DNA of 53,143 nt from Dissophora ornata (Eukaryota > Mortierellomycota > Mortierellomycetes > Mortierellales > Mortierellaceae): NCBI GenBank assembly GCA_025201705.1, contig MU616702.1, positions 1 to 53,143 on the forward strand. The letters are read 5' to 3'. This document shows positions 1-53,143 of the stretch, piece by piece. A model generated the notes under the pieces. It was not told the DNA's origin, searched no databases, and saw only the letters and a program-made list of their open reading frames with translations. Both the position numbers and the translations under genes were made by a program. Every line of letters starts with the position of its first letter. Within the stretch, counting starts at the first letter, position 1.

Positions 1-120
1 TTATCACCCCTTGCCATTCACCTACTAGCTCTGCCCCATCCCTTTCATCTTTCCCTTGTCTGTATCCATCATCCCTATCAGCTTTTCTCTCTTCGCATTT
101 ACTCGTTCATTCTTTTTCCC

Positions 121-3100
121 ATGGGTGTCGTTGGCGCGTGGCCTTTCATTCGCAAGAAAGGATATGAGCCCACGCTGGCACATCCAGACTCGGCGCGTTT
201 CAAACCAACGAATGAAGGCCCCTTCCGTCATATTGATGTCCTGGGATGCTATTTCACGACCATTCGCAGGGCGTATTCATGCAATGACGAGGCCAAGGCG
301 CAGTCGATTGTGGAAACCGCCATTCGAAAGCATGCAGTGCCCACCAACTCTGCTCTGTACATCGACGGCCAGCCTTCGCAGGAAAAAAGGGCCACCAACC
401 TTCGCCGCCAGGAGATTCGCGACATGGCGGTGAAACAAGCCGAGCTCGATATTATCTGCCTGGAGGACCGAGTGAACGCAAAACAGAAAATGCGCAAACA
501 GGTCTACTTTTCTGCCAAGAAAAACCTCGAAAAGGCTTTCTCCTGGTCTTTGGACTCCAAGCTAGGTTTGGTCGAATTCCTGCGATCAAACGGATGGAAT
601 GTGGTCGAATGCGACACTGAAGCCGATGTCATGATTGCTCGCATGTCAATTTCGAGCGACATTGTGGTATCGAGGGACAGCGACTTCCTATTCTACCACA
701 ATGTAGAGACTATTTGGCGACCCATTTCCAACAGCAAGCTCTTTGTATACAACATACCGCAGGTCTTGGACGCCCTTCAAGTCAACAAAGACCAGTGGAC
801 GGCCTTAGCCGTTGTATCCAAGAACGACTATACGGCCAACATTAACTCACTTGGTTTGCACAGCAACCATGGTATCATCAAGAACCTGGAGGGAACAGGT
901 AAACAAACTTGAAACTTCTCTAGGCGTGTCGTGCTCAGTTTGCTGACCTAACTCTGCGTTGTTTATTATTATCAAAATGATCACCTGGTGATAGATCCAG
1001 CACATATTGTTGATCAGTACCTGGCATCTCCAGAAGTCCAGCTCAAGAATGCCGATGGCCAAACTTTCTGTGAATCATTGCGAGTGTTTGTTCAGAACCA
1101 GCAAACTGTACTCGTGTCTGAGACCTCGTCTTTGATATCCTCCGAGGCCACGTACCCAAGTCTTCGAGCGAGACTTTTCAGGCTAAAAGAACAATATTCT
1201 GCGATCGTGCAGTCGCGACAGGAGGATACCGACCGCTTAAAGAGGTATACGCATAAGCAACACCGTCACGACGTTTTGTAGTAACGTCCACTGTACCACG
1301 TATTGACTTTGGATACTCTACCTATTCTTGATGAAATAGCCAATCTTCCGGATCACCACGGCACAAGTCCTGTCAGACATTCAATCGCTATCGCACAATT
1401 GACCGGCCAGAGGTCAAAGGCGCAACCGATCATCACCAAAAAACTGAGGATGAAGAGTGCGTCGTGTCTAAGCTGTCGATCGACACTGGAGAATCCCCAG
1501 TAAGAGCCATAACCGCAGCATCTTCATTACCATCAGCGACTACAATCTCAACAACGACAACAAAGCACGCAGAGAAAACTAGGAAAGGACCTTGCCATCG
1601 CCCACGGTATGTGTGGAAAACACGCTCCCGACAAATCCGACAAGAGCCTCCAGCCTCCATGAAGCAATACAAGCTAAAACCATGGAAAAAGGTGCCAGAG
1701 CAACCGTCAGGATCCGATGTTGTTGAAAAGGAGGAGGAAGAGGAGAAGGAAGAGGAAAAGGAAGAGACAAAGCGGAACCGTAAAGACATCAGTGACATGA
1801 ACAAACTTGGGTTGCTTCGTTGCTTCGAATACGAACATCCTATCGTTACCCTCAATGTTGGGACACTGAATGCCAACGTTCGCAGGGCCTTAGCCGAAGA
1901 CTCGATTCCGGTGCCGAATGAGGCCACTACCTCCAAGGCCGCCAATCCAGGTTCTCTGAGCCCGGAGACCGTGATCGACCATCTTAACGAGGCTGTCGAG
2001 ACGGCAGCCACAGTCAAACGAAAACTCCAGAGACTTGTTGGCGGTTTTATTCAGCTGATATTTTCGAGAGGCGCCTTCGAGGCATCGGACAGACAAATCC
2101 TTGACCACCTCTGCCCGCGCACCGAAACCGACGCCAAAGGCTCTTCTGCCATCAAGTCGAAAGGCAAAAGGAAGAAAAAATGCAGATATGACCACGTCGG
2201 CTTTGTAGGCATGCTGGCTCGGTATCTACACTCTGGCAATCCGCCTGGCAGCTCAAATATCGGCAATGATGTGAAGCGGTTCATCAGTCGCGCTCAAGAC
2301 CTGAACTTACTTCCAAAACAAGTTTGGCAACCTACAAGGAATGTGATGAAGTTTCCGGCCGTTACTGTGACCAGAAGTATCACCTCCGATCTTGTAGCCC
2401 AGTTCAGTCGATTCTACAAGATTGGAAGTGTAAAGCTTCATGACAAGGTAATGTATTATATTTCAAAGAGAGCGATGATGGAACGATGCTGAAACTGTCT
2501 TCTAACATTTACATGTTATTTGATTTTTGATCAGCTCGAGAAGCAGTTCAAGAAAGGACTTTTAGCTGCGGGAGTAAACATTGCTATCGACGACAATGTC
2601 TCTGCCATCGAGAATTTTATCCGGCTGAACAAGATCAACGGTGATCGCTGGAACACAGTACCTATCACCCCTGTCGAGCAGCCCTTTATTTTGTTCTCTG
2701 AGCTTGATCTGGTGAAAATTTTCTGGTCAAACCCCATTCTCAAGGACTGGCTTTCCGGGAATGTACGACTCAAAGGTGATGCAAAACCTGCTCTGACGGA
2801 CGTAGTGGGTTGGCTGTCTACACAGGGGCCTGGTTGGCTGATCTCCAAGCTCTTGACAGACAATGGACGAGTCGACCGTCAAGACTCTGAAAGGAAGCGT
2901 CGCCGGCGAAATGGTCCCAAGATGTTCAACGCAAGAGCAATGAATAAGGAGGCCATGAAGGAACATTTGTCACAATTCCGAGAACCCGGTTTTGACCCTC
3001 GAAACTACAGTGACAAAGGGTATGCTCTCTCTGGATCGATCCGAACGGACGGATTTCGATTGCAGCTGCTTTCCTTCAAGCTTGGGGAGCTGAACTCGGT

Positions 3101-4378
3101 CCGATACAAGCGCCTGAGTGAAGACGTTTTGCCTGACAGGATTACTTCGACTGTTGGAGGAGTGGATTACCACTTGACAGAGATTAGGAACGTCGTAAAA
3201 TCAAGGGATGACGTGACAAGGCTTTTGGGATGCGAGCCAGAGGATATCAACATCATCGGCCTTGATCTTGGGCAAACCTGTGTTGTCGGGGCAAGTGCAA
3301 TCTTGCCGAATGGTGGACCTGGAAAAGACAGAGCTGACGAAGCACGATTCGATGTCAACGGTGATGTCCAGATGAAGGAATCCAAAAATGCCGCCAAACC
3401 TGAAAAGTTCTACAACTTTGTTGTAACACAGAAGGCCCTATACCAATCTATTTTCAAGAATCGTCGGTGGATGGACAAGGAGAAAAAGAAACCTGGGTCG
3501 AATAACTCTGAATCCATAACGGACATTGAGAGCGGTCTTGCACCACGGGCAGGAGAGGATTCTGACTTTCTCAAGTACTTGGAGTGCCTCGATCAAGCCG
3601 CCATGAGGCTCCACGACTTCTATAATGGCAACCACCATCGCTTTAAGAGACGTGGATGGGATGCGAGGAAGGCCTTTGAAGCCGAGTTCGCAGTCATAAC
3701 AGACCGCATCCTGGGTATTGTTGGGGGCTCGATTAGCAGGAAGAGGGATGAGAGCTGTAAAATGGTGATCGCCATGGGCCTAGGACAGTTTTCATCTAAG
3801 ACAAAGCTCACATCTTTACATACTGCATTTATGGCATACTTCGTGCGAAAGGTAACGTAATTCCATCATGAAAGAGACCCTGGGTTATGTGCAACAATCT
3901 AGAATTAACACCTCTGTTTGTATGATAGGTCCGCTCATTGGGATACATTGTACTTGGTGTGAACGAGTACTTTACATCAAAAAAGTGCCCAGTTTGCGAG
4001 AACTTTGTTGGTCAAGTAAACATTCGGAGATTATATTGCTCGACGTGCCAGGCGTACATGCATCGAGATGTAATGGCCGGCCATAATATGTGTAATGCGG
4101 TGCGCGGGCATCTTATGGAGCAGCAACGACCCAAGTATCTCCAGCCAATTGATGCAGCAGGCAACTACCCTTGGATGCCTGAAGAACCCGCAAGCACCAG
4201 CACAAGCACAAGCACCAGCAGCACCAGCACAAGCACAAGCACAAGCACCAGCACAAGCACAAGCACAAGAACAAGAACAAGCACAAGCACAAGCACAAGC
4301 ACCAGTGGCACCAGCAGCACCAGCGGAGGCGGAATTAACCAAGGTCAGCCTCGGCAGAAAAGGCAAAAGCGTGCCTAG
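121..4378 (+). CDS. FEN1/XPG-like nuclease fused to a Fanzor (TnpB-type) RuvC nuclease
   Basis: Five exons: 121-898, 995-1244, 1340-2447, 2535-3851, 3929-4378. All four introns are GT-AG (77-96 nt) and the phases match, giving 1300 residues with no break. Residues 1-260 show the XPG N and I regions: MGVVGAWPF start, acidic residues D39 and D82 (YIDGQP), E167-A-D169, D186-S-D188 and D236 (KNDY). This is the order of metal ligands in FEN1/XPG flap nucleases. After a linker of acidic and basic low complexity (about 345-470) comes a TnpB/Fanzor-like half. It has RuvC-I D956 (GLDLGQ), E1164 (NEYFTSKKC), zinc cysteines C1171, C1174, C1188 and C1191, and RuvC-III D1198 (HRDVMAGHNM). The tail is Ser/Thr repeats ending in a basic RQKRQKRA stretch, a possible nuclear signal. 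Known: Fanzors are RNA-guided DNA nucleases often carried by eukaryotic transposons. Inferred: a two-nuclease protein, mobile or domesticated. No terminal repeats were found. Confidence 0.85.
4190..4325 (+). repeat. Coding AGCACA-type hexanucleotide microsatellite
   Basis: Near-perfect AGCACA/AGCACC repeats inside the last exon of the nuclease fusion. They encode an alternating Ser-Thr tail between the RuvC-III motif and the basic C terminus. The tract is also open in other frames, which explains several spurious overlapping reading frames on both strands. Confidence 0.9.
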
Positions 4379-5562
4379 GGTCCGCCAACAAACCATCAAA
4401 ATAATTTGCCTGTAAGCCAACACGCTTCAAAATATTCGGTAAGCTGGCGACCACGCGATTTACCTTAACTATGGACATGTTTCTTTATTCGGTGACGTAT
4501 ACATTTCAAAATGACGTAGTTTTAGAAAAAATTTTCCAACGGTTCTTCTGAAAAGAACAACATCCCTTGCGATACAATTTTCTTTCTTTTCCACTTTCTC
4601 CTTTTTATTCCCACCCCTTCTTCCTCTTCGCACTAGTTCCTCCTCATCAACCCTGCATCAAGCTCTGATCTGTAAGTCTCATATGCCGTGTTCGTCTCCT
4701 ATTGCTACTTCACCATTCTTCGGGGCTTTGAAAGAGGGCCAATTGTTCCGCGCACGATGAAACACAAGCTGGCACCAGTCTCAGGCGTTAACCGGTGATG
4801 ACAAGCTAAACAGAACTGTCATACGCAGATAGTTCCTGACGCGACCTACTACATACACAATGTGTATTCGTTGACCTCTCTTTCATCCACAAAGCCCCAC
4901 GAACAGAAAAAAAGATCTTTTTTTTATTGGTTGATCCAGTGTATTAATTGATCTTCGTTTTCTTGTGTAGTAGATCAAGGTGAAGTCAAGGCTGTAGAAC
5001 ATAGTCAATGTTATTTGCAATAAACGAAAAAAAAGTAGTATTTTCTTTTCGTTGGTGGCTTTTTCGTTTACGGAATCAGAAAGATAAAAATATGTTGTGG
5101 TTCAGAGAACAGCCCCTGAAGCCCTTGTACAGTAAACGTTTTCTTGTCGCACGCAAGCGGGCCCCGACCCATCCACGCATTCGCTCACGAACAAAGCCTC
5201 AAAAGTCGAGGCGCGAATTGAACAGGCGACTGGCGATACTTGTGAATTAGCTTAAAGAGCTTTTTGGCGCCTGCTTTAATTGCGGTGACTGTTTTGCACC
5301 CGGCTCAGCCTTTTGCTGAAAGGAACAAAGTTCGCGGTTGGCATTGAAGTCATCGTGTGCATCACATTCCTCCACACCGCTCTGCAGACCATCACTACCC
5401 GCTGGACTATGTACTAGGGAGCTCGCGAAACTTGGCAATCAAACATATTCCATCTCCTCTCCTTTCTGTTTCCCCACTTTCTTGAAGCCCGCGTTGTGTT
5501 TAGTGTTTCACTTTAAAGATATCATAATACAGAGGGAATACACAGCAGCCAAGCTTTGAATC
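4379..5562. other. Intergenic region with pyrimidine-rich promoter-like stretch and possible 5' UTR intron
   Basis: No supported gene. It holds two TGACGTA copies (4493-4499 and 4512-4518). A short hairpin-capable GTTCTT...AAGAAC lies near 4540-4556. A long CT-rich stretch at about 4570-4650 resembles the upstream regions of other genes here. A good splice donor (GTAAGT at 4672) follows, and an acceptor-like ATACAG lies about 30 nt before the next start codon. Together these suggest that the downstream RING ligase has a 5' UTR intron of roughly 860 nt. That is inference only. The part nearest the fusion gene is also where a guide RNA would be sought. Confidence 0.4.
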
Positions 5563-8480
5563 ATGGGAGCTGTCAGCTCGTCGCTCTCGCAGAGTGCAGA
5601 CTGGGTCCGGACACAGGGTTCGGCTCTTTCTGGCTATGAACGGCAACAGACACGGCGGCGAAACAGGCGAAGGAGACAACGACAACGTGCACGACGAGCT
5701 GGTAGAAACAATGCTCAAGATATTGAAGCCCGGGGTGAAGAGTATCTGACAGATGACGACGATGATGAGGATTTTGGCTCCTCGGATGACGATGAAAATG
5801 AAACATTGGACCTCAACGAGGAGGATGACGACAGTAGTCTATTGGAAGCCGAGGATGGTGACTCTGCGCCAGGCAAGGGTGCCCACGACAGCCATCCGCT
5901 CTATTTCGGTCCTGCATTTCACCCCGTGACGGAACAGAGTCCTGCTCAACTTCAGCTGCAGAGACAGATTGAACAACAGCTTGAACAGCAACAGCGACAG
6001 GAATACTGGCAACACCAATATCGACAACAGCAACAGCAGCAACAGCAGCAAAGTCAACAGCAGCAACTCTCTCCGTTATCAACAGCAGGCGGTCAACAAT
6101 TGTCCCTGAATGATTTTATTCTACCATCAGCCATATCAGGACTGGGAGGAATCAGCGCAGGCGGCGGTGCACAGGGTGGGGTAGCAGGGCCGGGCCCGTC
6201 TCCTGGACGTAGCTCGATTGTGGATGGCGCCCATGACCAACTGTACAGGAACAGCAATTTATACAACCTTATTTCAGGATTGAACGTCAACGCACTTTTG
6301 ACAGAGGTTCAGCGCGCTGGAACGCTAGATCTTTCGGTCTTGGAGCAAGAGCTGGATGATGTCGAGGGTGGATGGATGGATATCGACGAGGAAGAAGAGC
6401 AGGACGGCCACAAACAGGACGATGATGATACCGATATCGACTATGGACACGAAGGCATTGTCCGCGAGATGGTAAATATTGCTCCTGCCCCCGATACATA
6501 GTCATCGGAAAGAACTGCCTGGTTTCTAGAACGCTTATACTCATACTGCGGCTTTACACTTTGACGACCACGTTTAGCAACCGACGAAGCGCTCACCCAC
6601 TGCGCTAGCGTGCAGTGTCAATCTGAAAAAGAGCACGCTGCGGTTGGTCAAGAACTTCGCCATCTCAAAAGATCCTTCAATCCCAGCACCCTCACATTTG
6701 CGGCCAAACTATCGACTTGACTTTTCATTTGATAGCTTAACTCCATGCGATGTAAAGCTGTTCTGGGTTGTCAAAGAGGTCGAAGAAGATGGCGAACTGG
6801 GCTTTCGATTGAGACGCCTGCATCACTTGCCGCAGCCAACGACGTATCATTTCCCTGCAGGCATGAACCAGCGTTTTATTTCGCCCATCTTACCGCTCTA
6901 CACGATGTCCCTTCCAGAGCTGACAATGCAAGGATTGCCGTCGACTTCGATGCGAATGTTTCAAAAGAGGAACCAAAAGCAGTGGCAGCAACTCAATACA
7001 ACGGACAAAGACGACGTCGAAGGTTACGATGTGGATGGAGATGGCGATAATGACACTGCAGCTGCCGGCGGTCGCCAACGGAAGAGTAAACACTGGAAAA
7101 AGAACGGAAAAGCGGGCAAAAATGGATCGGAGGTATACGGGAGCTATGCAAGGAAACAAGGTGGACAATCCCCCAAGCTAGAGGACGACGGATATAAACC
7201 CATCATGGAAGATCAGTATTTCCCCCTAGTCATCTTGATCGAGGCCACCAAAGAATACAAGGCAACGGGTACGGTTTGATGAAACGGACTTTAAGTTTGT
7301 GGGATTATTGTCAGCAACAGTAATTCACTGATAATCTGTCAATGCGGTTGTGGGGTTTGTATCTGTCATAGGTCCAGTCCGCAGCCTACCAACGCCTGAT
7401 GCTGATTCGCCGGGTCTATACTTGGTTGATAGCCAGGCCATATCAACGTTCGCCTGCTTCAACATTAGCTCCGAAGGTGGTTTCGAGATCAAAGTCATGA
7501 AGCAAAAGGTCTGGATCAATTCGACAAATTACCTGATCCAGGAGATTTATGGCTTTACGGATTCTGTCACTTCACCACCACCGAAGGCTGCAGAGATGGC
7601 CGCTTCTAAAGCCACTTCGCAGTCTCAGACTGCACAGAAGCAAGACAAATCCGGAAAGAAACCACTGGATCGGTCCATGTCCAGATTGAGCCGGGCGGAG
7701 TCGATTGCAAGCAGAGTGGATGAATTAACAAAGGACGGTCCAAAGCGAAAGAAAAGCAAGCGGGCGTCTAGAGAGTCCAACGCAACGTTAACAAAGGAGA
7801 CAGAGCAGACGACGGCTTATGAAAGTCATAGGGCGTCTAGCGGTAGCTTGGTTGTGAATCTGGCAATCACAGAGCCGGAGCTTGCAGCCAGGCCCTCTTC
7901 TGCGGTATCGGCTTCGACACGGAAACGGGACTCTGAAGACTCGGTGCGATCCAGTGCATCCAGAACAACGTCAGTCAACGGTTCGGGGCTTAAAATTGAG
8001 ACTGGCGTTGGGGATGATGACGACGAGGCAGGTGTAGATCCGGATGAGGAGTTGAGTAGCGGTGAAGTCCTGGCGACAGAAGAAGAACCGAATCTGGTTC
8101 TCTTGGATGCCCCTGAGTGCGTCATCTGTCTTTCGGACGTCAAGGATACGATTGTGCTGCCCTGCCGACATTTTTGCATTTGCAGCGAATGTGGAGATGT
8201 ATTGCGCAGACGAGCCCCACAGCGATGCCCAATCTGCCGACAAGGTAAGCAGTTTGAAACGCTGTGGATGCGATAGCAACAAAAAAAAAGAGGAGATAAA
8301 ACGCTAACCGCGACATCCTTCATACTGATGTTGCGATACCTAGTTTTCCAGGCGCTACTTCACATCGCTTCAACGCCAACAAGGAGGCCAGAGTTTTCAA
8401 TGGTCTCCTCGCCAACGCCTTCTACTCTTCCTGACTCGTTCGTTGATGGCTCCAACACGCGTTATTCGGCTCGGGCATAA
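5563..8480 (+). CDS. MGRN1/RNF157-like RING E3 ubiquitin ligase
   Basis: Four exons: 5563-6471, 6578-7268, 7372-8244, 8344-8480, giving 869 residues. The product should transfer ubiquitin from an E2 to membrane-associated targets. MGAVSSS at the N terminus fits the N-myristoylation consensus, as in MGRN1, RNF157 and plant LOG2. Next come an Arg-rich patch, an Asp/Glu-rich region (about 65-105) and a Gln tract (about 125-172). The MGRN1-type domain starts near residue 315 ([14 protein letters not shown]), with the NYRLDFSFD and NYLIQEIYG segments, but it is split by a Lys-rich insertion. A C3HC4 RING lies at about 783-822 (ECVIC...CRHFCIC...CPIC). The last small exon supplies FQALLHI, equivalent to FRALLQI of the animal protein, which confirms the final splice. 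The middle 590-770 is Ser/Lys-rich and probably disordered. The substrate is unknown. Confidence 0.88.
6024..6066 (+). repeat. CAA/CAG glutamine tract
   Basis: Mixed CAA/CAG repeat coding for a near-pure Gln run in the RING ligase N-terminal region. It is one of several polyQ tracts in this window. Confidence 0.85.
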
Positions 8481-9153
8481 TGAGCTAGGCTCCCTGGTCT
8501 CGCACTTTCCACCTCTCTATCTTTGTGTTTATTATATGTCATCGTATACCATATCTTACAACCACTGGCTACGTGCTAGGTGAACACCGGCTGAATCTCC
8601 ATCCTGGTTCTGCATCAGCAAAGCGATGAAAAAAGCTTCAATAAAACTCGCTAACGTCGTCGCGTGGTCCAGACTGATTCATTTTATTCTTGTCCTTGCT
8701 TGATGCGGTTCCGAGTGCGGTTTGTGCCGCTGCCAAAAGTCCATTTTCGAGTTTTACACACGAGACCGCTTTATCATGTTAGTATTCCTTTTCTTGCCTT
8801 CCGCACGCTTTTTTATCTTCACTGAACCTATCTCTGGAATTCTGGACCGCTTCCCTGCTCCATCGCAAACGCTACGATGTTTTCCTAGCAACACGATTAA
8901 GTATAGTGACTTAAATAACTACCACGACACATCGGCAGTGTCGGTTCGGGCAGCGTGCAGCGTTTTAATTTCGCATGCCCACCCTCCCGAATAAGAGTCA
9001 GCATGGTGCGCCGTATTCTGTGATGTCCTTGAGAAAATGCACAGCGATATTTCATTTCAAAATTTATTTGCGCGACATGAACTATTTTACAGTGGTGTTG
9101 GTGAAGTGAATTGTTACGAAAGAATGCAAAGAAACTTGTTTGAATTGGAGGGA
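8481..9153. other. Convergent intergenic region, no gene seen
   Basis: Lies between the 3' end of the RING ligase (+) and the 3' end of the first microprotein (-). Besides the AATAAA signal nothing conserved was recognised. The open frame at 8722-8994 has unconvincing composition and no splice support. Confidence 0.5.
8640..8645 (+). terminator. AATAAA polyadenylation signal
   Basis: Canonical AATAAA about 160 nt after the stop of the RING ligase gene and on its strand. It is the best candidate for its 3' end signal. Confidence 0.45.
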
Positions 9154-9354
9154 CTAGGCGCGACTGACGACATAAGCCATGGCTGAAGTCTTGAATGGCG
9201 ATGTTGGAGAAGGCGATGTTCCAGAACGATGCCTGCGTGAGATGTCGACGTGAGATGGACTGGTCTCGACAGACATTGAAGAACGTGGGCTTGTGGAGCA
9301 GACGGCATTATTGGCATTGGGCGAGACCTTCTTGAGGATCGAGAAAATGGCCAT
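9154..9354 (-). CDS. Microprotein family member 1 (66 aa)
   Basis: Single exon with ATG at 9354 and TAG at 9154-9156. Unrecognised family. The protein has a short hydrophobic/basic start (MAIFSILKKV), a Ser/Pro/Thr-rich middle and the C-terminal block FKTSAMAYVVSRA. That block ends the protein directly and is shared with three neighbours, so the shared end supports real coding. No signal peptide or membrane span is evident. The closest relative is the copy at 10733-10921, which shares MAIFS and STSPRSS. It is transcribed away from the copy at 10274 across a 919-nt shared upstream region, with a TATAAA on its own strand about 104 nt before the ATG. Function unknown. Confidence 0.72.
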   Translation of the reverse strand: MAIFSILKKVSPNANNAVCSTSPRSSMSVETSPSHVDISRRHRSGTSPSPTSPFKTSAMAYVVSRA

Positions 9355-9457
9355 TGTGAGTGATATTTGATCTTGTTTGCAGTAAGAAGTTGTGGTTAAG
9401 ACTGGCGTTGTGCTTTGATAATGATGAAAAATAAGGAAACGTACTTCCTTTCATATT

Positions 9458-9463
9458 TTTATA
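9458..9463 (-). promoter_or_regulatory. TATA box candidate for microprotein 1
   Basis: TATAAA on the minus strand about 104 nt upstream of the microprotein 1 ATG. The spacing is similar in kind to the TATA candidates of the other family members. Confidence 0.4.
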
Positions 9464-9855
9464 CCTTTTTTTTTGGTTCTGGTTCGCGCATTGCCTTGTG
9501 CGCTCTCCCATACAAGGGAACAATAGCAATAATGACGAATACAAGTCATATTGTGACAAATCGAGTCCCCTTGGGGCGCCACAGCCCTCTTCCGAATCCC
9601 AATTAGCTAGTTCAATGCTGAGACTGAAAGTCCCAGCTGTCGCAGTCTTTCACACCATAAATGGGATTAGGGTTGGGGAAACCTCAAAGTTGACCATTTA
9701 TGGAACCCGCCGTTGCTTAGAAACTCAGTAAGACGGTTTTCTTTGCTCTCTTCCAACCATCCCCTCTTTTTTTTTTCTGCGTAAGAAACCGCGTTCATAA
9801 TTAATGACATGTAGGCAGACGCCAATCTTATACGCTTTTAAGATTCACACTGACC

Positions 9856-10035
9856 AGCGATGACACCCTTACTTTCTGCTTAGAAATACAAAACTTTAAA
9901 ACGAATCTCATGCGACCGTTGCACAGGGTCGCGCCCAGCCCAACCCCTGCAGCGCGTACAAGTGCGAGGTTAAAGTCAGCTACCCATTGGGCGTAGAGCT
10001 AGTTAAGGTCCATCTTTTATGAGCGATGACACCCT
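9856..10035 (+). promoter_or_regulatory. 14-nt direct repeat in a divergent promoter
   Basis: AGCGATGACACCCT occurs at 9856-9869 and again at 10022-10035, each followed within about 15 nt by TAGAAAT. Both copies lie between microproteins 1 and 2, upstream of the TATA of copy 2. CCCCT motifs, the yeast stress-response core, also occur in this stretch near 9567, 9767 and 9947. A shared regulatory role is inferred. Confidence 0.4.
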
Positions 10036-10088
10036 CAGATTAGAAATCCAACTCGCATTGATTGAGATGTATAGGTCGGGAAAATGGA

Positions 10089-10094
10089 TATAAA
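10089..10094 (+). promoter_or_regulatory. TATA box candidate for microprotein 2
   Basis: TATAAA about 180 nt upstream of the ATG at 10274. It is followed by a leader with no upstream long frame. Confidence 0.4.
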
Positions 10095-10273
10095 GAAAGC
10101 TGCCGCGTCTTATCCATGTAGTTTAGCCATCGAGTAGCAGAGAGATAAAGCAGCACAAGCAACTCAAGAAGATCCTCTCATCCACCAAAATTTCTTGCGG
10201 TCCTGTCAAGTTTCAGTGTTTCTCTCAAGTTCATCACACAAGTGCCATCTCTCGATTCCACGCGTTCCAAAAC

Positions 10274-10474
10274 ATGTCTATTCCTTCGTTCATCAAGTCC
10301 GTCTCAAACAAGAGCAAGGTCGCGTCTGCAGACCCATCAAGCAAAACCGCGCTAATCGAACACAAGCGCAAGAGCAGCGATCCTGCTGAACGAAAGGGGT
10401 CCAAGTCGACAACTCCATCCGGTCCTTCAGACTTCAAGGTCTCCGCCTTGGCATATGTCGTTAGTCGCTCTTAA
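10274..10474 (+). CDS. Microprotein family member 2 (66 aa)
   Basis: Single exon with ATG at 10274 and TAA at 10472-10474. It starts MSIPSFIKSVS, continues with a Lys/Ser-rich basic middle, and ends PSDFKVSALAYVVSRS. It is most like the copy at 11518, sharing an ALI segment, a Lys/Ser middle and PSDF[KR]VSA. No known domain was recognised. It is not a secretory signal peptide: there is no long hydrophobic run. The terminal SRS is not a standard peroxisomal tag. An AATAAA at 10542-10547 can serve as its 3' signal. This looks like the intact plus-strand member of a duplicated divergent pair. Function unknown. Confidence 0.75.
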   Translation: MSIPSFIKSVSNKSKVASADPSSKTALIEHKRKSSDPAERKGSKSTTPSGPSDFKVSALAYVVSRS

Positions 10475-10541
10475 GGCACTGCGTTTCTTTCTTTTGATCA
10501 AGCAAAACAACTCTCCTTCACTACATACATGTAAATACGAG

Positions 10542-10547
10542 AATAAA
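10542..10547 (+). terminator. AATAAA polyadenylation signal of microprotein 2
   Basis: Canonical hexamer 68 nt after the stop codon, on the coding strand. Confidence 0.45.
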
Positions 10548-10732
10548 AAAAACTAGTCAAAGAACTCAAACAACATCACACGACGGACACTCCAAAGAGA
10601 TGTCATGTAACACACGAAGTTCAGTTACTTGGGATGATGACTTTGGATCACTGAAGATATCTGGGGTTTATTCATATTTGGATGTATAGCGGGAGTGACG
10701 CAGGGTATGTAGGGTGTAATGGATCTGGAGAC

Positions 10733-10921
10733 CTAGCATCGGCTAATGGCGTAAGCCATGGACGAGATCTTGAATTTTGATACGGGTGCTCTCGGTGTAG
10801 TGGAGACTTGTTTGCTCTAGCTATTACGACCTTCCTGGGGTGTCGAGGAACGCGGGCTTGTCGACGCGACGGCCTTACTGGCCCAGAGGTGGACTTGTTT
10901 GGAGACCGAAAAGATTGCCAT
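10733..10921 (-). pseudogene. Microprotein family member 3, interrupted by one stop
   Basis: From ATG at 10921 the frame reads MAIFSVSKQV, then AVASTSPRSS as in copy 1. It meets a TAG at 10817-10819 (codon 35), then continues in the same frame to the family signature FKISSMAYAISRC and a TAG at 10733-10735. Both ends of the family are therefore present with a single internal stop. No intron of credible length removes the stop. It is either a recent pseudogene or a read-through or truncated product of 34 residues. It is convergent with copy 2 and divergent from copy 4. Confidence 0.6.
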
Positions 10922-11375
10922 GGTGATCTATGAGTTATTGATGGAAATATGGATCTGCGAAGAATAGAGCGAGAGAGCATCCTCTTCCCCTCTCTCTCCA
11001 GTAGCATTGAGTCAGTACCTCTCACAGATGACTGACGACAAAACAAAATAGCTCCCGTCGAGACAGTTTTCTCAATATGGTACCGTCGTGCTCGTTCGAC
11101 ACGCCATGCCCGTTTTTAAGCTCTCAATTGACAATACAAGAGTCGCCAGCGCCGCAGTATATACTTAGAACTGTAAATTAAGTGGATAGGGTGTACGGGG
11201 TGCCCGATTGACTTGCGATGGCGTCCTCCGCGGCTATGAAATTCTGACTCAGGAATATCCCCATCGGTCCTTTCCGATGGCGAGAAGAGTTGCGTGAACA
11301 CCGCAGCGCAGCACAACGTGGGTGTCCGGGGTCGAATTGAAGGTGGCCACGCCTGGCATCTTTAAAAAAGATACA

Positions 11376-11382
11376 TATAAAA
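11376..11382 (+). promoter_or_regulatory. TATA box candidate for microprotein 4
   Basis: TATAAAA about 140 nt upstream of the expected start of copy 4, matching the arrangement of copy 2. Confidence 0.35.
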
Positions 11383-11517
11383 GAATCGGAGGTATCGCCT
11401 GGGAAAGGCCACCCATCAACCAACAACAAAAGTACTGAACAGAAGCGACAACCTCTACTAGCAACCGCTTCACATCGCTTCATTGCCACCATACACATAT
11501 CTCTCACATCAATCAGG

Positions 11518-11712
11518 TTGCCAGTTTTCTCCTTCGTCAAGTCAACATCCTCGACATTCCTGATTTCACCAGCGTCAGGCGAATACGCGTTGATCCAGGA
11601 CAAGGACAAGGACAAGGACAAGGACAAGGACAGGAAGAGCAAGTCAAATACGCGTCCGGCACCCTCGGATTTTAGGGTGTCGGCCATGGCTTATGTGGCC
11701 AGCCGATCCTGA
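11518..11712 (+). CDS. Microprotein family member 4, no ATG (possible pseudogene)
   Basis: The frame aligns with copy 2 along its whole length. The N-terminal segment is PVFSFVKS, then an ALI segment, an Asp-Lys repeat, a Lys/Ser stretch, and the end PSDFRVSAMAYVASRS. Where copy 2 has ATG this copy has TTG (11518-11520), and no in-frame ATG lies in the leader back to the TATA. Possible explanations are loss of the start codon, a non-ATG start, or a short upstream exon joined at the CAG just before it. The Asp-Lys expansion comes from AAGGAC repeats. Function unknown; expression is doubtful. Confidence 0.5.
   Translation: MPVFSFVKSTSSTFLISPASGEYALIQDKDKDKDKDKDRKSKSNTRPAPSDFRVSAMAYVASRS
11596..11632 (+). 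repeat. GACAAG hexanucleotide repeat
   Basis: Five to six tandem copies of the hexamer, coding Asp-Lys dipeptides in microprotein copy 4. They are absent from the other three copies. Confidence 0.85.
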
Positions 11713-12202
11713 GCCCGTACGACCTCTTGTTGACAGCTCTGCACACGTCCGCATTTAAGGTATTGCCGCATGTCTGCTGGTATGCAATACCGTGGGGAAG
11801 GAGTAGCTTGCCCAGTTGATTTATTTCCACACAGGGCTCACTACTCGACAGGGCCTTCCTCCCTTGATTCCACAAGGAATGAAGTGACTGCGTGTGGACT
11901 GGTGGACAAGGGAAACGGTCGCAGCTCTCTTCTGTTACCATGGTCCAGGTTGATGCATCGGCTCTTCTCGCTTTCGACTCATCTCCATCTTGTAGCCCTT
12001 CATTCCTCTCTCCCTTTCACTATTCGCTCTTTCCCACTTGCATTGATCCGCCACGGATAGTAGCGTGGCACACCTAATAAAAAACCTTAGACCGACCTTT
12101 ACACAACCCCTTTTTTCACACCTCCAACCCCACACCGTTTGAAATTGCACATCTCAGTCAAGTCCATCCCCTCTACACCCAGATTCGATCCAGCTGGTTG
12201 CC
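11713..12202. other. Promoter-like region upstream of the RalGAP gene
   Basis: No gene supported. An AATAAA (12076-12081) follows copy 4. The stretch 11980-12150 is C/T-rich like other upstream regions here and leads directly to the ATG at 12203. Confidence 0.45.
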
Positions 12203-15200
12203 ATGGACCCCCATGGCCCCACCAAACAACACCCATTTGACGACTTCGACCATGTGATGTCCATGCATCCGAATCGCGAGGTCGACTCGTCTGACCCCAC
12301 TGCCGATACCGCCGCCCCTGGACCAACAACGGTCGTAACCACCCCATCCGCGATCTTGGTGTCTTCACCCCCTCCGCTCTCGAGCGAATCGTCCTCAAGC
12401 ACCATCAGCACCAGTGGTACTATCAGCACGTTTGCATCGGCGCAGAGCACCTACAGCCCTGCAACGACTAGTCGTCATCATCATAACTTCGCTCAGCATG
12501 CAGCTCTCTCCTCGCAAGGTCCCCCCGTAGCCCCGCTCCAGACCTCGACCACGAGTCTTGCGACCAGTGCAGCTGCTCGATTCAGTCAGGCCTTCTCACC
12601 TTTGCTCTCTTCTCGACGCAAGTCGGCAGCAATCGATATACCCTCGACGCCTGACGGCCACAAGTTCTTCTTATCTTTACTCTCCGGCTCAGCCCACGCC
12701 AACTCTGGATCCTTTCATGGTTCAATTAATGAGGGTGGCCTAGCAGCGAACCATAGCCAGGAGCATTTGAGTAGCCATCATCAACAGCAGTCCAGCAGTA
12801 GTAGTAACATCAACCATTTTGAGAACAACTTCAGCAAGATGACGTCCTTCAGCTCTCCACGATCCACGAATCGGTCGCGAAAGACCCATCCTGGAGGGAT
12901 TGCGCATCCGCCAGAGGATTCCGGTTATGGGCCGTATGCAACACCCCCTCATACGGCAACGGCTTTCCACGCTGGATTGCCATCGCATTTCGGAATGGGG
13001 CCATCGAGCAGCCAAAATCGGGACCATCATCATGATACAGGGCACAAAGACGGGAAGGGAGGCATGATCGGTAGCGGATCCTCATCGCCGGCTGAGAAAG
13101 CTCTGAAGAAAGCAAAGGCGTTCTTTGACGAGAAGCAGAAGCCAAAGACTCGTGCTGCATCACTATGGACATTCCTTGGTAAAATGAATGAGATTATGAC
13201 ATTTTGATGCCGGTTTGAAGAATCAGCTTTCTTATCCTGTTGTTTTAAATTGCACCTTCAAAAAAAAACGGATAGATGCGACATCGGAATATGACCATGT
13301 AAAGTTCTTCCAGGAACATGCCGATCAGGTCTTCACGGTCACGCACGACTCATTCTGGCATCAAGTTAACAAATTCAAGCAAAAGCCCGACCGCAACAAT
13401 GGGCTGCAGAGCAAGGAGGTGCTTGGAGTCCAAAAGACATTGCTTATCCTCCGCCTCATCTTTTTATATCTGCCTGAACGGATGAAAAATGGTTGGTGCC
13501 GGCGACCCATTGGTGAGTGAACGATTTCATTATTTCAGGTTGCACTTGAAATTAAAAACAACTTTCTCTAACCGAGGGCATAAATTTGCTCGATTTTTTT
13601 TATTAGCCAACATGCTGGCGCAAGTGCTTTGTCACAAAAACCATCCTCGGATCCGTATCTTTGGATTCCGATTGTTGTTGCTGTGGATCAACGATCAGAC
13701 GGTCGAATACCCCGAGGCAATATACCTGTTCTCGAACGCCGTCTCCCTCGATCTGTTTATATCCGACGGAGAAGAAGACCTATCGGTTGATCACGCAAAT
13801 AATTCCCAGACAAGACTGCCGCTCTTGAGCACCACTAGTGTGGGACGTAAAAGTGCGAAGCAAGTCTCACAGTATTTTGAAGCCAACATCAATCTCAACC
13901 AGGAACTATTGCAATGTAAAGTGGCCATCAAGTATCTTTCTGTCCCTATGTGTATTCCGCGACCCTGGCAGCTATCGCCATGCAATGTTAGCCCGTGGGG
14001 CTCATTCTAACCTTGCCAGGATGTTCTCCATTGCCTTTTTCTCTTTTAGCCGATGGTCCCCCAATCTGCCCGAACCCATCGCAACCGACATTTCAGGATA
14101 GCATCCAGTTACTCCAGATATTTTTGGGAAATATTGTCCGCATGGCTTATGTAGCTGCAGGATCCACACCGCCACCGGGGGAGCTGGAATCGATCAACTC
14201 GCACTATCCGCTCGAAGCAGATGGTGCGAGTAGCGATGGAATCGCTGTGGGGTTTGGAATTGACGCGGGAATGGCGGCAGCAAGGTTCATGTTTGATATT
14301 ATCAAGAAGTATTACCTCGTCAAGGTTTTCCCTGAGTGCGCTAGGAGTCTGAATCTGATCAGAGACGAAGGAAAAGGTATGAGAGGAAAGAAGGGAAACC
14401 ACCAGGATAAAGGAGAGATGGTTGACCGATATTTTCCTCTTCAGGACACTCATTTCTGACAATCTGCTTTGCATTTTTTATTTCGCGTGAACATTTAGAG
14501 TTTGGATATAAGAGATGTCCACCAACGATCTTGAGGACGATCATTAGTTTTGTGATCCAATACTGTCTCGACAGCAACGAATTCAACTCCCCTCAGACCC
14601 ACACCTCCCCTGCCACCCCCATTCTCAAATCCATAGTCTATTCCTCGGAGGCCAATCGAGAGATCATTCACGAGATTGTTCGTCAGGGATTGAGTTTGCC
14701 GGGAGGACACCCTCAGTACAAGGACATTATCCGTGGTGCAGTCCACATTGTTGGTGTCTGGTGTCTCAGCAGTGAAGAGGAACGACCAATGTTTTTGCGA
14801 AGCCCCGTCAACCGATCCCATCAAGCCCCCTCCAGCGTCTCTATAGCCTCGCTCGGTAGCCAGGACTCAGTAGTTTCACAGCAAGGACCATCGTCACAAC
14901 AGGGTTCTAGTGCTGTTGCTGGTAGTACCGGCAGCGCAACTCCTACGATTGAGCCGTATCCGACTGCCAACTCATTCCTGCAACGATATTTCCAGCTTTT
15001 GACAAATGTCTTTGCAGAAAACCCACTAGTGTTGCAGGACCTGGGATCGAATTCCTCGTCAGAGGCGTTGGGATCGCTTGGGAACCATGTGAAATTGGAC
15101 ACTGATGCATTACTCCATCTGTACAAGGATATTATTGGTCTGTTCAGGGCGATCTTAGCGCGGGGCCAAATTGAGATGGACACGAGGAGTTGGGAGGTGC

Positions 15201-18200
15201 TGTTGGGGTCCCTATTAGAGATCCAGCGTAGGATCGTGGGTTTGCATGAGAAACTGTCGTCAATCATGTCCCCAGCCGCGGTCGATGACCTGCTTTCGGT
15301 TGTTATTGAGGTATGCAAAACTTGATACAGGTCATCTTCAGATCTCGATTAAATATGGATCTCGAGGAACGTTACTGATACTTGCCGTTTATTTTAATTT
15401 TTGCCTCGTAGACTGTGTTGTGCGCTCATTCGAGATGTCCAAACGTATCGGACGCACAGTGGGTAGCGCTGAGGAAGACGGTAACCGAGGGGCTGCGCCA
15501 CCCTCAGACCGTCGCTCAATGGGCTGTAGGTGAAATTCTTGATCCTCGTATCATAGACAAGCGCGCTGTATGTTATTCCGGGATATGTTTTTAACACGTT
15601 TCTCTATCCCGATTTCTTTTCACAGAAATGCTCCGTCCGACTTACCCATGTCCTCTCTCACGAAGTCTTCCAGGTGGATCTGGACGCGCCTACATCTTCG
15701 CGACCCACACAAACATCAGCCTCTGTAACCCGACACTCCCGCAAGATGTCCGACAAGTTCCGACATTCACGTTTTCATTCCTCAAAACAAGATAACCCGA
15801 TGCGTCATTCTATTGGAGGAGAATTGTTGTCGTCGCAGGGGATAGCCTACCCGCATTCAAGTCATATTCACCACCAGACCTATCCTCTCGCAGGCGTAAA
15901 CCATATACAGGACCGATCATCGTCTTCGCGTCGCGCCAATAGCGTGCATTATGAACAAGCTAAACAGGGCGGTGGTGCTTCAGGTGGCGGAGTAAATCTG
16001 ATGACTGTGAGCGGTGGGGGAGGTGGTGGTGGTAGCATGGGCAGTGGTTCTGGTGGCAATGGTGGAGGAGGTGGCGGCGGTACTGGCGGGACCCAGACGT
16101 ACTTAGGATTCTTGCCAGCTCGAGAGATGGGCCTGGGACGGATTGATATCGGAGAAGTGGATGAGGATGAAATGTACGACCATGTTGGCACGCATATTTC
16201 AGCATTGACTGAAACATTGGAAACAAATGATGAAAAGGTACAGCGGTGTACAGTAGCTGGCGTTGTTGCGATACGACTTGACGGTTGATGTCTATTGAGA
16301 CTAATATTTTCCTTTTTCTTCTTCTCTTTGTAGCTGCTTTCGCGCGCATCCTCACTTTCGTTCCATGGTCCCGACAGCTTACATCTGGATCCTATGGTGG
16401 AGCGCTTATCCTCACTGTATGGCCTTTTTGCAGCACCAGAGTTTGTAAATATCTCTATGAAGGGTCGCTTTGCAGAGAACATCCTATCAGTCTGGAAGAA
16501 CATTGTTTGCTCGATCGGCAACCCAAACGACATTCAGGTATTTTTTTTTCTTTCATCTCGCGATATTCAATGCTCTCATTTTGCTTCCATGATACGTGCA
16601 TTGAACATCTCTTTTGTTTTTTTTTTGTTAAATCTCGACTTATCCCGTATACACTTTTAGATTCCACTTGTCAAGACGGAAGTAATGCTCTGTCTTATCG
16701 ATATCTGGGACTTATTGAACCAGACAAGAGCTGCTCAGTCCATTAACGCAACTCTGATTCCGCCGCTATACGACTTTGCGCCGTGGTTCTTTGAGGCAGC
16801 CAAGAGCAGTAGCGATGGTGGTGTGGGTCTGCCAGCAATCTATGGAGGGCTCTGTCGGATGATGAGCCGACGATATGATCAAGACTTTGATCCAGAGTAC
16901 TATCAGATGTTTTACGCCAGCGTCATCCAGGGTCTGCAAATCGAGGATTCCATGATTGGACACTCGATCCTTGCAAACAGCAGTCGATTGTTCACACTGT
17001 CGCTTCCTGGGAGCCATGTCCTGGTTATTCCGTACTTGAATGCCATCCGACAAATGTTGCTCAAGGACGGACACTTGAGAGACGGAGTGAAGCATTTTAT
17101 CAGAAAGCAGGCCATCGCGATCCTATGCTCTGTCACCATGCTCTTTTACGATTTCGCTCATCAAAACCACGACCAGAGGTTCTCTCACATCAACAAGGAA
17201 TCAACAAATGAGCAAGACCCTACTTATATGAACGGGGAGCTGTTGCCGCAAAAGCTGACATTCACCCGGCTCGTCCTGGATCTGACATCCGCCGAGGCCA
17301 ATGTGAAGTCTCTGGGCAAGTTCTGGGATACGCACAGCATGCTGATTCAGCTTTGCGGCATGCTTGTGGTGAACGAATGGAGCTCGAGTCTGGAAACTTG
17401 TGATATTGGACTGGAGAGCGAGTTGTTGTCATTGGTGTTAGATCATCTGTACTGGACAGAGGCCAGTATTGTCCAGAGCGCGGTCGAGGTGATTACAACA
17501 CTTGCAGGCATGTACCAGGACCACGAGGACAACGGTTGGGTATGTAAACAACAACAACAACAAAAAGACATGGTTGATTATCGACACTGTACTGATATGT
17601 TGTTTACCACCTTACTTTGTATGAATTATTCAGATCATTCTTGAAATGGTTCTCTCGCATCTTCTGAGCGCCCTGCAAGAACATCTAAAGTTGTTCCAGA
17701 GCGATACGCGACGAGGAACCACAATCGCATCATTCTACCGCTGTCTAGTCGAATGGCTGATGGTGATCCCTGCAAGGATTTTTTCAGAAACAGAGCTTTC
17801 AAAATGGGTCTTTGAGCTTATTGAGGTCGGACTCCACTGCGCACCTGATTCTACAGGAGAGAATGAGCGCAAGCGTGCCCTTCAGGCTGCCAGGCAACAA
17901 CAGCAACAGCAGCTACCGCAGCTACAGCATCATCAGCAAAGGATGAATAGAAAGCGAGGACCCAGTTTCAAGTACACAGGCAAGACGATTCATCAGCATC
18001 ATCGGGTCATGAACAACACAGGACCCTTAGTTGATGCGGAGGTTGAACAGCAGGTGGTGAAGGAGGCGGCCGAGGCGACTTTGATCCACCTAGTTCATTT
18101 TATGAACAATATTCCTTCAATGTACGGATCTGACCGTGCCCTGGTCACCATGGGCATGGATTCCGGCAACGGTAACAAGGATCTAAATGAACAGCAGCAG

Positions 18201-21200
18201 GGCGCCAACAAGAGGGACAGTGGCATCGAAACCCAAAAGGTTTTTGCGCTAAACGACTCGATCCTGATCACGCTCGAGGAAGTCCCAACCTCGGGACCTA
18301 CGATGGGACCGTTTCATCGAACCCGGGTCGTTATCCGGGACGAGACTGGCCGGTATGCTTGGGATTCTGAGATCTTTTACAGAGAGATGCTGCATGTGGA
18401 GGAAGTCGTCGGTAGACCACGGTCAGTACAGCGAGTTGGATCAAGATTGAGTGGCATTGGTATCGGCGGATCGGCCCCCAGACGACGCAAAAAGGAGTTG
18501 GCCAGTCAGCTCATTTGGCGAGAGGGCGTTAAAATCAAGAACGATGAAGAACATGGCAACAAGCCCAGAATCGTCTCATCTGTGTCCACCAACTCTATGC
18601 ATTCTTCTTCTCAATTCGGAAACACCAGTTCACCGAGTATGGAAGCGCTACTGTGGGATGGATCCTCATCGAAAAGTGATGGCGATATGCTGGATCAACT
18701 GCTGCACTATATTGGCGACAAGCATCCCGATTGTTTGTTCGATGGCAAGACTCCCCTGAACCAGCTCAATAACGGTATGGCACTTTCCACAGAATCCAGG
18801 GATAATGCCAGCTACCCCAGCAGTAGTGACAGGAATGTCAACAACGGCAACCGCAACGGGTCTGGTGGTAACAATGGGTCTACCAGCAAGAGGTCGACCA
18901 TTGATTTTGAACTGGACAGACATGTTCAGGAAGAAAACTATTATACCCGGATCTCAGACCCCCAGGCGCGAGCCTGGTATGATAAGCTGGTTGAGTGGCG
19001 ATCAAGTCTTATTCAGTCAGATGATGATGATGATGCTGATGAGTACCATGGATCCAACACGCTCATGTCTTTGGTTGTCAACGCGAATTGGAACGCATCC
19101 ACCCCTTCTTCACCCTCTGCAGAGAGGCAGCAGTACCCCCAACAGCAAGATGAGAAAGGCTCTAGAGATTCGAGTTCTTCTGGGCAAGCAGAAGGTGAAG
19201 ATCACACTGCACCTTACAATCGAGCAAAGCATGATTCTGGAAGGAGAGTTCGACATGACAACCTACAAGAGATTCATGAAGAAGCGGTTGGTTTCAACCG
19301 TGACCACAGTTCCCAGGGACCTGATCGTATTCCGCCAAGAAGCTCCTCCTTGGTCGAAGACTTCCAGTACAGGAACAGTGAAGACAGCCAGAGAGAGGTC
19401 CTAGGCACGAGCTTACTCAAAGAGGACGCTACCAACATGGCCAAGGCTTTCCAACCCGTACTGCCACCTGAACCCGAGCGACCTCTGGATAGTTATCAGC
19501 ATAGTCGACTGTTGTTGAGTCACCTGGGGCTCTTGTGCTTTGACCGATTCCAAGAACACAACTTTGTACTGCTAAACCACTCTGCATTACTAGACAGGGA
19601 GCTGAAGAGTCTGGACAAGAAATCTGGGCGGGAGACGTTCAAAATTGCAATCCTCTATGTCGGACAGGGCCAGGAGGGCGAGCAGGTGATCCTGCGCAAC
19701 TCGAAGGGTAGTGCAACATATAACCAATTTGTCCATGATTTGGGATGGGAAGTTGAGTTGGCGGACCATGCCGGGTATTTGGGCGGACTTGAGCGGAATG
19801 GGTCGAATGGCCAGTCGACTATGTATTATTGCTCCTCGACACTAGAGGTCATCTTTCATGAAGTCGTTCGGATGCCAACAGAGCCTAGCGACCCGCGCCA
19901 GGTCAAAAAGGTAAACAAACACAGCAGCTCCTTATCGCACAGCTCTTGTGTTTCTTCGACACAAATAGTCCATATTTTAACTTTCTGGTGGCGGGTGTCT
20001 ATAGAAACGTCATGTCGGAAACGACCATGTCCATATTGTCTGGTCTGAGCACTCTAGAGCCTACGATCGCAACACCATCGGCGGGGATTTCGGAAACGTA
20101 ATCATTGTCCTCACTCCCATCCCGAATCTCAAAATCGAAGAGGATGGACAGCTGAATATTGGTCGGGGTCAACAGCAACAAGCCATAACAGCGTCCAGGA
20201 ACGACCGTTCCAGCATGGTCTCTGTTGAGGTCATTCGGGATACGAACTTGCCCGTCTTTGGTCCTCTGGTCGACGGCATGGTCGTCCCCATGTCTCAACT
20301 CGGAAGACTGGTTCGACAAACCGCAATCCATGCGGCACGGCTCGCGACAGCCCCGCCGCCTCTCCCACCAACACCTCCGTCCGCAGGTCTTTTTAGTTCC
20401 GCTAATGGTCCAGGTTTAGGTGCCGTTGTAGGCGGTATGAATGGGTCTGGAGGCGGTGTAGGTGGCGCTGGTGGTGCCTCTGGAGGCGGTGGCGGTGGTC
20501 ATGCAGGAGCGACTGGCTCCACTACCTCCGGTGTAGGTGTTGGAGGCGCGAGTGGTGGAAGTGGACAGCTAGGTCATCGAACAAGTGTTTACCAACCTGC
20601 TCCTGGATCGATGATCAATTCTGCGATGCAAGGACATCAGTATCATTTGTCAAACCCTGCAATTCATACCGGATCGGTCTCTGCAGGAGGAGGAGTTCTT
20701 GCTCCAACAAGTGGGTCGTTTGGAGCGGGTCATGGCAACTATGAACATACCAATCCCACAACACCGGCGGCCACATCAGCGCCATCGCTACCAGCCACGG
20801 CTGCAGCAGCGGTTCCCGGCACGAGTGCGCTATTGACAACCAGTATCACTAGTCTAGTGAATGTTGGTAGCGGCCCTAAAGCTGCATCAGTCTCTTCGCT
20901 GCACAGCAACTCAGGCAGTGCCAATGGTGGGATCAGCACGAACAGCAGTAATGCATCTGGTGGTGGCGGAACAAGTCTATTACCAGGGGGTGGCAACGGT
21001 GGCGCCGTCAACGGCATAGCTTCCGCGTCTGTTGGAGGACCAGGAGGGTCAGTATCAAGTGTGGTTAATAGTTCGAACGCGACACAGACACAAAGCCACC
21101 ATCAACAGCAACAGTATGTGCAGCATCAACAGCCATATCAGCAACAGGTGCAATCATCATCGATGGCAGGACAAACTTCCTCCGCAAGTGCAACAGTGTC

Positions 21201-21384
21201 ATCTGCATTATCAGCCTCGATGGGTGTAACCCATAGCGCACACCCGTTCAAACTACGTGCGTCGGCGATCGAGCTGATATCGAGGCGCCACAAGATCGAG
21301 AAATGGACCTTCCAGCAGTTCATGGAGCAAGTCTTTGGATACTCGAACACCCAACAGTACCCGCATCACTCTCGGAGCCTTTGA
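12203..21384 (+). CDS. RalGAP-alpha-like GTPase-activating protein
   Basis: Eleven exons: 12203-13178, 13276-13512, 13607-13915, 14050-14376, 14499-15310, 15412-15525, 15626-16237, 16334-16537, 16661-17539, 17634-19910, 20005-21384. They total 2708 residues; the human alpha subunit has about 2040. It should stimulate GTP hydrolysis by a Ral/Rheb-type small GTPase, probably with a beta subunit. After a Ser-rich start, helical-repeat segments match the family (EYDHVKFFQEHADQVF, FGFRLLLLWIND, and QWA near the end of exon 6). The Rap/Ral GAP domain begins near 2158 (FKIAILYVGQGQ). The catalytic Asn thumb is N2255 in KRHVGNDHVHIVWSEH. That motif is split by the last intron, so exon 11 starts at KRHVGN. 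An insertion of about 285 Gly/Ser/Gln residues (about 2375-2660) separates the GAP core from its conserved last helices (WTFQQFMEQVFG). RalGAP is preferred over TSC2 because of the HIVWSEH and FGPLVDG segments. Confidence 0.88.
16010..16092 (+). repeat. GGT/GGC glycine tract
   Basis: Simple repeat encoding a Gly/Ser run in exon 7 of the RalGAP-like gene. Confidence 0.8.
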
Positions 21385-21586
21385 TTTATTTTTCATAGTA
21401 ATCGTAATCGTAATAGTAATATCGTAATAACAAATGTGACATCAAGTAACGCACGCGGGGGGAATATGTGCCATATTTATTGTGATGTATGGAAACAACA
21501 TAAGCAACCAAAATGAAGATGCCCGCTAATTTACATCCTTCTGCTCTCCAACGATTCTCTCTCCAGCTCTCTCTCTCTTTTTCTTT

Positions 21587-23974
21587 TTAGTCGATCTTGA
21601 TACTTCCATAGATCTTTCTGACAAAGAAGAACGTCGAGAAGAATCCAATTGCGCCGCTCAGCACAAAGAACAACACGCTCATGATCGCTGTCCATCCAAA
21701 ATACAGCACCACGCTCGTGAATGACTTGATCTGCAGCGTCGTAAAGTAATACATGATTGAGTACAGAAAGATATAGATCGCCGATGCTCCCGATGTAAAG
21801 AACGCTCTCCACCACCAATGGTAATCCTCCGCGCACAAATGAAAGTAGCACATCAGGATCGTCACCTCCGCACACGTCAGGATCAGGATTCCAAACACCA
21901 GGAACAAGAAACCAAAGACATAGTAGATCTTGTGGAACCAGATTGAGTTCAGGATGAAGTAAAGCTCAATAAAAATGGCACCAAAGGGCAGGATGCCACC
22001 AATCATCATGGACGGGATCGGACGCAAGTAAAAGACCTGGTCAGGGATCTGGCGAGGAATCTGGTTAGCACGGACAGGCGTCTCAATCTTGGGACGTTGG
22101 AATCCCAGATAGGATCCAATGACCGAAAGAGGCGTCGAGACCAGAAACCAGAGCGCCGTAAGACCTAGGATGGTGCCAAAGGGCACGGCTCCAGACGAGT
22201 TTGCTCCTATGAGGAAAAAGTTGAGAGCAATGAAGGCACCGAAGATGACCCTATAGAAGTAACAATACATCCCAGAAGACAAGTGTTAGTCTAGTGAAAG
22301 ATACAAATATCACCAGTTCCCCGGAACAATCGTTAGTTCTATAATCATCGCAACACGGTGTAACACAAACAAAGGGGGAGAGCTTACGAGGGGAACAAGA
22401 ACGCGGTACCGACAACGTTACGCTTCCAGGCCTCGCCTCCAAACATCTTGTAGAGTCTTGCCGAGATAAAGCCCGCAACGACTCCAAAGAACATGTAGAA
22501 AACGATCATCACTGTCGCCAACGACCCGCGGTTGGAAGGTGACAAGAAGCCCAGTGCCGCAAACAGGATTGTGACGGATGCCATCAAGAACATCTGAGAT
22601 CCATTGCCAACGATGATGGAGAGCAACATGGGGTATGGGGGAGGACGGAAGATATCACCATGAACAAGCTTCCACCCAAAGTCCTCTTGAAAGTCTTCCT
22701 GGGCTTCCTGTTGGTTGTAGCGAGAAATATCCTTGTGCAAGGCCCTCAACAAAACCATGGCCACCATGCCAGTCAGGAAGAGCACGATAATGATCGAATT
22801 GACAAGAGAGAACCAGTGAATCCTGGGCTCACCCACGAGTAGGTACTTGTCCCATCGCGTCGCCCATGCGGTTTCCGCTTCCTGTAAAATTGACGGGAAA
22901 ATTAAAAAGAGTTATTATTAATAATCACAATGGGCCGGAATGTCGGAATGAAAAAAAGGGGTGGCGCATTCATTGTCAGTGGACAACATTGACAGGCAAA
23001 GCTGCTAACCTTCCAGGTCACGGAGTAGGTGTAAGTGACCTTGCTAGTCCTCTGTTCAGACAGAGTGACGCTAGCGACTTGCTCCTGCTCCTTGGTCCCG
23101 CAGAGTTCGGAACCTTCGACAGCATTGTCAATGCTACAGTGCAAAGGGTACGGCAGACAGTTGCAGTCATCGTTAGAAATGTTACGCCTTTGGAGAGCGA
23201 TCAATAAAGAAGCTGGTTTGGTATATTTTACCTGTAAGGCCTGACAGTGACGCCAACGACGCGAAGGGTGTCCTTTTGCCTGTTGTGGTGATAGTCAATC
23301 GCGATCTCATAATGGTTGTGCAGTATAGGTGTAACCTGATCCTCCTCACTACCCAGTGGGAATCCAATGGAGTAGAGCAGCTTATCCCGATCTTTTCCAG
23401 TTCCTTGCCGGACATGACCCACAGGCAGACCATCGATCAACCAGTTGACGGCGTAGTTCTCTTTAATCCTGTTGTTAATAAACTTGCTCTCCTCAGCACT
23501 AACATCCACGTCGCAAAGTTTCTCGCAAAGTTTTGGTTGCAGCATGTTGATCTACGGGGTTGAACGGTATAGATCATGGATTAGAGAGTAAGCCCTGGCT
23601 TTCTATTGACAGTTCGTCATTAGCAGACGTTTCCGATGGCCAAAGTTGTGCGGCGTTACCTTGTAAGGTGAGTCCCAGATGCGGTCGCCAAAGAGGATAC
23701 TTCCAAGAGACTCCGCCTGCGCGTGTTCACCATCCTTTGGTTTACAGAAATGGAACATGGAATCGTAGTAGTCGTAGGGGATGACTGATTTCAGCTCCGA
23801 GTCGGAGCCAGGCGTGAGAGCATTCACCATTAGGGGCACGGCATCCGAATCATGGTAATCTGTTGGGGCCACGCCAGGTAGGTAGAATGCATGCGAGAGG
23901 GTGGTGATGGTTCCGACGAGGGCAAGTGCGGCAACCCGGGTGAGGGTGTTCCAGCGGCGCGTTGACCCTGCCAT
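21587..23974 (-). CDS. TM9SF/EMP70 nine-transmembrane protein
   Basis: Five exons, 5' to 3' on the minus strand: 23974-23660, 23551-23232, 23133-23010, 22881-22388, 22250-21587, giving 638 residues, the usual size of TM9SF2/4. The start has a signal peptide (hydrophobic to about residue 29, then [11 protein letters not shown], typical of the family). The lumenal domain carries the conserved FCKP, DSPYK and VNWLIDGLP segments. Nine hydrophobic spans follow from about residue 285, including the loop [14 protein letters not shown]. The C terminus YGSIKID contains the KxD/E type signal that keeps these proteins in the Golgi. The role in endomembrane sorting, adhesion or nutrient response is known for the family. 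It is convergent with the RalGAP gene, with 202 nt between the stops. Confidence 0.93.
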
Positions 23975-24430
23975 GTTTGTCTCTCTATTTTTTCTTAGTT
24001 GTAGCAGAGTTGATGCAATCTGACGGCCAATAACTGCAGACGCGGTCGATAAAGTGATGTTGAAGATGGATTAGATGAGGATGGATTGTCGAAGCGACGG
24101 GAAGAATATACGACAGGATGGGTTGTGAGCTATCCAGGCCACTGTTCGGCGCTTATATTTTTTTCCTCTTTCCTTCTGCACGAGACAAAGGGGCATGGGG
24201 ATTGGCGCACGTATGAGCGACGGCTGGAGAAATGAGTGACACGTATTTGCGCGGATCAACTCCATTTTGGTGGCGCATCTGTCGAATGCTTGGTGGTTTA
24301 ATATTGTACTAAATATTATGCTACGGTGTGTGTTTGTCTAAAAGGTCACCCCTATCCTTGGTACGAAGGACTATTAAAAATATCAAAACAAGAGGGCTAT
24401 AGAATGCAAAAGGAGGAGAAAGATCGTTAT
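23975..24430. other. Promoter region of TM9SF gene and 3' flank of TDH
   Basis: No gene seen. The minus-strand upstream region of the TM9SF gene is C/T-rich near 23980-24000 and 24150-24180. The portion next to 24430 is A/T-rich, consistent with the 3' UTR of the dehydrogenase. Confidence 0.5.
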
Positions 24431-27010
24431 TTACGCAGCCATGGCAGCTGTTGTGGGTCCATTGTTCGAAGAAATCTTCTCGGCATCGACCTGGGCCTGG
24501 ATCTTGTCCAACATCAGCTTGACCATCTTCTCCAAGCCATATTCCTCCTTCCAGCCAAAGTCCCGTCTTGCCATCGAGTCATCCAAGGAGGCAGGCCAGG
24601 AGTCTGCGATTGCCTGACGGAAGTCAGGGTTTGCGGGGTCTGAGTATGAGATTGTGAAGTGGGGCAGATACTTCTGGATCTCTGCCGCCAACTCCGCAGG
24701 GGTAAACGAGACTGCCGCAATGTTGTAAACAGACATGGGCAACGGTGTTGGGTGTGTAAGGTGGTCGACTGTACCCTTGATGCAGTCGCTCAGGTACATC
24801 ATGGGGAGACGCGTGTCCTTGGACAGGAAGCAGTTGTAGTGGCCATGACGGATTGCATGGTGGAAGATGTCGACGGCGTAGTCGGTCGTTCCACCGCCTG
24901 GAGGGGTATCAGCGCTGAGGATGCCAGGATAGCGAGCCGATCTGAAATCGACACCAAACTTTTCACGATAGTACTACAAGCGAACACATATATTTGTTTA
25001 GACAAATCTCCGTGCATGCCATCAAATGCAATCAAATAAGCGAGTACAAGTAATTACCTCGCCGAGGAGTTCATTGTACAACTTGGTGATACCATAAATG
25101 GTATTGGGGCGCATAATCGTGAGATCTGGGGTGTTGTCCTTGGGTGTCGAGGGGCCAAAGGCACCGATGGTCGAGGGCGAGTACAGTCTAAGGCGGTGGA
25201 CCTTTGCAAGCTCCAGCACGTTCTGGAAGCCGATCATGTTAACGCTCAGGGCCTGAGCGTAGTTCTTTTCTGCCACAGCAGAGAGCAGTGCCGAGTAATG
25301 CACAATCCAGTCTACAAAGTATCGAATAAACGAACGAATGGGCGGGTTAACAGCCTAAAACGAGACTAGGCGAGAATGAGGACCCCTCCGACGGCCCTGA
25401 GTGAAGAGGGACTGAAAGAAGAAAAGGAATCTTGAAATGGCAAGACATGTGGTGTGATGCGCAGTGCATTCGGAGCACTAAAAATAGTGGACAGAAAAGT
25501 TCCCAGGATGCCGCACCGTTTGTTTCATTCCTCTTTTTGTCCGTTTGGCTCTCAAACTGAACCTTTTCTCCCAAGCCTCGACAAGGTTGCCTGTGCGGGT
25601 TATACCAGCGGCGCCACGTGGGGGTGCCACAGACACTGGTGCTCCGTTTTCATTTTCCCACACCGCGAGCAGCCTCCCCTGAAAAAAAAACTGTGGGGTA
25701 GATCACGAGCTGACTTACCGATGCGCCAGTCGACAACAATGCGCTCGAGGAGCGCATAGTTCATGACATCGGCATATACAAAGGGACCATTGGCGACAAA
25801 CTCATCCGAGGCTTTGCGGACATCAGACGCAACCACGTTCTCGTTGCCGTACATTCCGCTGTATGGAGAATAATGTAAACATGCTAGTTAGTAATCGTCC
25901 TCGTGGAGTAATATCGGTCATGGGGTAGTATGACAAATTCACTATGCGTTTGGGTCATCGGCAAAGAAAAAAGAGTCGGAACAGAAGAAAAGAATATGTG
26001 CCAAAAGTACGAAACAAAACCGAGGAGTGAGTTAATAGCAAAAGAACCGATACGACCAGCGCAAGGGATATGAGATGATCAGTGAGCAAATACGACGAGA
26101 AATGGCAACGTATTGATACAATATTTCGCCATCACTCCCGTGCCTGTTCAGATCCACCTTTCCATCCAACACCAGCAGGTACTCTATCAGTGTCATTTCG
26201 CTATATTCTCTTGTTTTGTTCTTCCTTTTGATGAGAATAAATCAGCTTTGCTATTTATGGTCCGGCGTGTGAATGATTCTCGTTGCTCTTGCAGCTTTGT
26301 CCATGCTCTCTGTCACCAACAATCCAAATATTGAACTGTGGGAAGAAATTGAGGAAGGGACTATGCTGCTGTTGAAATGCTTCTCGTGTTGGGGGTACAT
26401 GTCATTGGTACTGTGCAACGTGCAGCAGCTTGTTGTGCAACCACACTTGTCAAACAGCTGAGCAACTCAAGGAGTAATAAAAGCCGACCAAAACAAACAG
26501 CAACAAACAACAACAAAGCACCAGCCCGAAAAGGTCTTCAAAGGACAGACAAAGTTGTGGACCCTTGTTCTTACCGGAGCTCCTTGACCAATCCAGAGCC
26601 AAGTTGACCCAAGGATCCTATTGTGAAAAACGGACAGAAAAGAACCAGGAGGTGAGTGTGAATAATGAGGATATTTTCCAACCGCACCAAGATCGGCATC
26701 CAGGCCCGCTGAGCACATCGTCCAATTTGAAATACACATTCGTCTCACTTCAGAGCCTTTTTGTTGTTTTGTTGAGCTTACCAGTCACTAAAACCCTGGG
26801 GTGGCGAGCTGCGGCCGAATGGGTTGATGTAGAGGAGTACTGGGGAGGTGGGGGAGGAGAGAGAGCAGAGGACGAGATGGAGAAGAGCCTGGTTGCAGCA
26901 GCGGCGTGCCTGTAGCGCATTGAAGGGGCAGCCGCAACTGTCCTGGCCAGGGGGTGTCTGAGGATCCTGGAGGACGATGCAAGCATTGACGCTGTTGTGC
27001 TCTTGAACAT
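24431..27010 (-). CDS. TDH: L-threonine 3-dehydrogenase, mitochondrial
   Basis: Five exons on the minus strand: 27010-26782, 26617-26575, 25858-25719, 25311-25058, 24973-24431, giving 402 residues. It oxidises L-threonine with NAD+ to 2-amino-3-ketobutyrate in mitochondria. The first about 68 residues are Ser/Arg/Ala-rich without acidic residues, a targeting peptide. The Rossmann motif G77-S-L-G80-Q-L-G83 is built across the junction of exon 1 and a 43-nt second exon. Further family blocks are HYSALLSAV, PSTIGAFGP, the catalytic YxxxK (Y210, K214), RYPGILSAD, GGGTTDYAV and RQAIADSWP. This is the short-chain epimerase-like animal/bacterial type, not the zinc alcohol-dehydrogenase type. The introns flanking exon 3 are long for this window, at 716 and 407 nt. 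Confidence 0.93.
25859..26574 (-). other. Long intron 2 of TDH
   Basis: This 716-nt intron lies between the 43-nt exon 2 and exon 3, with good GT-AG ends. Most other introns here are near 100 nt. No coding sequence or known RNA was recognised in it. Confidence 0.7.
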
Positions 27011-28627
27011 GGTTCTGTGTATCGACGGGATGTATGAAATGAGATAGATGGAAGGGGGTGGAGGGAGTAGGACGACGAGTTGGGTATGAGAGAGAAAAAC
27101 GAGAGAGAGAGAGACGAAGTGGAGGGTGAAAACGACAAGAATTTAAGCGGCCTCTGGTTGGGTTGATAAGGGCCAGGCGCAGTTTGTTTTATGAACGACA
27201 AACAGGCTGACCGTGGAAAAATTTTACTGCCTTGCTAAAATAAAACTGAATAATCATGTTTTCAGTTACAGAGACAGGCACCTTCCCAGTTGGTGATAGC
27301 TCGCCCATGCAATGAGTGGCTCCAGTCCTGTCCTCTCTCGCTCGAGCCAAAGCCCTTCCCAAAAGAAGCGGACAATTCCACACACTCCATCGCACCAACA
27401 TACTACCCGCAACGTACCAGCCATTCCACCACTCAGAAAAGAGGCTGGGCAATAGCACTGCCAACAGCCCCGAGAAGGAGAACAACAGCACGGCAACAAT
27501 AAATTTTGTGTCTCTGATGACTCCGATTTTACAGCTCTCCCCCTCCCGCCCTTGAAGCCATGAGTCATGGACTATCAGGCACAATAACTTGTGAACTACG
27601 AACGCTTGAACAGAAATAGGACAATTGACATGCAGAGCGTGCATGCCACACTATTTGGAGCCCCATGGTGGTTGGATCTCATCACGCATAGCCTCAGGTG
27701 TCAACGATCGCAACTATCTTTTACTGTCGCTATCAAGAAGTTGAAGCTCAGCAAAAATAAAATAAGAAACATCTCGGTTTAAGGGCATTATTTACTGACA
27801 AAGTGTAGGAGGTAATCAGGGCCGATTAGACGTCATCATCGAAAGGCTTGAGGGAATCAGTCGACACTTGAAACGGGATGGGCATGGCGCTGAGGTGAAT
27901 GTGTTCTGACAGAGAAGAGGAATTAGCGATGGCGAGGAACCGCTTGTACAGAAGAAAAGATAGGATGATGGAGATAATGCTGGAAAGGGATTGCACATTT
28001 CCTCGAAGTAACATGACCGCATATGTTCGTGCTTCACACGCTAGTTAAGGCCTAGGCTATCATTAGGACACTTGCCCATAATTATGCGTATTGCTGTCTC
28101 ACAGAGTGTATGTTTGAGGCTCGCGAGACACGATGTGTTGGCGGCATGGAACATCTAGAAATAAATAGTAGAAAATTGTAGGGCATTTTCTCAATTACGT
28201 TTGGCCAAAAGGCCTCACATGTTTGCAGTTTTGTCAGCAAACAAACAGGTATTGACGTGTTTGAACCTTGATTACAATACGGCCTATAGAAATCGGTATT
28301 GAGCCGATCTTTGACGTTTGTGTTGCTGAGCGCGAGTTGTCTGGTAGATAACCATTGACTCAGAACCAATATTCCGACCAAGGAGGAAAGCAAGCACTCT
28401 TGCCTCATGATGCACCACCAATTTATTCTTCGTGCTCTCGATGACTTGAACAATTTTTTTCAGCAATTCGTAATAGGCGCTCCTTGCGCTGTCGCCGCTC
28501 ATATAACATTTATCGCTTTTCATGTGTACAAAATGAGATCAAGGTGAACACCATTGATGAAATTAACTCATTGGTGAATTGATCGGTCAAGGTGGCCAGA
28601 GCATTGCTCCCACCCCTACAACTCTGG
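27011..28627. other. Intergenic region, GA-rich promoter of TDH plus unexplained sequence
   Basis: The first about 110 nt are GA-rich on this strand (CT-rich for the TDH transcript), notably 27087-27120. The rest, up to the protease stop, has only short frames. One of them, at 28284-28523 (-), is listed separately. Confidence 0.45.
28284..28523 (-). CDS. Small hypothetical frame, possible gene fragment (79 aa)
   Basis: ATG at 28523 opens a 79-codon frame. Its first 57 residues have ordinary protein-like composition (for example KLVVHHEARVLAFLLGR) and are not low-complexity. No domain, partner exon or neighbour support was found, and the region around it shows no matching frame. It could be a decayed exon, a transposon fragment or chance. 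Confidence 0.15.
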   Translation of the reverse strand: MKSDKCYMSGDSARSAYYELLKKIVQVIESTKNKLVVHHEARVLAFLLGRNIGSESMVIYQTTRAQQHKRQRSAQYRFL

Positions 28628-30911
28628 TCATTGTATGGCGGTGAGAACTGGAAAAGAAGTAATCAAGAGAATCGATATTCTAATGTTTATTTTTTCCGCT
28701 AGCATTGCGAACTGAAGCAAAGCGTGGGACTTGATGTGTCGTGCACGCCAGAGCCTTTTGAACCTATGAGTGTTTCTTATTGGTTTTTTTTTTTCGGACC
28801 GCGCGCCCTCGATTCCAGCTTTTATCTCCTCGATTAGTTCCCATCCTACCCTCATATTTACACTTTGTTTCTCCATGGTCTTGACTCTAGAACCTTCGTC
28901 CTTGTCCTTGCTCTGAAGTGAGCTCTCCTTAGATGCGAACCTGAGCGGCGCGATACCGACGCGTTGGTTCTCCTGGTCAAAGACCACATAGTTGTTCTTG
29001 ATAAACAAATCTCCGATGATCATGAAATAGGCGCTGCTGGGTTGGATCCCTGAGAAGCAGAGTTTTGTGGGACTGTCAGCCCTCAACAACTTGCTTTGTT
29101 CGCTGCTGCTAGAGCCCTCTTTTGACCGATCAAAAGCTGAAAGAAAGCTATTAGAACCCTCTGTGCCTTCGCTTCCATCGCTTGAGCCTTCAGGTTTGTC
29201 CTGTTCGACTTCTTCTCGGACCAGATCCTCAAATGGAATCGCGAATCGATGACCCTCGATCTCCAACTCGACTTTATTCTCCATATCGGTGAGATCACAG
29301 GGCAATGCCCATGATTGACCATAAACCTTGACAGCGCCTGGAATGAGCGCATGAATAGCAGAGCAGAGTCGCTCAGGCACGATCATAAGTGTCGTTCCTG
29401 TATCCATAATGCCTGCAATGTTTGAGTGGACGTTGTCTTCAGTGATGCGGACATTGTTTGCTGGTGTTAAGAAGGTAGACGTCCTGGATGTCGAAAAGTC
29501 CGCGCGTTTTCCGGCCACGAGGACGTTCTCGACATTGATCTGCCAGTACTTTGGTTTTGTCACGTTTGTGTAGACGATGCTGTAACCTTCCCGGACTCGA
29601 CTTTCATCGATACCTCCAAAAATTACCTCACCACCGCCTTCCCCGTTGTTGATATTGTCGGTGCCGCTACTGTTGCTGTTGCGAGGGTTCTTGCCTAGAT
29701 AGAAGCTAAACACTCCACGACTAACCAACTTTTGATCCATCATATTCTCGAACACCGTCATTGTCTTTTGCAGCCCGTCACTCGCTGTCGTGGCCACCGG
29801 AGACAATGCTCCGAACGCCAGTCCCATGACTCCATCAATCATATCATCGAAATTAGCGCTTTCACTGGTAACCAGTGCCAACTGTTGGTTTAAGACCGCG
29901 ATGTTCCCAACCTGGACGTGGTCGCGGCCTAGATACCCTTCCGCATGGGAGAGGTCGCTGTAAGTGATGTGCCAGCTGTTGGAGGATGAGATCGTGGGAA
30001 ATGACGGATCTGCAGAGACGGAAGTTGACGAGCTGTTGTTGCTGTTGATGTTGATATTGATGTTGATATTGATGTCGTTGTTGATGTCGTTGTTGTTATT
30101 GTTGTTACTGTTGCTGTTGTTGCTGTTATTGTTGCTGTAGTTGTAGTTGTTGTTGAGGCCGTTCTCGTAGTCACTGTTGAGGCGGAAGGAGTGGGAGGCA
30201 GAGGGGTCGTAGCGGGTGGTGCCAGAGCATTCGTTACAGCCCTTGGATGACAGTATGAATTTTGACGATCCTGTGTCAAAGTCAATCTTCGTCACAACAA
30301 CCATAATAAAAGCCGCAGCGTGTTATTAACAATGTTGTATCAATGGGTGCAAGGAACATAGTATAACAACCGCGCTTATCTCTGATGCAGGGGTCATCTC
30401 TATTACCTTGAATGCTTGAAGTGGTTCACCAACCATCACTGTGCCAAAGTACTGTTGTTAGATGAAGGAGTCAGCATGAAGTCTTTCTTCTCAATAAACA
30501 TCGAAGGTACATACTCTCGATTTCCTACCTCGCGGTCAAACTCAAAGTCGACCAAGGGGATACGAGCTACGCCGACTTCATCTCCTCCCACAAGTCGAAA
30601 ACGTTGCATGCCCTTTGCTCCCCCAGTAATACGCGATCCACTGATCCCGTACTTGCGCAAAGTATGAACCCAACGCCCGACCGTCGATGGACGACGCGCC
30701 CCATGGACTGTCGTGATGGGGATTCTGTGTTCCAAGTTCAAGATGAATTTGATCAATACATTGGACTGTAGGGTAGGAACAGGATATCATAACTGGAGAA
30801 TGCCAACTTGAACGTGAACCATTACTTTAGGACATCGGAAAGGTTGGCTGCGTTGGCTGTCTGTGTAGCAACGAGCGCGAGTGCGCTAGCAATTCCAAGA
30901 CTCAGTTTCAT
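28628..30911 (-). CDS. Secreted pepsin-like aspartic protease (family A1)
   Basis: Four exons on the minus strand: 30911-30826, 30724-30529, 30451-30407, 30286-28628, giving 661 residues. A signal peptide (MKLSLGIASALALVATQTANA) is followed by a basic propeptide to about residue 94. The third exon is only 45 nt (YFGTVMVGEPLQAFK) and leads into the first active site, D113-T-G-S. The second active site is D404-T-G-T. The flap-like SWHITYSD segment and GVMGLAF are present. Between the first site and the flap sits an Asn/Ile/Ser-rich insertion from a simple repeat (about residues 145-195). The C terminus carries a Ser/Lys/Glu-rich extension past the catalytic fold and no clear GPI signal. The splice choice for the propeptide exon (AG before AATCCCC) was forced by reading phase. 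Confidence 0.88.
30028..30158 (-). repeat. Trinucleotide-rich Asn/Ile-coding repeat
   Basis: Degenerate GTT/ATT/GAT repeat on the plus strand. It encodes Asn runs and alternating Asn-Ile in the protease. Confidence 0.85.
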
Positions 30912-31341
30912 TCGGTGGTCTTTTGCAAATGGGTACGACAAACGCTTTGTATATGGGTACTTTTTTTAGCGCCTGAGTATGTGGCAATAAAGGAAGGGTA
31001 AGTACTGGCCAACGTTGCACGAGGCGAAAACAAAACAAGACAAAGATATAGTCAAGAGACGGATTAATCTGCAACCTCGACTTAAAGCATTGAGGGCTAT
31101 TCTATGCATCTGCATGTAGCATAACATTCCATGTTCCATGTTGTGCTGAATAACGGCGTCAGCTTGATGGTTTTATTGTTCTCTTGTATGCGATCCTTTT
31201 GTCGATCATTGCATCGCTAATGTTCTAATCCAGGCCACATTCTCATCAAAAATATGGTGACAACCAGATATTCTGCTCGATCAGGCAAGGGTTTTCTACA
31301 CGCGCGATTTTTATTAAGCTTGAGGTAGTTTCTTTTTCCCT
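30912..31341. other. Intergenic region upstream of the protease
   Basis: Contains the minus-strand promoter of the protease and the 3' flank of the next minus-strand gene. No further gene or clear motif was seen. Confidence 0.5.
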
Positions 31342-33033
31342 CTACACCGAGAGTGACATTATCGCCTGAGCCGCCCTGGGAGCCATCTCTGCAACAACGC
31401 CTCCTTGTTTGTGGCCCAACTGACGCATCAACGCAGTCAACCGCCTCAACGCCACCTCTAACACCAGCTTCTGCTCTGTCTCATCCAACGTCTTTTCTTC
31501 ACCCTCCTCTATTTCCTTTGCTTTCTTATCCTCCTCCTCTTTGGCGCGCTCGTCTGCTTCTTGCTTCTCCTGTACCAGCGTCTCCATCCAAGCCTGAAGC
31601 ATATCGCCCTCAAATACGTCGTCATTATAGACCTGCCCCACCCGCTCTATCGGTTCCTGAGTAGGCTGGTTCATGGGCATTGACATCGTGTCCGACACGG
31701 GGAACTGGTGCGGCTGGTAGTGCTGAGGCAATGGTGCCTGGATAGGTTGCATAGTTAATGCGCCCCGAGAATGCATATGTGTATCTTCTGCAAGGGACAG
31801 AATGGTCGTAGGGTCTGACAAATCTTGACCGTCGTGTTTCGTGTCAAACATGAACCCACATGTTTTAAGGGACTCTCTTCGACTAGATTGCGATGCTGCG
31901 ACAGCTGCCTGGGTATACTCCTCTGACCAGTCACTTCCCGTCATGGTCAATTTAATCAAAGCGTGCTGCTCATCTGGCGATGCGACGCTATGTCCCCGAT
32001 AGTGATACTGGCCACCGTCATCATGGTGGGCGGCCTCAAATTCCAACAATGCCGCTTCGGTCTCAATTGCCCATGGCGCTAGCGGCCACGACGAATGGGC
32101 TGACACCGCAGCATGCCTGTATGCCGATGATCCAGTTGCTGATACTGATGCTGACGAAATTGTCGTCATATCTGCTGACAAGCTAGAAGTGACATGCGTC
32201 ATATTCCAAATCTGATCCATTCCATCAAGGGTAGCACTCCGATCCAAATCCAACAACACCTGCTCTTGCTGCGAGGACGCCCGCATCCCCTGTTGCTGTT
32301 GCTCTTCGCCCCATTGGCGGTGACTCTTCTGATTTAATTGGTACTGCTCCTGTTGTATCTGCTGTCCTGAAGAAGCGTACGGGTTATTGTGCCTTGCCTC
32401 CAAATGATCCTCCAATCGACTTTTGCTAGGGTACTTGCCCGCCAGGTCAAAGTCAGCCCACATTTGTTCCGAGAAATCCATAATGGGTCCTAATCCATCT
32501 CGACGGTCCTGACTTCTGAGCAATGCCTCACGGGCATAGTATTCTTGTCGCTGCTTCAGATGCTCAGAGATATCAGCATTGGCTCCTCCATGATGGTGAT
32601 TTTGGTGGTATTGATTAAAGACATGTGATGGGGCTGCAGAAGCAGAATCAGGGGTTTCGAAGATCTTGAATTCGTCCTGCAGCTGGGTATATGAGATGCG
32701 ATCCTTTTGTGTACAACGACCTCCGGCGACGAACGAGGCCGAAACGGGAGAAGGAGATGAACACAAGGACGACGATGATGATGACGAGGTGGAGGAAGGG
32801 AAAAGGTGGTGGTGTCCTCTGTTTGCCGCTGATTGCTTGTCAAAGCTGTGCTGCTGGCGGTACTGCCGACTGTTATTGTCAAGGCTACTGGAATTGAGAC
32901 GAGAGTCGGTCTGCAGGTCCGAGAGCTCTTGTTCGTAGAAATGAGCGAGGGCCTGGAAGGGGTTCGCGGAAGCAGACGACGAGGAGGAGCTGCTTCCACC
33001 TTTACCGGCTGACTGGAAGAGAAGACTGGCCAT
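31342..33033 (-). CDS. Hypothetical Ser/Gln/His-rich protein, 563 aa
   Basis: Single exon with ATG at 33033 and stop at 31342. Not recognised. It has a poly-Ser run near the N terminus (residues 14-20), followed by NPFQALAHFYEQELSDLQ. Long Gln/His/Ser-rich stretches follow, then two short tryptophan motifs, MWADFDLAGKY and DWSEEYTQAA. An acidic-basic predicted coiled coil of about 45 residues (EKQEADERAKEEEDKKAKE) and a helical C-terminal 45 residues complete it. The WxxEY-type motif resembles the WxxxF/Y repeats by which Pex5 or Pex20 bind Pex13/Pex14, but there is no TPR domain or N-terminal cysteine, so a peroxin role is only a guess. No signal peptide or membrane span. Length and start are well supported by the long open frame. 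Confidence 0.72.
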   Translation of the reverse strand: MASLLFQSAGKGGSSSSSSSASANPFQALAHFYEQELSDLQTDSRLNSSSLDNNSRQYRQQHSFDKQSAANRGHHHLFPSSTSSSSSSSLCSSPSPVSASFVAGGRCTQKDRISYTQLQDEFKIFETPDSASAAPSHVFNQYHQNHHHGGANADISEHLKQRQEYYAREALLRSQDRRDGLGPIMDFSEQMWADFDLAGKYPSKSRLEDHLEARHNNPYASSGQQIQQEQYQLNQKSHRQWGEEQQQQGMRASSQQEQVLLDLDRSATLDGMDQIWNMTHVTSSLSADMTTISSASVSATGSSAYRHAAVSAHSSWPLAPWAIETEAALLEFEAAHHDDGGQYHYRGHSVASPDEQHALIKLTMTGSDWSEEYTQAAVAASQSSRRESLKTCGFMFDTKHDGQDLSDPTTILSLAEDTHMHSRGALTMQPIQAPLPQHYQPHQFPVSDTMSMPMNQPTQEPIERVGQVYNDDVFEGDMLQAWMETLVQEKQEADERAKEEEDKKAKEIEEGEEKTLDETEQKLVLEVALRRLTALMRQLGHKQGGVVAEMAPRAAQAIMSLSV

Positions 33034-34098
33034 AGTGTGCAGTGAAAGTGCGAAATAAAGAAATCGTATTAATCGTATTCAACGAGGTGTGTTGGGAAGA
33101 GAGGAGAGGAGTAAGGAGTGGAGAAGAAAGAGTGGGGAGGTCGGAATGAAAGGGAGGGCAATCAGGAACAAAAGGCATCGGTCTCTCCGAAAAGTGGGTT
33201 CATTCCCGGTTTGTCATTCGCTTTTGCTTCTGATGCAGACGACCGACACCGAAGCGTGCGCACCGATTAAAATTTCATATTCCGGAGCACGGTTAAATTG
33301 CGGGCATGTGATGGGCATAGATCGCGGGCATCGATCGGCCGCATCGTGCGCGCTCCACATGTCTGGCTCTGCATCTTTTTTTTTTGTGGTAATTACTTAT
33401 GCGTATTTTCTACAGGGGAAGTAAGGGAGGATGTAGTTGGTTTTGACAAGGTCAAATAAATACGGCTCGGAGTATCTGCAATTGGCGTCGCAAGGGTAAC
33501 CGTCATTCTTGATTGAAGGCGCTGGATTGCGCCATGTTTTTATTGGCAGGCATATATTCTTGACATATGGTCAAAGTAGCAGCATACGCCGCTACCGGTT
33601 CAGGGTCTATGCCAGGCGCACATTTTGCTCTTTCCACATGCACGCCGCCGAACAAAGAAATGAATAAACATTACACCCTATCCAAGGCACCACCTTTTAT
33701 CGCAATTGCAGCTAATAAATCTGCTAACATGCGGGCAACCCCTACACAATCCTCTTGCTCCTAGTTTAGCGACATCCACAGGATACCAGACATTGACCTC
33801 ACAGCTGTTTGTGCACTCGGCAGTGGGTGAGTCCGTTACCTCGGAGTGCCTGTCTTTCAAGTGCGGATTCATAATGACAAAGCTTCATGCAAATAAATAA
33901 ATTTTATAAGAATCAGGAGCACGAATGTCCCATCCGAGGTAATAATACACTACAAATAACAGATCGGCCGCAGGTGACGGTGCGGGATAGTAAAGACAAT
34001 AAAAGGACAAAATGGAGGAGGTGGAAAGGGCAAAGGAGAGTGCTTTTGGGGTGGGGAGGGTATGTCTCAGCGCATTGCCTCGTTTGATCCGCTCTAGT
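33034..34098. other. Intergenic region with promoter of the 563-aa protein
   Basis: 33080-33180 is GA-rich on this strand, i.e. CT-rich for the minus-strand transcript starting at 33033. The remainder up to the 3' end of the IPT-ankyrin gene has no convincing frame. Confidence 0.5.
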
Positions 34099-37000
34099 TT
34101 ACTTGCGAAGCATGGTTAGCGGGTTCCATTTGTTCCGACTGCCTGGACTAGAAACCAAGTCAGATGCCTGAGACAAACTCTGCGATAGGCTATGGACCTC
34201 TTTCCACAGGGGCTCCATCTCTAGGGGCAACTTCGAGCTACTGCTTGTATCTGAGAATTCGCCAGATTTTTCCTCAACAATACCGCTCATTCTGCGCCAC
34301 CAATCCTCGCTCGATTTCTCGGCGACGTCCATGGCAAGAGCCTTACGTTTGGCTTGACCGCTCTCGCCCAACCAACTTTCAAGTAGGCGAATGGCCTCAG
34401 CCTTGCGCTCTTCCTTCTTCTTGGCCATGCTGACGCTCTGCTTCACTGAAACCTGAGAGCCACCAAGCACGGACTCGCTCTTGCTCGCCCAGCGGATCGC
34501 ATCCTTGATGTTGGCCTCATCGTTCAGCAGCAAGTCGTTCTCGATCATCCACTTGAGCGACTCGATGCGTCCATAGAATGCAGCGTAGCACAAGGCAGTG
34601 CCATGGGGGTATGCATCCTTGGAGCTCTTCAGTCTTGAGTCAGTGCCTCGACTGTACAACTCCTGAACCATTAGTGGGCAATCCCGTCCAGCGAACAGAC
34701 GCATCAGGGGAGTTTCCTTCCAATGGTTCTTGGCATCGACAACTGCACCGTTATCCAATAGGAAGCGCATCGTTGCTAAAACGTCCCGCTCGTTCGCCTC
34801 CTGTTCCGCCTGTGGCGTCATGACACGCCATTCATCCTGAGATAGGCCGCCTTCCTCACACAACGTGTGAAGTGCCGTTCGCTTATAAAATGTGTCGGCG
34901 CTGTTGACCTGAGCCCCACGCTTGACCAAATATTCAATCAAATCCTGTGGTTGACTCGAGGCACAAGCACTGCTGAGAACAGAGCGGCCATCAAACTTCC
35001 AGGGAGCGTTAATCAAGTTCGGCTCCTTCTCTAGGTGGTGCTTGACCAGTGCGAGATTACCCTGCTTAGCACACAACCAAATGCTCTCGAGACCACCCTT
35101 GGCACCCGGGGTTAGCCGTGGTGCAATGGTGGGGATGGAAGGCCTTGATTGGGTTGAGGAGGTAGACGAGAGGGCCAGGGTCGACATAGTTGGTGTAAGT
35201 GACATCATGCCAGTCGATTGAGTCGAGACAGTCGCGATTGACAGGGGCCGAGCTTTCGATGACATAGCACGATACTGCTCAAAGGTCGGCGCAGATGACG
35301 AAAACTGTGGCGGTGACATGGACTGGCCAAAATCAGGAGACTCAGAGGCGGACTCAGCCTCAGCGTCTTCGAGGATGGTTTCATGAATCAACGCTCCTGC
35401 AGATGCCTCGATGTAGATTTCGCTGGGTGCCATAGCCTCAACCTCAGGCGAGCTTGCTGCTGGGTGCACAGGCAGCTCCACATTGCACACATTCCTCAGC
35501 AGCTCCAACATGTCCTCTGACGGCATAAGCCTTAGGGCATCTAGTCGCTCGTACGAGAGCATCGAGCCGGCCTGTAGCAGCACTTCTGTAATCTGGACAT
35601 TGTTGGCGAAAATGGCGTAGTCCAATGCTAAAAGCGAAAAAAACAGCGTTGTCAGCGCTGGGGAGATTCAACATGGATCAAATTGCTCGGCAATATACTT
35701 TTTCTTACCGGTCAATCCAGAGTCGTCTTCCAAATCCAGTTCAATACCCTCCTCGATCAACAAGTTGACTCCCATCGAGTAACCTAGCAGAACAGAATTG
35801 TGGAGCATGGTCGATCCGTTGGACTGAGTCTGTCCAGAAATATCTGTGGATGGCGGAAGGCCCGCGATGCGCTCCAGGAGGGATAGATACGAGCCTGCAT
35901 CGCCTCCTTCGCCATCTTGGATCAGGTTTCGCAGCAACTGCTCCATATCACTTTGCGCTTGCTCGTCGGTGAACTCGTAGGTCTTATCGGTAGGAATGTA
36001 TGTCTCGTTGTGATAGATCCAAATACGGACAGTCTCGGTGTTGGGGTATCTTGGAGTTGTGCACTCGATGTAGAAGGGGTTGATATCCACCACTGTACCA
36101 TACTCTCGTCCAAACATGGGCGTCATACCCCGCGAAAAGTTCGAGCCGATGATAATAACATGATTCTCCCGACAGATTGGGCCCTTTCTAGGTTCCAAGC
36201 TTTTGATTGTCGGCGGCAAGTCGGAGTCAACTATTGGTGGCGTCAGCGGTGCATCCTCTCGCCGCTTCTTCGCAGGGCCGGACTCGTATTGGTCTGTCGC
36301 AGTCGAAGGAGAGCTGGGTGGGCTAGAGGCGGTAGTCTTTGCCGGCGAAGGGGGGCCTGAGTGGCCACGCTCCTGGAGTGGTGGCGAATGCGATTTCCTG
36401 TTTGGATGTATCCGAGGATTGCATTAGCGGCAAAGGATAAATAAACAAAAACAACTGTGCGCCAGCGCGCAAAGACCTTCACTGCATCACATGCTGCATG
36501 CACGATGGATGCAAACAAACGCGCTGATTCGCCCTTTCAGACTCCCAGCAGTAACAAACAAAAAAACGCTCTCAAATAAGGTGCCCAAGCACTTACGAAG
36601 TTTTCTCAAGGCTCTTGTTTGCAATCCGCGTACCCTTGTCGCGACCATGACTGGCATAGATCTCGACCTCGTCGCTGCGCCCCTCGTACACAAGCACAGG
36701 CTCAGCTTGGTGGCGAGTCATGCCCGACAGTTCCACCTGGAAGCTGAACTTTGTGCCTGGGCCACGGTGGTGAGATGTGCTGGCACACCAAGCAGATGCA
36801 ATTAGCTTGACATGACCGTCGCGAAGCGAGACCATACCATTCTCGTCAATCATGGGTTTGCCATTGACGCCAGGATGGAATCGGAGAATCTCTGGTGTCT
36901 TGTCCTTGCAGCGACCACATGGAACCACAACACGATGCTCAGGCTCTAGGAAGGTGGTTAGTCTCAGTGCCAAGACATCCTCCTCTTGAGCGCTCACTGG

Positions 37001-38343
37001 TATGGACATGGACTCGGCGCTTCTCTTTCCAGAGGCATTCAGACCAATACGTCCCGTACTGTCTGCTCTGCAAGGAAGCACAATGCTTTCGGTTGGGATA
37101 CGGAGGTAGCGATAACGCTCGGCATCCTCCGGGCTCAGCTGAATGTTCAGATAGAACTGCTGGCCCTTGCGGAACTCTCCGTCATCGTCCTTCTTGGACG
37201 AAGTAAACACCTTCAAGTGCTTTGTGCCAGAGTACTCGGTATCCTCCTATAGCCAGTACAGGGATAGTGATCAGACGTCAGAGACCAAATAGTTTCAAAT
37301 GTTGTATCCAGAGTGCTATTTGGACAAGGTCATTCATCACACTTACTCTAGGGCTGTCGTCAAAGCTCGTGTGTGTGTGGGCTGGAGTAGCATACGAATC
37401 ATCTTGCTGAGAGGCCTCTTCCCAAGAAGCTAAGAATCGGAGTAAGAATGAGTCCGCAAGCAAATGTCAGTTGGGCGAGGTGTCAACAAAATGGTCTCGT
37501 AAGCATGTAGTCATGTAGTAAAGCCGGGGGCATGCGGGATTGGTGGGCAAGTCAAGTGAGGTTGCGGGTCGAGGTGCAAGAGGGACATGGGCACAAGGAG
37601 TGGCAGAGGCAAACAAAGTGGGGGTGATGATAACAGAGGCACAAGCTGATCATGATTGTTTGCCTATGGTGCTGCGGACGTAGAAACCGTACTGCTAGCC
37701 ACGTGGACAGACGTAAATAGGATGGAGGCAGCAACTATTGGGAGGAGGGATAAGAAGATAGAGAGAGAGGTGGGAGAGAGTAGACTTACGCCAGGAGAGC
37801 TGAGGTTCTACAGGAGATGCCTTGATGGGTATCTCTGGAGAACAGCTAGTCTGCAAGTATCCTGGGATTGCAGCAGGGGATGATGAGAGGTTTTGTTGTT
37901 GCTGCTGAGTAAACTGCTGTGAGGCCATGACACCCATCTCCGAGGCGGATATTGTGGCCACAGGCGAGGATGCGTTGAATAGATACTGGCTATTGGCAAC
38001 CATCTGTTGCTGCTGCTGCACTGCCTCCTGTGCGCTTAATGTGAGAGGATGCTGGTGTTGGGGTTGTTGCTGCTGTTGCTGTTGCAAATACGGCTGACGC
38101 TGCAACAGTATGGATGGATTTTGCTGTGCGGCATAGTCGACTGCAGTGCGAGGAATAATGTTGATATTCTTTGCACGAGGAGCAATCTGTACAGGAGGCA
38201 AGTTGCTGAGGTCGTAGGCATCCCAGCGAGGTGCCATCAAGGAGCCATCAGGGCCGATCTGGAGAGCCAAGGGGTTATTGATGGCATTGGGGCCCGTGAG
38301 AATATCCCAATTCTGTTTAGTTGCCTGGTAGGGGTTGAAGGGC

Positions 38344-38375
<32 letters not shown>

Positions 38376-38669
38376 CAAAGAGTTGGTGTTGTTTGTGTTG
38401 TTGAAAACGACGTTGGTACCCATGGAGGCCATGTGCTGCTGCCGTTGATGCTCTTGTTGAAATTGGTCGAGTCTGAGCTGTTCCTGTTGTTGGCTGCGTT
38501 GTTGTTGCAGTTTTTGTTGTTGCAGGAGTTGTTGGCGCTGAAGGAGTGACAGCTGGGAAGGAACTGACTGCTGTTGCTGTTGTGGAGGGGAGAAGTCGTT
38601 GGGGCTACTGGGGGTGAAAGTGTGAGGCTGCGCGGCCACTGCAGCCGAAGCAGTGAAGTAGGGATCCAT
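34099..38669 (-). CDS. Spt23/Mga2-like IPT-ankyrin transcription regulator
   Basis: Five exons on the minus strand: 38669-37790, 37429-37347, 37246-36597, 36397-35709, 35627-34099, giving 1276 residues. The order is: a Gln-rich N terminus (1-293); a conserved N-terminal family domain (about 330-535, with HLKVFTSSKK and FYLNIQLSPEDAERY); a Ser/Pro linker with a basic nuclear-signal candidate PAKKRRED (about 579-586); an IPT/TIG domain (about 599-685, IKSLEPRKGPICRENHVIIIG); a first ankyrin pair (about 735-800); and a second ankyrin block (about 950-1150). In yeast, Spt23 and Mga2 are ER-anchored precursors cut by the proteasome to switch on the OLE1 fatty-acid desaturase. Here the C terminus is hydrophilic and no transmembrane helix is seen, so control must differ, or the gene belongs to a soluble relative. 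Confidence 0.82.
38341..38376 (-). repeat. CAG/CAA glutamine tract
   Basis: Gln-coding repeat in the first exon of the IPT-ankyrin gene, one of several along 37890-38580. Confidence 0.85.
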
Positions 38670-41600
38670 ACGGGAGTACGAGAGAGGGCTAGAGCAAGGA
38701 TTGGTATTGGGGTGTGCGTGGGATACGAGAGAGATATGAAGATGGACGGAGTGTCTACGAGAGGGGAGTGAGTCGGGATGATCAGCCGAGGATCATTTGC
38801 TCGCAAGGAGATGCAAACAGGAGAGAATGACCGAGATGAAGATGAGACGGATCTGAAAAGGATCACCCAAGTAAAGAAAAGAAATAAAGAAAAGTAAAGA
38901 GTGAAGAATGGGCGAGAGTGAGGGAAAGGAGAAAGAGAGAGGAGAGAGGAGAGAGGAGAGAGGAGGAGAGAGCGAAGAGGTGTGTCCGTGGTTCTTTGTG
39001 TCAGTCGAGCACACTACGACCAACAACAGAGTCGTCCTCAGTGCTTGAGTGGAAGGCTCCTTGGCACACAGTCTCCACCCACTGGGTTCTGTCAGCCCTC
39101 GGTTCCCAGTTTGGTGTTTGCCGCTCCTGTTGTTTGCGAGCGAGCGAGCAATTGCTCATTTTTCTGCCCACCAACAAGAAAGAAAAAATATCTTTTGTTT
39201 GTTTACCAAATCTTGTTTGTGTGCCCCCTTCTCGTCGTATCCGTACTCGCGTTTTTCTTGGTTGCATCCTTGGCCCGGCCTCTGGCCGCCAGGATGAGGC
39301 CCCCGTTGATCCCGACGGACTGGAAAACGAACTGATGCAGAAGAACCCTCTTCGCCTTACCTCAGCAAGCCGACGTTGTTTGCTAGGATAGCCGCGTGTT
39401 TGTGTGTGGTATCTCCAAACGAACGCAGACCAACCATGACGAGCGCTTTTGTTTTCTCCCACACTCCGTTGGATCGTTGTTCCTAATATTGAATCAAAAC
39501 AAAGACACCCAACGATTCCGTAAGTGGCCCACCAATCCTTCGCCTGTGCCTCTCTCGTAGACAGTGAAGTCGATTACGTTGGTCAAGAATGACGATTGAA
39601 TGCTGTCAAGCAACCATACGGCCCGGCTCCTCAGTGTCTTGTTCCTGAAATGCAAGTAATGGTTCTTTGCTTCCATTCGGCTCAAATTGCTTATATCGAA
39701 GAGTATATCCTTCTTGTCAATGCAATATGCATAGCCTAACCTCATCATGCTCTTCGGATTCAAACGCGTAATCTCAACCTGGTTTATTCTTAGTCATGGC
39801 TGTGTCCATTATTTATTGGCCAACGACCGTTGCTCCTGGGTCGACGAGTGTACAAGTGTAGACTATCACGGTTCTGCTTTCATTAAAGTCGAGTAGATTA
39901 CTGTGAAAGCAGACACCTGTATGTCCCACTGGGCTCATAAATCATTCCAGCTTTTTTTTTTAGAGTTGAAATGCTTGACCCTACAAAACTCGACATCATT
40001 TCTGCAAGGAAGCGAACTTCAACATGAACACAAAAAGAAGTAGCCCAACCAAAAAGAGCAGACTGGGGTGATTGATGCAGATGAATAGAAACGCAGGAAA
40101 AAAAATACCTTCACAGAGCTACATGGTACTTGTTATTTTTCTTCAATTTGTCCGACAGTGCAATTCACGCCTCCATGTTTCCTACCTCGTCCGTCCATTT
40201 CCATTCTATCTTTGACAGCGGAAGGAAAGGAAAATATTAGACAGGGCATGTCCGAACCCTGACAGGAGAAAAAGCCTGCTTGCGAACGACTCTTTCTCGT
40301 TGCTGGAATACCTCTGTGTTAACTTTTCCCACACCTTAAAAAAAGAACGTGGCGTTGGGCGCTCATCGAGAATAAAGAAACGGAGTAGAACAGAACCAGG
40401 TAACCTTCTAAGCTTCGTCAACGCTTGTGCGTCCACTTGAGTTTCTTGAACGCGAGGATTATTTGTACCATGGACCGTGAACTTCCCTATTTGTGTTTAA
40501 TTGTTCTCGCCCCCTTGTTCCTTGATCCACTCTGATCTCCGAATCCCATCTACTCATCTATTGTCACAAAATTGTCATGCCCTGCACAAGAGCCAACACC
40601 CTGCTTGTACGCACTCCTCGCCTCGCACCTTCCACAAACATTGCCACGAATTCTATTAATGCTGCCATTATTGCGACCATCTGAGGCATTTGGGCGCTTT
40701 TCCCCTCCCCACAGATTTTTTTTTCACCACACTTTCTTATAATATTTTCTTTGTTGACAGTCCTTTTCCGGAACCGTGGGGCAATTTCCATTTGCGCTAC
40801 TAAAAAGACTAATATTCCGTAGGATTTTCATTTAGCGAGGGAGAGGTGCTGGTTCTTGCAATGGGTCATCGTCATAAATCATCCGCATCCAAGTGAGGTG
40901 CTGTACGTGCCAAGAAGCCGAACTAACCGTACAAGAAGTATATGCCTGCGGCCCAGCTGAGGAAAAGAGCCTCGTCTCACCCGCAAAACCGTGTTTAGAC
41001 CAACTGGTTATCCAGTCCCCTCATGTTATTTTATCACAAATCGCCCTTTTGCCTTCGCCTGAAATGAAATTCAAAATTCTCTCCTCTTGTTGTACGTTAT
41101 GTGGCCAGCTCAGGTACGTTGAAAAACCTACATAATGCAGAGTAGAATACGCAGATGTAGAGCTTCGAAGAAAACAACAATACAATGGAACTAGAAAGGT
41201 GAGATGGAAGCTGCAAGAAGATCAGATCGCGGTACTCATTGCTTATAAGCAAGGACCAGCCTGGACTTACTGATAACACCTAGAGTTACTTTTGCATGCA
41301 GGGATTAAGCGTACAGGCTCAGCATTTACGTTTGTGTGTGCAAGAGTGTCTCTTTATGGTTTTTTCCTTCATCGATTCGACAAGCAGGCTGGAAGAAACG
41401 ACCAACCACGGGAATGGCGTTCATTGATTGGCAGCGACTGTGTTCTGGGCTGTCTTGTTCGGTTATTGACAGCAAATTATTCAGCACCGGCGGCATATTG
41501 GTCCGACTGCATGCTTGGCCACCCGCTGCAAAACATGATATGATCTCCGACGACTTGTTCCGTGTCTATCCTCCGACCCTGTGTGTGATGAAGTGCATGC

Positions 41601-42408
41601 AGGCGAGAATTAAATGGCCGCAGAGTTGAATGAACAGTGGCTTGATGATATCAGAAGGCGTTATCAGTCGAAATTCATCGCCAGCGGAATCCAATTGCGT
41701 TGTGCACGGTCATCCACCCTCGACAGTCGGGATCTATCGGCGTCGGAGCCCCTGTAGCACGGGATCACTCTCTGCGGTCGTCATGGTCGTATTTTAGATT
41801 CTCACTAGTGTAGATTTTTTTTTATTGGTACAATGGAATTTGAACTAAAGTTACAGAATCGAAAAACAGAATACAAGGAAAACAAAACGCGACAGAAATG
41901 CATAGAGTACAAGCACATACAAGAAATCAAAAGAAAGCCAATGAACAAACAAGAGTGTATGCACTGCATAGGACAAACGAGATATGGGTTTTTTTTGGAG
42001 GGGAGGGTTGGATGGAGAAAAGATTAGAGCTTTTCTTCCAAAAACGCTTTGTTGGTAGGATTTGTCGATTTTTTTTTTGGAATTTGTTGGTTGGTGCATG
42101 TGTGTCGGTTGTCGATGTTGATGGCGTTTTTTATGTTTTTCTTCAATAAGATGTGGATCATTTCTCTTCGCAACGCCACGTCTCCAAAGCGCTCATAGTT
42201 TGTCTTCCGGTCGATGTAGTTGATCGCTGATGTTGCTGAAGTTGTTGTTCCATTGTTCCAATACCTGTTCTTGGTTGGTGGGGATTGCTTAGAGACACTT
42301 GTAATACGGACTGAGAGGCATTGAGTTGGTTGAGTCCAGGGTTAATAAGAAGGTGGAAGAGTCGAGAATGGTCAAAGACAGTGGTCCGAGAAATACAGGC
42401 CCTTGGGT
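38670..42408. other. Large gene-poor interval
   Basis: The 5' part is the promoter and leader of the IPT-ankyrin gene. It is GA-rich on this strand at about 38900-38975 (GAGAGAGG repeats), hence CT-rich in the transcript. From about 39400 to 42400 only short frames without family resemblance or matched splice sites exist. A minus frame at 39494-39763 has normal composition but no other support. No tRNA-like T-loop was found by eye. Confidence 0.45.
38917..38975 (-). repeat. Polypurine/polypyrimidine tract in promoter
   Basis: GAGAGAGG-type simple repeat upstream of the IPT-ankyrin gene. In its transcript direction it is a CT tract, like those before several other genes in this window. Confidence 0.7.
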
Positions 42409-43696
42409 TTAAAAGGACTCGACGGCATGAAGGTTGTCGTTTACGCCCATCTTGCCAAAGTCATTCGCGAAACCATGTCCAGCCTGAATCTCCTCGACGC
42501 TCTGCAAAAAAGCGGCAAAGTGCTGGTCGTAGTCCTCACCCTCGGGGAACGACCCCAACTCCTCTTCGTCGTCCTCGCTAGGGTAGTAGTCAACACCTTC
42601 GACCATCTCGAGAACGTGGTCATCCTCGGTTTCTACGTCCATATCGTTCAAGGCAAGGTCCTCGTGCTCAGCAGCCCAGTGCAGACTCTGGAGGAACTGA
42701 TCAATGCCGTCCCATGCATGGGGTTTCTTGGCGATGACAAGGCCCTTGATCTTGTTGACAACGTCCTGCCACGGCATGTTCTCAGTCTGGTTGAGCTGCA
42801 AGGTAGAAAGAATGTCGATGTAAAGTTGAGTGTCTGCATGGAGCAGTTGCAATGCGGTGTCCAGCGTGGAGGAGGTGAGTCCTAGTGGTCCAGAAAGAAA
42901 TAATGGAATTAGATATCCCTTTAGGTAGCATGTGAGAGTGGTGGGGAGCAGGCATATAAAACACCAAACATACCCATGGAATCGGACGCCTCTTCCTCAG
43001 CAAAGACCCTCTGGACCTCCAATCTCTTGCCCTCGGGGATTCCAGAAAGGAAGGTCTGGAGGGATTGCATGACCTGGGTGTGGGAGGCGGAGGGATTGTC
43101 AAGCTTGAGGGCAACAACGTATGCAGAGAAAAGCTCTGTTGACTGTAGGATCTGCTGGACCTTGATGAGGAGCGGGGTCGACATCAAGACAGTAGTCAAC
43201 GTCGAAAGGAAGTCCTGGTCCTATCAAGACAAGAAACAGCGGAGCAGCTCATTGGTCAGATGGAAATCCATTGTGGGCGTAGCGTGGACTGTTTTCCATG
43301 TTGCAAGATGGTCACGCGCCAGTTTTAAAAAAAATGAGGGGTTGTTGCGTGGGGACGAGAAATCTGCTGCAACACACTTCGAAGCAACTTGGGGAGGGGA
43401 AGGATCCAGAGTTGGTCGGGATCAAGTTTGAGTAGAGAACTGATCGCGTGGGAAGAATTTTTTACCTTCTCAGCAAAGGACATGTAGCGGTGAAAGACAG
43501 GCAAGAGACGAGGCGCGTTTGCAAAAAAGGGCGTCATGTTGTACGACAGCTCTTTGATGGGCGCATTCACATCCACCATAGCCTGCCAGGACTCGACCAT
43601 GTTGATCCAGTCGTCCTCGAAGAGGGAGTAGCACAGGCTCTTGAAGAGACAGAACTGGCTGTAAGGCGTGGGCTTGACACTTTTAGGATCTGACAT
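42409..43696 (-). CDS. Hypothetical acidic protein, 316 aa
   Basis: Three exons on the minus strand: 43696-43466, 43220-42974, 42881-42409. Splice sites and phases match. Not recognised. It is mostly helical: the N-terminal 77 residues include FEDDWINMVESWQAM and RLLPVFHRYMSFAEK. The second exon gives amphipathic helices, and the C-terminal third is strongly acidic (DMDVETEDDHVLEMVEGVD and an EDDEEE run). No signal peptide, membrane span or metal motif. The start at MSDPKS was chosen although the frame is open further upstream to 43909. The upstream part is rich in Ser/His/Thr and looks like a translated leader. Confidence 0.75.
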
Positions 43697-45885
43697 CGTT
43701 TTTGTTGTATATCTTTCTTTCGTTATGAGGAATAACTGGCTCGACTCTGAGTTTATGTGGAGTGCGATGGCGGTGGATGAGAAGTAGTGGCGGTGAGCTG
43801 ACAGTCTGTAGAGGAGAGCAGTGCTGGCTGTGCGTGTGCGTGTGTGAGGAAACGAAGGGATGTGGTTGCAAAGGCAGGAGTAGAAATTGAATAAGACAGA
43901 AAGAGGCAAAGAAACGGGCTTTTGTACTCAATCAGCCAGGATGGATTTCATTTCACATTTGACTCCTTCGCATCGTGACCACGACCTGTCTGTCCATGAG
44001 CGCTTGTAGTGTCCATGTTGTTCTCCCCTTTGTTGCTTCCTCTGTCCCTCAGTCCACTCGCCCGCCTCCACTTCAGCGCACTCTTGCTATCTTTCACTGT
44101 CTGTCGCTTGTTCAGATCTTTTTATACATCCTGGCTTTCTCCAATGAAAGCATCCATGGTCAACACCGTAAAGCCAATCGGCGATGAGACATGACTCTGG
44201 CAGACGAAGCAAGCCAAGGCGAGGACTTTCAAAGACAAAAAGGATATGCTGGATATGTCATGCTCTCATACTCATCAATAATCACTCGCTCTCATAGACC
44301 ATCCAGTCCGATAAAAATATCTGGAAAGCACGCGGTGCTCTCGTTCGCTCCTCAAATCATTCTTGGCCACACATCGATCGCCAAAGCATCCGTCGGCAAT
44401 TGGTGCCAGCGCGAAAGAGAACAAATCTCGGAGGCATGGGGGCCATGCATGGAGTCAAGGCTAATAGTGCGGTGATGAAGCAAAGGCGACACAGGAGCCT
44501 GCCATACCGCTCACCGATGACGAGGCGAGTCTCAGCCAGAGGCTATTAGAGCACTGACCGCCTCGCGCAGAGAAACAAGGCGCGCGTGACCAGCCAATTC
44601 GAAGACTCATTCATGCATTGACGACCCAAACCACCTTGTGGGAAATGGCCTGCATTGCGCCCACGGATAGTCCTATCCTGTCTGCCTGAACCACTCTGTG
44701 TACAGTGCACGAAGTGGACGCTGTACACCCTTGCTACATCCCATCGCGTCAGGCTGGTCTTCCCCAAGCGGCTACAGTGCGAGGGAAATGGAAGAACCAG
44801 GTGCCTTTCATAGTGGCAAGGCATCCTTGGTCTACAAACGGAGGTAGAGCGTTGCTGATGTAATGTGGAGAACCGCATGGCTAAGCGTCATACAATAAGG
44901 GAAGTCTATGAAGTAGACGATGAAGGCTCACCCCTGGGAGCGATAGTAAAGATATCTTCCCGTCATCATCTCGTCCGTAGGTTAGCAATTCATTCTGAAT
45001 GCGGGAAAGATTGCTGACGAAAACAGCATGGCTACCCCCTGCCCCTCGTTAGATCTCCTGTTGCATTAAAGTTCTCGTACCTCCCTACGTGGTTCATTTT
45101 TTAAGGATGTAATGGAAAAAGGAATATTTGCATTAATGCAACAGCAAATGGCTCATACCCTAGTTCTGTGTCGCAAAATCAGCTTAAGTTCTTTTGAGGC
45201 AGCAGGACAAAATAGAGGGGAGAGAGTGAGCTCCAAGGAATACAAATTGTGTCTGTATGTTTGAAGGGTAGAGAGGGTACGAGGTAACATTGGAAGAGAA
45301 GAAAAAGGATCGAGGGGTTTTCAAGGGCAATGCACCTCTAACCAGCCTAACAAACAGAAAAATATCCGGGGGTACGGACGCAAAGCAATGTCGTATTGAG
45401 GCCACAGACATTGTGGACTCTGATGGGCTTTTCTAGACTGCTTGAAATTATAAACATGAGTGCATCGTTCGTGGCAAAGCACTGACGGACATGCAGTATA
45501 TAAGAGACATGTACAGTACACGGGACAGAGATGGGCTGTTTTCAGGGCAAGGACAAAGGACATTATCAAGAACTCCGGCTTCATTTCATCCGTGCATTGC
45601 CTCGGGGGTACCTTTCACGGCATCCCTTCCATACATTTGTCCCTCCCCTTCATTCATTCAGAAATAGGAAAGGGTATACGTGCAAAGTTGGTGAAGTCTG
45701 AACACCACATCCGCCTCCTACACTGAAGCAACAAGGAGATCGTTCTCCTTGCTTCCCCATCCCTTTCTCGTGCACCAGACCATCCTTGGCAGGACCCCCA
45801 TCACCCCCTACTACACCGCCCTCCTGCTCACTCTTAGCGCGTGAGGAATGCACAGTTCATTCCAACTCTGCATTCTTTATTTTAG
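43697..45885. other. Gene-poor interval
   Basis: Starts with the promoter of the 316-aa protein. A TATATAAG lies near 45494-45501 (+), about 390 nt before the spliced remnant at 45886. Otherwise only short frames with unconvincing composition. Confidence 0.4.
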
Positions 45886-46507
45886 CCACGCTTCGTCCAC
45901 CCCCAGAAGAAAACATTTATCAACTCACTGATCTGTCCGTACGTTGCTTTATCCCCTCATTTTCGTTTTCTTGCCTCACCAAGAGCACTTTACTCTTCCT
46001 TTACAGCCTAAGCAGAATCTGGTATCCCCCAACGAAGATCGCACTGTGCCACAAATTGCAGGTATCAACACCGCCAGTATTTACAACACCGAACACAAAC
46101 AAACAACACGCGTCGATCTGGTCAAGCGTATCATTTATATGCGCGAACCCTCCTTGTCTGAGCATTGACCACCCTTTCGGACCGCGATTCCCAGCTTTTG
46201 AAAGCTCGTCGTAGTGCCATTGTTCACATTCCATTGAGTATTGAAAACGGCAAACTATACAAGCACTCGTCGTATCGACTCTATCAACGTACTATTTTAA
46301 GGCCTTCCACACCGGATTACGATTGCATCTTCGGACACCATTCCTTGGTAAGTCACTTTGCAGTACCGTAGTGTGAAAAAATTGCATCTTCACATTCCAC
46401 AGGACTTGCATGGACGAGTCCTGAGCCGATACAATCAATCGTCGGCCACCGCTTCCTTCAGATCCATTTCCTCCCTTGCTATGCTTCTGCGACAATTGCA
46501 CAACTGA
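45886..46507 (+). pseudogene. Spliced gene or relic with one frameshift, function unknown
   Basis: Three exon-like blocks with good splice sites on the plus strand. Block 1 (45886-45938, after TTTTAG) reads TLRPPPEENIYQLTDLS. A GTACGT...ACAG intron of 68 nt follows. Block 2 starts at 46007 with PKQNLVSPNEDRTVPQIAG and runs to SLSEH, where a TGA follows at 46166-46168. From that point the next frame carries on as coding-like sequence (TLSDRDSQLLKARRS ... DYDCIFGHHSL). An intron (GTAAGT...CACAG, 46350-46401) and a last block to TGA at 46505-46507 complete it. The shift is consistent with loss of one base between blocks, or an assembly error. The 5' end was not found, and a 45-nt intron immediately upstream would be very short. 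Family not recognised. Confidence 0.4.
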
Positions 46508-47738
46508 TCCTCCCAGCGTTGTCATCATCCCTCAACTTTTTTTATATCGTTATACATAAATACAACCCCCTTTATCACTTCCCTTTACACTGCGGTGCTG
46601 TCTATGACTGCAATGACGAGGTTCACGAAACTGGTATCCTTCAAAGAGTTCTGCCCATTCCTCTTGTACCTTGTACACGACTACATAAAGCACTTTGGCG
46701 CACGCCAGTTCGGATTTTTTTTTTCGTGGGATCGGCGTCTTTTTCTAGACGGGTAGCGTGCTCTATCAGCTTTTCACCTGAGTGCTTCTTTTCTAGAAGA
46801 GCCGAGTCTTCCGCACGACATCCCATTTTAAAATATCCTTGACATGCACCCATTTGAGAGCCAATGGTCGACAGGAGAGAAGGCGCAGAATCCCAATATG
46901 GGTTAAGATTGATGTGCATCTGCAGACACTTGCCCGTTCACTGTCTCATCTCTCAGATTTCTGATCTTTTTGATGCTGCAAAAGGAAGCAAGGAGAATTG
47001 TCGTGCCATGAACTAGCGACCTCCTTCCGCATCCCCTTATCCCCGTTCCCTTTCCTTTATTTTTGTGACACCTTACCACCTTAGTCGTTTCTGAAAAGGA
47101 ACCTCATTGATTTGGGGAGTAGGAAATCTGTTTCTGCCCCTCTTCTCCTTGCAGGTTCAACCTTCTGCGAAGAAATGGGGTTTCCTTCCTATTTCTATCT
47201 AACCTCTTAGTCTCCTGCCTACATTTATAACCCCCGTCCTTATTCTGGCTGTCTCCCTCACTTCTCTCTGCCGCCCTTTATTACATGGGATGGTCCATGT
47301 CCCTTGATGGACGCTGGTGTTCGTTATTCATGTATTTTGTCGAATGTGCATCATATGTGCTCGTGTAACCTTGGGATTATCGTTTCAGGAGCATGCACGT
47401 CTATCATGCAACGCGTGTGTGCATGTCTATATCAATGGTTCATCTTCCCTCTTTTTTTTTCTTTTTTTTTTTCCTTCCTACTTTCATTACACCCCTCCCC
47501 TCCGTTTCTTGATCGCACTCATCAATCATCTTTTACTCTCTCACTCCCTTAGAGACGATTTTCCTCACTCTGCCACTATCTCCAACCGACCCCGTATCCT
47601 ACCATTCCCATCCCCTAGTGATCGATCTATTTATACACTAACTACCGTCAGCAGCTGTCTCGCCCTCCCTTCCTGTACACACTCGACCACGCCTGTTCCT
47701 CAAAAGACACACCTCTATCCCGCTCATCAAACCCCAGC
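46508..47738. other. Intergenic region with CT-rich promoter
   Basis: No gene seen. 47440-47560 is strongly pyrimidine-rich with long T runs, matching the upstream regions of other genes in the window, and precedes the ATG at 47739. Confidence 0.5.
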
Positions 47739-50700
47739 ATGCTTTTTGCACTTTCACAGCCATCCATGTCCAACAACGATCAACCATCGAGCCCCGGATC
47801 TGAGTCCCCAACGAAAAAGATGCCTTCAGCGGCCATGAAGACCGAACCAGAGCACGGCATGCGCCGCATAGATGAGGAAGAGCAAGGACAAGAGCCTTAC
47901 AGTGAAGCACATGAGTCGGCATCAACACAAATGAATGCCTCTGATAGTCATATAGACTATGCTGATGACACCCCAGTCCACCCATTGGCCCCAGCACCGC
48001 ACTCGCCATCGCCTCCCAATATCTGCGAGTCTCCGGCAGCTTTACAGATGCAAAGTGGCCAATACATGCCCTTCGGCCAGCCGCAACAACATCAGCAGTT
48101 GCTGAAATTGAAGACTGAGCATGGTTTTCCAAGTTCCACTTCCCCGCTGAGTACACCGGACATTGTGATGACCAACGACGACTCGGATGACCTTAGTCAC
48201 CGAGGATCACCCGAAGCAAACATGGGATCAAATGAAGCCATCATGGGAGAGGATTCACAGCAGAGTTCCCACCTGTCTAATCTCGAGAGGGGTCATTTAG
48301 TCGTGGACACGTCTTCGCACTCAATGCAGAATGGCAATAATCCTAGCACAGCCTCAACACCGACGACTTCGGACTTGGCTGCGGATACACCCATCACCAC
48401 AGGACCCACTGCACCATCCTCTAGACGGCCTTCGCTGCGTACTATGACCCCAACACTCCCACGATCAGCCCTACAGGAAGAGACTATTGCGCTATTTAAG
48501 CAGTATCGCAATCTCATTCCTTGCGCAAAATGCTTTTGCCGTAATACCATCCAGCGCGATGGCATGTCGGGTAAGAGGCACCACCGTGGATTCGATCAAG
48601 GTCACCCATTATCTTGACTCTACCGACGTACCTAACGTCACTTCTTGTCATTTCTTTGCCTGAATGACTCTATAGATGGTAATCTCAGGTTCAAGTGCAG
48701 GCCCCCGGTCTCCATGAGTCTGATTTGCAACAAGTCCTACTCCGAATCCAAGATCCGTAACATGATTGCCGGTGTAGTCTATGGTCACTCATTGCCTGAT
48801 TCAAATACTCCTACTTCTGCAACCAGTCCAGGTGATAACGTCTTGGCCTTAGCGCCGCCACCAACTACCAAAGCCTCTCGACGCTCCTCGAAAGGTAGCC
48901 CACGAATCGGACCTGAGATGACACCCGAGAGAATGCAGCGACTTCAAGAGGACCAGGAGCAAGACGAGCTCCACGACGAGAGAGACTGTGAGGGAATGCC
49001 ACCCGTGCATCCCATGGATTCCCGTCGGCCCTCACTGTCCCACCACATGCAACAAATCAGCTCTAGTAGGCGAGGCTCTTTGCAACACTTGCCACAGCAT
49101 CAGCCCATTCGTCGCCCGTCTGTTGCAGGCGACGAGTCAATGATGATGGAATATGAGGACCCTTCGGCTCAGTTGCTTACATCGAGCCACTCGAGCCATC
49201 TTCAAGTTCCTGGTACGCCTCCTATGGAAGGTGAAGATACCCGGTTTTATCGTTCCAGGCCTATCTATGGACAGCAGAGTCGCACAACCGCATCCACAGG
49301 TCTTATACAGGCGCCGCCTCAGGCTCCAGGACGTCAGGTGCACAAGCTTCACCACTCACATTCGCATCCCAATATTGGCCAACAGCGCCACCAGCAATAC
49401 CTAGAGCAACAAGAGCGCGAGCACCGAGGAAGTGTTAGTGGTATAGGTTACCCCAACCAGCAGCAGCAATCCCAACCACAACCACAGCAGCGTGCAGTTG
49501 TACGTCAGACTGTCAGAAGGGACTCGTCTCATTACCTAGGTGGTGCCGAGCGTCGTTCCTCGCAACCATCTCCTGTTATGAATGCCTCTGGCTCAAAGTA
49601 CATGGGCGAAGCTCTTTCGCCTGCACTGTCGTCTTCTCCGCGATCATCCCCAAGCCGCGAATTGGTGCTTCATCAACAAGGCTCCACTTCCTCCACCCAT
49701 GACCCACTAGGAACGCCTACTCTGCGGGCGCACACTAGCAGCAGCCGATGTGAGGATAGTAGTAACTCTGCCAGTTACTTTCAGCGACGAATGAGTCAGC
49801 CTCACTCGAACCATGCCTACAACAGTAGCAACCATGCTGGACTTCCACCACCTTTGCCTTCGCCGCTGTCGCACCCATATGACCGTCGTGCCAGCGAGGC
49901 TGAAGAATACCCGCAAATGCATCGCGAAAAGTACGAAAGATTGAATGCCAACACAATGCTTGCCCCAAGTTCTGCTTTGGGTTCATCAAGACACTCTCAG
50001 TCGCAGCAAAGGAACCGGTCCAACTATCCACCTGGTTTTCCTAATAGTGGATTGGAAACACGCCAGCACCCGCTGGATGTTGTGGATCAGACTGATGACG
50101 CATTGCGGCAGGCCATGACACCTCCCACGAGATCTGTTATACACTCAGGGCCTGTACCATCAACTTCAACTTCGTTGGTGTCCTCACCATGGATGAGTGG
50201 TGGTAGCGGCGGTCAAGGAGTGCCGTCGAACATGACGGCGTCTCAGTCTGAGCCGATGCGATATTCGCATTCGCTGCCGATGGGGCAGAACAGACCCTCA
50301 TTGAGACATCATTATTCATCGTCGAGTCTTTATTATCAGACTCCAAGAGTAGAAGAGACGGAACGCTTTGATAGCGAGAATGACAGGGATACGTCGCCTG
50401 ATTACCAAGATTTCGATGCTGATGGTCGTAAGTTCATATAGGTCTTTAATTTCCTTTTTTTTAGGCCGTTTCTACCTGATGTTTGCTAACTGACTTGCAG
50501 GTCCCATTGCCAGGATGCGCGCTCAAGGTCTCAAGCGTAAGAGTTTCGGCCAGTCGCTCAGTCGATCGAGTTCCAACCAGAACCTATACTCAACCAGTCT
50601 CCAGCAACACCAGTACCAATATACGCACCAGCAGCCTCAGCGCCATATATACCAACAGCAGCAAAGCTCCAGTTTTATCCGCAGTAACTCTGGCGCTCGG

Positions 50701-52020
50701 GATCTGAACGCAGCAATGCCTGGCAACGCCATCAAGCTGACATGCTTTCCCAACTATCACTCTAAAACTTCAACCAATCCTTCTCCAACTACAAAGATCT
50801 TGGATACCTCAGAAGCCATGGCATTGCAACTCAGCCAAAGCTCCAAAATCGTGATCGAGATCCGACAGCCGCGTTTGATACAGTCTTATAGCAACAGCAT
50901 TAGCGGCAACAACAGCAGCAGTACAGGAGGTAACGATGCAGCGGCTGATCAAGATTCAAAATCAATGCATCGCTCAAACTCCCAGTCGAATCTGCAACAC
51001 GCTCGACCATCATCAACAGTACTGGGTTACCGACGATCTCCCTCACCAGATCGATTGGATTTTGGAGGGTCCTCTTCCAAAAAACGTCGCGCAGATTCGG
51101 ACTCTGTACCTTCAGGTGGCAGCGGTAGTAGCGATAGTAGTAGCTGTGACTCTGTGAATAACGAGAAGATGTCTTCGTCATCAAGTTCAAGCTCTGTCGC
51201 GGAAGCCGCCGCGGCTGCTGTCGTTGCTGCTGCTGCTGCTGCCGCAGCTCAGTCTTCTTCCCAGGGTCCAAACTCTTCTTCGACTCCAGCGTCCTCCTCA
51301 GCCATCCAAATGTTTGGTATAGACTACCTTACCAAGACCGAAGACTCAAAAGACGGTGAAGGGAGAGGGGGAGTGGGTCTAGGTCTCTCCACTGCCGCAT
51401 TGACATCCAGCCCGACTATTGAAGCTCTTCAAGTCGCCAAGAGTTCTTCTTATGCTTTACTTGAAGATCAGAAGGAGATGGGAATCGACTACTCTCTCTT
51501 TACGAGAGTTGAGACTGCTGGGTGGAGGATTTTGATTCCACCCAATGTTGTGGCCTCGTTCCGGTCGGAGGACTTTGGATTGATGCTCAAGCCCAAGGGG
51601 GTGGATGTGGTAGAAGATCAGGAGTACGAGGTGAAGGAAGAAGAAGGGGAACAGGAGCAGGACAAATGGATCAAGGATTTGGAGGCTGGAAGAGGACTGT
51701 TGGTCCACAACGAAGGGGGACAGCAGCAGGAAGATGACGATGATGTGAATGTGGAAGGAGTGCGCCGTATTGCGCTGCGGGATGACGACAGAGAACATAT
51801 CACAAGTGCTAGCACTGAAGCGAAGGTCACTGGCACCACTGCCGTGGCTGGTCCTGCTCAGGACAAGGATGATCAAGAGATGGGTGAAGAACAAGGCAAT
51901 GAAACTGCTGATTCTGAGGCTGCCGCTGGCGGACGGCTGACATCGCTGGCTCAATCGGAAGCGACAGGCGTTGCTTCTGCAGAGGCGAATACTGAAGCTG
52001 ATATTGATATGGACAGGTAG
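47739..52020 (+). CDS. Large Ser/Gln-rich protein with zinc-ribbon-like Cys cluster
   Basis: Three exons: 47739-48570, 48676-50427, 50501-52020, giving 1367 residues; the in-frame ATG at 47766 is an alternative start. The one structured-looking segment is at about 245-310. IPCAKCFC and RDGMSG end exon 1, and exon 2 continues NLRFKCRPP ... ICNKSYSESKIRNMI. This gives CxxCxC, then RFKC and a further Cys before KSYSESKI. The pattern resembles a zinc ribbon of the kind used for nucleic-acid binding. The rest is Ser/Pro/Gln/His-rich and probably disordered: a basic LKRKSFGQ stretch early in exon 3, an Ala run, and an acidic C terminus. A nuclear regulator is a reasonable inference, but the family is not recognised. 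Confidence 0.78.
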
Positions 52021-53143
52021 AAGGACAAGCTCTTGGAGTAGGACGACTAAAGACACAACCTTAGCCCTAGTTCCTGATTCATGCCCTAGCCTTTCGCTTC
52101 CAACCAAAGTTCGATCAACCTCCTCGCTCCTTCCCCCTTCATTTTTCATTGCTCGTTGTCATTACTTTCATTAATACCCTCCTTTCCGTACATTTACACT
52201 ACTCTCACGTCGCTTCGTATTGTGGGCCCATCTAGAACCACTTTCGGTTTTTTTTGTAGAAATGGAAAGGCAACGGACGCGTCGCGAGTACTATATACAG
52301 CTTTTTTTGTGGGATGACGCGAAATAGAAAGCACCCCTGAGATTAAACGCCGTTTGTTGAAGGATATCTTGCAAAGTTGAGGTCTTTTGGCCAAGATCTC
52401 AAAAAATTAAGAGGTTGATATTCTTACGAGCAGCTCTGCTTGTATACAAAGGGTATGCTCTAGACCAACGAGTTCGAGCTTTTTTTTCACTATGTTTCTG
52501 ACGAGCTCCCGCCCGCTGCTTTTTCAGTTGAATTCAACCAAAGCCGTGTGCTCATCTTGCTTCCATGAAACTAAACAAGGGTGCACATCCTTGCTATCCA
52601 GATATAATCATGCCTGGATGGTTGTTCTCGCTTCAGTGATGTGAAAGTGGAACAAAGAGCGACCTCAATGTCAGCAATAGGGCATACCGATCATGAACTA
52701 CGCATTGCTCCCGCTTTATTACGAATACGCATGGAGGATAGTAGAGGAAAAGCAAGGACATGGCGTAGGGATAAACTACATTGCATTAGGACCTTGGGAT
52801 TTCAGCGACCGTGCACAGGAAACTTTGCGTTATTGCATGATCAATAAACTTTTGCAGGAATGGGGAGGTAAACCAGAGAGGTTCCAGTCCGAGACAAAAG
52901 GCTGTGTTGGTCACACTGCGCTTGGAGTCCTAGTGCAAGCAATTTTTTTTTTTCAATCAAACAACCAGTAGCCTTTTATGCATATGGTGAGATCCGGCAA
53001 TCAAAAAATGAGAAAAGTCAGAATTAAAGGAAAAAGAGGGGGAGGGAAGGGGGAAGATGGAGAGACGAGCCGTTAGCAAAGAGTTGTACATTCGTGCACC
53101 TCTTTCGACGAAAAACACGATTGGCCAAATGAAACGATCCCCC
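52021..53143. other. 3' flank and window end
   Basis: The 3' UTR of the preceding gene is followed by sequence with no clear gene, apart from one short frame listed separately. The last about 100 nt are GA-rich on this strand, which could be the CT-rich promoter of a minus-strand gene beyond the window. Confidence 0.45.
52693..52971 (+). CDS. Small hypothetical frame (92 aa)
   Basis: ATG at 52693. The first about 65 residues have balanced, globular-like composition (for example GINYIALGPWDFSDRAQ and LLQEWGGKPERFQ) with no low complexity. No homologue recognised, no splice support, and the end is truncated in T-rich sequence. It may be a small gene, an exon fragment or chance. Confidence 0.2.
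   Translation: MNYALLPLYYEYAWRIVEEKQGHGVGINYIALGPWDFSDRAQETLRYCMINKLLQEWGGKPERFQSETKGCVGHTALGVLVQAIFFFQSNNQ

Follow-up and report, generated by a model that had tools for sequence, protein, structure and literature searches.

To our knowledge, ends produced by RNA-guided nucleases are processed by other factors of the cell and not by the nucleases themselves. In Fanzors, DPG is near-exclusive at RuvC1 and the glutamate stands six residues before the zinc finger, whereas in TnpB it typically lies about 50 residues N-terminal to the zinc motif (PMC10711439). According to passages of PMC3627910, DNA transposons of fungi carry Fanzor1 proteins, and some of these elements are flanked by target-site duplications and have no recognisable inverted repeats. 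No fusion of a flap nuclease with a Fanzor is described in the titles and opening abstract lines listed by searches of open-access PMC papers, a scope outside which most subscription papers lie. The same holds for the titles and abstract openings of PMC12719977 and PMC7286691, and the words "XPG", "FEN1" and "flap" are absent from the main texts of PMC10711439, PMC3627910 and PMC10432273.

The DNA analyzed here (the window) comprises positions 1 to 53,143 of the forward strand of contig MU616702.1 of Dissophora ornata (GCA_025201705.1). A preliminary description had noted that a single gene of the window encodes a flap-type and a Fanzor-type nuclease in one protein, and this observation was confirmed. 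Five exons on the + strand (121-898, 995-1244, 1340-2447, 2535-3851 and 3929-4378) were joined in phase to give 1300 codons and one stop, and all four introns have GT..AG ends. Based on the splice model, AlphaFold2 and Foldseek, exon 1 (residues 1-259, beginning MGVVGAW) encodes a nuclease core of FEN1/EXO1/XPG type, which exon 2 (residues 260-342) completes according to the splice model and an alignment of the homologue P0014 with EXO1. Exon 3 (residues 343-712) carries a linker with the conserved motifs NRYRT..RPRY..KQY, after which the Fanzor-like half begins. Exon 4 (residues 713-1151) encodes a Fanzor-like region, putatively equivalent to WED/REC, and the first part of RuvC, while the catalytic glutamate, zinc ribbon, catalytic aspartate, an ST-rich tail and the stop are found in exon 5 (residues 1152-1300). 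Intron 1 (899..994) has identical splice ends in a second copy, C295; intron 2 (1245..1339), situated at the linker between the halves, intron 3 (2448..2534) and intron 4 (3852..3928) were also checked in that copy. The fourth exon joint, 3851/3929, was absent from the joints listed in the preliminary description.

Structural modelling indicates that residues 1 to about 345 are a nuclease of FEN1/EXO1/XPG type. The AlphaFold2 structure of exon 1 (pLDDT 92.5) has a PIN-like FEN fold, and the closest known folds by Foldseek were EXO1 (TMq up to 0.75), FEN1 (2.2e-9) and Rad2. Searched against the PDB, the family profile of this half matched RAD2 at 1.6e-12 and also FEN1, XPG and EXO1. The fold, the Met-Gly start, the acidic sites and the gateway K/R positions are shared with FEN1, EXO1, XPG (RAD2) and GEN1; the differences are the fusion to a Fanzor-like protein and the absence from the window protein of the PCNA-binding pattern Q..[ILMV]..[FYH][FYW], for which reason this half is not called FEN1.

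The acidic residues D39, D82, E167, D169, D186, D188 and D236 were located in the window protein where they had been proposed (all + strand). Conservation was read from the 22 rows with N-terminal coverage above 0.6. The first acidic site, D39 (235..237), is D in 17 rows with gaps in the other five, and the acid D82 with the gateway positions K89 and R96 (364..408) is kept in 20 rows each. The XPG-I acidic cluster of E167, D169, D186 and D188 (619..684) is kept in 21, 22, 20 and 21 rows, respectively, and D236 of an NDY motif (826..828) in 20; the stretch that follows aligns with the DYT..G region of RAD2/XPG. The DG, K and R around D82, K89 and R96 align with RAD2, MjFEN1 and XPG, and we take K89 and R96 to be the positions of the FEN1 gateway residues K93 and R100 (FEN1 numbering). 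In an alignment of 20 N-terminal halves (19 homologues and the window protein, residues 60-259), the eight FEN1-type sites D82, K89, R96, E167, D169, D186, D188 and D236 had a mean top-residue frequency of 0.994 versus 0.57 for the region (p about 1e-5, 100,000 samplings), so that their conservation is beyond chance. Set against all 22 D/E columns of the alignment, the six acidic sites gave p 2.6e-4. By fold, profile, near-invariant acids and gateway K/R this half belongs to the Rad2/XPG family; the Pfam XPG_I score of the window protein (15.9 bits) is below the cut-off of 24.9. This domain scored above the cut-off in P0004, among seven homologues scanned, and in four family loci of the genome (C661, C298, C21 and C425). 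The four strongest XPG_I loci of the genome sit on contigs other than that of the window and are probably ordinary Rad2/XPG family members.

The C-terminal half is, as read from its sequence, Fanzor/TnpB-like with an intact RuvC active site whose activity is predicted. Its catalytic residues and zinc cysteines were found at the positions previously claimed (all + strand). D956 of RuvC-I (GLDLGQ, 3264..3266) is D in 43 of 44 covered rows, with one gap, and D1198 of RuvC-III (HRD, 4067..4069) is D in 34 of them, the other ten being gaps. The catalytic glutamate E1164 (3965..3967) occupies the alternative place, six residues before the first cysteine of the zinc ribbon C1171, C1174, C1188 and C1191 (3986..4048); a glutamate in this displaced place was present in 34 of the 37 proteins having the zinc motif (144 scanned). 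The TNB zinc domain PF07282 scored 38.4 bits in the window protein against a cut-off of 26.3. Among PDB sequences, the C-terminal profile was matched best by the TnpB-like protein L79 (3.7e-6), which we take to be a mimivirus protein; the profile also matched LaTranC (4e-5) and Cas_phi3 (0.0013), and TnpB at only 0.26. These profile matches, the TNB domain and the RuvC signature form the likeness to TnpB, Cas12 and TranC; the family differs from TnpB in the place of the glutamate, here six residues ahead of the zinc motif and in TnpBs typically about 50 (PMC10711439). NCBIfam TnpB scores were under the curated cut-off in the five homologues tested.

The proposed TnpB/Fanzor layout held for the catalytic D/E/D and the four cysteines. 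RuvC-I of the window protein is DLG rather than the DPG of nearly all Fanzors, which counts against the main reading given below. Among the 37 zinc-motif proteins, DPG was found in 3 and another residue in 26, the site being not read in 8. Since it departs from the DPG criterion of PMC10711439, the half is named Fanzor-like. The search expressions published there for Fanzors and their kin (DPG or non-P, D-to-E spacing of 120-160) matched 1 and 3 of the 37 family members, respectively, and neither matched the window protein, where the spacing is 208. The Bao-Jurka motif of PMC3627910, D-X(125,275)-[TS][TS]XX-C4 ribbon-X(5,50)-RD, anchored at D956, was found in 35 of the 37 ribbon proteins including that of the window, the misses being the short pieces P0118 and P0135. 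With Fanzor1/Fanzor2 (Spizellomyces SpuFz1) the family shares this motif, the C4 ribbon, the alternative glutamate, the HRD and a fold match of P0014; it differs in RuvC-I, in the D-to-E spacing, in the extra N-terminal FEN1/EXO1-type nuclease of about 345 residues, and in that no guide RNA was found at the 3' end.

The fold of a full fusion was modelled on P0014 instead of the window protein (pLDDT 73.9, pTM 0.53). The strands and helices of the model follow the RuvC order, and Foldseek matched it to EXO1 (6.5e-10), FEN1 (9.0e-10) and Spizellomyces Fanzor (9ceu, 1.1e-8; 8gkh, 1.9e-7), with 9cez also matched. The RuvC fold expected of the C-terminal half was therefore recovered in this homologue. 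The alignment with EXO1 covers model residues 2-312. Compared with Fanzor, the TM-score was 0.48 by target length with an rmsd of about 20 over 788 columns, gaps included; the domains correspond and are loosely superposed. VIA-align of P0014 listed the N-terminal domain only, which is expected for a long model and is no argument against the C-terminal fold.

It is very improbable that the two halves are neighbouring genes or an artefact of gene prediction. Single-half models do exist (P0021, P0024 and P0030), as such an arrangement would produce. The conserved NRYRT motif, at about residue 358, lies just past the joint 1244/1340, and in the window it is preceded in its own frame by 16 open codons without a Met, so that it can be translated only via splicing from exon 2. 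This motif was found in 7 of 26 stretches scanned. Four of these have no Met before the upstream stop (the window, its near-identical copy L003, C237 and L009), while C298, L011 and L013 have one 24 codons before the motif, which would suit two genes. Each of the 11 loci read has the halves in colinear order, and models made by independent annotators in other species cross the joint. On the basis of the linker motif, the colinear paralogues and these gene models, the two-gene or artefact reading was rejected for the window.

The impression in the preliminary description that similar proteins are multicopy in Mortierella-like fungi proved correct, with dozens of dispersed copies in this genome and fusions in other Mortierellaceae. 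Matches to the C-terminal exon lie on 64 contigs and those to the N-terminal exon on 40, and exon 4 has 103 matched stretches in its own genome. At the eleven loci with both halves read (the window and ten others) order and direction are the same, one having an internal gap. The ten further loci show 27-77% identity per tblastn segment to the window protein or the best homologue, with the exception of C661, which is 85-88% identical per segment to D. ornata P0017. The N-terminal half of C425 is 78% identical to Linnemannia P0005. Many copies are probably broken, since C120 is missing the residues from about 437 to 803, one matched stretch of C253 (introns included) contains ten stops, and stops are also present in C112 and C237. 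In several diverged paralogues the tblastn matches are interrupted near residues 259, 713 and 1151. The only young duplicate, C295, is 98% identical and has a premature stop, which counts against the main reading given below. Over residues 249-1300 the pair has a dN/dS of 0.44, from 20 synonymous and 30 non-synonymous changes; recent selection on it is therefore weak or relaxed.

Fusions of 1109-1335 residues were predicted by other annotators in other Mortierellaceae; by sequence comparison the fusion recurs in many species and is not a one-off. The best explanation would be an old and dispersed family, so far observed in the Mortierellaceae alone, a family of soil fungi. Three protein searches, which need shared 5-residue words and scored 7,984 to 7,995 candidates each, gave only Mortierellaceae among the matches listed with an organism name, some of the homologue genera being presumably placed in this family; one search listed 120 of 153 matches, and many metagenome proteins among the matches are without a taxon. 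TnpBs of viral contigs are distant relatives, the local profile alignment being confident over the zinc region only; a forced longer path sets D956 opposite their IDLG. Both halves were covered in 18 proteins (17 of 30 homologues and the window protein), 16 of which have no substitution at any covered catalytic site, and gaps at N-terminal sites occur in five (P0001, P0003, P0011, P0012 and P0020). In P0012 both halves carry changes; P0028 has lost the catalytic glutamate, and no alignment is obtained for its N-terminal part. Over the 18 proteins the distances of the two halves correlate (Mantel r 0.72, p 1e-4). AU tests reject one common tree for both halves, from which it follows that some exchange occurred, and this also counts against the main reading.

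Downstream of the gene, a stretch shared with the C295 copy (4379..4482, + strand) ends abruptly at about 4482. For the 3' end sequence the only matches were C141 and C295, and the first 870 bases have no second match. The C295 copy runs off its contig on the 5' side, and the ends of an element are therefore not definable. Inverted repeats in 1-5600 amounted to ten short imperfect pairs and no long ones. The 123 bases at 4360-4482, searched for a guide RNA, fold no better than shuffles (z 0.07), and Rfam found nothing above the gathering score in window positions 1-8000. A sub-threshold snoRNA-like match lies at 4752-4840. The window copy is flanked by RING and Rap_GAP genes and the C295 copy by mitochondrial carrier and RNase PH genes; Pfam identified no transposase in 20 frames of the window and four frames beside C295.

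The main reading, about as likely as not, is of one gene for a two-nuclease protein, a complete FEN1/EXO1-like structure-specific nuclease joined to a Fanzor-like protein, belonging to an old dispersed family and working by a guided mechanism. The Fanzor-like half, probably loaded with RNA, would form an R-loop at a chosen site of the DNA and cut there with its RuvC; the attached flap nuclease would cut or trim at single-strand/double-strand junctions, and the end would be shaped so that repair copies the fusion gene or keeps its locus. Further points against this reading are the lack of a guide RNA signal in the stretches scanned, inverted repeats in 1-5600 that are no more than short and imperfect, the copies that are probably broken, and the loose match of a C-terminal fold modelled in a homologue. 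The RNA guidance, the cleavage activity, the cooperation of the two sites and the purpose of the protein are all putative, as is the earlier suggestion that it makes and processes DNA ends. A self-contained RNA-guided machine, which would combine choice of target, cleavage and end processing in one polypeptide, the Fanzor half forming an R-loop at a guided site and the fused half cutting the junction or resecting the break, is put forward tentatively; in the Mortierellaceae it would have spread as a homing-like selfish family or have become a genome-defence repertoire.

It is rather doubtful that the family is a domesticated host enzyme of DNA repair or genome defence, expanded as other multigene families are, whose Fanzor-like half is no longer guided by RNA and acts as a nuclease that binds DNA or R-loops. 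The paralogue breaks near 259, 713 and 1151 are such as common introns would give, both copies with scanned flanks adjoin ordinary host genes, the inverted repeats in 1-5600 are only short and imperfect, and the identity of C425 to P0005 is high across two genera. Against domestication, a mobile or selfish history is suggested by the dozens of scattered copies, some of them broken, and by the 98% identical copy among unrelated neighbours; moreover, almost all members with coverage retain the RuvC site. The abrupt end of homology at 4482 would suit a passenger nuclease of a transposable element, with the flap-nuclease half processing element ends or flaps during copying, as would the fungal transposons with Fanzor1, some without recognisable inverted repeats, in passages of PMC3627910. 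Such a passenger is nevertheless unlikely, given the lack of a transposase in the frames scanned and of long inverted repeats in 1-5600, and ends that the C295 copy does not define. The PIN-like nuclease class includes RNA cutters, and XPG is said in PMC8235791 to take part in R-loop processing, so that the flap-nuclease half might act on RNA, maturing or removing guide or R-loop RNA instead of acting on a DNA target. However, its nearest folds (EXO1, FEN1 and Rad2) act on DNA and the K/R gateway positions are kept, which makes a role on RNA quite improbable.

For the main reading, a family-wide fusion of a Fanzor-like protein with a FEN1/EXO1-type nuclease, both sites being kept, would be a natural coupling of cutting and end processing, and it offers a concrete enzyme for testing. 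The family is a lineage that the sequence expressions of PMC10711439 for Fanzors and related proteins mostly miss, and it would bear on why eukaryotes keep retaining relatives of TnpB.

The preliminary description had a single gene of five exons, and the exons (121-898, 995-1244, 1340-2447, 2535-3851 and 3929-4378, forward strand) did join to 1300 residues and one stop codon, with GT..AG borders in all introns. No stop interrupts the exon 1 frame back to the contig start; the Met-Gly start at 121 agrees, by alignment, with human XPG and with most family members reaching that far. A family-conserved linker motif, NRYRT, lies directly 3' of the joint 1244/1340, and its own frame in the window has 16 open codons upstream, without a methionine. 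Among 26 stretches scanned the motif was found at seven places: four lack an upstream methionine (the window, its near-identical second copy L003, C237 and L009) and three have one 24 codons upstream (C298, L011 and L013). In other annotators' models from other species the nuclease half is continuous into the Fanzor-like half. AGCACA-type tandem repeats, read by eye at 4189-4330, code for a Ser/Thr tail immediately before the stop. Residues 1236-1300 are invariant between the window (C141) and the second copy (contig C295), unlike the remainder of the pair.

The FEN1/XPG-type N-terminus proposed earlier was upheld. A family profile search matched RAD2 (1.6e-12) and Methanocaldococcus FEN1 (2.1e-11), as well as XPG, human FEN1, EXO1 and GEN1; the DG, K, R, acidic cluster and NDY positions aligned opposite equivalent features of RAD2, FEN1 and XPG; and the predicted structure of exon 1 (pLDDT 92.5, pTM 0.87) gave 401 Foldseek matches at E up to 10, 60 of them at E up to 0.001, with all 50 matches listed being EXO1, FEN1, Rad2 or XPG chains. 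The Pfam XPG_I score was under the cut-off in the window protein, and over it in homologue P0004 and in four paralogous loci. Four strong XPG_I loci of the same genome, on C184, C352, C375 and C374, are probably ordinary FEN1/EXO1/XPG-type genes, apart from the fusion family.

The TnpB/Fanzor layout assigned to the C-terminus was likewise upheld. PF07282 was over the cut-off in the window protein, and a C-terminal profile search matched the TnpB-like protein L79 (3.7e-6), LaTranC (4e-5) and Cas_phi3 (0.0013), with TnpB proper at only 0.26. Zinc-motif proteins numbered 37 among 144 scanned, the window included. The Bao-Jurka motif, D-X(125,275)-[TS][TS]XX-C4 ribbon-X(5,50)-RD (PMC3627910), was present in 35 of these. 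The alternative position of the catalytic glutamate described for Fanzors (Yoon et al. 2023, PMC10711439) held glutamate in 34/37, the residue being G in two and K in one. The RuvC-I triplet was DLG in 19, DGG in 5, DPG in 3, DMG in 1, DAG in 1 and not read in 8. Because DPG, near-exclusive to Fanzors according to the same paper, is mostly replaced here, the half was named "Fanzor-like". The three RuvC residues stand in the order given in the Fanzor structure paper (PMC11423790). In TnpB-like proteins of viral contigs (L056-L080), IDLG was found at RuvC1 in 24/24 read and a glutamate six residues ahead of the zinc motif in 20/24 (pattern unmatched in 4), a combination atypical of TnpBs according to PMC10711439.

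The structural comparison suggested in the preliminary description, made on exon 1, was also made on a whole fusion protein, the 1166-residue Dissophora globulifera homologue P0014, modelled with 30 input sequences (pLDDT 73.9, pTM 0.53). Residues 841-1113 were predicted as helices and strands in RuvC order. One Foldseek list held EXO1 (6.5e-10), FEN1 (9.0e-10) and the Spizellomyces Fanzor structures 9ceu (1.1e-8) and 8gkh (1.9e-7), the latter two aligned over 788 and 790 columns. The model superposed only loosely on Fanzor (rmsd about 20; TM-score 0.48, normalised by target length), which would be expected if the domains match while their arrangement is poorly predicted; at pTM 0.53 the position of one half relative to the other cannot be relied on.

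Of the named sequences compared, Dissophora ornata P0127 was nearest to the window protein (94% identity, 612 alignment columns, residues 450-1061). A first protein search returned 30 proteins, every name Mortierellaceae; a second gave 153 matches, of which the named ones among 120 listed were Mortierellaceae, plus many unnamed metagenome proteins; and a third gave 8. Dissophora was verified as belonging to this family. The genome-wide search for copies advised earlier covered 31.4 Mb in 968 contigs, and gave 103 matches to exon 4 on 64 contigs and 48 to exon 1 on 40, with both exons on 18. The halves were colinear at all 11 of these 18 loci examined at the DNA level, window included, even on C120, which is without about residues 437-803. 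Judged by coordinates only, they are near each other on one strand in C228, C556 and C7, and not so in C177, C190, C249 and C497. Several fusion loci contain stops, partly within introns, with ten in one stretch of C253. C425 carries the N-half alone; this copy (8400-15329; L028/L048) has 78% identity over residues 1-259 to the Linnemannia hyalina fusion P0005, which is high across two genera.

The C295 copy is young (98% identity over 863-4482), with a premature stop and four splice ends kept; dN/dS for the pair is 0.44. Its neighbours are mitochondrial-carrier and RNase PH genes, those of the window copy genes of the RING and Rap_GAP types, and the copies have therefore dispersed. The Rap_GAP-type gene (14429-21381, across several frames, with an upstream RALGAPB_N match under the cut-off) is an ordinary host neighbour. 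Flank words at 4480-4493 and 4571-4585 match the L003 reverse complement at 3628-3649, just beyond the homology end; they lie apart beside the window copy and overlap beside the C295 copy, and neither reaches significance by itself (E 0.57 and 0.16).

Catalytic sites were much better conserved than surrounding positions. In a table of 46 rows (30 proteins from the first search, 15 picked from the second, and the window), both halves were covered in 18 rows, and 16 of these had no substitution at covered catalytic sites. P0012 is altered at such sites in both halves; P0028 has lost the glutamate and has an unalignable N-terminus. N-half and C-half distances correlate (n=18 proteins, r 0.72, p 1e-4), and both trees contain the groups P0002+P0003, P0005+P0006+P0020+P0012, P0009+P0014, P0007+P0022 and P0004+P0010. 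A common tree for the two halves was nevertheless rejected in AU tests (C data on N tree, 8e-6; N data on C tree, 0.008), the clearest conflict being P0018, which groups with P0013 in one tree and with P0007/P0022 in the other.

Two nuclease folds with preserved sites are thus kept in one predicted protein type across a fungal family. A literature search, with most subscription journals outside its reach, found no description of a flap-nuclease/Fanzor-like fusion among the entries it listed. Fanzor and TnpB proteins form an RNA-guided R-loop and cleave with the RuvC domain, and FEN1, EXO1 and XPG cut at single-strand/double-strand junctions. By analogy, the Fanzor-like half may carry out the former reactions and the flap-nuclease half the latter; the processing of R-loops reportedly involves XPG (PMC8235791). 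Joined in one protein, such activities suggest a nuclease that would cut a guided site and itself shape the resulting ends, either for the copying of the fusion family itself or in the service of the host.
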